Positions 1 through 64,000 of a DNA stretch of 64,000 nucleotides are shown here, piece after piece. Each line of letters begins with the position of its first letter. Position 1 is the stretch's first letter. The notes under the pieces were generated by a model. The model was not told the DNA's origin. It searched no databases and saw only the letters and a list, made by a program, of their open reading frames with translations. Location: assembly GCA_947184155.2 (NCBI GenBank), contig CAMXCT020002727.1:1-64000 (forward strand). The letters are read 5' to 3'. Source of the DNA: Cladocopium goreaui. Lineage: Eukaryota; Sar; Dinophyceae; Suessiales; Symbiodiniaceae. Both the position numbers and the translations under genes were made by a program.

Positions 1-990
1 CAAACGCTCCAAAACCCTCCAAACCCTCCAAAAGTCCGGCCAGCTCCGCAGGGAACAGGTACCCCAACAAGCCCAACACGCGCCACTCTCGCACGCAAAA
101 GCCACCACAACGCCACAGCAATGGCTCAAGAGCACCCCACGGCCGCAGCAATGGCTTCTTTTATACGCGTTCAAGGCTGCCGTTTGCCAGGCCTCAAACC
201 CTCCAAAACCCTCCAAACGCTCCAAAAGTTCGCATAGCTCCGCAGGGACAAGGTACCCCAACAAGCCCAACACGCGCCACTCCCGCACGCAAAAGCCACC
301 ACAAGGCCACAGCAATGGCTCAAGGGCAGCTTCCGGCCGCAGCAATGGCTTCTTATAGGCGAAGGCTGCCGTTTGCCAAACGCTCCAAAAGTTCGCATAG
401 CTCCGCAGGGACAAGGTACCCCAACAAGCCCAACACGCGCCACTCCCGCACGCACAAGCCACCACAAGGCCACAGCAATGGCTGAAGGGCACCCCCCAGC
501 ATAGGCACACCCAAAAGGCGCGCCACTCCCGCACGCAAAAGCAACCACAAGGCCAAAGCAATGGCTCAAGGGCACCCCGGGCAGCAGCAATGGGCTTTCT
601 TATAGGCGTTCAAGGCTGCCGTTTGCCAGGCCTCAAACCCTCCAAAACCCTCCAAACGCCTCCAAAAGTCGCATAGCTCCGCAGGGACAAGGTACCCCAA
701 CAAGCCCAACACGCGCCACTCCCGCAGGCAAAAGCCCACAAAACGCAATGGGGGCACCTTCGGCCGCAGCAATGGCTTCTTATAGGCGTTCAAGGCTGCC
801 GTTTGCCAGGCCTCAAACCCTCCAAAACCCTCCAAACGCTCCAAAAGTTCGCATAGCTCCGCAGGGACAAGGTACCCCAACAAGCCCAACACGCGCCACT
901 CCCGCACGCAAAAGCCACCACAAGGCCACAGCAATGGCTCAAGGGCACCTTCCGGCCGCAGCAATGGCTTCTCTTTTACATGTTCAGAAT
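1..990. repeat. Irregular GC-rich tandem array
   Basis: The same block recurs with changes. The motif gcatagctccgcagggacaa is found at about 232, 395, 671 and 851, with a diverged copy near 41, so spacing is irregular (about 160-280 bases). Each block also carries CCTCAAACCCTCCAAA and AAGCCACCACAAGGCCACAG. The array keeps frames open on both strands, giving Cys/Leu/Trp-rich or Pro/Ala-rich translations. I read these as by-products of the repeat, not genes. The left edge of the array is outside the window. Confidence 0.8.
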
Positions 991-1780
991 CCCGCCTGCA
1001 GCAGTCGACATGATGAACCAAAGACAAAGGCGGAACGGTAGCATTCAACCAATTCAACCCTTTTTCGGTGCGTTCAGTGCCACAGGAACCCCAGAAAAAT
1101 ATCCGGATCATGGAACTGCCACTGCTAGCCACGTTCAATGTGCTTTGGTTCAGTTTCCTGGTGGTGTTCCTGGTGATTACCCATAAATGTTGGTGATATC
1201 CCATTATATACATCCCCATCGGATGCCAAATCTCATCAAATCCGCATGGTTCTGCTAAGCCGTTTAAGCTGCAGAAATGCAGCCTCCGGTGACAACAGGT
1301 CTCAAGGCAACGGTCAAAAAATGCATAGAAACCATAGGTTGGTCATTCATTCCTATTGAATGATGCGATTTGTTGGTGAATTCCGTGTTCTTGTTTGTTG
1401 AGCATCCCATTTCTTCACGATCGAATCCAGCTGTTTGGCTTCAAAGCCCATGTTGGTTGTTGGCTGACCAACTCCCATTTGTTCCTCGTTGAATCCACAT
1501 GTTGGCTGTCCAAATCAGACCATTCGTGGCCAAAAAACTGGCACATCTTGTCATTTAAACTGAAATCTCCTGAAATAATGTGGGATAGTTTCATGTACCA
1601 TATATGTACCTATATCATATCCATATCCGCCGACCCCGGCCTTTGCCAAGGCAGGGGCGGCGCCTGGGACCACCGGAGGTGTGGAACTTGGCTCTCGGGT
1701 CGCAAGCAAAGGCACACGCCATCAAGGCAACACCTCTGCCAGCTACATGCCCCAGCCATCTACATGCTCCTGCCGAACTC
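991..1780. other. Stretch with no recognised gene
   Basis: Ordinary mixed-composition DNA between two tandem arrays. Short open frames exist on both strands, but none shows a recognisable domain, a convincing splice-bounded exon or repeat structure. I see nothing more to annotate here. Confidence 0.5.
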
Positions 1781-1786
1781 TTACAC

Positions 1787-2632
1787 CTACATGCCCCTGC
1801 CATCTGTTTTTCAGGGGGTTCAAGACTGCCGTTTGCCCGGCCTCAAACCCCCCAAACGCTTCCGCAGGCCTCCAAGGCAACAACTCTTACAGCTACATGC
1901 CCCTGCCATCTGTTTTTCAGGGAGTTCAAGACTGCCGTTTGACCGGCCTGAAACCCTCCAAACGCTTCCGCAGGCCTCCAAGGCAACAACTCTTACAGCT
2001 ACATGCCCCTGCCATCTGTTTTTCAGGGAGTTCAAGACTGCCGTTTGACCGGCCTGAAACCCTCCAAACGCTTCCGCAGGCCTCCAAGGCAACAACTCTT
2101 ACAGCTACATGCCCCTGCCATCTGTTTTTCAGGGAGTTCAAGCCTGCCGTTTGCCAGCCCGCAAAACCCCCCAAATGCTTCCCTGCAGCTCCCATGCCGT
2201 TTGCCAGCTCCGGCATTGTCCTTTTATGGTGGTTCAAGCCTAAACCCCCCAAATGCTTCCTTGCAGCTCCCATGCCGTTTGCCAGCCCCGGCATTGTCCT
2301 TTTATGGTGGTTCAAGCCTGCCGTTTGCCAGCCCGCAAAACCCCCCAAATGCTTCCCTGCAGCTCCCATGCCGTTTGCCAGCCCCGGCATTGTCCTTTTA
2401 TGGTGGTTCAAGCCTGCCGTTTGCCCGCCCGCAAAACCCCCCAAATGCTTCCCTGCAGCTCCCATGCCGTTTGCCAGCCCCGGCATTGTCCTTTTATGGT
2501 GGTTCAAGCCTGCCGTTTGCCAGCCCGCAAAACCCCCCAAATGCTTCCCTGCAGCTCCCATGCCGTTTGCCAGCCCCGGCATTGTCCTTTTATGGTGGTT
2601 CAAGCCTGCCGTTTGCCAGCCCGCAAAAGGCG
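1787..2632. repeat. Two-part tandem array (106-bp then 96-bp units)
   Basis: The first part repeats a 106-base unit about 3.5 times; the tract TTTTTCAGGGAGTTCAAG recurs at a spacing of 106. The second part repeats a related 96-base unit about five times, with TTTTATGGTGGTTCAAGCC spaced 96. Both units share the GTTCAAGnCTGCCGTTTG core, so one arose from the other. Because 106 is not a multiple of three, successive units are read in rotating frames; the 96-base part keeps frame. A + strand frame of about 343 codons (1681-2712) and long - strand frames run through it. Coding is unproven. Confidence 0.85.
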
Positions 2633-2984
2633 ATGATGAGGCGCCACAACTCGTGGCCCTGGCGCGGCAAGCTCAGCAGCTTCCGGAGATCAGTACCCTT
2701 GATTATCCCTGAGTTTCAAAATCAATGATACTCTACCACCAATCATACAATGATAGGAGGCCAAATATGCTTAAAAATATGAACTGAGGTCTGACTTCAA
2801 ATTTGTAGCGTCATACTCATTGCATACACATTGCACCTTGTGATTGAATTGCGGCATGTTGGGGCATATCAAAACATATATGTCCATGTCTGTCCCACCA
2901 TGTACCACCATCGACCTCAGCACGGCCCGCCGGAAGCGACGCGCCACTGACCCACTGAACCGCTGATGCCGTCGGATGCCGTCG

Positions 2985-3058
2985 GAGTATCTATCTCTCC
3001 CTCTCTATCTATCTATCTCTCCCTCTCTATCTTTCTCTCCCCCTCTATCTATCTCTCC

Positions 3059-3090
<32 letters not shown>

Positions 3091-3243
3091 CCATCCAGCT
3101 ATCTATCCATCTATCTCTCCATCTACTTATCTGTCTATCCAACTGTCTATCTATCTATCTGTCTATCTCTCTCTCTCTCTATCTCTCTACCTATCTATCC
3201 ATCCATCCATCCATCCATCTATCTATCTCTCTCCCTCTCTCTG
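2985..3243. repeat. CTAT/CTCT/CCAT microsatellite
   Basis: About 260 bases of interrupted TCTA/TCTC/CCAT tetranucleotide repeats. It translates as Ser/Leu/Tyr/Ile-rich peptide in two frames, which is a composition artefact. Confidence 0.95.
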
Positions 3244-3419
3244 CAGGACCCCCCAAATAGGGGGGGTCGGCGGCACCCGGGCGCTAGCCCATTCTATAAT
3301 ATACAAGGATGCTGTCTGTCAGTCACTTGCCGCCATGTCAATGTTGATTCCGTCCAGCTGCGTTTTTCCGCAGATCGCTTCGCTCGCTGCATTAAAATTG
3401 CCCTCTCCTTTCTCTTCAG

Positions 3420-3496
3420 AGCAGACAGCAGTGACAGTGCACCAGCTTCTGGGCCAAACTGTTGAGCAGAAAGCCTTGTTGCAGCAAGCATTCTGA
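3420..3496 (+). CDS. Putative terminal exon, unknown protein
   Basis: A pyrimidine-rich tract ending TTTCTCTTCAG gives a strong acceptor at 3419. The frame after it reads QTAVTVHQLLGQTVEQKALL and then QQAF before a TGA at 3494-3496. The peptide is Gln/Leu-rich, suits a helical C-terminus, and uses coding-like codons. I do not recognise the family. No upstream exon was found with confidence because a CTAT microsatellite lies just 5'. The opposite strand is also open here, which lowers confidence. Confidence 0.4.
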
Positions 3497-4708
3497 TACT
3501 CTAGATCTCAGGAAGCGGAAAGCATAGGAAACCGATGCAAGCCCCGCATCATCGCAGCATATCGCAGCATCGTCCTTGAACTCACTGAGTCACGCCTGCC
3601 ATCGACACGAGGAATCTGGAGGATTACTGGGTAAAACGAGGCATCAACGATTCTAGAGCTAGCATAAACCAGAAAAAAGTGGCTGAAGACTCAGAATCTA
3701 GGTGGGATCTTTTCTAGTGTGAATCTGAATCCATCAAAGGCACCTGTGGCTTTCCAGATCCCGTTGGTCTGGTTGGTTGGTGCTACAGCTGCCAAGTCTA
3801 TCTTGGGGATGTCTGGGATGTTGTCCGAGAGCTCAGAATCAACCCAACAAGCTCTCAAGATCTCTGAGATCTTTCCGCAACGTTTCGGCATGTCCTTTCC
3901 GGTGGGACTTGCTGCTGACTTCAGGATCTCTCCGAAGCTTGCGAAGGTCGGCATTTCCGAGCTAAAGTGTACATCTCCTGCTGATCCAAACGATCCAAGA
4001 TATCCAAACACCCTTTTCATCCCTTTTCTATCTGCCACATTCTGCCACCATAGGGGGACCCAAACATGTGGGAAATACTTGGGATAGCTCTGTCTGAAAC
4101 CCCGCTACCATAGGGACTCCAGTTCCTCCAGCGATGAAAACTGCTCCACGTGGCTGCAATTTCCGGGCCGCTGCTTTGCCTGGGCAAAGAAACGAAGCGA
4201 GGTCTGATCAAAAACCTATCACCCGCGCTGTCATATCAAGGTAGCTGGGTTGCTATGAATGTTCATTCCCTCCTTTCATATACCCTCCGGCAATCAAATG
4301 TTGCTAGCTGAGAAATCCCCTGATGTGAAGTTTTTGGTAGAAACATCATCTAAACTGGGGGATTTTCCATTGCCATGTTTGACGGCAGGAATGATCAGAT
4401 CATCGATGCCTTGATCTGAAATAAGCAGGGTCCAAAACCCCAATCCATTTGCACTGGTTAATGGATGGGGATTCCCATAATGGATCAGAATAAGGTAACT
4501 TCCAATAAACATAAAAAAACACCTAGCACAAACCCCTATGGTATCATATGGTCATCAACTAATTTTTCCATAATGTGTCAATGGATTGTACCACATAATA
4601 GTTTAATGGTAGAAACACCACTATAAATGATGATGAAATCCCCGTTGAATAACCAATCAACAGGGGTCACTTTTTCGGGGCGTCAACTGCTTCACACAAC
4701 CCGTGCAG

Positions 4709-4835
4709 CTGTGTTCAAGCCTGCGGCGGCCAGCAAGCGCGCTGGAAGCAATCGAAGTGCAGCTCACCAACAGCGCGGGAAGGCATCGGAAGAAGTCTCT
4801 GTTCCAAAGGCCACTCGCAGCCTACGAGTACAGCG
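4709..4835 (+). CDS. Putative internal exon, unknown protein
   Basis: The acceptor CCGTGCAG precedes a phase-0 frame starting LCSSLRRPASALEAIEVQL and ending LAAYEYS plus one base before the donor AGCG|GTGCTA. Third codon positions are clearly G/C-rich against AT-rich flanks, as in other exons here. The one leftover base (G) joins the two bases that open the exon at 5119 to give GTC, so the frame continues across the intron. Function unknown; Ala/Arg/Glu-rich and probably helical. Confidence 0.5.
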
Positions 4836-5118
4836 GTGCTAGAAATAGGATCGGTCAAAACCCTGATACCTCAGTGAATGCCAAAATAGCTAGTAAGGGA
4901 AACTCATCCCCTGAAAAAATGGTATATTATAATATGAAATTATATATGCGTATAGTCATTCTGTGTCATTATTAATCATTATTAATCAACCCATGCTCAT
5001 CTCTCAAATCGTCCAAATTTGACAACCAAAATTCTGGGACATCTCATGACATTCTCCTAAATACCCTCCATTCATGTCTTTCCCGCCCTGCGAAACCCTG
5101 CCCTAAGCGCCTTCGCAG

Positions 5119-5213
5119 TCGAGCTTCAGCAGGTCAATCTGCGACCAGCCGAGGCCATCCAGCAGAGTTTGCAGAGGCAGAGCCGGCACCTGAAGCGGTC
5201 GGAGATGGGATGA
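5119..5213 (+). CDS. Putative terminal exon following 4709-4835
   Basis: The acceptor CTTCGCAG is followed by VELQQVNLRPAEAIQQSLQ, RQSRHLKRSEMG and a TGA at 5211-5213. Phase matches the exon ending at 4835. Third positions are G/C-rich and the peptide looks like an amphipathic helix with a basic end. The family is not recognised. The open frame continues left to 5061, so a different acceptor such as CCCTAAG at 5107 is possible. Confidence 0.5.
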
Positions 5214-5514
5214 AGCTGAAATCCATTGATTCTCGAGAAGTGTTCTACGCTTGAAACCATTGGAAAATTGTCTTGACCATGAAACATATGGGTTACTGTA
5301 ATATCGGTTAATATAGGGGTTTAATCTATGGGTTAGTCTATGGGGTGTCCCTGCGGATTTTCCCCTTATTGGGTGAAAGGTGGGCCAGACATGGCCAGAA
5401 AAATCACGTCTATGGACTGTTCCTGTCTTGCAAGTATCCTTCCTTCGACAGGATTCATCAGAAAAACCATAGGACTATGGTACTGTCTGTAGATGGGATT
5501 CCGCAGCCTGCCAC

Positions 5515-5631
5515 TACCCTCTGGTAAAATCACCTAGCTATGGAAAATTATTAAGTTAAGAAACGCTAAATCATCATTAATCAAACTGAATAGGGCATGA
5601 CGAACCGCGAACTGTTAAATAACCAGAGGGT
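5515..5631. mobile_element. Family A MITE-like element
   Basis: Starts TACCCTCTGGTAAAATC and ends AAATAACCAGAGGGT, an imperfect inverted repeat pair about 117 bases apart. The inner sequence has drifted from other copies. It is the leftmost copy of the commonest element family in the window. Confidence 0.7.
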
Positions 5632-5639
5632 CCCCAAGA

Positions 5640-6090
5640 AAGTGTGATTGCTTTACCCAGAACTTGTCAAGTTGGTTACATTAAACTAATGGTTTATATA
5701 AACCAATTATCATGATTTACCAAGAACTTGATCATTGAGTTGTATAACCCAACTAATGGTTTTAAGTTAAAACTAATCGGCTAAATAAAAAACTTTTTTT
5801 TTCTGTTCAACAACTCATGGGTAAACTCATGTGAAATCACGGAGGTTCCTCAAATTGGACCCCAAATACAAAACTAATCAAAATTATATAAACCATGACT
5901 TAGTTTTGAAACCTATGGTGACGACTGGGGATCATGTAAGAAACCACCATATCATCATATCATAAAATAGTTTTATCTTTAGTCTTAAGTTAATTAAGTA
6001 TATCATTTATATCATAGTATATCCCATATCCCATGATATTCCATACATTTCCATACTATATCCTTATAATATCCATATCAAACCATATCA
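5640..6090. other. AT-rich non-coding stretch
   Basis: AT-rich DNA with short direct repeats (for example AACTAATGGTTT near 5690 and 5752) and no splice-bounded coding island. Nothing further recognised. Confidence 0.5.
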
Positions 6091-6091
6091 C

Positions 6092-6199
6092 CCCAGTGGA
6101 TGCCTTGATCACAGACTCCTCGGCTTCCAAAGAGTTGTCAGCTTCGAAGGTGCGCATGGCCAGGTTCATGCAACTGTTCACCGGAGCGCCCACCCAGGG
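6092..6199 (-). CDS. Putative exon, unknown protein (strand uncertain)
   Basis: On the - strand, acceptor GTAAGCAG is followed by 36 codons from PWVGAPVNSCMNLAMRTFEA to SVIKASTG, then donor GGG|GTGATA. Third positions are G/C-rich. The + strand reading (LFTGAPTQG) is almost as good, with CACCCCAG as acceptor, so strand is not secure; neighbouring exons favour -. A peptide of loosely similar pattern (WGAPASC) occurs on the - strand near 38.45 kb. Confidence 0.35.
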
Positions 6200-6504
6200 C
6201 TGCTTACCTGGTCCAAAAAGTGGGGCTTCTCCAACAAATGGGGGGAAAGTAGGCCGAAAAATGGCAACTTGATGTAACTTTATGAAATGTTTAACATTGT
6301 TTAACGACATCCTGATTGGAAAATGAAGATCAACCATGGGATGGAAGTGGGGTACACTATTTTCAGAAAGACACACGTGACATGTGGGTATGGAAGAAGC
6401 AAGAATTTCGCAAGACATCAAAAAGGCTTGACACCAGAAAACGTGCAAAAACACACAAAAACGGTATGTTAGTGTTGGGAATCATTCTATTGCATTTACC
6501 AATA

Positions 6505-6699
6505 CTAGGCGAAGAACAGAGGGAAAATGCTCGGTTTTGTCCAGATCCGGCTGGTTTTGTCAGGACAAGCTATGACAAGCTGCATGGCTGAAATAAAAGC
6601 TCCGTGTCGCCCAAGGCTGCACAAAGTGGCCAGATCCGATGCGTCAAAGCATTTGAGCGAATGTTCCACAGCAAGAATCGACAAAGGAGCCTGCATCAT
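6505..6699 (-). CDS. Putative exon, unknown protein
   Basis: Acceptor ATGTTTCGCAG is followed by MMQAPLSILAVEHSLKCFDA, SDLATLCSLGRHGAF and onward to a TAG at 6505-6507. The Leu-rich pattern with FDASDLATLC recalls F-box-like helices, but the match is too weak to name. No clear GT donor lies before the stop, so this may be a terminal exon or end at a non-canonical donor. The order fits a - strand gene running from 8.6 kb down. Confidence 0.4.
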   Translation of the reverse strand: MMQAPLSILAVEHSLKCFDASDLATLCSLGRHGAFISAMQLVIACPDKTSRIWTKPSIFPLFFA

Positions 6700-7007
6700 C
6701 TGCGAAACATCTGAAACCCTAGAAAACATGGAGATCTTGATTGCAAATTGCAACTGTCATCCGGAAAAAGTTCATGTTTGTGGTCTTGTCTCTCTCTCTC
6801 TCTTGCACATTCTTTAGTCATGCCTGAAATTGAGCAAAATGGATGGCCACCTAATTACAGCAAATCAAGCGCATATTTACAGTGTTTAGTTGCACTTTTC
6901 AGTGTCATGTATTGATCTAGCATCTACTGTAGCTTTTTGATGCTTTTTGAGGTCTCAGCTCCAATGCATTTCCAGGTGTCCCATATAACCTGTCCAAACC
7001 AAGAGAC

Positions 7008-7142
7008 GGATTGGGTTCGAGTACCACAATACGAGCAGAATCGAAGTGCTTTGCCAATGCCACTGCAACTCCTCCATAGTTGGCTCCCACATCCACAATC
7101 CGCGTGGTGCGTACATCAGATGGCCTCAATTTTAGGTCGGCA
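7008..7142 (-). CDS. Exon of a SAM-dependent methyltransferase (FkbM-like)
   Basis: Forty-four codons between acceptor TTGCATAG and donor AATCC|GTCTCT. The peptide contains RIVDVGANYGGVAVALAKHF and then ARIVVLEPN. VDVGANYGG is the glycine-rich motif I that binds S-adenosylmethionine, and the acidic residue in VLEPN after the second strand is the ribose-contacting motif II; the DVGAN...EPN pattern is typical of FkbM-family O-methyltransferases. This is only one exon. The catalytic remainder was not found, so substrate and activity are unknown. Upstream - strand exons (7.6-8.6 kb) may be in the same gene, but their phases were not reconciled with this one. Confidence 0.6.
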
Positions 7143-7432
7143 CTATGCAATGAAACAATTGTGAAATCATGCTAAATTTGAGGCAGCTCTGTTGGTGCCT
7201 TATGGCACCTTGGCGTACTTGGCATGATGTGATGTCACCACCCATTCCTGCCATTCCTTCAGGTTTGTCTGGCCGATTGTTGCCGGAACATGCTGCTGGG
7301 CTGCTCATTCTCTAAGTGGTAGAGGTGGATGTCTGGCATGTCACCTGCCGCTGAAAAATTCATGGTCGCTGGACAAACTCGGTGGACATTGTCATGACTC
7401 GTACTGACTTCATCTTGATGTAATTTTCAGTA

Positions 7433-7528
7433 CCCATAGGATCCATGGTGCTGCTATATATGGTAACATTCACCATCAATATACCCCATTCATGTTAGCA
7501 TATATACCAGCACCATGGATCCTATGGG
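7433..7528. mobile_element. Family D MITE-like element, copy 1
   Basis: Begins CCCATAGGATCCATGGTGCT and ends with the complementary CACCATGGATCCTATGGG, about 96 bases in all. It is flanked by GTA at 7430-7432 and 7529-7531, a 3-base target duplication. It lies in non-coding DNA between - strand exons. Confidence 0.8.
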
Positions 7529-7605
7529 GTATCAAATCAGCATAAACTCATGCAGTCAAATTCATCTTGGATGAATCCATGAATAAACGGTGAAATTGTG
7601 ACGAC

Positions 7606-7720
7606 AAACTCCCCACAATTCTGTCGGCCTTTGAACACATGGAGCCGAACAACGCTTCCAGTGGAGAGTTTCACTTCTTTTGTTCGGGCCGCAAAATACA
7701 CGAGCTGCTCCCACTCTTTC
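7606..7720 (-). CDS. Putative exon, unknown protein
   Basis: Acceptor GATCATTCAG is followed by one base and 38 codons, KEWEQLVYFAARTKEVKLST to GRQNCGEF, with a possible donor TTT|GTCGTC. The frame stays open a little further, so the 3' edge is uncertain. Alternating hydrophobic residues (SVVRLHVF) suggest beta strands. Family not recognised. Confidence 0.45.
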
Positions 7721-7921
7721 CTGAATGATCACTGGGCAAAAAGACTATAATGTTATAGAAAAACAATAGTAAAGGGGCAAAGCATCCCCAAACTTACCAT
7801 AAATGGGCGACATACCATGTATAAACCGTCAACATAGTTTATGGCATCGCTTTACTAACATCACCCGGTGAACCACGACACAAAAAAATGCCAGTCTCTT
7901 AAGTCTCTGAACTGGATCTAC

Positions 7922-7971
7922 CATTTCATGTTCAAAGCCGTCAGCATGGAAGCAACATTCGAATTCACCCG
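7922..7971 (-). CDS. Putative short exon, unknown protein
   Basis: After acceptor TTTTGCTAG the frame reads GEFECCFHADGFEHEM before donor ATG|GTAGAT. It is short but strongly coding-like (two adjacent Cys, acidic and aromatic residues) and sits between two other - strand candidates. Its phase does not join directly to 7606-7720, so one boundary is wrong or an exon is missing. Confidence 0.4.
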
Positions 7972-8139
7972 CTAGCAAAAAAAGACAACAAACATACACT
8001 GCAAACTCGCTTCAAATGTCGAAAAACTCATGAACAAAGAATCAATCTTTGCACCTCTCTTGAACTCAACATTCATCAACAATGCATGATTTTGATTCAT
8101 AGATATCTTCCAAAACATTTGACCAACCTTTCAACCAAC

Positions 8140-8275
8140 TTTTCTCCAGGTGTCTGCTCCTTCGACTCTGCTGGATGCCGCTGACTCCAGTCGTTGTCCA
8201 TGGGAAAAACAAGCGGTGGTGCGCTGCTCAATGGCAGACCGTATGGGTCCAAGATGGCCCAATTGCTCTCGCAAC
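8140..8275 (-). CDS. Putative exon, unknown protein
   Basis: Acceptor CTGCACAG is followed by 44 codons beginning CESNWAILDPYGLPL and ending ESKEQTPGE before the donor GAAAA|GTTGG. The frame is Pro-rich with no stop and continues to a TGA near 8097 if the donor is not used. Family not recognised. It lies in the same orientation as the other exons from 6 to 8.6 kb. Confidence 0.45.
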
Positions 8276-8479
8276 CTGTGCAGAAGGCTAGCAAGATCGT
8301 AGGCTAATTGATTTTATCAAGTGTATGAATGATCTGTATGAGTGTATATAGTTGATTATAATTGTCAATTGTATAATTACAATTTTTAGACACATCTCAT
8401 CACATCAGACTTATAAATTAATTGACCTTTCGTAAAGACAACACCTTGCCACAGCAAATGGGAGCTTCAATGGCCAAAA

Positions 8480-8606
8480 CTAAGACTTGTTGACAGAGTG
8501 GTTAACATCTTGGAATGGTCGCGCCAGGCGCCATGAGTCATGTGAAACATTGTGAAACCCCTGTAGCGAGTTCAAAGCAGCAATAAAAAAATCAAAAACG
8601 CCAACA
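8480..8606 (-). CDS. Putative exon adjoining a family B element
   Basis: Reads GVFDFFIAALNSLQGF, DSWRLARPFQDVNHSVNKS and a TAG at 8480-8482. Its 5' edge abuts the family B element at 8607, whose terminal CAACCAG would serve as acceptor. An internal alternative acceptor is CTCGCTACAG. Family not recognised. If the outer boundary is right, the intron's acceptor comes from the element. Confidence 0.4.
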
Positions 8607-8804
8607 CTGGTTGGTGGTTGACCTACCCCTCTGAAAAATATTACCCTCTGGTAAACTAACATAACTATGGAAAATCACTATTTTTAATGGGAAAATCCAC
8701 TATAAATGGCCATTTTCAATAGCTATGTTAAATTACCAGAGGGTAGTCAGTTGGGATGATTATTCCCAATGTATGGAAAAATAAAAAATGAACCAAACCA
8801 CCAG
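8607..8804. mobile_element. Family B MITE-like element with nested family A copy
   Basis: Left end CTGGTTGGTGGTTGACC and right end AACCAAACCACCAG form the inverted repeats of family B. The middle is split by a complete family A element at 8642-8745. Other B copies read continuously where this one is broken (CTGAAAAATATGAAAGTCAG), which shows that A inserted into B. Confidence 0.8.
8642..8745. mobile_element. Family A MITE-like element nested in family B
   Basis: TACCCTCTGGTAAACTAAC at one end and AAATTACCAGAGGGTA at the other, with TA on both sides. The interior reads AACATAACTATGGAAAATCA and CATTTTCAATAGCTATG, matching most other copies. Confidence 0.85.
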
Positions 8805-9295
8805 ATCATAGAGGAACCTGAAAGAACCAACCACTCAAGCAAGGGCACCATCCCCCTACTCGCAAAATTGACGACTTGTGGAGTACTATCAAATGATGCG
8901 GAAACGACTCTCAAAACGCAAGCCTACAGGTAGCCTACATAGAGCACAAGGATAGCAATCAACTGATTCGAAACACCAGGAAATGTTTCTTAGTTGTTTA
9001 AAATCATTTATATAGTTTATGTTCTTTTTGTCTGAATGATTCTGTGAAGCAAATGTTGGCAACTGCGCTAATGCCCTTGTGTCCAAATGTGCACACAACG
9101 TCCACCCAGCTTATGAAAAAAACAATGCCATCATGGTTGAACATCTTCCAGGAAACTTTTCTGATTGGATTTCCATCTCCGTGACACTGAGAAATACTCA
9201 TCCTGTATATTCATACACAATCATGTTCACAGTCATGTTCACAGAACTGCCCAAAACCCCAAAAAAACATCAAAAAAGTGACTCAGTGACTGCAA

Positions 9296-9402
9296 GGTGG
9301 TGCCCCCCCCAGTTATAAATGGGTTATAATCCCATGAAAACTATAGATATAACACCTATAAATCATAGGTTTAATGGGACTTATAAACCCACCTTGTGCC
9401 TG
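9296..9402. mobile_element. Family C MITE-like element, copy 1
   Basis: Starts GGTGGTGCCCCCCCCAG and continues TTATAAATGGGTTATAATCC, ending near AAACCCACCTTGTGCC. The right inverted repeat is eroded compared with the copy at 42711-42823. Confidence 0.6.
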
Positions 9403-9494
9403 TGGTTTTTGGGTGTGAAATAGTTTTAGGATTTTTTTTTTGAACAGGTTTGGGATTTTTTTTTGGATTTCTTGGCTGGTACCATTTGCCTAGT

Positions 9495-9770
9495 GTTTGC
9501 AACGGTTTGGAACTTGAATTTGTCATTTTGCATGGTATTTGCCACATTTGGGCATGTTCACCTTCCATTTTGCATGGGATTTACTACATGTGGGCATGTT
9601 AACCTTCCATTTTGTATGGTATTTGCCACATTTTGGCATGTTCACCTTCCATTTTGCATGGGATTTGCTACATGTGGGCATGTTCACCTTCCATTTTGTA
9701 TGGTATTTGCCACATTTTGGCATGTTCACCTTCCATTTTGCATGGGATGTTCTACATGTGAGCATGTTCA
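9495..9770. repeat. 48-bp tandem array
   Basis: About five to six copies of a 48-base unit containing GGCATGTTCACCTTCCATTT. Being a multiple of three, it gives repetitive open frames on both strands (HLPFCMVFAT on +, KWKVNMPKCGKYH on -). No start context or flanking exon supports a gene. Confidence 0.85.
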
Positions 9771-9837
9771 CCCAAATATTTACAGATGCGGAAGCTTGGG
9801 ATTAGATAAAAAGCGGGTGGGGGGGATTGAGGGAGGG

Positions 9838-10432
9838 CGCTAGCTATCTATCCAGCTAGCTAGCTATCTAGCTATCTAGCTAGCTATCTATCTAGCAAGC
9901 TATCTATCTATCTAGCTATCTATCTACCTATCTAGCTAGCTATCTTGCTAGCTATCTATCTACCTATCTAGCTATCTAGCTAACTATCTATCTAGCTATC
10001 TAGCTATCTAGTTTTCTATCTATCTAGCTATCTATCTATCTAGCCATCCAGCTGTCTATCCAGCTATCTAGCTATCGAGCTAGCTATCTATCTAGCAAGT
10101 TAGCTATCTATCTAGCAAGCTATCTATCTATCTATCTATCTAGCTAGCTATCTACCTATCTAGCTAGCTATCTTGCTAGCTATCTATCTACCTATCTAGC
10201 TATCTAGCTAACTATCTATCTAGCTATCTAGCTATCTAGCTTTCTATCTATCGATCTATCTATCTAGCTATCTATCTAGCTACCTCTTTATCTATCTAGC
10301 TAGCTATCTATCTAGCTATCTATCTAGCCATCTATCTATCTAGCTATCTATCTAGCCATCTATCTATCGAGGTATCTAGCTATCTATCTCTCTAGCTATC
10401 TATCTATCTAGCTGGCTATCTATCTATCCAAG

Positions 10433-10492
<60 letters not shown>
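9838..10492. repeat. TAGC/TATC microsatellite, about 650 bases
   Basis: Interrupted CTAG/CTAT tetranucleotide tract. It ends with a pure ATCT run from about 10436 to 10490. Confidence 0.95.
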
Positions 10493-10493
<1 letters not shown>

Positions 10494-10744
10494 ACATGTA
10501 ATCCTGTCAGCTTTCCAGAGAAGGTTAGTTCGCAAAAACCAACTAATGTAACTTGGGTTTAAGTTTAAATTAAAAAAAAGCGGGAGGGGGGGATTGGGGG
10601 GAGGGCGCAGCGCCTCCCCCCAAAGCAGAATGCAAGCACCTCTTCTCACATGTTACGTTGCTAGTTTTCAAGAGAAGGTTGGTCATGTGATACTCAGGGA
10701 TGTAAATACTGTGCAAAATGCATCTTACATGAAAATCAAGTATT

Positions 10745-11112
10745 TAAAGCAGGCAAAGCAAAAAAAAAGCAGAGAAGCAAAAAAGCAGAGAAGCAAAGAA
10801 ACAGGAAACGCACAAAAGCAAAACAGCAGAAAGGCAAAGAAGCAGGAAAAGCAGAAAAGCAGAGAAGCAGGAAAAGCAGAGAAGCAAAGAAACAGGAAAA
10901 GCAGAGAAGCAAAGAAACAGGAAAAACAGAAAAGCAAAAAAGCAGAAAAGCAGAGAAGCAGAGAAGCAGGAGAAGCAGAAAAGCAAAAAAACAGAAAAGG
11001 CGAGAAGCAGGATAAGCAGAAAAGCAAAAAAGCAGAAAAGCAGAGAAGCAGGAAAAGCAGGAAAAGCAGGAAAAGCAGGAAAGCAGAGAAGCAGGAAAAG
11101 CAGAGAAGCAGG
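10745..11112. repeat. Purine-rich AGAAGCA minisatellite
   Basis: Repeats of GAAGCAGAAAAGCA and GAAGCAGGAAAAGCA, nearly all purine on the + strand. It opens Lys/Glu/Gln/Arg-rich frames on + and Cys/Phe/Leu/Ser-rich frames on -. The + frame of about 228 codons extends beyond the array on both sides, but nothing else supports it as a gene. Confidence 0.85.
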
Positions 11113-11362
11113 AATCCAAAAATAATTCCTAAACCTGATCAAAAAAAAATTCCTAAAATAATTAGCCCTCCGTGGTTTTTTGCCAATCGCCAAGAAACAT
11201 TCGAATTGCGTGAAGTAGTGCTGATCAAACATGCATCTGTCGAAGTCAGAGTCATGGCCACAGCACAAATCAGGGGTTAACTCTTCACTCCAACCTCGCC
11301 GACCGCAGGAACGTGGAGCTACAATGACAGTCAGAATATATTGGTTGATTACTATGTTAGGT

Positions 11363-11560
11363 TATGTTGTGTTGTGTTGTTTTATGTCATATTTATATAT
11401 GTAGTGTGATGTTATGTTTGTTATGTTGTGTTATGTTAGAGTTCAATTATACAATATTGTATCATGTTGTTGTGTCGTGTTGTGTTGTGCTGTGCTGTGT
11501 TGTGTTGTGTTTTCGCCTGTGTTGTGTTGTGTTGTGCTGTGCTTTGTACTATCATGTATC
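11363..11560. repeat. GTTGT/GTGTT-rich low-complexity tract
   Basis: GT-rich sequence with repeated TTGTGTTGTG on the + strand. It is low complexity and not considered coding. Confidence 0.8.
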
Positions 11561-11622
11561 ATGTGCATTGATGTGTACTTCATCCTTTTCCACACATCCT
11601 ATGCCACCAATCTTCACCATTC

Positions 11623-11802
11623 CAGGGATTTTGCTTCACCCAACTGGCGTTTCCCCGAGCGTCTTCACTTCACCCCATCCGGGAAACAATACTGTCGAGC
11701 AGGAAGGGCGGTGCCACAGTCCAGCAGGAGGAGCCATAGCACCTGGGAGCGTCGTGCAAAAGAGAACTCCACTTGGACTAAAGAATCAGGCCATCCATGA
11801 GA
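11623..11802 (+). other. Coding-like stretch of uncertain frame
   Basis: After an acceptor-like CACCATTCCAG, two + strand frames stay open to the start of the next array (ILLHPTGVSPSVF and ASPNWRFPERLHF). Both look protein-like, so no frame can be chosen. It may be an exon. Confidence 0.2.
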
Positions 11803-12757
11803 TAGTATATGATAGTATATGATAGTATATGATAGTCTATGATAGCATATGATAGTATATGATAGCATATGATAGTATATGATAGTCTATGATAGTCTAT
11901 GATAGCATATGATAGTATATGATAGCATATGATAGTAGATGATAGTCTATGATAGTCTATGATAGCATATGATAGTATATGATAGTATATGATGGTAAAT
12001 GATAGCATATGGTAGTATATGATAGTAAATGATAGTATATGATAGTATATGATAGTATATGATAGTATATGATGGTCTATGATAGCATATGATAGTATAT
12101 GATAGTATATGATAGTAAATGATAGTATATGATGGTATATGATAGCATATGATAGTATATGATAGTATATGATAGCATATGATAGTATATGATAGTATAT
12201 GATAGTATATGAATGTAAATGATAGTATATGATAGTCTATGATAGTCGATATGATCGCATGTGATAGCATATGATAATATATTATAGCATATGAAAGTAC
12301 ATGATAGTATATGATAGCATATGATAGTATATGATAGGTATATGATAGTACATGAAAGTATATGATAGTAAATGATAGTACATGATAGTATATGATAGTA
12401 TATGATAGCAGAAAATACGATATGATAGCATATGATAGTATATGATAGTATATGATAGTACATGATAGTATATGATAGTATATGATAGTATATTGTAGTA
12501 TATGATAGTAGTTGATAACATAAAATACGATATTATGGCAGGATTATAGCATATGATAGCATATGATAGTATATGATAGTATATGATAGCATTTGATAAT
12601 ATATGATAGCATATGATAGTATATGATAGTATAGGATAGTATATGATAGTATATGAATGTATTTGATAGTATATGATAGCAGAACAAATACGATATGATA
12701 GCAAATGATAGCAAATGATAGCATATGATAGTTTATGATATTGTGATAATATACCCT
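11803..12757. repeat. ATATGATAGT decamer array
   Basis: About 950 bases of a 10-base unit (ATATGATAGT with C/T/A changes and occasional 1-6 base slips). The - strand translates as Ile/Tyr/His/Leu/Ser repeats in every frame because the period is not a multiple of three. Confidence 0.95.
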
Positions 12758-13023
12758 TAGAACTTGAGAAGTTCCGTTGCGCAACCTTTCTGATTGAAAA
12801 ACCCTGTGTACGTTTCACATCTCCCAAACTGAAACGCCGCAACTCTGTTATAAGTTGGTGTTTGTGATGATATTTGTTTGTTTTATTATGTAGTCAGCTG
12901 CCAATCAAGGAGAATAGTACTGGGAACAATCACGGAGGGAATTTGGTGAGAATAAAACACAGCAGATTCCAGCAGTGAAAAGAGATCTATAGGACTCAAC
13001 CTCAACAAGTTTTACAGTCAGTG

Positions 13024-13285
13024 TACCCTCTGGTAAACTAACATAACTATGAAAAATCACCATAGCTATACTGGGTAAATCAACGAACTAAATGCTCACC
13101 CAAATGCTCTATGTATGGTATATTTACCTACAAAACTGGGTGATTTTGAAGGTAAATGTTAATACATATTCCATACCTGGAGCATATGGGTAATATGTAT
13201 ATATATATATATTATTATATTATGATGGGTAAATCCACTATAAATCACCATGTTCAATAGCAAACTGTTAGTTTACCAGGGTGTA
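13024..13285. mobile_element. Family A element with nested family F element
   Basis: Starts TACCCTCTGGTAAACTAAC and ends AGTTTACCAGGGTGTA, flanked by TGTA on both sides. It is longer than other copies because a family F element (13097-13192) and an AT tract interrupt it. The two A halves match intact copies when the insert is removed. Confidence 0.75.
13097..13192. mobile_element. Family F element, copy 1 (nested)
   Basis: Ends CACCCAAATGCTCTATGTAT and CCATACCTGGAGCATATGGG form inverted repeats. It is the near reverse complement of the copy at 63663-63757, about 50 kb away. Confidence 0.75.
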
Positions 13286-13773
13286 TTCAATGTATCATGC
13301 ATTGATCCAAGGTGCAAAGCCTGTCAGGCGGCAGCTCACATTGCTGGCCATGTGGACCGTGTTGATTTCTACAGGCGTTCCGCGTTCCAAACGGTGTGTC
13401 GGTTGAAATCCATTTTCGGATCTCATCAGATACCAAATGATACACACACATACACACATATACAAACATATACAAACTAGATGGTGCATACACCATACGA
13501 CATGTTGTATACACCATATCATTAAGGACATTAAGGACATTAGGACACACCACATATCCAACATATACCAACATATCAAATCTGAAAGTGTGTCCTAATG
13601 TCCTTAATGATCCCACAGCAGATTTGAATTTTGAATTTCACTGGTCCATTTTTTGTCGGATTTTGCTCCTTGATCTCGACGGAGAGGCCAGGCTCAGTAA
13701 AGGAAACTCACCAGGTGGAAAATCACAGATCCAAAAAAGAGATGGGATAGGATGGCTTGGTTACCACCAATAT

Positions 13774-13876
13774 CTGGTTGGTGGTTGACCTACCCCTCTG
13801 AAAAATATGAAAGTCAGTTGGGATGATTATTCCAAAGATATGGAAAAACAAAAAATGTTCCAAACCACCAACCACC
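13774..13876. mobile_element. Family B element with 10-base flanking duplication
   Basis: CTGGTTGGTGGTTGACC to CCAAACCACCAA. CCACCAATAT lies directly before it and is repeated after it, giving a long target duplication. The interior GAAAGTCAGTTGGGATGATT is shared with other B copies. Confidence 0.75.
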
Positions 13877-13922
13877 AATATCCATTTTTCAAGTCGACCT
13901 TCTTCATTTCTTCATGTTGTAC

Positions 13923-14068
13923 TCCTAATTTCAGGGATCAACAGAGTTGCGCATGACCGACTCAAGACATGACAGTTGCGCTTTGAATTTGTCAAGTCCT
14001 TTGATCCTTTGGTGGCAGGCATGCTAGCCTCGGGCGGCGCTGGGACCCAAGGCTTTTCGCTGGGTCGG
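13923..14068 (-). CDS. Putative exon, unknown protein
   Basis: The strong acceptor TTTTTTATTTCAG is followed by one base and 48 codons, RPSEKPWVPAPPEASMPATK to CATLLIPEIR, with donor AGGA|GTACAA. Pro/Ala/Ser/Lys-rich start and hydrophobic end. Family not recognised. A possible downstream exon (SPSRSRSKIRQKMDQ, stop) lies near 13.65 kb on the same strand. Confidence 0.45.
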
Positions 14069-14824
14069 CTGAAATAAAAAAGGAGGCAAACATGTAGGGA
14101 TTTAGGGGAGTTTGGCGGCAAAAACTGGGATTTAATGGGATTTAACCATAGAAAAGATTGATTCGATCAATGAATAGTGGATTTATGGGTGTGTCTGAAA
14201 TTGGACGTACATCCCAAATATGGCTATTTAATGGAGAATATCGGATTTGGGGATACCTTTATCAAGAAAAGCCTTGTGCTTTTGGGTCTTTATCACTGGT
14301 TCAGTTGAGCTGCTTTTAAATGATTTTTCAATGGCAACCCGCAACTGAACATACTCATTTCCAGTCAAGAAACGGATGCACAACTGATTTCACTTTCCGG
14401 ACCTTTGACTGTTCAATTAGATCTGACTGGCGTTATCTCAAAATTTGAACCCCCAAAATCAGTTTGTGTTTTCATCATTGTAATATCATTAGCCCATTAC
14501 AATGGGTGGGGGACACCCTTCAGTTTTGAGACATACCCATACAACTCGTACAACTCATACAACTGCAATTATTCCACACAAAGCATTGCTGTGTGACCCA
14601 CATACTTCATCCCATGTTTTCCAACATATTCTAACATATTCTGTCGCAACTAGCTAAATATACGTGTCCTACATTCATTGGCTTGGTCTTAATGGGACAT
14701 TCTCCAGGAAAACAGTGAAACATAGCAAACATCCCTGCATATTAATTGTTCCCGTTGTTTCCCCTTAATCCAACTCCGATCGTTCTCCCCATCCAAAATC
14801 ACCATCCCAGGCCCTTATTTTTTT

Positions 14825-14872
14825 TCAAGGCGCGGGAAGCTCCGCTTTCAGCAAGGCCTTCAAATCTCGCAC
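14825..14872 (-). CDS. Putative terminal exon
   Basis: Acceptor CCTGTTGCAG leads into VRDLKALLKAELPAP and a TGA. VRDLK followed by a Leu-rich helix is coding-like, and the splice site is good. It is too short to assign a function. Confidence 0.4.
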   Translation of the reverse strand: MRDLKALLKAELPAP

Positions 14873-14930
14873 CTGCAACAGGGTGGAGCCATGAAAACAG
14901 CCAGGCACAATGGAAATCAATGGAACATAA

Positions 14931-15040
14931 CCCATAGGATCCATGGTGCTGGTATATATATGCTAACATAAAGGGGGTATATTGACGGGATCCATATGTT
15001 ACCATATATATATATATAGCATACATGGATCCGTCATGGG
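14931..15040. mobile_element. Family D MITE-like element, copy 2
   Basis: CCCATAGGATCCATGGTGCT to ACATGGATCCGTCATGGG with TAA on each side (14928-14930, 15041-15043). An internal AT tract lengthens it relative to copy 1. Confidence 0.75.
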
Positions 15041-15129
15041 TAATATGATATAACATCAACTAAAAAGTGTTCGAGCATATTATTTGATATTATTTGTTTG
15101 AATGTAGCCAACTGTTGTAAACTATTGTG

Positions 15130-15340
15130 TTCACAACAGTCTCCAAGTTGCATCGTTGGAAAGTGTCTGTTTGAGTGCGGCTTCATGCGATGTTGAACCT
15201 CGATCCTATAGTGCGCCTGCGCCATTGTACTGGAGGCATCCAGTCCTCTTCCATGGGATTGCGGTTTTACGGTGGAATGCTTGAGGGAGATTTGACAAGG
15301 AGTCAAGCGGGTGACGGTCGCCAGAAACAGAAAATAGCAT
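15130..15340 (-). CDS. Possible exon, unknown protein
   Basis: An open - strand frame includes LTPCQISLKHSTVKPQSHGR and MAQAHYRIEVQHRMK. Codon use is coding-like, but no firm splice sites were fixed; the limits given are approximate. Function unknown. Confidence 0.25.
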
Positions 15341-15540
15341 GTGCTACATGAAGGTTGGCGTTTTCTTCCTGCTCGAATCCGCAAGAAGAATCCCCCAACT
15401 AACATGACCACCCTGCCAGTTACAGTATTCGGGTTGGAAGACTACTTTCATCTAAAAATCAGATATATTCTCACGTTCTATTCAATATTGTTCATTGATT
15501 TGGGGGCGGGGATGGTAGCTGATTTGGTCTCTTTCGGCAC

Positions 15541-15605
15541 CGTCGCTGGGTCCTTTCTTCTTTTCCTTCTTTTCTTCTCTGCTCTTTTCCACAGCACTGC
15601 CACGC
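15541..15605 (-). CDS. Putative Lys/Glu-rich exon
   Basis: Acceptor CGACTCTAG is followed by RGSAVEKSREEKKEKKKGPS and D plus one base before donor GACG|GTGCCG. It encodes a highly charged, probably disordered or coiled segment. The - strand reading is preferred because the + strand is a hydrophobic low-complexity frame. Confidence 0.4.
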
Positions 15606-16246
15606 CTAGAGTCGATTCAGGGGAACTACGTATGGATGGTATGGATTTGACTAAAAATGGTTAGTAAAACCCCGAAATCCACTGCAAAACATCACCATTT
15701 TCACCGGTAAAATTGAATTTTTGGGGTAAACTACATCCCATCTGCCTAAATCCTCATCATGCTGGTTGAATCCCAATCTATGCCCCGAATTGCAGATTGA
15801 CTCAGAGGTCCAGACTTGGAGCCCTCGAAAGTAGATCCTTGGCCAATCACTTTCCACCCCAAAAAGATGCAGAAAAGGTCAGATTTACCACCATTTCACA
15901 CTAGAATTTCACAATTGTTTTAAAATAATGATGTAGTATATATATATATATTATATTTTATATACATACATATATATATATATATATTAATATAATAATC
16001 AAGAATCAAGTATGCGCAAAGCAAGATCGTTTGTGAGTTTGAATTCGCAGCATGAACAATGCAGTTCTCAGTTGTATGGAAAGAAAATTGCCTACAGTAT
16101 CTTACAGTACTCTCAAGACTATTACCCTGCAGAAAATCAACATTGACATTAAAATCCATCATCTAATCATGTTCTTTGGGTTCCAAGATGAGTAAAGCCC
16201 TGTGAAAAAAAAACATGGACAGCAAAAGATATCTTGAGCTGCAAAC

Positions 16247-16310
16247 CACTGGCACTGGCTCGTGGTTGCAAGCTGGGTAGGCTCAACGACTCCATATCCT
16301 TGCGGATTTT
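16247..16310 (-). CDS. Putative exon, unknown protein
   Basis: Acceptor CCGTTTCAG, 21 codons KIRKDMESLSLPSLQPRASA and S, then one base and donor AGTG|GTTTGC. It is short but splice-bounded and coding-like. Confidence 0.35.
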
Positions 16311-16669
16311 CTGAAACGGAATATATCTATAGAGCAGATATAGATCCAACCGTGCCTTCTGAGGCAGTATGTCTGGGGTATGTTTTCGGGGCTACCTTGA
16401 TCCAGAAGGTTATATTATATCATATGTACAAGAATTTGTACATGTATATAACATATTATTACATATCACTGCCTTGCTAGGAGGGACTGACAAAGTCAGT
16501 CCCAACTACAAAAAGGGATGTTCCCAAGTCATGGGGGATTCCCTCATGATCATTCAATTTCTTGGTCCTTTTTCATGGGGAAATGATGAAACCTCTTCTG
16601 CCATGAAACCCTCTAGAATGGGGGATTGGGATTCGTACCGAAGACACAATTTGACCTTCGACGCATAAA

Positions 16670-17320
16670 AATCCCGCGGCAACAGTGCCCAGAATCGCTG
16701 CACATACTAACCTGGTTGGAGCTTCGATTGGTATGCTCCACTCTTATTATATAAATGGATACTGAACAGAGAGAATCAATGATTGTGGGTAATTAGTAAT
16801 TACTCCTATTTAGGAAACGCAAATATTGATGATTATTGAATATTATTGATGTAGGTTCTTCATACCCATGAACAGAATGAGAAAATGAAAATGCTGGTCG
16901 ATGTCACTGAATAGGGTACCCCCAAACCGATGGTCTTCAAACTATATTTTTCAATATTAAATTATTAAAGATTATTAAAGCATACCTTTGGAAATAGCAA
17001 GAAATGTGGGTATCAAATATCCAACCAATTTTTGAGGATAAACATGAATAAAACATAAATCCACATTGACTCCCTGACCCGGTCGCTGATTTCCAGACCT
17101 TATTGAGGCGCTTGGGTTTCGGACTGCGAGATCCTTAGGATCCAGGTGCAACTTCAGACTTTGCTAAGCCATGGTCCATCAAGGTGACTTACCGATTCCC
17201 CTAAGAATGGTGATTTTCCAGTTCGCAATGTCCGTAAAAACCAGACTACAGTACCCAGATTACCCAGTCTGAGTCTTGAAGTTCACAAAAGTCAAAAGTC
17301 TATGAATCTGCACTTCATCA
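16670..17320. other. Non-coding stretch
   Basis: AT-rich DNA containing a diverged family E end (GGGTACCCCCAAACCGATGG near 16915). No splice-bounded coding island was found. Confidence 0.4.
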
Positions 17321-17323
17321 TCT

Positions 17324-17485
17324 TCATCCACAGAAAATCAAGCTGCTGATTTTTGTTGCCATGGCACCCTTCCCAGCTTCGAAAATGTCGCCAACCTCCG
17401 CGAAATGACGTTGCATCACCTTCGAACAAGGACACCAATCTTCAGCGCTGCTGGATTTCTCAACAATGACCCAGTCCCCTCCGGT
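17324..17485 (-). CDS. Putative terminal exon next to a family A element
   Basis: The frame GGDWVIVEKSSSAEDWCPCS continues through HFAEVGDIFEAGKGAMATKI to a TGA at 17324-17326. It is one of the more convincing coding frames here, with CPC and mixed charged/hydrophobic residues. Its 5' side runs straight into the family A element at 17485-17591, whose terminal ACCAG or CCAGAG could be the acceptor. No continuous upstream frame could be matched. Family unknown. Confidence 0.5.
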   Translation of the reverse strand, partial: TGGDWVIVEKSSSAEDWCPCSKVMQRHFAEVGDIFEAGKGAMATKISSLIFCG

Positions 17486-17591
17486 ACCCTCTGGTAATTT
17501 AACATAGCTATTGAACATGGCCCATTTATAGTTGGTTTACCTATTGAAGATGGTGATTTTCCAGTTCGCTATGTTAGTTCACCAGAGGGTA
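17485..17591. mobile_element. Family A element
   Basis: TACCCTCTGGTAATTTAAC to AGTTCACCAGAGGGTA with TA at each edge. It lies directly against the coding frame at 17324-17485. Confidence 0.85.
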
Positions 17592-18040
17592 ATCAACCGT
17601 AGCTAGCTGGGACATCCCCAGATGAAGGTGTCAAGCGGGAACATTATCGAAGCAACTGAGGATTTTCCAGCCATCAGTACCGATCGAGGGTGAAATCAGC
17701 AGCAGTTGAATGTGATTGACACGATCTAGGCTCTCTTTTTGCATCTCCAAGGTACATAGAACATCATAGAACGTGTATATAATCTATTTCCCCATACATT
17801 CGTATCATCCGTAATTATATTGTTGGGGAAATATCCCTGTAATTCACCGTATTAAATGGTATAGGCAGCTGGGTATGGGTCAAAATCGGGTACCCCAATA
17901 ATTAGAGGGTCAATACAAACAATAGACAAGTCAATCTATGGTCCTGGGTTTTAAATGTTGAGCAACCAGTCCACATTTATATGAACTATAGTCAACTCAG
18001 GATTTTATATTTTATAGATTCAAGGATTGGTTGCAATACT
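17592..18040. other. Non-coding stretch
   Basis: AT-rich, with an eroded family E-like end (GGGTACCCCAATAATTAG near 17888). Nothing else recognised. Confidence 0.4.
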
Positions 18041-18152
18041 TACCCTCTGGTAATTTAACATAGCTATTGAAAATGGCCATAGAAATAGTGGATTTTCCCA
18101 TTAATAGCATGGTGGATCTTTCCATAGTTATGTAAACGTTTACCAGAGGGTA
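18041..18152. mobile_element. Family A element
   Basis: TACCCTCTGGTAATTTAACA to GTTTACCAGAGGGTA, TA on both sides. The interior carries GAAAATGGCCATAGAAATAG. Confidence 0.85.
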
Positions 18153-18184
18153 ATCATCTATAAAATACATCGAGTCCCTTGCAC

Positions 18185-18263
18185 TGCACTCAGATCATCC
18201 AGATCCCAGTCTGCAAATTCCGCCTGACTTCTCTTCAGCTTGACCAGCTGGAAACCCACATAC
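18185..18263 (-). CDS. Putative exon, unknown protein
   Basis: Acceptor GATGACTCGAG is followed by one base and YVGFQLVKLKRSQAEFADWD, then LDDLSA before donor GCA|GTGCAA. The acidic, aromatic C-terminal half is coding-like. Family not recognised; the + strand is also open. Confidence 0.4.
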
Positions 18264-19104
18264 CTCGAGTCATCCAGTCGTTGCTATCGGGAAACCATTG
18301 GTGCTTTCAAGGGTACGAATCCTCAGAGACTTTGAACATTGGGAAGATGTGGGTAAAGATGTGGGTACCCGACACTGAAATGGTACATCCAAGTTTCAAA
18401 TGGCTGAGTTTTCGAACAATGACTATCAATAAAGATCTGAGCAATTTTCAAGACCCTCTGTCGTCCCGTGATTCTGTCAGGTGAAACGGATTTCCCACTA
18501 TGGATTGGTTAATGATTCCCCATTCTATTTGATTAGTAACCATTCCAGAACAACTAAATTATAATAATGGAAATATTGAAAATATTCCCCCCAAACTATG
18601 GATTGTGTTAATGATTTAACAATTCCCCCCAACTAATCATCAACCGCGGTTTAGCAGCCACTGTTCATCGCTCCGCGCCGGAGATCGCTGGGATTCCAGG
18701 CGTGGAGTCATTCATCAAACGCTCCCGGCGCATCTGCTCATCCAAGCTGCTAACTCGGCGGGCCCAATGATCTCTGAGTTGGAAGGGAACATGTGCAGTT
18801 GAAACGTGTTGAAACGTGTTGAAACGATGGCAGGTTCAACTGCAAATGTTCCATTCAAATTTCGGAAAATGATCGGTATATAAGACATGATGAGACTATA
18901 CATGTGCATGGGATTTGTCACTGTGATTGGATTGAATTCACTGCCTAGTAAGATCCTTTCACCCCAGGATTAGTAATTCCCATTGAATCATTACCCTCCA
19001 GTAAATTAACACAGACCCTGGCAGACAGGGGTTGAAAGACTAGTTTCCACTAAAAAATGTTTTTTCCCCACCTGCCAGGTGAGGGTTGTTAGATTTTATG
19101 TCAG

Positions 19105-19205
19105 TTGCCTCCTCCTCCTCCTCCTGCTCCTCCTGCTCCTCCTCCTCCTGCTCCTCCTCCTCCTCTCCTCCTCCTCCTCGTCCTCCTCGTCGTCCTCGTC
19201 GTCCT
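19105..19205. repeat. CCTCCTGCT/CCTCGT microsatellite
   Basis: Pyrimidine-rich CCTCCT/GCTCCT repeats that grade into CGTCCT. It gives Leu, Ser or Pro runs in the three + frames. Confidence 0.9.
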
Positions 19206-19229
19206 TGCTCAACTGCGACCCGCGATCCA

Positions 19230-19492
19230 CAGTGTTCTCTGCCGGACCTCAACCACGACCATCCACGCCCAGTGTTCCCTGCCGGACCTCAACCACGACC
19301 ATCCGCGCCCAGTGTTCCCTGCCGGACCTCAACCGCGACCATCCGCGCCCAGTGTTCCCTGCCGGACCTCAACCGCGACCATCCGCGCCCAGTGTTCCCT
19401 GCCGGACCTCAACCACAACCATCCGTGCCAGTGTTCCCTGCCGGACCTCAACCACGACCATCCCCGCCCAGTGTTCCCTGCCGGACCTCATG
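19230..19492. repeat. 40-bp tandem array
   Basis: About six copies of a 40-base unit containing AGTGTTCCCTGCCGGACCTC, spaced exactly 40 (19271, 19311, 19351). As 40 is not a multiple of three, the same peptide words recur in different frames. Confidence 0.9.
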
Positions 19493-19519
19493 TGGGAAGA
19501 TATGGGACAAAGAATGTGC

Positions 19520-20292
19520 AGAAGAAAGTTAGAAAGAATGTCAGAAAGAATGTCAGAAGATATGCCAGAAGATATGCCAGATAGAATGCCAAATAGAATG
19601 CCAGATAGAATGCCAGATAGAATAGAAGAGATGTCAGAATATATGCCAGATAGAATGCCAGATAATATGCCAGAAGATATGCCAGATAGAATGCCAGAAG
19701 ATATGTCAGAATATATGCCAGAAGATATGCCAGATAGAATGCCAGAAGATATGTCAGATAGAATGCCAGAAGATTTGCCAGATAGAATGCATCAGATTTG
19801 CCAGATAGAATGCCAGAAGATATGCCAGAAGATATGCCAGAAGATATGTCAGAATATATGCCAGAAGATGTGTCAGATAGAATGCTAGAAGATATGTCAG
19901 AATATATGCCAGAAGATATGCCAGATAGAATGCCAGATTGAATGCCAGAAGATATGTCAGATAGAGTGCCAGAAGATATGCCAGATAGAATGCCAGAAGA
20001 TTTGCCAGATAGAATGCCAGAAGATTTGCCAGATAGAATGCCAGAAGATATGCCAGAAGATATGTCAGAATATATGCCAGAAGATATGCCAGATAGAATG
20101 CCAGATTGAATGCCAGAAGATATGTCAGATAGAATGCCAGAAGATATGCCAGATAGAATGCCAGAAGATATGCCAGAAGATATGCCAGAAGATATGCCAG
20201 ATCATATGCCAGAAGATATGCCAGATAGAATGCCAAATAGAATGTCAGAAGATATGTCAGATAGAATGCCAGAAGATTTGCCAGTAAGAAAA
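19520..20292. repeat. 12-bp ATGCCAGAAGAT/ATGCCAGATAGA array
   Basis: About 770 bases of 12-base units that read MPED, MPDR, MSEY or MPNR on + and LAYLLAFY on -. The + frame of about 269 codons spans this array, the 40-bp array and the CCT tract together. Three unrelated simple repeats in one frame argue against a real protein, though expression cannot be excluded. Confidence 0.9.
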
Positions 20293-20598
20293 TGTAAAAA
20301 TGTCATGGTGGGGATCACACGAAGTAAAGTAATTTTCATGGTCAAACTCTTAATTTACCAGATTTACCAGGAGGGTACTCATTGTTGTAAATCAAACTCC
20401 ATAAAATACCCCCTAGGACTCTAGGAAAATTGGCGAATGTACCGTAGTACCTACCCGATTTCTTCTTGGGACTTTCACCGATTTCCGGAGGGGCACAACC
20501 GGAGGGGATGAACCACTGACCGGATCCATGAATCTCCATGGAACATCTCCATTAATGTCCCGATAATCGTCCCGATGCTATCCTCATTGATATACAAC

Positions 20599-20766
20599 GT
20601 GGTGCCCCCCCCAGTTGTAAATAGGTGATAATCCCCATGAAAACTAGTTCGATATATCACCAACTTAACCAGAGTGAAAATTGAACTTATATAAACTAGA
20701 TATATCACCTATAAACCATAGTTATCACCAACTTAACCATAGTGAAATTGGAGTTAGTTGCACCAT
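20599..20766. mobile_element. Family C element with doubled core
   Basis: GTGGTGCCCCCCCCAGTTGT to GGAGTTAGTTGCACCATC. The inner ATATCACC...AACTTAACCA block of about 65 bases is present roughly twice. The same block occurs about four times in the related element at 55934-56226. Confidence 0.65.
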
Positions 20767-20799
20767 CTTAGCTGACTATGAGGCACCACCTTGTACGTT

Positions 20800-20935
20800 T
20801 GGAGGTTATGGAATCTGCACTTTCCACCACCGCAACGGTTCAGCATGCGGCAATCTTCTCCCCAACGCGTCCTGAGCGTTGGGCGAGGGCACGGGCGTGG
20901 GCGTTGGCCATGTGGAATTTCTATGGTTCATGGTG
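20800..20935 (+). CDS. Possible exon, unknown protein
   Basis: The + frame MESALSTTATVQHAAIFSPT, then RPERWARARAWALAMWNF, is coding-like and G/C-rich in its second half. Splice limits were not settled and the opposite strand is partly open. Limits approximate. Confidence 0.25.
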
Positions 20936-21169
20936 GGAAAAACTTGCTTCGTTGGAATGTGTTGCCATGTGCAGGTACTTACCTTGCTGACTTCCTTAGA
21001 ATAGTACGACTCTGCGATGACTTGGACTGACCATCCTCCAAAAAAGCAATGTTCCTTACATTCCACTTGGGCAAAAACATATTTGGGTGACTTGAGCACA
21101 TGCATTCTCGAGTTTTTGGTGTTAAGCCTCATCATTTGTTTGTATGAAATTTGTGTACCTTCCTTGCAG

Positions 21170-21364
21170 TTTCACCTTTCAACGAAAGGATGGCAATTTC
21201 CTGGTAACGGTCAGAGACACACTGATGGCAATGCCCTTTTTGGTGAGAACACATCCGACAGAAGATCTCAATTTCTTCAAATTCACGCTTCCGTATCCTG
21301 AAATTTTGAATATCGTGGATGCGATGTGGAAAAAACACAAGAAACAACAACATACTACCCTCTG
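21170..21364 (+). CDS. Putative exon ending at a family A element
   Basis: The good acceptor ACCTTCCTTGCAG is followed by FTFQRKDGNFLVTVRDTLMA, MPFLVRTHPTEDLNFFKF and NIVDAMWKKHKKQQH. The frame runs into the family A element at 21356, where CTG|GTAAAC could be the donor. With acceptor CCAGAG at the far end the frame continues VTPSRHFENPNPFDK to a stop; with CCAG it meets a stop at once. The - strand is also open here. Family unknown. Confidence 0.45.
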
Positions 21365-21459
21365 GTAAACTAACATAACTATGGAAAATCACCATGTTTA
21401 ATGGAAAAATCCACTATAATGGCCATTTTCAATAGCTATTTTGACATAACCAGAGGGTA
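21356..21459. mobile_element. Family A element
   Basis: TACCCTCTGGTAAACTAACA to TGACATAACCAGAGGGTA, with TA at both edges. Coding-like frames lie on both sides: + strand to the left, either strand to the right. Confidence 0.85.
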
Positions 21460-21570
21460 ACTCCAAGCCATCGTCACTTTGAGAATCCGAACCCCTTTGA
21501 CAAATCCTTGGAGAGTGACTTTTGAGGTCGCCTTCAAGGTTTGAGTCTCCGCCAGCTCATCAGGTTATGA
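21460..21570. other. Coding-like stretch, strand uncertain
   Basis: The - strand reads LAETQTLKATSKVTLQGFVK and the + strand reads PSRHFENPNPFDKSLES. Both are plausible and third-position G/C does not separate them. Probably an exon next to the family A element. Confidence 0.3.
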
Positions 21571-21744
21571 TCTTTTAAAAACCAATCATATTTGATCATA
21601 AGCTGCACAAATGGTGAGATAAACATGATGTATGCCTCTGAATAGCAGTTGTCCACAGTGTGAGTACAAGCAGTGGGAGCAATTTGTAAAGATTATGTCC
21701 TGCCACCTCGAAGAACTCAGCATCACAGTCTGCCATTGATCAAA

Positions 21745-21847
21745 TCGAATGAAAAATCCATGCCTTCGTACCGCTTTCCTTTCCTCGGAACGTTTCTCCT
21801 GTGACATCGGAGATTTCACCAATTGACGGTTTGGTCGCATGTTCATT
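21745..21847 (-). CDS. Possible exon downstream of a family D element
   Basis: Two - frames are protein-like (ATKPSIGEISDVTGETFRGK and PNRQLVKSPMSQEKRSEE). They directly follow the family D element. The frame cannot be chosen and limits are approximate. Confidence 0.3.
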
Positions 21848-21941
21848 CCCCATAGGATCCATGGTGCTGCTATATATGGTAACATTTACCTATATACCCC
21901 CAATGTTATATAGCATATATGCCATACATGGATCCTATGGG
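21848..21941. mobile_element. Family D MITE-like element, copy 3
   Basis: CCCCATAGGATCCATGGTGC to ACATGGATCCTATGGG, flanked by ATT (21845-21847, 21942-21944). It lies between two - strand coding-like stretches, so it is probably inside an intron. Confidence 0.8.
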
Positions 21942-21944
21942 ATT

Positions 21945-22155
21945 TGTTGTTGGTCGTTTGAGCCCAGCTTGTCCGGCTTGCCATTGGTGCCTGTCCACCT
22001 GGCATTGTGGAGCGTGGTGCCTTCGTTCGTGCTTCATGATGCCTGGCCCTTTGGGGGTGCGGGTGCTGCATCTGCGCCTCTTTCGGGCTGGCCGGTGCTT
22101 TTTGTTCGGTTTTCTTTTGTTTGGGGTTGGCTGGGGTTTTGGGCTCTTGTTGGGG
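21945..22155 (-). CDS. Possible Pro/Lys-rich exon
   Basis: The - frame reads PQQEPKTPANPKQKKTEQKA, PASPKEAQMQHPHPQRARHH and TKAPRSTMPGGQAPMASRTS. This is a typical disordered Pro/Lys/Ala-rich linker and more natural than the hydrophobic + frame. CAACAAG is a possible acceptor; the 3' edge lies near the family D element. Function unknown. Confidence 0.35.
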
Positions 22156-22439
22156 GCAGTTGATGGTCAAGATTCGCCCAGAAATCCAAACATTCTGCCG
22201 TCACGGGTCACATTTTGTGGCAAGCTATTGGATCAGTACCATGGTATCTCCTGGTTTTCACACCAGACCTTCATCTTCACCAGTCATATACAGGTAAACT
22301 TAATCCATCCCCACAAGAGGTCTATGATCTGGATACAACCTCAAACAAATGTAACAAATGGCACACACACACAATAAACGCACCTTTTTGCATGTTGATT
22401 TGTCCACTTGCCCATTTGAACCACCAGGCAATCTCATGG

Positions 22440-23211
22440 AGTCTGACATGGGAATGACTCAGTTATATGTTTGAGCATCGTTATCGTTTTTTTTCCTCTT
22501 ATCGTTTTCTCGAGTGAGAACTACATATAGCTAATGGGGGATCATGGCATACTAAACGAATAGGTGCCGGGTTATTATACTCTCCCACATGTACCTGTAA
22601 ACTAATTTGATTATTCTCAACTATATACATTTTATATCTATCTATCTATGTATGTATCCATAAGTATATATAACATCATTATATGTATTACATTAATTAA
22701 TAGATTGATTATTATATATCATAACCAATAACTTAATATAAAATTTCTTTTGATTAGATAATTACTATGTATCATTATATCGATTAATTAAATTTTCCTT
22801 AACCATCCGATCTTCCTATCTGGGCTCCGTCCGATCTTCGATCACCTCAGGCATCGTCTCCTGCCCATTCTTCCGATGCGTGAGATGATCAAATTGAGAT
22901 ATAAATCGAAAACAATAGACAATAATCAGCTAATTTGTTTAAAAAAATGGGATATTAAATTCAGAGATAAATCTAGTTAATAAAAAATCATATCTGAATG
23001 TAAGCTATATCATGATCCCAATGAAATGTTAAGTCTGTCCTCATGATATTGGAGTGAAATGGCCATAAATTGGAGAGAAATATGTGATAATGTGGTTGCA
23101 ACGAAAACCCTACACAATTCCAAATTTGGAGAGAAATCCGTGGCATCATTTCTGCCCCCAACTGGTGGCTTATTCCATGATATTGGAGTTAAAACTTGCA
23201 TAGACTGGACT
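22440..23211. other. AT-rich non-coding stretch
   Basis: Low-GC DNA with short TATCTATC and TATA tracts and no splice-bounded coding frame. Nothing more recognised. Confidence 0.5.
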
Positions 23212-23315
23212 TACCCTCTGATAAACTAACATAGCTATGGAAAATCACCATTTTTAATGGGAAAATCCACTATTAATGGCCATGTTCAATAGCTACGCTA
23301 AATTACCAGAGGGTA
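23212..23315. mobile_element. Family A element with shared left flank
   Basis: TACCCTCTGATAAACTAACA to TAAATTACCAGAGGGTA. The 21 bases at its left edge, AACTTGCATAGACTGGACTTA including the TA, also precede the copy at 51104, though the right flanks differ. Confidence 0.85.
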
Positions 23316-23955
23316 ACATGAAATTTCAAAATGTATGGCATTTCATGGCCATACTTTGGGATATCTCCCAGACACACCCGCATCTTCCAAACTTTGAGTG
23401 GTTCAACTCTACTGGAAGCAATGCAAACTGGAGTAGAGCTGTCCATCGCAAAAAACGGACGATTTTACATTCCGTGGAACGTGGTTTGAAATTAATTGAA
23501 TAAACAAGAAATGATATCATAACTATCATAGCATGATTTGAACTCATTTGAACATACTTTTCAGCCTTTTCCACATCCAAAGAAAACAATCACATCCGTC
23601 TTTCCCACTTTCTTGAAACACCGGCATCATGGGTTTGTATGAAAACATTGCATCATGTGTCCTATTGAAATAGGTTGAAACAATTCGACATATACTGCAT
23701 GAAATATATTCTTACTGGTGCTAAACGCAGGGAATTTTCGGGAATGATCCATAATCACTAGTAATAATCATCCCACAACCCCCAGCAACCCATCCATTCC
23801 CTACGTAAAACGCACCAATAAGAATATACTGAAATTGCCACTTTAGATCATTTTCCCCATTGAAATAGCCATGGTTTCGATCATGTCGAAGCTGAGGCTC
23901 CTCGAAGCTGTTCCTCTCAGTTGCGGCTGCCTGGAGCTGCTGTTAATTTGAATTA

Positions 23956-24079
23956 TACTTGGTGGCTCATCCCACTTAGTAAGTAGGTTATAACCCCAGT
24001 TATAAGTGGATTAACCCTACTTATCCCATTTACAACTGGGGTTATAACCTACTTACTAAGTGGGATGAGCCACCAAGTA
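23956..24079. mobile_element. Family K long palindrome
   Basis: TACTTGGTGGCTCATCCCAC at the left is the exact complement of the right end, and the arms pair for about 40-45 bases with a short centre. The DNA could form a long hairpin. It is the only copy seen here. Confidence 0.8.
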
Positions 24080-24839
24080 GCTTCTTTGATAGCCAATTAT
24101 TCGCAATTATCTTTAAATAGCCAATACACATCTAGCAAAAAATTGAAGCTTCTTTGATAGCCAAGTTGGATTTAATATTAGAAGGGGCCAATTTTGGATA
24201 GTTTATGTGTGTGTAGTAAATCTCACACTAAAATCTTACGTAAAATGTTATGTGATGATTTATCGGAGTGTAGGTAAATCAATTACAATATTTGCGTCGG
24301 TATTTGGATGAATTATGATAATTCAGAACATTCAACAATTTGAACAAGCTCATTATGGGATTGTGGGATATTAATAATAACAAGTAGTAGTGTGATTATC
24401 ATGTTATTAGTCGTTATTATGGGATGATACCACCATAGCAAAGCCTAAAAACTATGGGATAATTTGCCCAAAAAATGAAAAATCATAATTCATTGGATGA
24501 TTAATCCATAATAACCCATCGTCATGTTCTCCGATGATTCCTCATCCACCATCGGAACAACCAGGTCGTCGTTGTTCGGTCCCACCTCTGTGCGCCAGCC
24601 ACTTCGAGGGGAAACCTGCCAGCAGGCTTATGGGACCAGAAATGTTAGGATTAATGATGGGTTTAACCATTAATTAAGACTAATCCATCATTACTCCTAA
24701 CATTTCCATCATGGGACTAATCCTAACCCAATGATTATAGGATTAATGATGGACTAAGATTAATGATGTTTACTCTTAACCTTCTAATTATGGGATTTGA
24801 AACTATATGGAAGATCATGGGACGATGTATATCTACATA
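24080..24839. other. AT-rich non-coding stretch with short repeats
   Basis: Contains a direct repeat GCTTCTTTGATAGCCAA (near 24080 and 24150) and a loose inverted/direct repeat block around 24648-24775 built from GGATTAATGATGG and TAATCCATCATTA. No coding island seen. Confidence 0.5.
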
Positions 24840-24956
24840 TACCCTCTGGTTATGACTAACAGTTTGCCATGGAAGCCATGGCCCATAGAAATAGATGGTT
24901 TACCTATTAATAGCATGGTGATTTTCCATGGCTATGTTAGTCATAACCAGATGGTA
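24840..24956. mobile_element. Family A/H element
   Basis: TACCCTCTGGTTATGACTAA to AGTCATAACCAGATGGTA, TA on both sides. It belongs to the H subfamily, whose ends continue TTATGACTAAC. Confidence 0.8.
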
Positions 24957-26359
24957 GGATTAATGTTTAGTCTTAACCTGCTAATTATTGGGCTACCTAA
25001 TTTTGACCCATACCCATGGCTATAATTTATTCCGTAGAATGAGTAAATTCTACAATCCATGCTGTGTTGTTTGCTTGAATGTGCAGATTTTTTTACACAT
25101 CTGAGATGGACAGAATTCCAAAGAATGTTGATACATCTACGTGACATATACACATTATTGAACATTGGAATATACAGAATGGACGTCACTTCTTACATGA
25201 AAATCTAGACGTATATTGAGATCTACACACATTAATGGGATGTAAGGGTGTAAATGGATAGATTTCTATATCTACATGGCGAGCTCATGGGATATGTTTT
25301 TTGTTCAACAAATGGAGGTGCAGTATACGGGAGATAATGGAAGATAATGGGAATATCATGCTAGCCCCAAATAACCATTGAATAATGGGGTAGCCTGCTT
25401 TCAGACGAAGGCAAATCGATCTTGTCTAAACATATTACACACGCATTACTATTCTCCAAAACCCATTTTTTTATCATTCCTTTTAAAGGGGGTCAATGAA
25501 CAATATATATATAACATCATCTAATACCACCTCATTTATAATCCCATTGTATATTTGGTAACTAATCTCTTCAAATCACACTCTTGGTTTCCCTTTTGCT
25601 GTCCTGTTTGGATATCTAGGCTGTGCGGCAGTGTCTTGTCTCCTAGGCTTCACTCAAATGTAAGAAACTTATGATGATTGCAGTTGAGCGTTGGAAAGGT
25701 TAAGCATGTACAGTAGAATACAAAGGAATATATTTTATATTCTTGAGAATATGATATCATATATTATTCAACGTATATTAAATTAGCATTCCTTCGTATA
25801 TTAATATAAATATCATATCAAGATAATATCTTCTCGAGAATACTACGGAATGCACACACTCGCCACAAATGCTTTTCTGCACGCATGGTCTGTGCTTTAA
25901 TCCATCAACACAAACCAGTCGCAAAGCAGCCTTAGTTGATGGAGTAAACTTAGTTTTCGAAACTTCTCCAAAGGTATTCCTAAACAACTGATTGATAAAT
26001 TCCGCCTTTGCAAGCTCCTGTTAACTAGATTCTCAGCCGAACAACGCCCCGCCCAATCTTCCAATATCTTCCACACCGCCTGCCCCTCTTGTTTTGCCTC
26101 TGGCAAGGTTGATGAAGGTTGACAACTTGGGGGTGCAGGAGTGGTTATGATTCTAATGACTCTAATCTCCGTGAGATGGGATATAACCCCAACAAGTACA
26201 ACTTACAACCCACTTATTGGTGGAACTGCACCCTACAGTTGGTGACGTGGAAATTCCCTGGCCGTCATCATCTTAATACTACTTCGGCTACTGTGCCAAA
26301 TGCTGGGTAGTATAGCAAACCATTGGATTTTAGAATTTCGACTCACGTGTTGGAAATGT
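24957..26359. other. Non-coding stretch
   Basis: Mostly AT-rich. Short open frames near 25.9-26.1 kb on both strands carry no recognisable domain or paired splice sites. Confidence 0.4.
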
Positions 26360-26361
26360 TG

Positions 26362-26600
26362 CCTCACAATATATATATAATGTATATATATATATATGTA
26401 TATATATATATGTATATATATATATGTATGTATATATATATGTATATATGTATGTATATATATATATATATTTATGTATGTATATATATATGTATATATA
26501 TATATGTATACATGTATGTATATATATATGTATATATATATATGTATATGTGTATATATATACATGTGTATATATTATATACACATACTAATATATACTA
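26362..26600. repeat. TATATATGTA microsatellite
   Basis: About 240 bases of alternating TATA/TATG/TACA. It produces Tyr/Ile frames on both strands that are not genes. Confidence 0.95.
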
Positions 26601-27167
26601 ACTATACACACCCACATCAGTATGTCAATATCATGTACTGGATCCAGGGACCCCTTGCTGCGAACTTGCGGGCGCCTTGTTGGCACTGGCCATGAGGCTG
26701 CCAACGCGGAAAACCTGGGAAACAAGCGGAAGCATGGCAACTTTACATTGGAATAAGTGATTACTTAGAATAAGTATGTTGACATACTTGGAATGTGCCA
26801 ATACTTGGTGATATACTTGGAATATTGGAATTTGATTGTGAAATACTTGGTGATATAATATGAAATACTTGCAATATGATCGGATCTGTAGTGGTGCTTA
26901 TAAAGATTTCAGTGGGGATTTATTGTTCTACTTTTTTGGGGATAAGTTTATATCATTTGGTATGACAGAAATGGTGATGGTAATGGGGATTTAAGCATCA
27001 TGTCTACATTTTTCATCATGAAAAAAATGGAATTCATGTGCCAAGTGTCGTACAACAAACCAAAAAACATGTGAGAAACCGTGTTCAAAACCCTCTGTCC
27101 TCCCTTTAGACTGTGCGGTTGAGAACGGGATTACCAGCTCTTCGATTCCGATCATCTCAAATGAAGG
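26601..27167. other. Non-coding stretch
   Basis: Contains short direct repeats of GATATACTTGGAATAT type around 26.78-26.88 kb. No exon recognised. Confidence 0.4.
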
Positions 27168-27278
27168 TACCCTCTGGTAAACGTTAACAAAAAGCTATGG
27201 AAAATCACAATTGTTTATGGGTAAATCCACTATTTCTATGGGCATTTTCAATGGCTATGTTAATTTACCAGAGACGTA
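27168..27278. mobile_element. Family A element
   Basis: TACCCTCTGGTAAACGTTAA to TAATTTACCAGAGACGTA; the right end has changed. The left edge reads AAG|GTACCC, a donor-like context. Confidence 0.8.
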
Positions 27279-28056
27279 GTATAATCCCCGAACGAACCAT
27301 CAACGAACAGGAGTTTTGAACACTGCTCAAGGCATCTTCCTATTGAGACAATGAAGTAGATTGCCCGGTCGTCTTCCAATCATTTTCTTGATGGAACTGA
27401 TGGAACATGAGAAAAAACACATGCTCCCAGTAGACTCAGTACATTCCCAGGTTCTGGTCGATTAACCGGATTAAGCCATGCTATATGTCATCGACTCAGC
27501 AATTCCAGGTTGAGGAAAAATCCGCTCCTCATCATTGGGATGGCTCTCTTTGTGCTCCAATGCTTCAGCTTTTTTCTGGCCCAATTGGATTTCTTAAATT
27601 ATATATAGGGCAACCCCGACCCCCCAATCCAAGTACGATCATTTTCTAAGGCATCCTGCATGGGACAAACCCACTTGGGATTGGCTGGACCAAACAAATT
27701 TATGATCTCCCCAGTAGCTTCTCTGGTAAATCCTGGAAAATCAAAGGTCACCTTCAGCCCAGATTCAACAATTCGATCCTCACTATATCCCCATCATATC
27801 CCCATCTATCACCAGAAAATGCTGGCTTCTATGAGGTTAAACATGCCAATCCCATTGATATCCCAGTAATTTCAATAAATCCCACACAATAGCTAAGGGA
27901 TATATCCCCATGAAATATCCCGTGTTCACTGGTTCAATTTCCATAAATTCCTTTTCAAAACCTGTTGCACATCATATTGAACCTGTTGAACTATATTAAA
28001 CTATCCACAGTTCTTCCAAATACTTAAAGGTTATATCATATCATATGTATATACTA

Positions 28057-28181
28057 TATATCTGGGTAAATTACAGTATTTCACTAACCTGAATCTTGCG
28101 GCCATGTGGGGATGATTTCACTTATTAACCATCATCTATGGTGAGGTCGTAGTGAGGTTGTTATCAAATTTACCCAGATAT
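28057..28181. mobile_element. Family J element, copy 1
   Basis: ATATCTGGGTAAATTACAG pairs with CAAATTTACCCAGATAT. The interior CATGTGGGGATGATTTCAC and TATTAACCATCAT match a second copy cut by the right window edge at 63917-64000. Confidence 0.75.
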
Positions 28182-28182
28182 G

Positions 28183-28289
28183 TACCATCTGGTAAACTAA
28201 CATAACTATGGAACATCACCATTTATGATGGGTAAATCCACTATAAATCACCATTTTCAATAGCAAACTGTTAGATTTACCAGAGGGTA
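28183..28289. mobile_element. Family A element
   Basis: TACCATCTGGTAAACTAACA to TAGATTTACCAGAGGGTA. It lies directly after the family J element. Confidence 0.8.
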
Positions 28290-28312
28290 AATCATATCAA
28301 GACCCCAGATAA

Positions 28313-28347
<35 letters not shown>

Positions 28348-28539
28348 CATACAACATATCCTTCCCCTATGGATGGTTTATTTCATGGAAAACCCATCTG
28401 GTTATTTAACACGTCTTTCCCACGTCTCGGACGCTGTGCTGTGCGCCCCGGACGCTGTGCAAGTCTTCGGGATCCAAGACCTTGGACGACTTGGGCTCTG
28501 TGGGCGGTTTGACCGGGCGGATGGAAAAAAAAACATCGT

Positions 28540-28690
28540 TTAAAATGGGTAGAACACATATAAAACGATGTTATACCCATGATAAGTTGGATATATCATA
28601 TATAATCATATATAACATCGATGATAAGTTGGATATATGAATTTAAAATGGTTTATAACATGATATATCCAACTTATCATATAATATTGG
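28540..28690. repeat. AT-rich inverted repeat
   Basis: GATAAGTTGGATATATCAT occurs twice in one direction, and its complement ATGATATATCCAACTTATC follows near 28660. These could pair into hairpins. Further diverged copies extend to about 28.8 kb. Confidence 0.6.
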
Positions 28691-28699
28691 TATATGATA

Positions 28700-30250
28700 A
28701 TTGGATATAATTGGATATATGGGTATAATCATCTAATATTATATCATATTAATGATCCACCACATCATATTATATCCAACTTTATCGTATAATATAACAT
28801 GATATTTTTGAGGATATAATAGGATAAATCAACATATATTTAATATATTATCCATATGGGTAGATATAATATAACACTATAGATAATTTATGGATAAACC
28901 ATGATAAAACTATCTAACATAGGATATTTCATAGCCCTATAGATAATGCATAGATTATTTCGGGATAGGAAATTGCAGTTCCGCGGATATGAATTTTCAC
29001 AATGGCTTGTAGACACCATCATTTTTTTACCATACAACCAACGATTCATGAGATAGATAACAAACAGAGAATGGAAACAAAACCGACGTTCCATGAACAT
29101 TTTCTAGGGAAGAAACGTTCACGTTTTTTTGGATGGACGACAACGTTGGGCGCGTTTTTTTGCATCAGAAATTGGAAGGTCATGGGGCACCAAAAGCCAT
29201 CATTTTATGGAATGCAATGTAATTAGTGGGGCATCCAGATATAAATATGTTGCAACAATGTGATTAGAGTGTGGTACTGGGCCAAGGACTGTTTTCAGTC
29301 CAACCCATACATCCAAAAAACACTCATGATCATGGACAAAAAGTTGTTCATTGAAACAACCAAAAAGGCCTTCCCCCAATATCAGGACATGAGATTTGCA
29401 ATGATGTTAATTACTGATGTTACTTTGATTTGTCCTGGGTCTCATCACAAGACACTCCCATTGACCTCCAATTGAAGTGGACTGATGAACATTGTACTGT
29501 ACAACTTGATTTAGGCTACGGACTAACATGACAAAGACCAATCAGGTTTCAACTCTTCATACAGAAAGTTCATTGCACGTAAAACAACCTGCATTAACAT
29601 GCTAAGAAATAAACAGTTCCTACATGTTCCTACTAGGAGTATCTGAAGTACATGACTTCTCCTCTACTCTCACTTCCAGCAACCACAGGAGGACTGTTTG
29701 TTGGATGCAGTACTTCCCAATTCCACTTGCCCTGTCGTCCTTAGGAGAATCTGCCAATCAGCTTCTTCTCCAATATCTTGACTCTACCTGTAGTGTAATC
29801 TTCCTGCAATTGGATACCAATATATATATATACCAACGACTATACCCCATTATTGTTAAAACCATGTCAAACCCGTTTTGTTGCTGTAGTTTCGTCCACT
29901 TCCACTGAGTTTCAAGCTAACGGGTCGAATATGGACTCTCCAAAATCTTCATCTTCTGATGAGGACGAGTCGGAAAGCCGCGCGTCTTAGGGTTCGGCGA
30001 GACATGACCAGCTGAACTTTGCTGACCAGCTCCAAGTCTTGTCCACAAAAGGTAGAATTCGAAACAGTTGGGCTGTAAAAACTACAACTAACCAGAAGGA
30101 CGTGATAGGATAATGGGACATACATGCAGTCAGAGTGAAAAACATAGTTCAACATGATATTGTAGTATATTATATATATATTATTTCAATATCATTTCTA
30201 TTTTCATGGCTTTGTCCAAGATGGGAGGATTTAAATCTACTCAAAGTTAT
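28700..30250. other. Mostly non-coding stretch
   Basis: No secure exon. A Ser/Asp/Glu-rich frame at 29932-29989 (+, MDSPKSSSSDEDESESRAS, stop) resembles an acidic C-terminus, but the - strand is equally acidic there, so it is noted only. Confidence 0.3.
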
Positions 30251-30251
30251 G

Positions 30252-30407
30252 TCAAGTTGCACCGAAACTCTGAAATGGCTCCGCTCGGCTCCGCTCGGCT
30301 TGCACCGTCACTGCTGAGGGTTTACTGCTGAGTTTCCAGCTGGCAACAGAGACATCCATATCACGTACCAACAGCCTCAGCTGGAATCCCAGGGCGGTGA
30401 TGGCTCC
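30252..30407 (-). CDS. Putative terminal exon, unknown protein
   Basis: Acceptor CCAATTGCCAG leads into GAITALGFQLRLLVRDMDVS and VASWKLSSKPSAVTVQ, ending PFQSFGAT with a TGA at 30252-30254. Alternating hydrophobic residues suggest beta structure. The tail contains a duplicated octamer (GAGCGGAGCCGAGCGGAGCC). Family not recognised. Confidence 0.4.
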   Translation of the reverse strand, partial: GAITALGFQLRLLVRDMDVSVASWKLSSKPSAVTVQAERSRAEPFQSFGAT

Positions 30408-30726
30408 CTGGCAATTGGAATCGATTGAAAGTTCTTTAAGGTTGCTTTTCCAACACATGGAAGACATCAATACTGTAAATATCAATAAATTACAAATTAC
30501 CTTCCATAACTTGTATAGAACTTCAAAAGGGGTATCAACGTTTCAGGCTGCTCAAATTTGTCGAGCTCCGCTGGGCGCCAAGTGACACAGAGGAGGAGCG
30601 TTTTCTTCTTCGAGGAATTCCCTGGAGATCACGCTCAACAGCTGAACCAGCAGCAACAAAACCACAACCACAATAGGAACACAAAAACAATGATGGTTTT
30701 ATGATGGTTTATGATGGTTTTCTGCT

Positions 30727-30800
30727 TGGTGGTGCAATAACCATCTTTAAAAATGATGGAGTTCGTCAATGGGAAAATGATTGTCCCATTATCCCATAAT
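30727..30800. mobile_element. Partial family B element
   Basis: TTGGTGGTGCAATAACCATC and AATGATGGAGTTCGTCAATG match the left half of the copy at 42859. No right end was found, so it is truncated or eroded. Confidence 0.5.
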
Positions 30801-31033
30801 GTTGAGTCCTGATTAGTACCTAGGGTCGCTATTGTGGCAATTTTTTCCAAATTATTCTGAAACTCATGTATTGTTTGGAGGGTTCGCTTTTGTGGCAAAA
30901 CAAAATTGGGAGAGCCCTTTTTTTTGCAAAAAAAACTGTAATTGCTGAGAGGCATTTTTTCTCAAAAACGCTGTAGCTCAGTCAATTTTTTGCTCATCTC
31001 CCTATCTGAGCCTGTAAATGCATCTCTATCTGA

Positions 31034-31990
31034 GTAGGTTTGTTTGCTGGGTTCACTATTGCAGCAAGCTGTGCCAGAGCAGCCCCTGAAGAAGGGAAGC
31101 AAGCCATTTCCAAAATTGCCAAATTCAAACTGCAAGCCTTTCCCAAAAGAACCAATCCCTTATTAAACCCTTATTAAAGAACAGCTTTCCCACAATTTTC
31201 CAAGGCCCTGGACCAGTAGAGGCCCCATTTCACTTTAGTAGGTTTGTTTGCTGGGTTCACTATTGCAGCAAGCTGTGCCAGAGCAGCCCCTGAAGAAGGG
31301 AAGCAAGCCATTTCCAAAATTGCCAAATTCAAACTGCAAGCCTTTCCCAAAAGAACCAATCCCTTATTAAACCCTTATTAAAGAACAGCTTTCCCACAAT
31401 TTTCCAAGGCCCTGGACCAGTAGAGGCCCCATTTCACTTTAGTAGGTTTGTTTGCTGGGTTCACTATTGCAGCAAGCTGTGCCAGAGCAGCCCCTGAAGA
31501 AGGGAAGCAAGCCATTTCCAAAATTGCCAAATTCAAACTGCAAGCCTTTCCCAAAAGAACCAATCCCTTATTAAACCCTTATTAAAGAACAGCTTTCCCA
31601 CAATTTTCCAAGGCCCTGGACCAGTAGAGGCCCCATTTCACTTTAGTAGGTTTGTTTGCTGGGTTCACTATTGCAGCAAGCTGTGCCAGAGCAGCCCCTG
31701 GAAGCCCAGAAGGGAAGCAAGCCTTTTCCAAAATTGCCAAATTCAAACTCCAAGCCTTTCCCAAAGGAGCCAATCCCTTATTAAACCCTTATTAAAGAAC
31801 AGCTTTTCCACAATTTTCCAAGGCCCTGGACCAGGAGAGGCCCCATTTCACTTTAGTAGGTTTGTTTGCTGGGTTCACTATTGCAGCAAGCTGTGCCAGA
31901 GCAGCCCCTGGAAGCCCAGAAGGGAAGCAAGCCTGTTCCAAAATTGCCAAATTCAAACTCCAAGCCTTTCCCAAAGGATATTGAACCCTT
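31034..31990. repeat. 204-bp tandem array, five units
   Basis: Units start with GGTTTGTTTGCTGGGTTCAC at 31037, 31241, 31445, 31649 and 31859, so spacing is 204, 204, 204 and 210. The last step gains six bases (GGAAGCCCAGAAGG variant). The first copies are almost identical, which points to recent expansion. Each unit holds a - strand frame of about 61 codons ending GKAVL and stop. I regard these as repeat by-products. The last unit runs straight into a 9-bp array. Confidence 0.95.
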
Positions 31991-32009
31991 ATTAAAGAAC
32001 AGCTTTTCC

Positions 32010-32519
32010 ACTAGTACTACAAGTACTACAAGTACTACAAGTACTACAAGTACTACAAGTACTACAAGTACTACTACAAGTACTACAAGTACTACAAGTA
32101 CTACAAGTACTACAAGTACTACATGTACTACAAGTACAAGTACCACAAGTACTACAAGTACTACAAGTACTACAAGTACTACAAGTACTACAAGTACTAC
32201 AAGTACTACAAGTACTACAAGTACTACAAGTACTACAAGTACTACAAGTACTACAAGTACTACAAGTACTACAAGTACTACAAGTACTACAAGTACTACA
32301 AGTACTACAAGTACTACAAGTACTACAAGTACTACAAGTACTACAAGTACTACAAGTACTACAAGTACTACAAGTACTACAAGTACTACAAGTACTACAA
32401 GTACTACAAGTACTACAAGTACTACAAGTACTACAAGTACTACAAGTACTACAAGTACTACAAGTACTACAAGTACTACAAGTACTACAAGTACTACAAG
32501 TACTACAAGTACTACAACT
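32010..32519. repeat. TACTACAAG 9-bp array, about 55 copies
   Basis: Nearly perfect 9-base repeats with a few interruptions near 32067, 32123 and 32136. It starts right after AACAGCTTTTCCA, which in the 204-bp units is followed by CAATTTTCC. Reads as Thr/Ser, Tyr/Lys or Val/Leu runs depending on frame. Confidence 0.95.
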
Positions 32520-32689
32520 ACAAATACCTTCATCGGCAAAAAAAAACAATAGTAATTAGATTTCAATTGTAGCCAATTGAAATCCTTACTTAATTGAGGA
32601 TATGTTTTTCTTTTGGGAAGAAATTTTTGACTTTCTACTTTAAAGAGAGTCCAGAAATAGTTTGGGGGGGGGGGGGCCACACACTAATC

Positions 32690-32747
32690 AGGACGCAACA
32701 TTATATGAAATGGAAAATACAAAATTCATGTTTGAAACCACCAACCA
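32690..32747. mobile_element. Partial family B element (right half)
   Basis: ATATGAAATGGAAAATACAA and TTTGAAACCACCAACCAG match the right half of the copy at 42859. The left half is missing. Confidence 0.5.
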
Positions 32748-32899
32748 GAACATCTGCATCTGCAAAAAAGGAGAAAAAATGACCCAGGAAGTCCTTTTTT
32801 AACCCCTTTTCTCCTCCGTATCCCTTTTTTAAATAGGAAATCAATGGAATCAACAAAAATGACCCGTGCTGCACGTCCTCTTCCTTCATCTGCGCGATA

Positions 32900-33750
32900 T
32901 GTTCAGCCCAAGCCAGAAAGACCTATGGATCGGTGAAAAGTGAAGAGACAATACTGAATGTAAATACATGTTTCATAAATATATATATATATAAATATAT
33001 CGAAAATGATTCAGAAAATTGAGACTGATAACTTCAGAAACGGATTTTTATGATGTTTCATGATGTTCCATACACATGGAGAAAACATCAGCACGGTGAA
33101 CGTCGAAAACAACAGCAAACATGTATGATTCCGCGGTAATTACATGGTTACATGGTTTGTTCTACGAAATAGACTGAAATGGACGTTCATTCAGTTCAAA
33201 CGGTCAAAACCCATCATCATACTCCTGCGTGCCAGTCATTGAGTGTCATACCCTCTTCTGCCAGAATTGTCTTCAGTCTATGTCTCAAAGTTAATTATTT
33301 CACAAAAATCACACACAGAAATCAAAGCTAGTTGGTAGTTTCAGCCCCCTGATTTTTTGGGTCAGTATGAGTCAGTTTTGCACTTTGCAGTACTCACGGA
33401 GCTATGCCAGTAGCCAGGTTTACGTGCTGTCACTATGAGTCAATGGGGATTATCATGACTGGTAGGATGGAACATAAAACACATTTCAAAAACCACCAAG
33501 ATTTGCGTTGCAACAGTATCACCGCTTCGAACTGCATCATATCCGCCTCACACATCTCAAACATCGCAAGTGAGCCAAGAAAGTTATCTCCGGTTTTCAC
33601 ATGCCAGACAAATAATATACTGGTTGGTTAAGAATGGAATCACAATTGTGACGGTTAGTTAGAGTTAGTTCATAATTCCCAACGAACCAGCAATTATAAC
33701 CAACCTACATTGACCCATCATCAGGGGTCTATTCAAATATATATGAAATG
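32900..33750. other. Non-coding stretch
   Basis: Mixed AT-rich DNA. A + strand frame at 33404-33631 is open, but it has no domain or matching splice sites. Nothing recognised. Confidence 0.35.
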
Positions 33751-33752
33751 GC

Positions 33753-33864
33753 TACCCTCTGGTAATTTGTTACATAGCTATTGAAAATGGCCATTGATAG
33801 TTAACATTTAGCCATTAAAAAATGTGATTTTCCGTGGCCATGTAAACGTTTTCCAGGCCGGGTA
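33753..33864. mobile_element. Family A element
   Basis: TACCCTCTGGTAATTTGTTA to GTTTTCCAGGCCGGGTA. The right repeat is partly changed; TA at both edges. Confidence 0.75.
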
Positions 33865-34934
33865 ACTTCTGTTTTACTATCGAGCCTCGTAGACCACACG
33901 GCGAGCAAAGCTAAATGGTCGCAGAAAGCCGGCAGCTGGCCTGTCAGGCGATCGATTCCCTTCCCTCGAATGGAATATTGAAGGGTATTAATGGGAAAAT
34001 TAGCTTGTACCCATGGAATATACCATTATATACATAGTTGTATTCATGGGTATGAATGGGTATGATAATGGAATATAACTTATAATTATATGATTGGTCA
34101 TGTAAATACTTAAATCATTTAGATCGCTTCCCCCTAGTATTAAACACCCCCAAGAATGGTGGATGTAGGGGATGAAACCAACATAGCACTGGGACAAGAA
34201 CCATGGGGGTTTTCTGACAAAAAGTGCCAAACGCCCGGCCTACTTGCGTCTCTTTGAAAGACATTGGTCTCTTGCCTCTGCCGCTGCCACACAAATGCGA
34301 ACGTATGGCGCAGTTTCTTGAAAACACCAACAGCAAAAGGAGTGGAATCTCCTGAGCAAATATAGTATAATATAGTTATATAGTAAGTTATAGTATAGAT
34401 ATATATGATATATAGCTATATAGATTATATAGTGGATCCAATCATCATATATCTACTGATAAGAGCTATCAACATTTGCAGCTGAGATTGTCGCCCCTTC
34501 TGCTCCATGTACTTCCCCATCTGTGTGCCAGCCTTTCCAGATGTCAACTAATTTCATGAGCAAAATATATCCAAGGTGAAAATAACACGTTGCAAACTTC
34601 AAATGTCTTATCTTCAGGATCTTTACAAGCTAGATTACACTCCGGTAAAGTAACATAGACCCTGAAAATGGATCATTCTTCGATTTTTAGTGGGAACTAA
34701 TCTTACACCCGCCTATTTCGCAGGGTTTATGTAAACTTGAGGGATGGTATATGTTTGGATATGTCCAACTGCACATGCTGTACTGTAGGATGTCAAGCTG
34801 TGTTTTCAGAGGGCCACAGAACGGCCCTATGGAGAATAAGTGCGAACACATTGCAGCCAAAGCACTGGGTAAGAATAAAAGTTTATCCTAAAACACGTGC
34901 CACAATACAGATCTTTATTTGGAGCTTCCAAAAC
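33865..34934. other. Stretch without a secure gene
   Basis: Includes a possible - strand peptide near 34.3-34.2 kb (GRGKRPMSFKETQVGRAFGT) and an eroded family A relic at about 34.64 kb (CACTCCGGTAAAGTAACATA). Neither is well bounded. Confidence 0.3.
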
Positions 34935-35030
34935 ATGGGGGTACCCCAAACTGAATGGTTGATTATGGACAACCAGAAAATAACATAGATTATTTATCTA
35001 ATTGGGGGTACCCCCATGACTTAGGAAACC
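34935..35030. mobile_element. Family E element, copy 1
   Basis: GGGGGTACCCCAAACTGAAT to GTACCCCCATGACTTAGGAA. It shares ends with the better preserved copy at 39253. The outer part of the left end is missing. Confidence 0.6.
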
Positions 35031-35772
35031 ACTAGACTCTATTTTGCAATACTTCTTTGTTATAGGTTGCAAATCCCAACTGCGGCTGCATGGAGGATTT
35101 TTGAAGCACCTACTGCAACATCAGCTGCTATCTGGTCATATCGAGCTGTCCTGAACCATAGGAAACACTAGTGGAATTTCAAACATCAATTCAGGTTCAA
35201 AAAAGTCAATGTAAGAAACTCCCGAATGGCATTCTGTTTTCATGATGTGCAAAGGCATCAACCCGGCAAGGACTTGCTGGACATGTGCCAAGCTCATGGA
35301 TTGTGATAAGTTCAATATATAAAGGATAGTATAACCCCCCCACATAATCATCAACCATCAAGGGTTTTGAAACCTCATAGTATATATTTTCATTTCTGCT
35401 CTTTAAAGCCTATACATAGCCATATTATATACCATGTTCATACCATGTTCCATGTTCCATAAAGTTCAACCATCAGGGGTTTAGCAGCCCCTGCTCATGA
35501 CATTTCTGAGCTGCCCGCTTGCAGTTCATGCGACTCTTCAATCAGTAAACGATTCCTGCGAGGAAAAAAATGCGGTGCAGTTCGATGTTTTTTGTCCCGT
35601 CTTCAGACCAGTGCCCTGGTTCGCAACCCATGCTACACTGTGGTGTCCCCTGGTTATGTTTGTTGGTTTAGCAACGCCATTAACTAGTAACTTTATCATC
35701 ATTGATCTACCACAATCCATAGCCGTATTCGTATGTATTAACTATAAAGCAACTGAGCATAACTGAGCTATA

Positions 35773-35877
35773 CTGGTTGGTGGTTTCAACCCCTCTGAAA
35801 AAATATGAAAGTCAGTTGGGATTATTGTTCCCAATATATGGAAAGTCGTAAAATTCATGTTCCAAACCACCAACCAG
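35773..35877. mobile_element. Family B element
   Basis: CTGGTTGGTGGTTTCAACCC to CCAAACCACCAACCAG, with perfect 11-base ends and TA on each side. The interior ATATGAAAGTCAGTTGGGAT is typical of the family. Confidence 0.85.
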
Positions 35878-36199
35878 TATGGTTTTCACTTGCGATATCG
35901 ATTGATCATCATTGATCATTGATCCATAATGATCCATATCCACATGCCAGTACTTGGATTTTCTGAATCCATACCATTCATTAACTAGTTCGTTATATCA
36001 TGTTATATCTACCATAAACCATAGAATTCAGCCATTTATAGGTTCCAGTCACCACCAAGCACTATAACATTCTGTTGAGCCTTTTTGGGCCCAAAATAAG
36101 TGTTGAGACTAGTGGCCTAACCCTGGGGGATCCATCCCGATCAACTGGTTGAAACTTCTGAAAAAATCGCCAGAAATCAGCAGAATTCTGGAAGTTCAC

Positions 36200-36390
36200 G
36201 GAGAAACTGGAAAGATCCACCATTTTGATTCCATGGGAAAACTCACTATTTCGACTGGGCCATTTTCAATAGCTATGTCATATGTGAACTATGGTAAAAC
36301 TATGGAAAGATCCACCATGTTTAATGGGAAAACTCACTATTTCGACTGGGCCACGTTCAATAGCTATGTAAGAAATTACCACAACGGTAG
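36200..36390. mobile_element. Degenerate, doubled family A core
   Basis: The block GGAAAGATCCACCATnTTnA, AACTCACTATTTCGACTGGG and TTCAATAGCTATGT occurs twice in tandem, about 105 bases apart. The outer CCCTCTGG ends are missing. Confidence 0.6.
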
Positions 36391-36493
36391 ATGGATGTAG
36401 ATGGCGTTGATGAAACTCACCATGCAGTACGGGCTATGGGTCAAGTATGGTCAAGTCAGTGGGTAGCCCAAGAATTCCATGGTTAATACATGT

Positions 36494-36600
36494 TACCCTC
36501 ATGTCAAAATAGCGAACTTGAAAATTGCCCAGTCGAAATAGTTGATGTACCCATGAAAAATGGTGATTTTACATAGTTATGTAAACGTTGACCAGAGGGT
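36494..36600. mobile_element. Family A element, diverged left end
   Basis: TACCCTCATGTCAAAATAGC to GTAAACGTTGACCAGAGGGT. The middle repeats CCCAGTCGAAATAG, seen in the doubled copy just upstream. Confidence 0.65.
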
Positions 36601-36647
36601 GATACAAAAAAAATCGACAAGTCAATCTGTGGTCCCACTTCAATGGC

Positions 36648-36785
36648 TCAGCTCAGGCCGCACTCCCCGGCCAACAAAATCGCCAGGGGAACGGGGAACA
36701 TCCCAGGCCTTGGCTGTTGCAGAAGAAACTGTAGCGCCTCAGGGGTGACTCGACTCGATGTGAACGCTACAACTGGTTGGGTACC
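36648..36785 (-). CDS. Putative exon, unknown protein
   Basis: Acceptor ATGACAACGGAG leads phase 0 into GTQPVVAFTSSRVTPEALQF, LLQQPRPGMFPVPLAILLAG and ECGLS before a TGA. Hydrophobic and Pro-rich, with a coding-like profile. The + strand is open too, so confidence is limited. Family not recognised. Confidence 0.4.
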   Translation of the reverse strand, partial: GTQPVVAFTSSRVTPEALQFLLQQPRPGMFPVPLAILLAGECGLS

Positions 36786-37021
36786 CTCCGTTGTCATCAA
36801 ACATGGCTGGCAAACATGGAGGTTTATAGCTGGGAAAATCAATTATAATGAGAGTTTGAATTGGACACGTCTGTAAATGGTGAATTGTCCATTGCCTTTT
36901 TGGACTACCTGCGGGTAGTCCATATACTGAAGAATGTGCAGAAAGGAGTCAGAAAAAGTAGTGCTGATAACCCTTTTTTGATATGCATATATGATTTTGG
37001 ATCATATAATATAATATGCTA

Positions 37022-37512
37022 CCAGCACATGCCAAGGGGTGCCGTTACGGCACCCCTTAGGGAGGAGGTGTCAAAATGACGCCCCTTTATTTCTAAGGTG
37101 TTTCTCAACCTGTTTTGGGATATACATTTCATCTTTGTTATCTGAGGCCACGGAGGCAATGCTTTTGAGATTTTTTTGGCACCCCAAAAACGGCGCGTGT
37201 CAAACGTGTCATTTGCGTGTCGGGGGGATGTGCAAGGGGTGCCAAAACGCAGCCCCCTTAGGCTAAGGATGTCGTTTTGGCACCCCTTAATGCGTGTCGG
37301 CAGGGTGTCACTACCAGGGAGTCGCATGTCATTTGCGTGTCGGAATTTCCCAAAATCAAAGTTTTTGTTGTTCAGCTCATCTCCAACCATCTCTCCCAAA
37401 AATGGTGCTATCAGCATCGTTGTCACCATATCCTGTTGTGTTTTTTGGTTCGGCTAAGGGGTGTCGAAACGTATATAGCCCCTTCAAGAACACTCGATAG
37501 GGTTCCAAAACG
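37022..37512. repeat. Family M repeat block, copy 1
   Basis: AAGGGGTGCCGTTACGGCAC and CCTTAG form a perfect short palindrome, followed by several GTGTCATTTGCGTGTCGG words and further GGTGCC/GGCACCCC pairs. Related GGTGTCC...GGCACCCC and GTGTCATTTCGTGTC words occur at 45.45-45.75 and 50.34-50.61 kb. Long frames on both strands look repetitive and are not taken as genes. Confidence 0.6.
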
Positions 37513-37519
37513 TAGCCGC

Positions 37520-37640
37520 TTGGAAGGTCTTGGTATATAATATATATATATATATATATATTGATAATATGCATATATAGTAATAATGATACATATGTAA
37601 ATTTAAATCATATATATTATATATTATGTTATTATATCCT
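37520..37640. repeat. AT dinucleotide-rich tract
   Basis: Dense TATATA sequence with a pure run around 37540-37560. No other feature. Confidence 0.8.
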
Positions 37641-37681
37641 TTATGACTGGCTAATACCATGACTATTTAAGCGCCACATTC

Positions 37682-37776
37682 CCCTGTCCATTCGCCAAAT
37701 TCTGCCTCGATGGTGAGGTTGCTCATCATGCTGACACTGCTCCTGACGCACCGCCAGCGCAGCAAGAGCAAGATCT
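37682..37776 (+). CDS. Possible exon ending at a family H element
   Basis: The + frame PFAKFCLDGEVAHHADTAPD, APPAQQEQDLPS runs into the element at 37776. If CTG|GTTATT is the donor and ACCAG the acceptor, the frame continues EGTSFDGI to a stop. The peptide is acidic and Ala/Pro/Gln-rich. The 5' edge is unknown. Confidence 0.35.
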
Positions 37777-37900
37777 ACCCTCTGGTTATTTAACATAGCC
37801 ATGGAAAATGGATGAAAATTGCCCATTTATAGATGATGTTCCCATTGAAACCTCCATTTATTATGGATTGTCCATGGCTATGTTAAATAACCAGAGGGTA
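37776..37900. mobile_element. Family H (A-related) element
   Basis: TACCCTCTGGTTATTTAACA to TTAAATAACCAGAGGGTA. The inverted repeats extend to ATAGCCATGG/CCATGGCTAT, which makes this one of the best-paired copies. TA on both sides. Confidence 0.9.
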
Positions 37901-38084
37901 CATCATTTGATGGGATATGAATGGGAATTAAAAAAAAGGGGTTACACATTTTGTTGTAGCATGTGAATGACTATAACCAACAGTTGGATATAGGTTTTAA
38001 GATATATGTATATATATATATATATACGTATATATACACCTGATCAAGTCCGAAGCTCCCAAGGCAATCGGTTGAACTGTCCAT

Positions 38085-38255
38085 GTGGCCTTAGAGAGAA
38101 GTGATGTTCAAAAAAGGCCGGCCTCTTCTGTCTGGGAGCATCGCTTCTTGTTATTCGCCTTCTTCCCCTGGCGCAAGTCACAGTCCATGTCGTCACATGG
38201 ATGTCACAACGGTTTGCTCATGATATGTCCACTGGAAGATGCTGGAAGCCATGTC
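38085..38255 (+). CDS. Possible exon upstream of a family A element
   Basis: An open + frame reads SSVWEHRFLLFAFFPWRKSQ, then LLMICPLEDAGSHV up to the element at 38256. It is listed mainly because a splice at CTG|GTAAAC and ACCAG joins it in frame to the stretch after the element. No domain recognised and no 5' boundary. Confidence 0.25.
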
Positions 38256-38363
38256 TACCCTCTGGTAAACGTTTACATAACTATGGAAAGATCCACCATT
38301 TTTAATGGGTAAATCCACTATAAATGGTCATTTTCAATAGCTATGTTAGTTTACCAGAGGGTA
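38256..38363. mobile_element. Family A element flanked by CATGTC
   Basis: TACCCTCTGGTAAACGTTTA to AGTTTACCAGAGGGTA. CATGTC lies immediately outside on both sides (38250-38255, 38364-38369). This is the only copy with a 6-base repeat outside the TA. Confidence 0.85.
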
Positions 38364-38556
38364 CATGTCGTGTTGAAAGCTGGAAACGAGGATCCCCTCA
38401 CTCTCCCCTCCTGCTTTCCGGCTTCCTCGATGGCGACTTTGAATCCGCTTGCCCACGCACGGGCTTCACAAATTGTTATGCAGCTAGCGGGTGCTCCCCA
38501 GCTTGGGGCTTGGGAAGAGAGAGAGAGAGTCCCCAAAAGTCAACCCGATAAGCCAT
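38364..38556 (+). CDS. Possible exon after a family A element (strand uncertain)
   Basis: The + frame VVLKAGNEDPLTLPSCFPAS, SMATLNPLAHARASQIVMQL and AGAPQLGAWEERERVPKSQP ends at a stop near 38558. It is in frame with 38085-38255 if the element's own CTG|GT and CAG ends are spliced. The - strand (WGAPASCITICEARAWASGF) is also plausible. Confidence 0.3.
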
Positions 38557-39252
38557 AATAATGTGGTAAATCCACTGTAATAAACCAGCTAGCAATATCC
38601 ATCAATATTACCATACGTGGTTGGTAAAATCATCCCAAATGGATCCAAATGGTAGGCTTGTTATTCCGTCTACCACAACATTGTTTGCCGGTGACTTTTT
38701 TGCAACGCTCTTCGCTATTCCTCCCAACAAATCTCTATTCACTTAAGTGGCATCAAACATTCAACACAGGTCCGGCAGCAGAAACCAAGGCCAGGATGGT
38801 TCAAATTCAAAAAAATGATCCAAATTTCGAAAAAAAAAAAAACACGATTGATATCTATTGATGTTTTTGATGTAGAAGATTTTGTGGTTCTCTCAAAGTT
38901 TGGAAGTGCAAAAAAATCATGGACTAAAAAAACCCTTTCCCACCAATGGAAAATCACATAAAATGGCGGCATCACCCCCAACAGGGTTTTTTCTCAACTT
39001 GATCGATCATCTTTATTATCATCCCACTATAATCATCGGGCTATGGCAATCTGAAAAAATCCCACTATAACTACCATTCTTATGGAAATGGTGGCCATGG
39101 CTCATTTTGACCGATGATATCCACATCTCGCGTCCGCCTATGAGATGATGTGGAGGAAATTCATGGGTCTTATCCGTCTCTGGCTCCGCCATGCCATGCG
39201 GTGCGGCGCGCAGCGTCTGCGAAGTGTGACGATGTCGTGTCAAGTCACTTGA

Positions 39253-39350
39253 GGGTTTCCTAAAATGGAGGGTACCCCAATAGCTGGATGGTTTATAATG
39301 GAAAATCCTATGAAAAGGGATGATTTGGGGGTACCCCATTTTAGGAAACC
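39253..39350. mobile_element. Family E element, copy 2 (best preserved)
   Basis: GGTTTCCTAAAATGGAGGGT to GGTACCCCATTTTAGGAAAC. The middle carries GGATGGTTTATAATGG and GGGATGATTTGGGGG. The ends are imperfect 20-base inverted repeats. Confidence 0.8.
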
Positions 39351-40975
39351 TGCTTAGTGAGAGTAAACTTTTGAGGTGTCAAGTAGTCTAATAGTAGTCT
39401 GAATGGCCATGTTCCAAGTCTACTCAGTCTACTTGATTTGCTGATGCTTCATGTCAAGTAATAGTCTGAAGCAAAATTGCCACGGCATCTAACATCTCGA
39501 ACACGGAGTTCAGTTCACCTCGTCAAAGGGCCAACAAAAAATTGTGCATGACCTGAAGCAACGTCGCCAATGACTTGGCGATCAACTGCAGGAAACACTT
39601 TTTTTGGTTTCCAAATTGGGTTTGTCTCAAAATAGAGTACCACAAAAGTTGATGTTGTTTTTCCAGCTTTCCCAAAAAAACATGACATAACATGGGGTGT
39701 ATCATGGAGAAAATCCCATTGTAAGCCCTCGCTGATGCTCGGCTTTTTTAAGCCCTCGCGTCCTCATCTGCCGCTCCTGGTCTTGATGTCATCACTTGTC
39801 GTCAGACAATGGTTCCGCGAGGGAAAATGGGTTGGCACTTGTCACCGGCAAGGCAATTGAACTTTCCTGGCGAGAGATGGGATCCATCCCCCAGCTTCCA
39901 AGTCAACTGCGCTTGACGAAACGAGGATCCTCATGGCAAAAGCCTTTGTAGCGCCCCTAGTCCTTTTTGTTGCTTAATCCCCAAATAACGTAATTATCAA
40001 GGTGACTTGCATTTTTTGTTGCTTTTAAATGTATATCTACCAGAGACCCAACAACAAAAATATCATTTAGAATTCCAGGTCAGCCAACTTAAAGTAACTG
40101 GGGCACCACCTCCTATAGAAGCCCAACATTTGTTTTTTGTCCTCCACCAGCATCGCTTGCGACGCATTTGAAGTGCATTGTCTTGCCGGCTACCTCGATC
40201 TGTTGGTATTTCTCAATGCAAGACGCCTCATCTCCTGTCCTCAAAGGATGTCTGCGAACATGTCTGGTGCAAATTTGTTTGGAATGTTAGGGAAAACCTA
40301 TAAGGTGGGGGTCCCCCAGTTGTGAGTTGGTTTACAAACCCTATTAAGGATTTCAATTGACATCTATCTACTTTCAATTGATTTTCCTTTTAAATCCAAA
40401 AAAATCACCCCAAAAGTTTTGTGCACAATAGGGTACCATCGAAACAATTACATTATTGAGGATCTGGGTCATTCATGGGGTACCCATTTGAAAAATTGTT
40501 TGGGTGCTGTTTTTTTTTAAGAAAGGTTTAATAAGGCATCTAATCTAATTGTTTGGGAAACCTTGCATTTTCAAGGCTTTAACATGGATATGGTTTTCTA
40601 AAGTAAAAGGACCAGCTTTACCCAAAGAAAATTGTATAAAGGTGGATAAAACTCCTCTTGAAAAAAAAATGGATCTGAGAAAAAACTTCTCACAATAGAG
40701 GCCCAGCCCCCCATTCACAAGATACTCAACTATTTTTGAAAATTGTTTCACAATAGAGTTCCTGGACACTAATCGGTATACAGCATTAGTTATATTTTCC
40801 ATAAACCCTAGTTAACCAAGTTATAAACCAACTTAGCTATCTGGGGGGCCCCTTTTTGTTGTAGGGGAGATTCGTGATATGTGGGAAACTGGGATCTACG
40901 GGAACACGTTCAATATATGGTCCAAACTGTTGGAACAATAGGTCCTTTCGTTCATTCAATGTAATAATTATAACT
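39351..40975. other. Stretch without recognised genes
   Basis: Mixed non-coding DNA. Family C-like ends occur singly (GGTGGGGGTCCCCCAGTTGT at 40304, CTGGGGGGCCCC near 40845) and may be the two ends of one large or disrupted element. No coding island stands out. Confidence 0.35.
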
Positions 40976-40979
40976 ATGA

Positions 40980-41530
40980 ATCTATCTAACTATATATCTA
41001 CCTATCTAACTATATATCTACCTATCTAACTATATATCTACCTATCTAACTATATATCTAACTATATATCTATCGATCTATCTATCTAACTATCTATCTA
41101 TCTAACTATCTATATATCTATCTATCGATCTATCTATCTATCTATCTATTTATCTATCTATCTATCTAACTATCTATCTATCTATCTACCTATCTATCTA
41201 TCTATATATCTATCTATCTATCTATCTATGTATCTATCTATCTATCTATCTATCCATCTATCCATCTATCCATCTATCCATCTATCCATCTATCCATCTA
41301 TCCATCTATCCATCTTTCCATCTATCCATCCATCTATCCAGCTATCCAGCTATCCATCTATCCATCTATCCATCTATCCATCCATCTATCTATCTATCTG
41401 TCTATCTATCTACCTACCTACCTACCTATCTATCTATCTACCTATCTATCTATCTACCTATCTATCTATCTATCTATCATTCTATTCTATTCTATTCTAT
41501 TCTATTCTATCTATCTATCTATCTATCTCT
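40980..41530. repeat. TCTA/CCTA/CCAT microsatellite, about 550 bases
   Basis: Tetranucleotide tract starting with an 18-base higher-order unit (CTATATATCTACCTATCT), then pure ATCT and CATC runs, and a short TCTAT pentamer run near 41480. Confidence 0.95.
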
Positions 41531-41559
41531 GTATATATTTAAATTGAATATATAATCAT

Positions 41560-42700
41560 TATCTATCTAGAATGTGGATAAATCATGCTGATTCACTCAT
41601 CTGAAAAAAGGCTGCTTTGGGATAGCTGCTTCGTTGCTATTTTCGACCCATAATCAGTCGGTCCAGCTTCAGTCGTTACCGCTGCAATCTATGACAGCCT
41701 GCTGTGACATTCCCAAAGCTCACTGACACTGAACATAACAACTGGTTATTTAACTGTGTGCGGGAAATGGTCCATTTATAGATGATAAACAATGATGATA
41801 AACAAAATGATTTACCCATATTCTAAGGTTGATTCTCCCGCCATATTAAATCAGCAGAGGCTGGAGATTTTACATACCAGGTACCTCTTTGCATCCCAAC
41901 ATCACGACTGATGGTGATTTCGCCAAGCAAAAATGCTATAACCAATCAACATTTGAATAATACATGATGATATAAATTAATTATGGCTGGGATATGATTT
42001 ATTGATGATGGCATACATAAACATAAATCAATAACCAAAAAACATCAATCATCATAAAACTAGGTTGCTTGAGTGGAAATTCACAGGAAGCCCGTAACAT
42101 TTTTTTGCCCAAAAAACACACCGTTTCCACTCTCGTCATGGTCCTTTGAACCAATCCATTGATTTTTTGGCAACTCAAAACCCCCAAAAAAATCCATTGA
42201 TCCAAAAAAAATCAAAAAAAAAAACAACACATCCCCAAAAACGTTCCGCGAACCGGAAAGGTAATCATCGCATGGCAAGCATCGATCCGCTGTAATCATC
42301 GCAACGCCACACACCCTTTCTGGATGACAGTTGATCTTCATGGCACAATGGCCTGAGGCAAGGACATTTTTATCAAATGGATGTTGGGGAAATCTTCAAC
42401 CAACCATGATGTTCCACGAAAAAACCATTGAACATGTACAATGCTAGATATTTACACATTACTGTCAATGAAAAGGCAGTCATGGATGTTCTGACATGTA
42501 AATGTTCCCTGAAAAACCAATCCTTTGAAAATCATATGTACAAATGACATGAAATGATCAAATGACAGCAAAAAAAAACGATGTATTCCGCGAATACATC
42601 GTGTCACCATGACCACAGGATACCACTGCTTCCAGCTCCTCAGCCTGGAGGTTCCTTTTTGCTTTACGAAGATCAACGATATATGATGAGTTTACCAAAT
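41560..42700. other. Stretch without recognised genes
   Basis: Includes an eroded family H-like relic near 41.74-41.87 kb (ACTGGTTATTTAACTGTGTG). No convincing exon. Confidence 0.35.
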
Positions 42701-42710
42701 GATCCCACAA

Positions 42711-42823
42711 GGTGGTGCCCCATAGTTAGCTAAGTCTGTTTATAAGTCCCATAACTATGGTTTATGGCAGATATAACTATAGTTAATGGGGTTTATAAAC
42801 CCACTTATAACTGGGGGGCACCA
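42711..42823. mobile_element. Family C element, copy 3
   Basis: GGTGGTGCCCCATAGTTAGC to TTATAACTGGGGGGCACCAT. The middle repeats AACTATGG/CTATAGTT words. It is the most complete simple copy of the family. Confidence 0.75.
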
Positions 42824-42858
42824 TCCTGCAGTAATCATAATTCTTTCCACAACGATAA

Positions 42859-42970
42859 CTGGTTGGTGGTGCAATTTCACCATCTTGAAAAATATGAGTT
42901 CGTCAATTGGAAGGATGACATTCCATATATGAAATGGAAAATCAAATTAATGTTTGAAACCACCAACCAG
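42859..42970. mobile_element. Family B element
   Basis: CTGGTTGGTGGTGCAATTTC to TTTGAAACCACCAACCAG, flanked by ATAA on both sides. The subfamily, with GAGTTCGTCAATTGG inside, matches the partial copies at 30727 and 32690. Confidence 0.8.
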
Positions 42971-43159
42971 ATAAATTGTGTTTACCCAAATATTGTATCT
43001 GCTATAGTTTTATCCGTAACTAAATCATACTCCCGAAAATGGATCCAAACACTTCCTGAAAAGATACTTTACCACCTAAATCAAATCCCAGTCATAATTC
43101 CTATGGAGGTACAGCTGTGTCCATAGGGACAACAGCCCTAAATTAATAGGGTTTGAGCC

Positions 43160-43525
43160 CCATATTTGTCATACTGAATCCCTATTCATGGGCTGAATCG
43201 TACTAAATCATACTAAATCCCTATCTACGGACTTTAAATCATACTAAATCCCTATTTACGGGCTTCAAAATCATACTAAACCAAACTATCCATATTTACG
43301 GGCTTGAAAATCATACAAAATCATACTATAGAGATCCCTATCATCTACGGACTTAAAATCATACTAAATCATACTAGATCATACTAGATCCATATTTACG
43401 GGCTTGAAAAATCATACAAAATCATACTAGATCCCTATCTACGGACTTAAAATCATACTAAATCATACTAGATCCCGATTTACGGGCTTTAAAATCATAC
43501 CAAAGCACACCAAATCACTATGGCC
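43160..43525. repeat. AAATCATACTAAATCC tandem array
   Basis: About nine diverged units of 35-45 bases with AAATCATACTAAATC, CCCTATCTACGGACTT and TTTACGGGCTT. It lies just beyond the stop of the modular gene, in its 3' flank. Confidence 0.8.
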
Positions 43526-43536
43526 TTCAACATCTA

Positions 43537-43670
43537 CTAAATCATACGAATTCTGCCCATTTCTTCAAACCCGCGACCATGGGGATCTCCGAGCAGCAGT
43601 TCCAGCTTCTCGCAGCAATAGGCGCCCACCTTACCTTTGCCCCAGCCGCGGTAGCCTGTGCCTTCAGGGT
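43537..43670 (-). CDS. Modular gene, module V type 3, terminal exon
   Basis: Acceptor ATACCTTCAG, then two bases and PEGTGYRGWGKGKVGAYCCE, KLELLLGDPHGRG, ending RIRMI and a TAG at 43537-43539. VGAYCC and LLGD match the type 3 pattern, and GWGKGKVGAYCC is identical to the exon at 55039. The two opening bases join the single base left by 44278-44346 to make an Asp codon, so the frame is continuous. The short tail after the module is unique and marks the end of the protein. Confidence 0.65.
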
Positions 43671-44128
43671 CTGAAGGTATCGTGGCCGGACTTAGCTGGG
43701 TTTGTTGAGTTACTCAACCCCCTATCTTGAGGGAATTGGCGGAATTTGCTTATTCCAGCCATTTGTGGGGATACACATCCAATTTATTGCTGCTTTAATC
43801 CCCAATGGCTGCTAGTTGTGTATTCATGCCTGTCATGCGGGTTACATCACATTCTTTCACAGTCAAATCATGTCAAATCTGTCAATGTTCAAGGAAGAAC
43901 ACAAAATCATTGGCGTATCTTTGGAAACTATGTTCATAACATACTCTATAGATTTCATCTTTCCAGAAAGAAGGTAGGTCAGTCATCCCCTTTGACACAT
44001 CTTGGACTCAATTGGGTATCCAAGCCATTTCAAGACAAGAACAATACGGCCGTAAGTCAGTGAAATCCCAATCTTTGCCATTGAAATCCCTAATTTTCCA
44101 GTGCGACCAGCGACCAAAGGGTAGATGG

Positions 44129-44254
44129 AGGTTTCCTAAAATAGCCTTACAGTTATCATCCATTTTATGTTCGGATCTTCCATGAAATAAAGTACAGTAA
44201 ATAAACCATAAACCATCCAGCGCGCTTGGGCTACCCCCATGACTAATAGGGAAC
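44129..44254. mobile_element. Family E element, copy 3 (intron of the modular gene)
   Basis: GGTTTCCTAAAATAGCCTTA on the left and CTACCCCCATGACTAATAGG on the right. It is diverged in the middle and lies within the last intron. Confidence 0.55.
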
Positions 44255-44277
44255 CCCCCAATGTTCCGCCGGCAGAC

Positions 44278-44346
44278 CTGAGCCGCAGCCCTTCGTGGTC
44301 TCTTTAAACCAGTAGCCCTTGTAATCCTTGAGCCATCCAGCAGCAC
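44278..44346 (-). CDS. Modular gene, module V type 2 exon
   Basis: Acceptor CATCTGCAG, two bases, then AAGWLKDYKGYWFKETTKGC and GS plus one base before donor TCAG|GTCTGC. AAGW..DYKGYWF and KGCG are the type 2 signature, found at four other places in the window. Here the first conserved Cys is lost unless the incoming base is T; with the predicted upstream donor the codon becomes Arg. The reading frame and length (69 bases) fit the phases on both sides. Confidence 0.65.
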
Positions 44347-44608
44347 CTGCAGATGTTCGTGATTTTCATTGAAGTTGTTTTGTTCAAACGGATGAGATGA
44401 TATGGTTTTTTGTCATGTAATTATATAATGACATACGTATAATTGTGCTGTATACGTTCATACTTGTTTAGCATTGTTTATATGTGTCTATATTTCATTA
44501 TACGAATTCTGTGGAAACGGATCAACAACACCTTGCCAGGCCTTGCCATATGTGTAGCTACGTGCACTCAGGGCTTTCATGACTAAAAAACCTAGGCGCA
44601 GATGCTGC

Positions 44609-44677
44609 GGAACTCGATCTCAGACTTGTAGCAAAGTCTGCGGTATCCCGCCGTCTTGCACGCTTTCCTGCCATGGT
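44609..44677 (-). CDS. Modular gene, module V type 1 exon (short form)
   Basis: Acceptor ACCTGGCAG, two bases, then HGRKACKTAGYRRLCYKSEI and EF plus one base before a GC donor (TTCC|GCAGC). AC.TAGY.RLC.KSE matches type 1, but the PYVY start is missing, so this exon is a shortened form or its first part lies in an unseen exon. Phases fit 45341-45391 upstream and 44278-44346 downstream. Confidence 0.5.
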
Positions 44678-44717
44678 CTGCCAGGTAATGAAGCCCACTG
44701 CGCAGGGACGAGGAGAT

Positions 44718-44880
44718 GGCACGATGTGCCCACAAGTTATGTTGGTTTATGAAGCCCATTCAGTGTAAACACCATGACCTACACTTCGAAGTTATAAGCT
44801 ATATCATGTTGTATTAGAGTCTGAAAGTTATAAAATGTTTTAAATTTATAAAGCAACTTAGCTAACTGTGTGGCACCACC
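44718..44880. mobile_element. Family C element, copy 4 (intron)
   Basis: GGCACGATGTGCCCACAAGT to AGCTAACTGTGTGGCACCAC. The ends are recognisable but eroded. It lies between exons 44609-44677 and 45341-45391. Confidence 0.5.
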
Positions 44881-45340
44881 TTCTAAGTTTGGTCTTGAAA
44901 TTCACGAGGTGCCATGCAACTTCACATCTTGCAAGTCACTGCAGTTTTCAAAAACGCAGTGCGACCAAGAGACTCAGCTTTCTCACGCGTTTCGTAGACG
45001 TAGGGATGGTTTTTCGGCTTTTCTCAGATGTGTCAAACATGACAAGGCGATAATTCAAAACAAAGAAACATATCGTATGTGAAACATACCCTCTTATCTT
45101 TAAGATACTATAACATAGCTCTTGCAAATGCAAATGATTTGCCTAGGTGCTTTTCCACATGTCAAAGTACCAGTATGTGAGATGTATAGTGGCTTGTTGA
45201 TCCCCTGTTTCAAGTTTGACTTTTGGCGTGATATGTATGTAGCAAAGCCAGCTGAAGGAAACTGCACGTGGAATCCAAAAACTTGTTTGTCGAACATGCC
45301 ACAAAGCGAGAACGACTCAGCGGCAATATCTCCAGGGTGC

Positions 45341-45391
45341 TCAGATCCCCAATGTATTTCACATTGGTGCTGGGGCTGCAGCAGTAAGCTC
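45341..45391 (-). CDS. Modular gene, module IV type 3 exon
   Basis: Acceptor AACTGAGGCAG, two bases (GA), then AYCCSPSTNVKYIGDL and one base before a GC donor (CTGA|GCACC). GAYCC and YIGDL define type 3. The frame stays open further (STLEILPLSRSRF), so a later GT donor (TTT|GTGGCA) is possible. The exon is separated from its type 2 partner at 50882-50983 by an intron of about 5.5 kb filled with repeats. Confidence 0.6.
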
Positions 45392-45446
45392 CTGCCTCAG
45401 TTCGATTTTTTCGTCTTGGTTCCAAGAGTAAAGAACTCAACACCAA

Positions 45447-45745
45447 GATGTCCAAACGGGTGTCCAATAAGCACCCCCTAGAACGGGTGTCCATTAGGCA
45501 CCTCTTACTTTTTAAGGTCCTGAACCAACAGATAATGAGGTATTCACAGTAGTATGTGCATTTGTCTTTGATTTCCACACGTTTGTTTCCAAAAATGCGT
45601 GTCATTTCGTGTCATTGCCGTGTCGTGTCGGTCATAAGGGGTTTTGAGTTTTTTGTGGGAAATCAAGAAAAACATGCGTGTCATTGCGATGTCATTGCAG
45701 TGTCGCGTCGGTCGGTGGGGGGTGTCCAATAAGCACCCAAACTTT
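45447..45745. repeat. Family M repeat block, copy 2
   Basis: Contains GGGTGTCCAATAAGCACCCC, GGGTGTCCATTAGGCACC and two GTGTCATTGC/GTGTCGTGTCGG runs. The words are shared with 37022-37512 and 50337-50610. Confidence 0.6.
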
Positions 45746-45879
45746 TGCAGTCGATTGTGGGGTAGCTGACTTTGATTTGGGGACATCACTGTCAGGTCTG
45801 AATTGAACAATTTATTTTTTCATATCCGAGTGCTCCCCAAAGGTAAAACTCCCTGGGGAATAAAACTGTATGTTGTGAA

Positions 45880-46310
45880 ATTCGTACAAGTGCGACATTT
45901 GTTATACAGGAGAGGCCCGCGCACACCCGGACCTGAAATCTGAAAGCAACACTTGGGTCAAAACCACAGCATACGAACGTTAATCAAATCAACACGTGCT
46001 CGCCAAAGAGGTTCCTATATATAATACCAAGAAGAATCAAATTTCTTCACTAGGAAGTGTCCAATCATGTCCAATCTGTAGCGTCGCCCCAATGCAAAAA
46101 TCAATGAAAATGCGCTTGGTGGAGAAGTTCCCGGATAAGCGCCTTTTTCTAGTTTATATCCAACCAAGGTCAAGCACATTCTGCTGCCGAAGAGAATCCC
46201 TAATCAGGACCGAAGCAATTACCTATATACTAAAAAACTTTACATATAGTTTCACATCCATTTTGAAGCAACCAAATCTAAAGCCTCAAACACATGGCCT
46301 CTTTCATTAT
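45880..46310. repeat. Duplicated segment S, copy 1 (uninterrupted)
   Basis: About 430 bases, starting ACAAGTGCGACATTTGTTAT and containing TCTGTAGCGTCGCCCCAAT directly followed by AAAATGCGCTTGG after a few bases. The second copy has the same two halves at 47512-47749 and 49857-50048, split by about 2.1 kb. A short shared peptide (MRL..KFPDKRL) may mark old coding content. Confidence 0.8.
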
Positions 46311-46839
46311 TTCAACATGTTACCAGCTAAGGTCAATGATGACGTTAGCCAGGACTCAGTTTGAAATATCCGATGGAAACTTGAAAATGGCAAAAACCAT
46401 TGCCAGAAGATATATATATATATATAATTTCGATTTATTAACTAAAGGATTTTTTAATAAAACCAATGCATAATTATAACCACGTATAGTCATATATATA
46501 TAGATAATTCACTACAATGAACCCAAAATGAAACATACAGCGACTTACTTGATGTTCCACGTATACATATATATATATGTGTAATTTATCTTGAACATAG
46601 CTATGTATGTTCTGTTCTGCATAGAGTTTTTCATGTACACAGCATACATTGTTCACATTCCAAATACCCACGCGAGCAAGAAACGTTAATCCATTTTCAT
46701 GGTCAGACTCCAGATCAATTTATTTGCCATTGCGGCTGGTACAGGCTAAATTTCACGTTGAGAAATGAAAATGCAGCAGGAAATCATGGGTAGTCATGTA
46801 TCACCAGATTTATGGATTTCCACCGAGAAAAAAAAAAAA

Positions 46840-47160
46840 CAAGATCAGCAGAACTCAAGCACACATTTTGTGAGGTGGAGTTCCGCCGAAAAAAAATATT
46901 TTCAGCAGAAATAGGTCCAAACATTGAATCAGCAGAAGTCCACTACACAAAACAAAAGATGAGTTCCGCCCAGGCAATGGTCTGAATACTAAGTTCCGCT
47001 GAGATTTTTTTCAGCAAAAGTCAGGTACACAATTTGTGCAGTGGAGTTCCGCCGAAAACCAAATCACACTAAAGTCCGCAAAAAAACTGTTTGCAGTCGA
47101 TTCGGGGGCACAGGATCTCAATTTTCCGCCGATTTTTTTCAGCAGATCTCATGCCCCATA
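46840..47160. repeat. GTTCCGCCGAAAA direct repeats
   Basis: GTGGAGTTCCGCCGAAAA occurs at about 46875 and 47041, with related GAGTTCCGCCCAG and TTTTCAGCAGAA words between. This suggests an old tandem duplication of about 168 bases. Confidence 0.6.
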
Positions 47161-47511
47161 ATCGGCCGCAAAAAAAAAACGCAAAGTCCGCAGAGATTTG
47201 TTTGGCAAAAAAATCTGAGACTTCAATGCCAAGTTCTGTACCGTGGACCCTACCCTACCTATTGGGGTGGCACATGTGATCGGGAGGAACTTGCCTGGGT
47301 AACCCTTTGGGAAACTCGTGTGGACTTGGTAATGGGCAATGTAACCACCCATTACCATGGTCTGGCCCCATGTTTATTTTTGAAAGCTCCATGGAAAGAG
47401 GGTTTAATTTAAGTATTCCCTTCCCCCGCCCCCTAATTAATACTCAAATCCACCCAAATAGTTGAAACCATGTTAAAGCATGTTAAAGCTTGGTAAAGAA
47501 AAAATAACTGT

Positions 47512-47749
47512 AAGTTGTACAAGTACGACATTTGTTATACAGGACAGGAGATGTCCACGCACACCCGGACCTGGAATCTGAAAGCAGCACTTGGACAAAA
47601 ACCATTTCAAGTTAATCAACAATATCGACATACGAACGTAAATCAACATGTGCTCACCGAAGAGGTTCCTAATATTGCTAAAAAGAATCAAACTTCTTCA
47701 CTAAGAAGTCAATTGTCCAATCATGTCCAATCTGCAGCGTCGCCCCAAT
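47512..47749. repeat. Duplicated segment S, copy 2, left half
   Basis: GTACAAGTACGACATTTGTT through CTGCAGCGTCGCCCCAAT aligns with the left half of 45880-46310 with scattered changes. Homology stops sharply after GCCCCAAT. Confidence 0.8.
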
Positions 47750-47899
47750 CCGCCGGCCTGCTGGCGTGTCTGATTGGAAGGTGTTGTTCTTGTTTCTGTT
47801 CTTGGTTTGTACTTGTTTCTGTTCTTGGCTTGTGGTTGTTCCTTTGTTCTCTTGCTGCACGTTTTTGCTTCGTCTGAATCAAGGTCACCCCCCCCTCAA

Positions 47900-48228
47900 A
47901 GTACTACATGTACTAGTACTATGAACTAGTACTATGTACTAGTAGTACTAGTAGTACTAGTAGTACTAGTAGTACTAGTACTAGTACTAGTACTAGTACT
48001 AGTACTAGTAGTAGTAGTAGTAGTAGTGGTAGTGGTAGTGGTAGTGGTAGTGGTAGTGGTAGTGGTAGTGGTAGTGGTAGTGGTAGTGGTAGTGGTAGTG
48101 GTAGTGGTAGTGGTAGTAGTAGTAGTAGTAGGAGTAGTAGTAGTAGTGGTAGTAGTAGTAGCAGTCGTAGTGGTAGTAGTAGTAGTAGTAGTAGTAGTAA
48201 TAGTAGCAGTAGCAGTAGCAGTAGCAGT

Positions 48229-48259
<31 letters not shown>

Positions 48260-48370
48260 CTAGTACTAGTACTAGTACTAGTACTAGTAGTAGTAGTAGT
48301 AGTAGTAGTAGTAGAAGTAGTAGTAGTAGTAGTAGCAGTAGTAGCAGTAGTAGCAGTAGTAGTACTAACC
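47900..48370. repeat. AGT/AGTACT/GGT microsatellite
   Basis: Complex trinucleotide tract: TAGTACTAGTACTA, then pure AGT, AGTGGT, AGC and AGT again. It translates to Val or Thr runs and is not a gene. Confidence 0.95.
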
Positions 48371-48429
48371 ACCACTACTACTACCACTCCTACTCCTACG
48401 CCTGCTCCAACGCCTACTTCGACTCCTCA

Positions 48430-49785
48430 GAAGCTTTTACACACGGAAGCTTTTACACACAAAAGCTTTTACACACAGACACTTTTACACACAGAAGCTT
48501 TTACACACAGAAGCTTTTACACACAGAGGCTTTCCCGGATTCCGTCCAAAAAGCTCTCCCCAAGCAGAGTGAAGGATTTTTGGTGTTTCTTAGACACAGA
48601 AGCTTTTACACACAGAAGATTTTACACACACAAGCTTTTACACACAGACACTTTTACACACAGAAGCTTTTACACACAGAAGCTTTTACTTACAGAAGCT
48701 TTTACACACGGAGGCTTTCCCGGATTCCGTCCAAAGAGCTCTCCCCAAGCAGAGTGAAGGATTTTTGGTGTTTCTTAGACACAGAAGCTTTTACACACAG
48801 AAGCTTTTACACACAAAAGCTTTTACACACAGACTCTTTTACACACAGAAGTTTTTACACACAGAAGCTTTTACACACAGAGGCTTTCCCGGATTCCGTC
48901 CAAAAAGCTCTCCCCAAACAGAGTGGAGGATTTTTGGTGTTTTTTTTACACACAGAAGCTTTTCCCCACAGAAGCTTTTACACACTTGCACACACAGAAG
49001 ATCACAGAAGCTTTTACACTCAGAAGCTTTTACTCACAGACACTTTTACACACAGAAACTTTTACACGCAGACGCTTTTACGCACAAAAGCTTTTACAGA
49101 CAAATGCTTTTACACACAGAAGCTTTTACACACGGAAGCTTTTACACACAGAACCTTTTACACACAGAAGCTCTTACACACGGACACTTTTACACGCAGA
49201 AGCTTTTACACACAGAAACTTTTACACACAGAACCTTTTGCACACAGAAGCTTTTACACTCAGAAGCTTTTACTCGCAGACACTTTTAGACACAGAACCT
49301 TTTACACACGGACGCTTTTACACACAGAAGCTTTTACAGACAGATGCTTTTGCGCACAGAATCTTTTACACACGGAAGCTTTTACACACAGAACCTTTTA
49401 CACACAGAAGCTCTTGCACACAGACACTTTTACACACAGATGCTCTTACACACAGAAGCGTTTACACACAGAAGCTTTTACACACAGAAGCTTTTACACG
49501 CAAACACTCTTACACACAGACACTTTTACACACAGAAGCTTTTACACACAGACGCTTTACACACAGACACTTTTACAAAAGAAGCTTTTACACACATATT
49601 TTTTTTTACACACAGAAGCTTTTACACACAGAAGCTTTACATAGAGAAGCTTGTACACACAGAAGCTTTTTACACACAGAAACTTTTACAGACAGATGCT
49701 TTTACACACAGAAGCTGCTACACATGGAAGCTTTTTACACACAGCAGCTTCTACACACAGACACTTTCACACACAGAAGCTGCAC
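48430..49785. repeat. 16-bp AAGCTTTTACACACAG array
   Basis: About 75-80 units of a 16-base repeat with a HindIII-type AAGCTT in most. Three copies of a spacer (GGCTTTCCCGGATTCCGTCC...) interrupt it near 48.53, 48.71 and 48.89 kb. Because 16 is not a multiple of three, one peptide cycle (LLHTEAFTHRSFYTQK) is read in all three + frames, giving overlapping frames of up to about 354 codons. Confidence 0.95.
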
Positions 49786-49856
49786 ATCAAACTCCCTTGG
49801 GGCCACCTCTCTATGGCCTGCGGGCTTGCCGAAGGCAATTAAATACAACAATAAAT

Positions 49857-50048
49857 TAAAATGCGCTTGGCAAAGAAGTTCCCTGATAAGCGCCTTTCTT
49901 TGAATTTATATTCAACAAAGGTCAAGCACAATTTGCTGCCTGAAGAGACACCCTAATCAGGACCAAAGTATCTACTAAAAACTTTACATATATGTTTCAC
50001 ATTCATTTTGTATCAACCGAATCCAAGCCTCAAACACATGGCATCTTT
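49857..50048. repeat. Duplicated segment S, copy 2, right half
   Basis: AAAATGCGCTTGGCAAAGAA through CCTCAAACACATGGCATCTT aligns with the right half of 45880-46310. Together with 47512-47749 it completes the copy. Confidence 0.8.
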
Positions 50049-50336
50049 TATTGTTAAGGTCCAAGACCACCATTTCAATCCAGTTCACCATTTAAGGTGA
50101 ATAGTAAAATTGTAGTAAATTCTACATTGAAATAATAAAGGGAAAACCTTGAAAATTGTGAAAACAACTCGGGCAAATAGTTTCTATTAATTTCAGGAAA
50201 CTTACCAAGAGCATGAAGGGGTGAAAGACGGTGAAAGGAATTACCCATTAAATCACACTTAAATTTTGATTATCTATGACCCATGATCTAGATCCTGAGA
50301 CCCCAATTCGATTGCAAAAGTTTACCCCTTAGGCAA

Positions 50337-50610
50337 ACGGGTGTCCAATAAGCACCCCTTGGAAACGTGTCGGATGCTTTTTGGACAACCCCTGCGCGTG
50401 TCATTTCGTGTCGATTTTGACTAGTTTTGTTTATTTGGGAACATTTTACATCTGACACGAAATGAAGCGCATGCATTTCTTCTCGCCAAAAATGAAGTCG
50501 GGTGCACCACAGATGCCACGCGGGTGAGATTGGAAGATTTCGGGTTGGAAATAATCATTTTCTCGTGTGCCGTCTCCATGAACGCTAAGGGGTGTCCATT
50601 AGGCACCCCT
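50337..50610. repeat. Family M repeat block, copy 3
   Basis: Begins GGGTGTCCAATAAGCACCCC and ends AAGGGGTGTCCATTAGGCAC, so the two ends are near-inverted. GTGTCATTTCGTGTC lies inside. It may be a complete element. Confidence 0.6.
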
Positions 50611-50687
50611 TAAGAATCTCAATTTTGGAAATTCACCAGGCAATCCTTTGAACATGCTGGGGATAACAGATTGACAGTTTCCCAGCG

Positions 50688-50732
50688 GAGGTTTCTTAAA
50701 ATGGGCTACCCCCAAGTCATCCAATTAATAAT
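50688..50732. mobile_element. Family E fragment next to a family A element
   Basis: GAGGTTTCTTAAAATGGGCT and CCCCCAAGTCATCC match the left part of family E. It stops where the family A element begins. Confidence 0.5.
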
Positions 50733-50836
50733 TACCCTCTGGTAAACTAACATAGCTATGGAAAATCACCATGTTCAATGGGTAAATCCACTATAAATAA
50801 CCATTTTCAATAGCTATGTTAAATTACCAGAGGGTA
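50733..50836. mobile_element. Family A element (intron of the modular gene)
   Basis: TACCCTCTGGTAAACTAACA to TTAAATTACCAGAGGGTA, TA on both sides. It lies about 45 bases downstream (on the - strand) of the type 2 exon's donor. Confidence 0.85.
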
Positions 50837-50881
50837 CACCATTTGAACCGGCGGAAAGGGCTGACCGCGCCTTTTGATGAC

Positions 50882-50983
50882 CCCATGGACGATAGCCTCT
50901 ATTGTCTCCGCAGCCCTTCGCGGTGCGATCAAACCAATAGCCCTTGAAGTCTTCCATCCAACCCGCTGCACATTTGGCATAGC
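50882..50983 (-). CDS. Modular gene, module IV type 2 exon
   Basis: Acceptor TTTTTTTTGGTGTCACAG is a textbook pyrimidine tract. After two bases the frame reads YAKCAAGWMEDFKGYWFDRT, AKGCGDNRGYRPW and one base before donor TGGG|GTCATC. It carries both type 2 Cys. The two opening bases (GC) complete a Gly codon with the single G left by 52456-52537. The frame stays open past the donor to the family A element, so a longer exon is possible. Confidence 0.7.
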
Positions 50984-51028
50984 CTGTGACACCAAAAAAA
51001 ATGGACATTGAACAATTGACACTACAGG

Positions 51029-51085
51029 ATGGTGCCCCCCAGTGATGTTTGTGGGTTTATAAACCCCATGAAAACTATAGTTATA
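51029..51085. mobile_element. Truncated family C element
   Basis: GGATGGTGCCCCCCAGTGAT to AAACTATAGTTATAAC is the left half of family C. The right half is missing, replaced by the flank of the family A element at 51104. Confidence 0.55.
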
Positions 51086-51103
51086 ACTTGCATAGACTGG
51101 ACT

Positions 51104-51209
51104 TACCTTCTGGTAGACTAACATAACTATGGAAAATCATCATTTTTAATGGGAAAATCAACTATAAATGGCCATGTTCAATAGCTATGCTAGTCATTAC
51201 CAGAGGGTA
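51104..51209. mobile_element. Family A element with shared left flank
   Basis: TACCTTCTGGTAGACTAACA to TAGTCATTACCAGAGGGTA. AACTTGCATAGACTGGACTTA at its left edge is identical to the flank of the copy at 23212. Confidence 0.85.
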
Positions 51210-51469
51210 GACTTCTTCAAAAATCTTGTCAGATTTGAAAAATGGGTCGATGCATGGTGATGTGGTGTTTTTTTTTTTGTCAAGATAGGCTTGAGGATAT
51301 GTTGATACTTGAGGCCGGGGGTGGATGACGAAAGCTAGCGGGGTAGGAGAAAGAAGGAAGGGAAGAGGTGAGTTGCGGAGGGACTGTCATCATCGTGTCG
51401 CGGCATTGTTCGTCCCAACGAGGATATAACAATGATATATTGATATATGATATAGAACAATGATATATA

Positions 51470-51670
51470 TGGGGGAGGGGGCAGGGGGGGTCCCTTTCGC
51501 GGGAAAAATCACGTGATGTCCTTGGGGAGCCCCGGAATACGTGCTAAAGCAAGAAGACTCTAGCGAGCTGACGCTAGCTTTCGTGATAATGACAATAATT
51601 GCCAATAATGATAAAATGTAATTGAATAACGATGATGATGATGATGATGATAATGATGATGATGATGATG

Positions 51671-51743
<73 letters not shown>

Positions 51744-51807
51744 GATGATGATGATGATGATGATGACGATGACGATGACGATGACGAGGACGATGACGAG
51801 GACGACA

Positions 51808-51844
<37 letters not shown>

Positions 51845-51857
51845 CGATGACGATGAC

Positions 51858-51895
<38 letters not shown>

Positions 51896-52140
51896 CGAGG
51901 ACGAGGACGAGGACGAGGACGATGGAGAGGACGATGACGATGATGATGACGATGATGATGACGATGATGATGATGATGATGATGATGATGGTGATGGTGG
52001 TGATGGTGGTGATGGTGGTGGTGGTGGTGAGGGGGGGGGGGCCCTTTCGCGTGAAAAATCACGTGATGTCCTTGAGCAGCCCCCCTAATACTTGCTAAAG
52101 CAAGAAGACTCCAGCTAGCTGACGCTAGCTTTCGTGATTG
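51470..52140. repeat. GAT/GAC array between two direct repeats
   Basis: A trinucleotide array (ATGATGATG with GACGAG and GATGGT variants, about 51620-52030) lies between two copies of an approximately 110-base block. Each block has CCCTTTCGCG, AAAATCACGTGATGTCCTTG, TGCTAAAGCAAGAAGACTC and AGCTGACGCTAGCTTTCGTG (51490-51587 and 52038-52136). The arrangement suggests tandem duplication of block plus microsatellite. It lies in an intron of the modular gene. Confidence 0.85.
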
Positions 52141-52455
52141 TCTTATCTGGCTCGTCCATTTTCTAAGCGGTACAAAGAAAGAAAGAATAGACCCTGAAAT
52201 CAGTGGCTGCATTTGCATACAAGCAGACCATGTTGTTTACAGTTTCAAGACGCGACATTCAAAACACGATTTCGACAGTCAAATCGGCACCACAAGATTC
52301 AAGAGTGGCTGATTATACTTTGCGCCGATTCAAACTAATTGTGCTTTGAATTGTGGGATCTACCTCCCAAAATGGAGTATACACCCAACCATGACAGGGG
52401 ATTCTGCGACGGGATGTTGCATCAAAATGGTACAGCTCGAGAACTTTTCAGCCGC

Positions 52456-52537
52456 CTTCGATCTCAAACTTCCGGCATAGGCGGTCATATCCAGCTTCAT
52501 GGCACGCTTCTGCTGCAGACTTTTTCGAGTCGTAGAC
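52456..52537 (-). CDS. Modular gene, module IV type 1 exon
   Basis: Acceptor CAACTCCAAG leads phase 0 into VYDSKKSAAEACHEAGYDRL and CRKFEIE plus one base before a GC donor (GAAG|GCGGC). It follows the exon ending KRY at 53269, so the junction reads KRYVYDSKKSAA, matching HPYVYETREAA in module I. The two type 1 Cys are present. Confidence 0.65.
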
Positions 52538-52579
52538 CTTGGAGTTGCTTCACCAGAGTCCCAGGCGGAGACTGCAGTA

Positions 52580-52679
52580 CCCATGACGGATCCATGGTGC
52601 TGGTATATTAATGCTAACATTTGGGGTATATGGATGGTAAATGTTACCATATATAGCAGCACCATGGATCCGTCATGGG
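52580..52679. mobile_element. Family D MITE-like element, copy 4 (intron)
   Basis: CCCATGACGGATCCATGGTG to CACCATGGATCCGTCATGGG, flanked by GTA (52577-52579, 52680-52682). It lies just upstream of the type 1 exon on the - strand. Both ends carry the same ATAGG-to-TGACGG change, so the inverted repeats changed together. Confidence 0.8.
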
Positions 52680-53268
52680 GTATGGATTGACTATGGATTC
52701 AATCTTCCCTCCGATATGTGACCAGCCGCACATGTTGAAAGACACCGATGCCACTCAAATGTTGAAAGCAGTGTTGCAAGGCCGTGATGCAAGTGCTGTG
52801 TTGAATTGCGTGTGATGCAACTCACTTGGCTGCATCTGTCCAGCAATTGCAATCTGGAAATAGGGCGAGTTTAAAATACGTCCGTCCCAATAATATAAAC
52901 CCTATGTGTATGGTCCCAATGATGTGGAAATTCCCTACATTTCCCTACATCCACCATGGTTACGTTTGGGGGTGTTTTACATATGAACCGGGGGAAGGGA
53001 TTATCATGGATTATCACCTATTAATTATATCATCAATTATATCCTAGATATGGATAGATATTGAATATCCCATTAATACCCTACAAATATCCCATGTCTG
53101 AATGTCTGAATGATGTACAAATATAATTATTAATCATATATTAAATCATATTAATTAATTAAGCTGGGATATATATATATATATATATTCTGTACAAATA
53201 TCATATCCCACTCGAAGAATCTCAGCTTTCTTCAGGCCACGCCAAGACATCCAAGAAATCCAAGACAC

Positions 53269-53343
53269 ATATCGCTTCGTTTGATCTGTCAGGGAGCCAA
53301 TCCACTTTGAGTTGCTGGCAAGGTTGCAACAGTAAGCACCCAC
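53269..53343 (-). CDS. Modular gene, module III type 3 exon
   Basis: Acceptor TGCGATCAG leads phase 0 into VGAYCCNLASNSKWIGSLTD and QTKRY, then donor TAT|GTGTCT. It is the cleanest type 3 exon: 25 codons, phase 0 at both ends. The 5' junction with 53611-53709 reads GGNKVGAYCC, which matches KGKVGAYCC inside the longer exons. The open frame continues past the donor (VSWISWMSWRG), but the donor is supported by the in-frame join to 52456-52537. Confidence 0.7.
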
Positions 53344-53610
53344 CTGATCGCAGGTGAGGAAAACCAGGTTGCGACACCACGACACCAGGTGAGTCTACAC
53401 GATTTATCAGAAGAATGTCAAAGAACAGGGATAAAATGATCCAACATGAATATTCTATAATATATATATATACAATTATAAACATATATAACCCAAAAAA
53501 TCTACGCTCATTCACCAACTTGAACAGTTCGGTAATTCTGGGATGCTTCCCTGAATCTTGACATCTCTTGACCACCACTTACATCCTGCCGCAGATCATC
53601 GTCGAGGCAC

Positions 53611-53709
53611 CTTGTTCCCACCCCACTTTCGCCAACCTGTGCCCGAGCCGCAGCCCTTTCTTCCTTCGGACATCCAGTAGCCCTTGTAGTCCTTAGCGCC
53701 GGCAAGCAT
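53611..53709 (-). CDS. Modular gene, module III type 2 exon, second part
   Basis: Reads MLAGAKDYKGYWMSEGRKGC, GSGTGWRKWGGNK before donor AAG|GTGCCT, phase 0. KDYKGYW and KGCGSG are type 2; the CAAGW start is not in this exon but lies in the separate piece near 53.98 kb. The 5' boundary is uncertain (GAAG at 53710 or an earlier AG), and no pair of sites gives a perfect type 2 join, so this module may have gained an intron or decayed. Confidence 0.6.
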
Positions 53710-53959
53710 CTTCGCATCTTCGTTCGCAATTCCCGCAATGGCAAATCAAGAACGCCCGCAAAGGGTAAAACCACAATTATCCAGAGGTAAATCATCCACG
53801 AATGGACAAATGGGATCAAATGGGATCAAATGGGCCACGATTATAAATGTTGAAAAAAAAGGTAAGTTCCTCAAGGGATCAAGGGTATGCCTTCGCACTG
53901 CATAGCACTTTTTTGTTTCTGTCAACTTGCATCCCAGTGTCGCTGTACCAGCCAGCCGC

Positions 53960-53986
53960 ACATTTGTGGAAGCCTGCTCAAATGGT
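53960..53986 (-). CDS. Modular gene, module III type 2 exon, first part
   Basis: Acceptor TTTGAGCAG, two bases, then FHKCAAGW and onward into an open frame. The opening phase fits the single base left by 54375-54477 (Gly). CAAGW is the type 2 start. The donor is unresolved: a GC donor within GGC, CTG|GTACAG, or CAA|GTTGAC further on. Limits approximate. Confidence 0.4.
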
Positions 53987-54374
53987 TGGCAGGTTGGGAT
54001 CCCTGATGGCCTGTTGGGATCCCTGATGGCCTGATGGTACCCACACACCTCAAACGTCGCGTCTGGTCGTTGCTTGGAAAAAACATCCATTGTGGTGATC
54101 ATTTTGAGCAATACCATGCCATAGCCACTTAAGTGATTTTACGTCATGAACATGGATCAGCCCCTCTGTTTAAAACAGATCAAAACTAAGAATGGATATG
54201 AACATTAACAGTTCACCATTACCATAACCACTAACCATTATTAATTAATCATTATTAGATAACAAGTATTTCTAATAATCAACAATAAATCTTCAATAAA
54301 TCGTTATTAGATAACATTAACATTAATCATTATCAAAACAACACAAAACAACCGGATCGTGAAGAACCCACCAC

Positions 54375-54477
54375 CTGATCCCTGACTCTTGCTGCAAAGG
54401 CCGTGGTAGCCAGCTTCTTTGCACGCCGTCTTGGCCGCTTTTCGGGTCGAGAAGACGTATGGATGGGCTTTGGTGTC
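54375..54477 (-). CDS. Modular gene, module III type 1 exon
   Basis: Acceptor TTTTCCGCCAAG leads phase 0 into DTKAHPYVFSTRKAAKTACK, EAGYHGLCSKSQGS and one base before donor TCAG|GTGGTG. It matches type 1 throughout, with both Cys. The frame is also open 5' to the family B element at 54522 (WNIDELICGGFSAK), so the exon could start at that element's terminal CCAG instead. Confidence 0.7.
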
Positions 54478-54521
54478 CTTGGCGGAAAAACCACCGCAGA
54501 TCAATTCATCAATATTCCAAC

Positions 54522-54624
54522 CTGGTTGGTGGTTGAGCCCTACCCCTCTGAAAAATGATGGAGTTCGTCAGTTGGGGTTACGACATTCCCAACTGAATGG
54601 AAAAAATACATGTTCCAAAGCTGC
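54522..54624. mobile_element. Family B element with 11-base target duplication
   Basis: Starts CTGGTTGGTGGTTGAGCC and ends TGTTCCAAAGCTGC (right repeat eroded). AATATTCCAAC lies on both sides (54511-54521, 54625-54635). On the - strand the duplication reads GTTGGAATATT, so the first copy offers a GT donor, and the element's terminal CCAG lies just before the second copy. Confidence 0.8.
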
Positions 54625-55038
54625 AATATTCCAACATGTTCGAAAATAGTTGCCCAAATTATGAAGCAACAATATGCAACAATATGCCAATCCTGACAAT
54701 CCTGACTCTGAAAATATCCAACGAAACAACGCCAACAATTTACTGTGCACATCCAGGTGATCTTGGATCATTGTCGCCTCTTTGTCACTGAGGACTAGTT
54801 TAATTGAAACGCTGATGAACCATAAAGACATCGGATAGCCCGTGTTCGGAGAAACCCATATCATATCCACATGGTTTTGGAATGTTTTGGGTATATAGTC
54901 AATACCCTGCTTGATCGTTTGTCTATGCTGCAGCAACAAATAGAACATTCATAATTTAGCCATAATATAATCTATTCTCTTCCCATGTGTATCCTAATAT
55001 TTTGTTTACAGTGCAACAATCATAGAAATCCAAGCAGC

Positions 55039-55117
55039 TTTCAAGTCCCCAATGTACTCGATGTTGTTAGCCGTGGGCGCGCAACAGTAGGCTCCTACTT
55101 TGCCTTTTCCCCAGCCC
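55039..55117 (-). CDS. Modular gene, module II type 3 exon
   Basis: Acceptor ACTTCCTGTCAG, one base, then GWGKGKVGAYCCAPTANNIE and YIGDLK before a GC donor (AAA|GCTGCT). It joins 55775-55889 in phase (AG+G gives Arg), giving GFRGWGKGKVGAYCC, the same arrangement as the terminal exon. The downstream join to 54375 is phase 0. Confidence 0.7.
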
Positions 55118-55774
55118 CTGACAGGAAGTCGTAGCACGCTGCCATCCAGTGCTCAGAGAGAGTGGTGCTCCCCCACTTCCAACCGGGATTTTAAACAGCA
55201 AAAGTGGTGACTCATAGTTGCTTCATGTTGGCTAAGTCCGTTTAGTTCGCAACGTATTTCACTGGTGGGTTTAAGGTATTAATATAATTATATATATATA
55301 TAGAAGCTAGTTGATTCCTGACGTGAAACTAAACCAACAAACACAACTGGAGGGGACCACATTGCATAACTCACTATGCCTTCAGCACCTGTTTGGAGGA
55401 TATTTCATCTTTGTGCACAGTTTGAGCTTCGATAACATGGAAAAAATGGAAGATAATAAATCAACATGCATCAAATTTCACTTACGTGGATAGCATTAAT
55501 CAACTGCAGGAATGACTTACAAAGCCGATCTCACCCATTCACAAAACAGGGGCCAATGACCAAACATCTTTTCCGGGTATTGGTCATCCATCCACTCTTG
55601 GTCCAGGGCTACAGGTTTGAGCATGGCGACCCATGGATCTTCGAGAACCTGCTGTTTTCTAGATGCTGAGTCTATATCCACATCCATAGAACCTTTTTGT
55701 ACATTTCACTACCCATCTAAGGCAACCCTCACCGTGATGCAAAAAAAGATGTGAAAAATCCCCGTCAGCCGCGC

Positions 55775-55889
55775 CTGAATCCCCGTCCGTTGCCGCATCC
55801 TTTCATCGTTCGGTCCATCCAATAGCCCTTGCCGTCTGAGAGCCATCCGGCCGCGCACCTCGGCAGCCAGCGGTGCCCATGTGGAAATG
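55775..55889 (-). CDS. Modular gene, module II type 2 exon
   Basis: Acceptor GAAACTCAG, two bases, then FPHGHRWLPRCAAGWLSDGK, GYWMDRTMKGCGNGRGF and two bases before a GC donor (TTCAG|GCGCGG). CAAGW..DGKGYW and KGCG are type 2. A stop follows shortly after the donor in this frame, so splicing is required. The opening phase fits the single base left by 56551-56644. Confidence 0.7.
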
Positions 55890-55933
55890 CTGAGTTTCAA
55901 AAAGGGGATGTGCCCCCGGCCACGATAGCGTTC

Positions 55934-56226
55934 AGTTGGTGCAACTAACTCCAATAAAACTATGGTTAAGTTGGTGATAACTATGGTTTATAGGTGATAT
56001 ATCTAGTTTATAACTCCAATTTCACTATGGTTAAGTTGGTGATAACTATGGTTTATAGGTGATATATCTAGTTTATAACTCCAATTTCACTATGGTTAAG
56101 TTGGTGATAACTATGGTTTATAGGTGATATATCTAGTTTATAACTCCAATTTCACTATGGTTAAGTTGGTGATATATCTAGTTTTCATGGGGATTAAAAA
56201 AGCAATTTATAACTGCGGGCCACCAT
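55934..56226. mobile_element. Family C element with amplified 65-bp core (intron)
   Basis: In reverse orientation to the copy at 20599: GTTGGTGCAACTAACTCC at one end and AACTGCGGGCCACCAT at the other. The core TTAAGTTGGTGATAACTATG...GTTTATAACTCCAATTTCAC is repeated about four times at a spacing of exactly 65 (56031, 56096, 56161). The same core occurs about twice at 20599-20766. Confidence 0.8.
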
Positions 56227-56550
56227 CGACCGTATGGACCGTATGGGAATGTATGGATACATCCATTGGGATGGGATGGGAGATTTCCGAAAAAGGACTG
56301 ATATCATGGCTACAATGTGCTGCCTCCCAGTTTCGGCATTCACTTCATCTCACTCTGGGTTCCCCCAACACCCCGGTTTCCTTCTCCTGCCCTCCCATAA
56401 ATTCACGACAAGCAAAAGCCAAGCATCTTAAGATCATTTCCTCTGGGAAAGCATGTTTGTTATCCAATTTATCCATGATTGACGAAAAAAATGGTCAGTT
56501 CACCAGTTCGGACCAATCCCGATCAGGTCGATCAAGGAGCTGAACATAGC

Positions 56551-56644
56551 CTTCGATCTGAGACTTGGCGCATAAGCCGCGGAAGCCGGCCTTACGACAG
56601 GCTTTTGCCGCCTTCGAGCGGGAGGAGTAGACGTAGGGAAATGC
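56551..56644 (-). CDS. Modular gene, module II type 1 exon
   Basis: Acceptor TTCGCCCAGAG leads phase 0 into AFPYVYSSRSKAAKACRKAG, FRGLCAKSQIE and one base before a GC donor (GAAG|GCTATG). It is a full type 1 segment of 31 codons, the same length as the module I exon at 58790. The open frame continues beyond the donor (YVQLLDRPDRDW) to a stop, so readthrough is possible. Confidence 0.7.
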
Positions 56645-56782
56645 CTCTGGGCGAAACGGCTTGGGCGAAACGGCTCCGCGGATTTTGGCCGTTAAAAAAA
56701 GAACGCCAAAAAAGATCATCATCTAAATGGTTAATAATGGTTAATAATAGTTAATAATGGTTCATAATGCTTTATAATGGCA

Positions 56783-56853
56783 TACCCTCTTGTAAAATTC
56801 ACATAACTATGGAAAGATCCACCATTTTCAATAGCTATGTTAGTCATTACCAG
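56783..56853. mobile_element. Short family A element
   Basis: TACCCTCTTGTAAAATTCAC to TAGTCATTACCAG. The middle is shortened and the right end stops at ACCAG. Confidence 0.6.
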
Positions 56854-56929
56854 GTTTTTCAATAGCTATAGAGGAATTGAGGTCCTGAATTCGTCTTTTT
56901 TTCATAGACTATCAAGAATTCATCATGGA

Positions 56930-57050
56930 ATCTCCTGTTCTCCATGGGACTCTCGCCATGAACACAGACACACCAGGGATCGCCAGGGCACATCCGGGTC
57001 CTTCAAGCTGCCGATGTACCTTGGAGGATCATCCCATGGATCGTAACTGG
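56930..57050 (-). other. Possible stray type 3-like piece
   Basis: The - frame reads YDPWDDPPRYIGSLKDPDVP before stops near 56.93 kb. RYIGSL resembles the second half of type 3, but AYCC is missing and module I already has a type 3 segment at 58059-58273. It may be a decayed or extra exon. Confidence 0.25.
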
Positions 57051-57067
57051 TTCATGCAAATAAGTCC

Positions 57068-57152
57068 CATTAAACCTATGGTTTATGGCAGATATAACGA
57101 ACTAGTTTTCATGGGGTTTATAAACCCACTAACAAAACTGGGGGGCACCATC
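57068..57152. mobile_element. Truncated family C element
   Basis: AAGTCCCATTAAACCTATGG to CTGGGGGGCACCATCCTG. It matches the right two thirds of the copy at 42711. Confidence 0.6.
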
Positions 57153-57168
57153 CTGTGATATTTAGATA

Positions 57169-57273
57169 TACCCTCTGGTTATGACTAACATAGCCATGGT
57201 ATAGATGGCCCATAGAAATAGATGGTTTACCGAACTGAAAAATGGTGGATCTTTCGGGTATTTAGGTTCACCA
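57169..57273. mobile_element. Family H element, eroded right end
   Basis: TACCCTCTGGTTATGACTAA followed by GATGGCCCATAGAAATAGAT. The expected right end is not recognisable, so the limit is approximate. Confidence 0.55.
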
Positions 57274-57761
57274 ATTTATTAAGGCCTGATTCACGATGAT
57301 CTGGGATAACCCCACGGCCCACGGTCGTCGCGGCACTTGGACTTTCAGACTAGAATTATTCACCAATGACGATCCGTGGGATGATCCTCCAAGTGCCCTC
57401 TGGGAGTCAAACGTGGCCTGAAATCTGTCCAATCCTTCATAGAATGTTTGATGTTCAGCTAGAGAACACCCATTTAGTTCAAGGATTTCCCAGGCAGTCA
57501 TGTTTGATTACTGAGTACTGAAGGGTAACTACCTGCCGGAGCCAAGAGCTAAAACAAACTTAAAACCCTTGATACATCTGCATTCCAGTTGCAACATGGG
57601 AATCGTGCAACCTTTGAACACGTCTTGCTGAGTGCAACAAAAAAACATGTCAAAAGCGCGTGCCAGCACAACAAGCACAAAATGTGAACATCTCCTAAAC
57701 AGACCCCTCTTGGTTCAAATTCTTGTCAAATGAAACCTCTTTGCAAAATCAAGAATCAAGT

Positions 57762-57872
57762 TACCATCTGGTTATTTAACATAGCCATGGAAAATCACCA
57801 GTTTTAATAGGTAAACCATCTATTTCTATGGGCCATCTATACCATGGCTATGTTAGTCATAACCAGAGGGTT
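57762..57872. mobile_element. Family H element
   Basis: TACCATCTGGTTATTTAACA to TAGTCATAACCAGAGGGTTA. TTA occurs on both sides. Confidence 0.75.
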
Positions 57873-58058
57873 ATTGTTTATCTTATTGTGGCAACTGTAT
57901 GATCCATCCGGATCGGCAAGTTATGACAGCTGTGACATGCTGTGACGATTCGTCCACTTAAAAAAGAAAAACACTAATATACTGCTTGCTGGCAACCATG
58001 TCTACGATCTCTTGGCTTCTAAGGTTTGTTTTAAAAGTGTGAAATACTCCAACTCGAC

Positions 58059-58273
58059 TTCCGCTCTCCGAAAAAACTGTTCACTGCCGATTTTGCGATC
58101 CAAAAATCTGCCAAGTTTCTGAGAATTCATCGCAAGGTTACAGCAGTAGGCGCCCAGCTTTTTCACCTTCTTGCCGTTGCGGAATCCTTTTCCGGATCCG
58201 CAACCTTTCTTCGATTTCCGGAACCAATAACCCTTGTAGTCAGCCATCCAGCCATAGGCACAGTGGGACCAGC
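58059..58273 (-). CDS. Modular gene, module I fused type 2+3 exon
   Basis: Acceptor CCTGGCCCAG, two bases, then WSHCAYGWMADYKGYWFRKS, KKGCGSGKGFRNGKKVKKLG and AYCCNLAMNSQKLGRFLDRK. Types 2 and 3 are in one uninterrupted exon here, while in the other modules an intron separates them. This module therefore shows the whole second part of the unit without any splicing assumption. The 3' end is uncertain; GAA|GTCGAG (phase 0) is given. All four Cys expected of types 2+3 are present. Confidence 0.75.
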
Positions 58274-58675
58274 CTGGGCCAGGCTGGACCATTCTTCATC
58301 CATGGCTGGATGACATGCTAACTTAAAAGCATCAAATCTGAACAGATTTAAGATCTGTTACACACATCTTCAGTGATTTAGCCATGGGCCATGGGTCAAA
58401 AAAACATGGTGTGATTGGTTGCCACTATTGCCACATCAAAATCCGCTGGTAAAAAGCTGGAGCTTCACATCCCCCCCATGGTATATCTTTGGGTCATTTG
58501 TAATCCATCCCCATCAGCAAATCTCATAGACACGCCAAATGCCATCAGATACCATCAGATTCGACATCAGTATATGATATCACTATTCAAACATCTCATG
58601 TTTTGTTCGTTGATTTAAACCGTGTTTCAAAAAATGTTGATTTTCCAGCTCGGAAACTGTCAACATCTGTCAGAG

Positions 58676-58767
58676 CCCATAGGATCCATGTATGCTATAG
58701 ATGGTAACGTTTACCATCAATATACCCCCAATGTTAGCATATATACCAGCACCATGGATCCTATGGG
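58676..58767. mobile_element. Family D MITE-like element, copy 5 (intron)
   Basis: CCCATAGGATCCATGTATGC to CACCATGGATCCTATGGG, flanked by GAG (58673-58675, 58768-58770). It lies in the intron between exons 58790-58883 and 58059-58273. Confidence 0.8.
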
Positions 58768-58789
58768 GAGGGTAGACCCTGCCAGGCGC

Positions 58790-58883
58790 CTTTCACTTGA
58801 CTTTTGCCGCACAGACCGCGGTAGCCAATGCTTTGGCAAGCCGCAGTGGCCGCCTCGCGGGTCTCGTAGACATAGGGATGGGC
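58790..58883 (-). CDS. Modular gene, module I type 1 exon
   Basis: Acceptor CCGCCATGGCAG leads phase 0 into AHPYVYETREAATAACQSIG, YRGLCGKSQVK and one base before a GC donor (AAAG|GCGCCT). The single base joins the two opening bases of 58059-58273 to give Gly (SQVKGWSHCAYGW). This and the next exon define the complete module most clearly. Confidence 0.75.
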
Positions 58884-59373
58884 CTGCCATGGCGGCGGCA
58901 TGTTAAAACAGGGCGAGAAAATGGTATGATTTCTTGTTTTCCCGGGTGAAATGTAGGATCTTCATTGATTTTTTGTTTTTCATTGTCCCGGATCATGTGA
59001 AACATTCGATTCTTGAGTTGGGCATTTCTTTCAAAAGATCTGTTTGCTAGTTGATCAACCTCAAATCTTGGGGTTGAGGACTGCGTGGCTAATGGTCAAA
59101 AGCCATATGGCGTGACGTTTAACATGCAAAGTGCAAAGTCGTGTAAAGGGGCGATCCACAATAATGAATTGTTCCCCATTATCGACTATGGAGGCACGCA
59201 TATATCATCTAAAAAAAAGCAATATCCAATTTCATAAACCACAAATTGATACAATTTTGGTATCTTGGAGTTGCTAAAAGGAACAATACAAAACAACCTC
59301 CCGATTAAAAACGGCGCGGATTTCGGAAAATGAACAGATTCCCCAGGCGCCCTCCCTGGTTTTTTTTGGGCAC

Positions 59374-59430
59374 CTTTGAATCGGAGAGATCGCCCAAGTA
59401 CTGCCGCTCCGGTGGGATGTTTTGAAGAGC
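59374..59430 (-). CDS. Modular gene, partial upstream module, type 3 exon
   Basis: The frame ALQNIPPERQYLGDLSDSK ends at donor AAG|GTGCCC, phase 0, and joins 58790-58883 in frame (DLSDSKAHPYVY). YLGDL matches the type 3 end. The AYCC start is absent: a TGCTGC lies just upstream, but in another frame. This could be a diverged or frameshifted type 3 exon or the first exon of the array. The acceptor GGTGAG is tentative. Confidence 0.5.
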
Positions 59431-59870
59431 CTCACCTTCTTGCAGCAGAGATGCCTTGGGACGTGGGTTCATCCCATCACCTACCCAGCCAGTGCTTACC
59501 AATGCTGATCTGGTTGGTGCTTAACGTTATCAAAATGAATCAATTTACAGGATCACAATCTTAAATGAGCTATTTAAATATGGGTTTCTGCCAACCAGTG
59601 ATTTTGATCTCAAGTTTTAGATTAAGTGGAAATGTCTCCCAACCAAATCTGATAATGATACAAGTTGATACGATTAATTAATTATCATCATCTTGACCAC
59701 TTAAATGGACCAAAGATCACATTAGTGGACATTCGCTAAATTACATGTTATTGGTATATTTTGTTGGCTAACATACCATCAATCATGCCATGAATAATCA
59801 CTATAGTCGCTAAATTCATGCCATGATATCCCAATTACATCCGGAGCAAAAAAACACATATCCGAATTGG
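59431..59870. other. Stretch without recognised genes
   Basis: Upstream of the last recognised module exon. No type 1 or type 2 signature (KGYW, KGCG, GLC.KSQ) was found from here to the right edge. Confidence 0.4.
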
Positions 59871-59874
59871 TGGT

Positions 59875-59968
59875 ATACCTACTCCTCTGAAAAATATGAG
59901 TTCGTCAGATTGGATCATCATCCCAACTATTGGGGAAAATAAAAATCATGTTCCAAACCACCAACCAG
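59875..59968. mobile_element. Family B element
   Basis: ATTGGTGGTATACCTACTCC to TTCCAAACCACCAACCAG, with GAGTTCGTCAGATTGG inside. TATC occurs near the left edge and directly after the right edge. Confidence 0.75.
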
Positions 59969-59984
59969 TATCAGAGGCTTCACC

Positions 59985-60117
59985 AGGAATTCTGCCCTGT
60001 CATCATCCCAGGGAACATGGCCCCAACATGGATCACATCAATCCAGCAAGCTTCAGAACGCTGGATACCCCAACTCTTGAGAAAATGCTTGTTGAATGTT
60101 GGTTGTATAATGCTAAA
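59985..60117 (+). CDS. Possible exon after a family B element (strand uncertain)
   Basis: The + frame CPVIIPGNMAPTWITSIQQA and SERWIPQLLRKCLLNVGC is coding-like and directly follows the element's CCAACCAG. The - frame (KSWGIQRSEACWIDVIHVGA) is also open. Limits approximate. Confidence 0.25.
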
Positions 60118-60119
60118 TA

Positions 60120-60210
60120 ATTCTATATATATATATATTAATATTATATAATTATATATATATATAATTCTATATATATATATATTTATAAATAATATAA
60201 TTATATATGT
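60120..60210. repeat. TATATA-rich tract
   Basis: Alternating TATATA and AATTATATA sequence with no other feature. Confidence 0.85.
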
Positions 60211-60390
60211 ATACACCATTCTATGTCCGTGTCCCTTGAACAATCACCATAGTTTCGTGGTTAATTCCATCTTTTGACCATGGCACATGTGGTCCAGTGG
60301 TAACCCTCAAAATTTGTGCCAAGTCTCGCTGTCCGGCACCGAGTACTCCTCCTAGGAAAGGTGGAAAGTTGAATCAGCTGAAGACTGTGG

Positions 60391-60482
60391 GTAAAACAAT
60401 AAACCATCCATTTGAGAATGGTTTATACATGTTTATACCACCTATAAAAATGGTGATTTGGGGGATGGTTTATTGTTTTACC
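60391..60482. mobile_element. Short inverted-repeat element (family I)
   Basis: GGTAAAACAATAAACCATCC and GGATGGTTTATTGTTTTACC are perfect 20-base complements about 92 bases apart. The inner TTTGAGAATGGTTTATACAT and AAAATGGTGATTTGGGG recall family E, to which it may belong. Confidence 0.75.
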
Positions 60483-60578
60483 AACATTATTCTAGGTTGC
60501 TTGAGTAAGCCACATGTCTTCACCTGTTGAACTGATTACGTTGAACTATTGATCATATGCTATTTTCCAAAAAAAACT

Positions 60579-60655
60579 GTACCCCAATATGGATGGTTTG
60601 TGGAAAATCCTATCTATATATGGATGATTTCGGGGTACCCCCATTTCAGGGAACC
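60579..60655. mobile_element. Family E element, copy 5 (short)
   Basis: GTACCCCAATATGGATGGTT to GGTACCCCCATTTCAGGGAA. The left outer part is missing. Confidence 0.6.
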
Positions 60656-60664
60656 TCCATATCT

Positions 60665-60805
60665 CAACAGAAACTCAACGAGTTTCTTCCGCCCACCTTC
60701 CTCCCACCTTCCGCCCACCCGAAAGATCCGAAAGCACTGCCGAGAGTCATTCAGCTTGGCCTTGGGGAGTTTGGGAGTTTCGAATCCCAGCAGAGTCAAG
60801 TCTGT
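60665..60805 (-). CDS. Possible exon (strand uncertain)
   Basis: The - frame DLTLLGFETPKLPKAKLNDS, CFRIFRVGGRWEEGGRKKLV follows acceptor-like ACACGACAG beside a family H element. The + frame (LPRVIQLGLGEFGSFESQQS) is equally open. Limits approximate. Confidence 0.25.
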
Positions 60806-60810
60806 CGTGT

Positions 60811-60925
60811 TACCCTCTGGTTATGACTAACAGTTTGCCATGGTATAGATGGCCCATAGAAATAGATGGTTTACCTATTAAAACTGGTGATTTTCCATGG
60901 CGAAATGTTTAATAACCAGATGGTA
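60811..60925. mobile_element. Family H element
   Basis: TACCCTCTGGTTATGACTAA to TTTAATAACCAGATGGTA, with GATGGCCCATAGAAATAGAT inside as in the copies at 24840 and 57169. TA on both sides. Confidence 0.8.
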
Positions 60926-61439
60926 AACCAAATGTTTTTCCTGTGAAACACATATAGAAATAGCAGGAAATATCAGGATAGTGTGCATCAGGTAAGTTGG
61001 ATACCTCTAACAATAGTATTGTTAACTACCAGTTCATCAAACCATCTTGATGGTGAGTGTAGTGGGCACAAACATCTACTAAAATCGTGTAACTGTGATT
61101 AACTGTGACTGTTTGGATATGTTATCCGAATATCCGATCATGAGCAAATCATTTTTTAACATGTGGTTTTTCCAAACGCTTTGGTGTTAATCCAGAGAAA
61201 AAACAGATCAACAGTCAACATTGGACCCCATCCATGTTGAGTAAACTCACAGAACATACCTTGGCTGACCAGATTCATACCTTTGTGTTCAAGTTGATCC
61301 CCTGTACTTAGCTAGGTTAGATTGCTTCAGAAGGCTGACGTTTGAGTTTCTGGTAGATAGACCAACATAGTATGATATAGATATGGTGTCTCATGATACA
61401 TCTATACTACTATGGTTCATAGTTAACGTCTATCATGAT

Positions 61440-61730
61440 ATGTATATATAATATAAAATATAAAATATAAATAGTGATGTATGTATATTATTATATTTTA
61501 TATTATATTATATCATATAATAAATTATATTATATTATATTAAATCATATTATATTATATCATATTATATACTATATTCTATGTTAAAATATACTAAATT
61601 ATATATTATAATATATTATAATGTATTATATTATATTATATTATATTTTGTCATATTATATTGTATTTTTATTATATTATATCATATTATGTATAATATA
61701 ATTTAAAATATTATCATATATATACACTAT
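61440..61730. repeat. ATATTATATT-rich tract
   Basis: Nearly pure A/T sequence with repeated TATATTATAT and ATCATATTAT words. It separates the MITE-rich stretch from the acidic gene. Confidence 0.85.
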
Positions 61731-61813
61731 TCAATTCGATCTGTTTCTAAACCATCGATCCATGTATCAGGGGTAGCACCGAACGTAGCACAATTGATCC
61801 ATCCCCTCCGAAA

Positions 61814-61855
61814 TCAAGGCTCTGTCAGCTCATCGACCTCCTCTGCCTCATACGG
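61814..61855 (-). CDS. Acidic protein gene, terminal exon
   Basis: Acceptor AAACCATCCCAG leads phase 0 into PYEAEEVDELTEP and a TGA at 61814-61816. Composition matches the upstream acidic exons, and the phase fits the donor GAT|GTATCT at 62586. The intron between holds a family B and a family A element and a TATA tract. Confidence 0.55.
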   Translation of the reverse strand, partial: PYEAEEVDELTEP

Positions 61856-62228
61856 CTGGGATGGTTTCGGGCGTTCTATTGTAGGTACGTTTTTTCGGCC
61901 ATCCTCCAAGCCATATTATATATATACATATACATATATGATGTGTATATATATATATGTATAATATACATATATACACGCATACAAAGATGGTATAAGT
62001 GTAACCCTGCACAAGCTTTGTTTTTCGAGGCTTTAGTTCGCTCAAATTTGGCGACTTGGAATCCTGTGATTTGGAGAGCACTGGTCACAGCGCACTGTTC
62101 ACAGCATCCTTCACAATACTTAATGAGAAAACATGTCACAATTCAACTATAAATGATGGTTGGGATTATTATAAATGATGCTTGGTGGATAGAAATGTAA
62201 CATTATCTAACTATAAATTTTATAAATG

Positions 62229-62338
62229 CTGGTTGGTGGTATACCTACCCCTCTGAAAAATGATGGAGTGAGTCAGTTGGGACGATGACATTCCCAACTG
62301 AATGGACAAATAAAAAAATGTTCCAAACCACCAACTAG
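62229..62338. mobile_element. Family B element (intron of the acidic gene)
   Basis: CTGGTTGGTGGTATACCTAC to TTCCAAACCACCAACTAG, with TGAAAAATGATGGAGTGAGT inside. The right end has one change (CTAG). Confidence 0.8.
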
Positions 62339-62438
62339 ATTAAGTATTGCGAACGAAACCAAATTCAAGGATATGTTAATTCCCGGACGAATGATATTGA
62401 ATTACTGCTTAATATTCCCGGATTCTTTCACAAATAGC

Positions 62439-62553
62439 CTCCAGTAATTCCACATAGCTATGGCTATGGAACATGGCCTATTTAAGGGTCATTTACCTGT
62501 TAAATTTGGTATAATTTGGTGATGTTCCATAGTTGTGTTAAACTACCAGAGGG
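62439..62553. mobile_element. Diverged family A element (intron of the acidic gene)
   Basis: CCTCCAGTAATTCCACATAG to GTTAAACTACCAGAGGG. The left end is mutated. Confidence 0.65.
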
Positions 62554-62585
62554 ATCCAGAGGGTGTGTCCATGCAAACAAGATAC

Positions 62586-62627
62586 ATCTTCTGCCTCGTC
62601 TGCATCATCCGCATCTTCGGACTCTGC
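62586..62627 (-). CDS. Acidic protein gene, 14-codon exon
   Basis: Acceptor CTGATTACAG, then AESEDADDADEAED, then donor GAT|GTATCT. Exactly 42 bases, phase 0 at both ends. Nearly every residue is Asp, Glu, Ala or Ser. Confidence 0.6.
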
Positions 62628-62765
62628 CTGTAATCAGACATGCTTCACTCCGAAAGAAACAAGACATGGACGGGATGTATATATATATATAATGGGGAGG
62701 ATAATAGGGAAATGATGGGACATGTGAAATATATTAAATATCCAATAAACATATGTTTTTTCCAC

Positions 62766-62882
62766 CTTGATCTTGTTTGCTGCCAGATCTGCTGCTGAAA
62801 ATGGACCACCAATCAAGGCCTCCTCACTCTCCTGAAGGAAAGAGGATTGCATTTCCGTGGTGTCAGCATCGACATCGACATC
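62766..62882 (-). CDS. Acidic protein gene, 39-codon exon
   Basis: Acceptor TTTTTGCATGAG, then DVDVDADTTEMQSSFLQESE, EALIGGPFSAADLAANKIK and donor AAG|GTGGAA; phase 0 at both ends. Its first part corresponds to the exon near 63.55 kb (DVDADAAD) and its middle to the exon at 63361-63402 (SLIQESEEA), so this copy carries in one exon what the upstream copy has in two. The intron sequence before the acceptor (TTCGGACTGCTTTT) is also duplicated. Confidence 0.6.
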
Positions 62883-63062
62883 CTCATGCAAAAAGCAGTC
62901 CGAAATGACACCAGATGACACCAGCAATCACCACTTTCCAGAACGATAGCAACCATGGATCCCAGTGAGAACAGCCAGAAAACACACAACTGACATCAGT
63001 TCAGGTCCTACTCAGACATACTCAAGACTTAAACATGGATATGTGATGCTACGACATGCTAC

Positions 63063-63146
63063 CATGAAAAACGCATCTCCGCTGAATCCCGACAAAGGCA
63101 CCACGCTCTCGTCAGTGGAATCCGCGGCATCATCATCATGATCAGC
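63063..63146 (-). CDS. Acidic protein gene, 28-codon exon
   Basis: Acceptor AGTGGGCAAG, then ADHDDDAADSTDESVVPLSG and FSGDAFFM before donor ATG|GTAGCA. Phase 0 at both ends. ESVVPLS is shared with the exon near 63.82 kb, and the AGAAACATTGGAT before the acceptor is shared too, so exon and intron edge were duplicated together. Confidence 0.6.
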
Positions 63147-63360
63147 CTTGCCCACTTATCCAATGTTTCTCTGCAAGGCTCATGTCATGCAAGCAGGCTT
63201 TCAACTTCTGGCTGCTTGTAATGTGTTTTGCCTTACCCCAGTTTGATGAACCAATATTAGCTTCTAAGTTTAAGTTCAAGAGAATCGCATGCGCAGGGTG
63301 TTTATTTATCGTCTGTACAATCTTTCCAACCGAGCCAAAGACAATTCATTCCATTGCGAC

Positions 63361-63402
63361 AAGAGCCCCAGCCTCCTCACTCTCCTGAATCAGTGAGGCG
63401 TC
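63361..63402 (-). CDS. Acidic protein gene, 14-codon exon (SLIQESEEA)
   Basis: Acceptor CACCTTCCAAG, then DASLIQESEEAGAL before donor CTT|GTCGCA. Phase 0 at both ends. It is homologous to SSFLQESEEALIG in the exon at 62766-62882. Without splicing, the frame reaches a TGA four codons later. Confidence 0.5.
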
Positions 63403-63524
63403 CTTGGAAGGTGTAATTATCTTTCGCAACCCCATACTTTCATGCTGTTTCCCACACTTGGTTTACAATGTTGATGGCTCGTAGACATAGCATCGCATAG
63501 CATGATACAGCAGATTTTGCGTGG

Positions 63525-63563
63525 TTGTAATATGTTGGCATCGGCAGCATCAGCATCGACATC
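63525..63563 (-). CDS. Acidic protein gene, DVDADAAD exon
   Basis: Acceptor TTTTGGATGAG, then DVDADAADAN into an open frame. No GT donor lies directly after the acidic part; a GC donor (GAT|GCCAAC) or a GT further on (AAA|GTATGG) is possible. The right coordinate is firm, the left approximate. Confidence 0.4.
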
Positions 63564-63662
63564 CTCATCCAAAAGCAGTCCGAAAAGACATCGGTGCCGT
63601 TTCTAAGCGCCATTGCGCGGATTAAGACTAGCAAGAAAGGCATAAGAAAACAACCAAACAAG

Positions 63663-63757
63663 TACCCATATGCTCCATGTATGGAATATGTATTAACATT
63701 TACCTTCAAAATCACCCAAATGTAGGTAAATATACCATACATAGAGCATTTGGGGTA
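63663..63757. mobile_element. Family F element, copy 2
   Basis: TACCCATATGCTCCATGTAT to ATACATAGAGCATTTGGGGT. It is the reverse complement of the copy at 13097-13192, with few differences. Confidence 0.8.
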
Positions 63758-63778
63758 TGATTATGGTATGATCACTTT

Positions 63779-63861
63779 GTCTCCGCTTCATGCCGACGCG
63801 ACAAAGGCACTACGCTCTCAGAGTCCGTGGATGAAGATTCAGTGGATTCCGCAGCATCAGC
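63779..63861 (-). CDS. Acidic protein gene, ESVVPLS exon
   Basis: Acceptor GTGGGCGGCAAG, then ADAAESTESSSTDSESVVPL, SRRHEAET before a stop if unspliced. It is the upstream paralogue of 63063-63146. The donor is unresolved (ACAAA|GTGATC or non-canonical), so the left edge is approximate. The gene continues beyond the right edge of the window. Confidence 0.5.
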
Positions 63862-63916
63862 CTTGCCGCCCACAAAAATCCAATGTTTCTCTGCAATGAA
63901 CGAATCTGGGTTCAAT

Positions 63917-64000
63917 GATCTGGGTAAATTATAATAATTCGCTAACCTGAAATAAAGCCATTTTGGGATGATTCCTCTTATTAACCATGATTCCAGTGAG
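63917..64000. mobile_element. Family J element, copy 2 (cut by window edge)
   Basis: ATCTGGGTAAATTATAATAA and GATTCCTCTTATTAACCATG match the left half of 28057-28181. The right end lies outside the window. Confidence 0.7.

Follow-up and report, generated by a model that had tools for sequence, protein, structure and literature searches.

A dinoflagellate gene encoding five tandem six-cysteine modules of the Xlink family

The window, a 64,000-nt stretch of Cladocopium goreaui DNA (contig CAMXCT020002727.1), holds on its minus strand, between 58883 and 43598, five copies in order of a six-cysteine module, here called A to E. All five fall within the spliced alignment of P0020, a 765-aa protein encoded on a contig that, judged from its size of 2388 nt, is transcript-like and corresponds to a spliced cDNA; this bears out the single long modular protein proposed in the first-pass annotation. 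P0020 and the window agree in 644 of 646 residues across 29 exons (63864..39805), and a TGA follows immediately (Table 1). Nine more exons lie upstream, past the right end of the window, and the gene continues beyond the modules with three exons 3' of the array, giving a span of about 30 kb when traced on the contig from 69408 to 39802. In the 1.17-Gb genome all 18 matches lie at this one locus, and the cluster of P0020 counts 50 member sequences.

Table 1. Exons of the modular gene within the window, numbered in the direction of transcription.
Feature	Coordinates	Strand	Basis
Exon 1 in window (from P0020 residue 120), acidic N-terminal region	63811..63864	-	spliced alignment
Exon 2, acidic region	63373..63402	-	spliced alignment
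Exon 3, acidic region	63102..63146	-	spliced alignment
Exon 4, acidic region	62820..62882	-	spliced alignment
Exon 5, acidic region	62586..62627	-	spliced alignment
Exon 6, acidic region	61823..61846	-	spliced alignment
Exon 7 (12 nt), acidic region; least certain placement	60749..60760	-	spliced alignment
Exon 8, acidic region	60328..60351	-	spliced alignment
Exon 9, linker IPPERQYLGDL ahead of module A	59374..59454	-	spliced alignment
Exon 10, module A type 1 (94 nt)	58790..58883	-	spliced alignment
Exon 11, module A types 2 + 3 fused	58120..58273	-	spliced alignment
Exon 12, linker A-B	56992..57019	-	spliced alignment
Exon 13, module B type 1	56541..56644	-	spliced alignment
Exon 14, module B type 2	55775..55858	-	spliced alignment
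Exon 15, module B type 3	55039..55117	-	spliced alignment
Exon 16, module C type 1	54375..54477	-	spliced alignment
Exon 17, module C type 2, first part (CAAGWYS)	53942..53973	-	spliced alignment
Exon 18, module C type 2, second part (DYKGYW...)	53611..53691	-	spliced alignment
Exon 19, module C type 3 (75 nt)	53269..53343	-	spliced alignment
Exon 20, module D type 1	52456..52537	-	profile + spliced alignment
Exon 21, module D type 2	50871..50983	-	spliced alignment
Exon 22, module D type 3	45341..45395	-	spliced alignment
Exon 23, module E type 1, first part	44974..45022	-	spliced alignment
Exon 24, module E type 1, second part	44600..44667	-	spliced alignment
Exon 25, module E type 2	44278..44346	-	spliced alignment
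Exon 26, module E type 3 + C-terminal tail start	43598..43661	-	spliced alignment
Exon 27, C-terminal six-cysteine tail	42284..42352	-	spliced alignment
Exon 28, C-terminal tail	40142..40239	-	spliced alignment
Exon 29, C-terminal tail; stop TGA 39804-39802	39805..39866	-	spliced alignment

Neither Pfam (E up to 10) nor the PDB sequences (E up to 1) gave a match to the C-terminal tail. Three-frame translations of the minus strand from 19799 to 39790, a search that short exons would escape, contain no Pfam match at E 0.001, and neither Rfam families nor tRNAs were detected in the window.

Motif and profile scans recovered the three motif types in the order first described, all on the minus strand, with five modules of six conserved cysteines each. 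The type profiles were built from most of the module exons, and the 13 build places, which match by construction, score 42.6 to 79.6 bits. Four further places were found, three of type 1 (32.8, 24.4 and 24.6 bits) and one half type 2 exon (12.5 bits); the best scores in 20 dinucleotide-shuffled windows were 10.7, 9.8 and 14.3 bits for types 1, 2 and 3. All four are exons in the P0020 alignment, and the modules are therefore joined in one transcript. The exons do not follow a strict 1-2-3 cycle as had been supposed, for types 2 and 3 are fused in module A (exon 11), type 2 is divided in module C (exons 17 and 18) and type 1 in module E (exons 23 and 24). An apparent cysteine loss in the module C type 2 exon and an apparently broken type 1 exon in module E were both rejected, the cDNA alignment revealing a split exon in each case. 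Among the exon lengths quoted earlier, 94 and 75 nt are correct for exons 10 and 19, with 94 occurring once rather than twice, and 115 is absent, the nearest being 113 (exon 21). The intron before exon 22 is 5475 nt long and contains tandem repeats.

Tandem duplication of a three-exon unit, the origin first suggested for the array, is not supported, because introns interrupt the modules at 9 different positions, of which 7 occur in a single module only. The 9 positions are occupied by 12 introns; of the two shared positions, one is common to A, C and D and the other to C and D. Two of the private positions are 3 and 4 columns away from a shared position, and for those two sliding is possible. 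Introners are reported in Symbiodinium microadriaticum (PMC9860276), and we looked for introner-type target-site duplications at the intron ends, which gave no signal relative to shuffled pairings (mean 2.46 against 2.37, p 0.31; runs of at least 4, 9 against 6.6, p 0.14).

The Link domain is familiar chiefly from animal proteins that bind the sugar polymer hyaluronan. As a whole protein P0020 scores 30.0 bits to Pfam Xlink (PF00193), above the curated cut-off of 27 bits, a value that sums several weak domains; 10 of 34 scanned homologues pass this cut-off and 24 fall below it. Taken singly, nine spliced modules score 9.6 to 24.0 bits, all below 27, and in module E SCNM1_acidic (12.9 bits) exceeds Xlink (9.6 bits). 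Hand-joined single modules gave sub-threshold Xlink matches in three of four cases and none in the fourth, a misjoined one; in hand-joined module A, SRP40_C (18.5) exceeds Xlink (15.9). We judged the SRP40_C and NCBIfam matches of the hand-joined modules, and those to YecR and SCNM1_acidic, to be due to chance, as also the collagen IV (0.0094) and nanobody (0.049) matches that rank above LYVE-1 in the PDB profile search. The fold comparison used the predicted model of a homologue, P0020's own model (pLDDT 34) being set aside. In it TSG-6, LYVE-1 and the crystal structures of CD44 stand about 2.7 to 5.2 Z units above ordinary C-type-lectin-like domains (CTLDs), except that two CD44 rows reach only 7.7 and 6.5 in VIA, close to the remaining rows; the predicted model conforms to the Link fold. 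In the viral fold library the sole match below 0.001 (E 1.9e-4) is Tupanvirus A0A6N1NY79, annotated as 'putative neurocan core protein'. The first-pass annotation knew no family with this signature and had named a profile match to a known domain as the test of novelty. That test came out against it: whole-protein profile, predicted fold and cysteine pattern all identify the module as Pfam Xlink, the Link module, and the small disulfide-type fold also proposed there agrees with the prediction.

Four cysteines in Link order and context (the first, CxxGW, CG and YC) are present in all 57 distinct complete modules; the first three align to those of aggrecan or TSG-6, and the last is matched by position. 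From these positions the Link pairs C1-C4 and C2-C3 most likely form in each module. The additional pair most likely joins the 'GLC' cysteine to the last of 'CC', since both are lost jointly in 1 of 57 modules, the single case being in P0003. That four-cysteine module is not the most Link-like in sequence, as might have been supposed, for its 24.0 bits hardly differ from the 23.4 of the six-cysteine module next to it, and its natural occurrence beside six-cysteine sisters provides a way to test the added disulfide. The C3-C4 segment is about six residues shorter than that of TSG-6, given what we take to be the position of the last TSG-6 cysteine.

Three departures from a functional Link array can be considered together. 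Decay or silencing of the copies into pseudo-exons might be suspected from their irregular boundaries and large, repeat-filled introns, and is made extremely improbable by the nearly identical spliced 765-aa frame, the 50 cluster members and the retention of 30 of 30 module cysteines in orthologues. A new small domain unrelated to Link, held by disulfides or binding metal, as first proposed, would account for the weak single-module scores and for the two cysteines per module that Link modules lack; it is very improbable, since Pfam, the PDB profile search and the predicted fold all point to Link and a homologous module lacks exactly those two cysteines. The modules could also be diverged ordinary CTLDs, their likeness to Link being inherited from the superfamily common to both or reached by convergence towards a short form. 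We regard this as improbable given the lead of TSG-6, LYVE-1 and CD44 (less for two CD44 rows), and because Pfam reports Xlink for the modules and no ordinary lectin family. The EPN/QPD and WND motifs, the sugar and calcium motifs of calcium-dependent C-type lectins, occur in none of 58 distinct modules; this argues against an ordinary CTLD and gives no sign of metal binding of the calcium-lectin type.

All 7 orthologues examined begin with a hydrophobic segment (mean Kyte-Doolittle 2.2-2.7 across 11 residues), and none has a later 19-residue stretch above 1. The N-terminal part of P0020 contains 81 D+E and 5 K+R, the module region 36 D+E and 81 K+R (net +45), and five other orthologues show the same trend. 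For TSG-6 the sugar contacts described are Lys11, Tyr12, Tyr59, Lys63, Tyr78 and Arg81 (PMC3937638). By sequence comparison, positions for only Tyr59, Lys63 and presumed Tyr78 could be placed: the first is tyrosine in 57 of 58 modules, the second basic in 40 of 58 and the third aromatic in 51 of 58.

We hold with considerable confidence that the best overall explanation is a five-module protein of Link type, most likely secreted, that would cross-link an acidic polysaccharide. Its start is signal-peptide-like and is followed by a strongly acidic stretch, five tandem six-cysteine Link modules, each most likely folded as a Link module with an added third cysteine pair, and a conserved six-cysteine tail. 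The basic modules would offer a shallow groove with conserved aromatics to the polysaccharide, and five in series would cross-link the polymer in the mucilage or cell coat, a role comparable to that of link proteins towards hyaluronan in animal matrix. It is nonetheless quite conceivable, if not what we favor, that the Link fold here binds no sugar and that the modules are rigid disulfide spacers or protein binders, with the acid-base charge split driving self-assembly of a coat. Many domains of the CTLD fold bind proteins, the charge division recurs in the orthologues and the TSG-6 contacts are only partly kept. The nearly invariant tyrosine at the Tyr59 position speaks for sugar binding, as do the partner domains TSP1, VWA and F5/8C found in other homologues by Pfam scans, which are typical of matrix and sugar-binding proteins.

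Scans that start from short patterns confirmed no relatives in prokaryote genome contigs (0 of 189 pattern stretches) or IMG/VR contigs (0 of 25). A literature search pairing link domain, Xlink or hyaluronan with dinoflagellate or Symbiodinium, which covered mostly titles and the starts of abstracts, found no published report of a Link domain in dinoflagellates, and nothing on link module with choanoflagellate and hyaluronan. A 2025 survey of Xlink counts 14,579 matches, 97.6% chordate, describes the domain as mostly animal with anthozoans the most basal eukaryotes to have it, and is silent on dinoflagellates in its main text (PMC12383584); Xlink also appears in the domain list of a cnidarian survey (PMC8260672). 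Horizontal transfer from an animal (e.g. coral) or viral Link gene, as opposed to descent of an older eukaryotic Link domain, would suit this distribution, the fact that corals host these algae, the transfers that the Xlink survey proposes elsewhere, for example to Tupanvirus, whose Link domains it places near those of fish (PMC12383584), and the haptophyte-virus virion protein PkV RF02 ORF195, labelled a link-domain protein in a virion table (PMC11953307). We consider it unlikely, though a serious candidate: modules D and E at least had become different from each other by the time Durusdinium split off, and several other architectures also contain the module, so that any transfer would be old. 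A more far-reaching reading, which we put at somewhat below an even chance, is that dinoflagellates possess their own old lineage of six-cysteine Link modules with a third disulfide, acting as multivalent binders of acidic polysaccharide in coat, mucilage or the alga-coral interface. If so, a matrix system like that of aggrecan and link protein would exist outside animals. If Link modules are native to algae of the coral-symbiont type, the domain is older than animals or has moved between organisms, and it becomes testable which glycan five Link modules hold.

A close counterpart is P0019 of Durusdinium trenchii (partial copy P0004; 'unnamed protein product'), the same protein with five modules, for which the aligner gives 62% identity to P0020. 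In module A both carry the same variant residues where types 2 and 3 meet, and the acidic region of P0019 has 148 residues where P0020 has 230. Tupanvirus A0A6N1NY79 and PkV RF02 ORF195, the latter by label alone, are likewise non-animal Link proteins. Calcium-dependent C-type lectin domains have a related fold, but score lower than Link in the fold comparison and differ in their motifs. What is new here is that dinoflagellates have Link modules, that these carry a third cysteine pair, and that in other proteins they are combined with TSP1, VWA and F5/8C. TSG-6, CD44, LYVE-1 and aggrecan G1 lack the two added cysteines and have a longer C3-C4 segment, and the dinoflagellate protein further differs from animal Link proteins in carrying five modules in a row behind an acidic N-terminal stretch.

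The five Link modules (Pfam Xlink, PF00193; A to E) belong to a single long spliced gene whose product, P0020, is 765 aa in length and represents a cluster of 50 sequences. The source contig of P0020 is most likely a cDNA, because its 2388 nt fall far below the size of the gene with its introns. In a protein-to-genome alignment that permitted GT, GC or GA donors and AG acceptors, residues 120-765 were placed on 29 exons with 644 identities in 646 positions; the joined exons form 1938 nt that are free of stops, with a TGA immediately after. Both the minus strand and the order of the three motif types proposed in the first-pass annotation are borne out by the window sequence. Profiles of the exon types scored 42.6 to 79.6 bits at their 13 source places, which match by construction, and 32.8, 24.6, 24.4 and 12.5 bits at four places outside the profile-building set; when the window was dinucleotide-shuffled 20 times, the best scores for types 1, 2 and 3 were 10.7, 9.8 and 14.3 bits.

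The genome comprises 6202 contigs totaling 1.166 Gb; one of these, 88,751 nt long, begins with the window and holds all 18 places in the genome that match P0020. The N-terminal part of the protein is encoded beyond the window with one mismatch over residues 4-120; residue 2, on a first exon of uncertain placement, is also mismatched. The alignment to the upstream DNA alone counts 122 of 137 residues, since the exon inside the window encodes residues 121-137. P0020 begins with a hydrophobic N-terminus and continues with 230 acidic residues (81 D+E vs 5 K+R) ahead of a linker, then the basic five-module region (454 residues, 36 D+E vs 81 K+R) and an 81-residue, six-cysteine tail, which is kept in orthologues and matched nothing in Pfam or among PDB sequences. 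The length of the acidic stretch differs greatly among close relatives, and in the homologues P0024 and P0032 it lengthens through tandem 34-residue repeats.

Coordinates of features of the gene (contig numbering)
Feature	Position	Strand	Detail
Exons, P0020 residues 4-120	69408 to about 64373	minus	nine exons, outside the window
Exons, P0020 residues 120-765	63864 to 39805	minus	29 exons
Introns used for donor consensus	39867-63810	minus	28 introns
C-terminal tail	43661-39805	minus	81 residues
Intron with arrays	50870-45396	minus
6-nt-period array	47927-48364
16-nt unit, after the 6-nt array	within 47927-49781		about 85 copies of CAGAAGCTTTTACACA
90-nt element, first copy	50732-50821
90-nt element, second copy	51103-51192		87% to first copy
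90-nt element, third copy	57761-57850		69% to first copy

The 28 placed introns use GT (10), GC (11) and GA (7) donors, a usage that is not an independent result because the alignment permitted these three alone; GC, GT and GA predominate in the published table column that we took as Symbiodinium microadriaticum (PMC5177918). A G directly follows the acceptor AG in 27 of the 28. Past the first G, the donors favor C at +5 (21/28), T at +6 (18/28), T at +7 (14/28) and G at +8 (19/28). Within the aligned modules, 12 introns occupy nine distinct positions: one common to A, C and D, one to C and D, and seven private, two of which lie 3 and 4 columns off the position common to A, C and D. No intron separates types 2 and 3 in module A, and modules C and E have additional introns. 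Since the positions are mostly private, the modules were probably duplicated when intron-poor, with most introns gained or moved later. The ends of the introns gave no signal of target-site duplications. The introns also hold three dispersed copies of a 90-nt element, possibly mobile or introner-like.

Searched against about 5.8 billion proteins, the joined modules returned 18 relatives, and two profile searches, each scoring about 8000 candidates, added at least 13 and at least 4; two relatives bear the name Durusdinium trenchii, which points to a dinoflagellate host in the family Symbiodiniaceae. Scans seeded by short patterns confirmed no relative in contigs of prokaryote genomes or viruses. 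In other proteins the module is combined with TSP1 repeats (P0003), VWA (P0010, P0011, P0029), F5/8C (P0028) and PT-rich stretches (P0002, P0005, P0028). In P0015, which has a single module and matched no Pfam family at E 0.1, the module is preceded by ILAHEQAHNLGFSH, which we take to resemble a zinc metallopeptidase motif. A midpoint-rooted tree built from 58 module sequences groups the orthologue copies of D and E by position with good support (99 and 94, the E group having five tips because two copies were identical), those of A and C weakly (63 and 69), and those of B not at all. The grouping of D and E indicates that the five-module plan was at least partly in place before Durusdinium split from the rest.

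Twenty-six proteins yielded 66 complete modules, and each of the 57 distinct ones carries all four Link-position cysteines. The 'GLC' cysteine and the second cysteine of 'CC' are jointly present in 56 and jointly absent from one, module 1 of P0003, which scores 24.0 bits against Xlink vs 23.4 for its six-cysteine neighbor. The simplest reading of this one natural case is that the two residues would form a third disulfide.

The sugar contacts of TSG-6, an animal Link-module protein, include Lys11, Tyr12, Tyr59, Lys63, Tyr78, Arg81 and the Cys47-Cys68 disulfide (PMC3937638). The segment carrying 78 and 81 is shorter in the dinoflagellate modules than in TSG-6, and only 59, 63 and a presumed 78 can be placed; by sequence, these are tyrosine in 57, basic in 40 and aromatic in 51 of 58 modules, respectively. 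We suggest that each of the five modules would most likely hold an acidic polysaccharide in a shallow groove, the ligand probably being other than hyaluronan itself. That the modules are instead structural or protein-binding and contact no sugar is a real possibility, if a somewhat improbable one.

A 2025 survey counted 14,579 Xlink matches, 97.6% of them chordate, the remainder coming from a few invertebrates, bacteria, viruses, one archaeon and metagenomes; dinoflagellates do not appear in its main text (PMC12383584). A virion protein of a haptophyte virus is labeled 'extracellular link domain-containing' (PMC11953307). We found no account of dinoflagellate Link domains in the open-access literature, covered mostly by title and start of abstract, and automated Pfam labels already stand on these relatives in the database. 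Thus, the domain family itself is known, and what looks undescribed is this lineage, the third cysteine pair, the five-fold array and the host.
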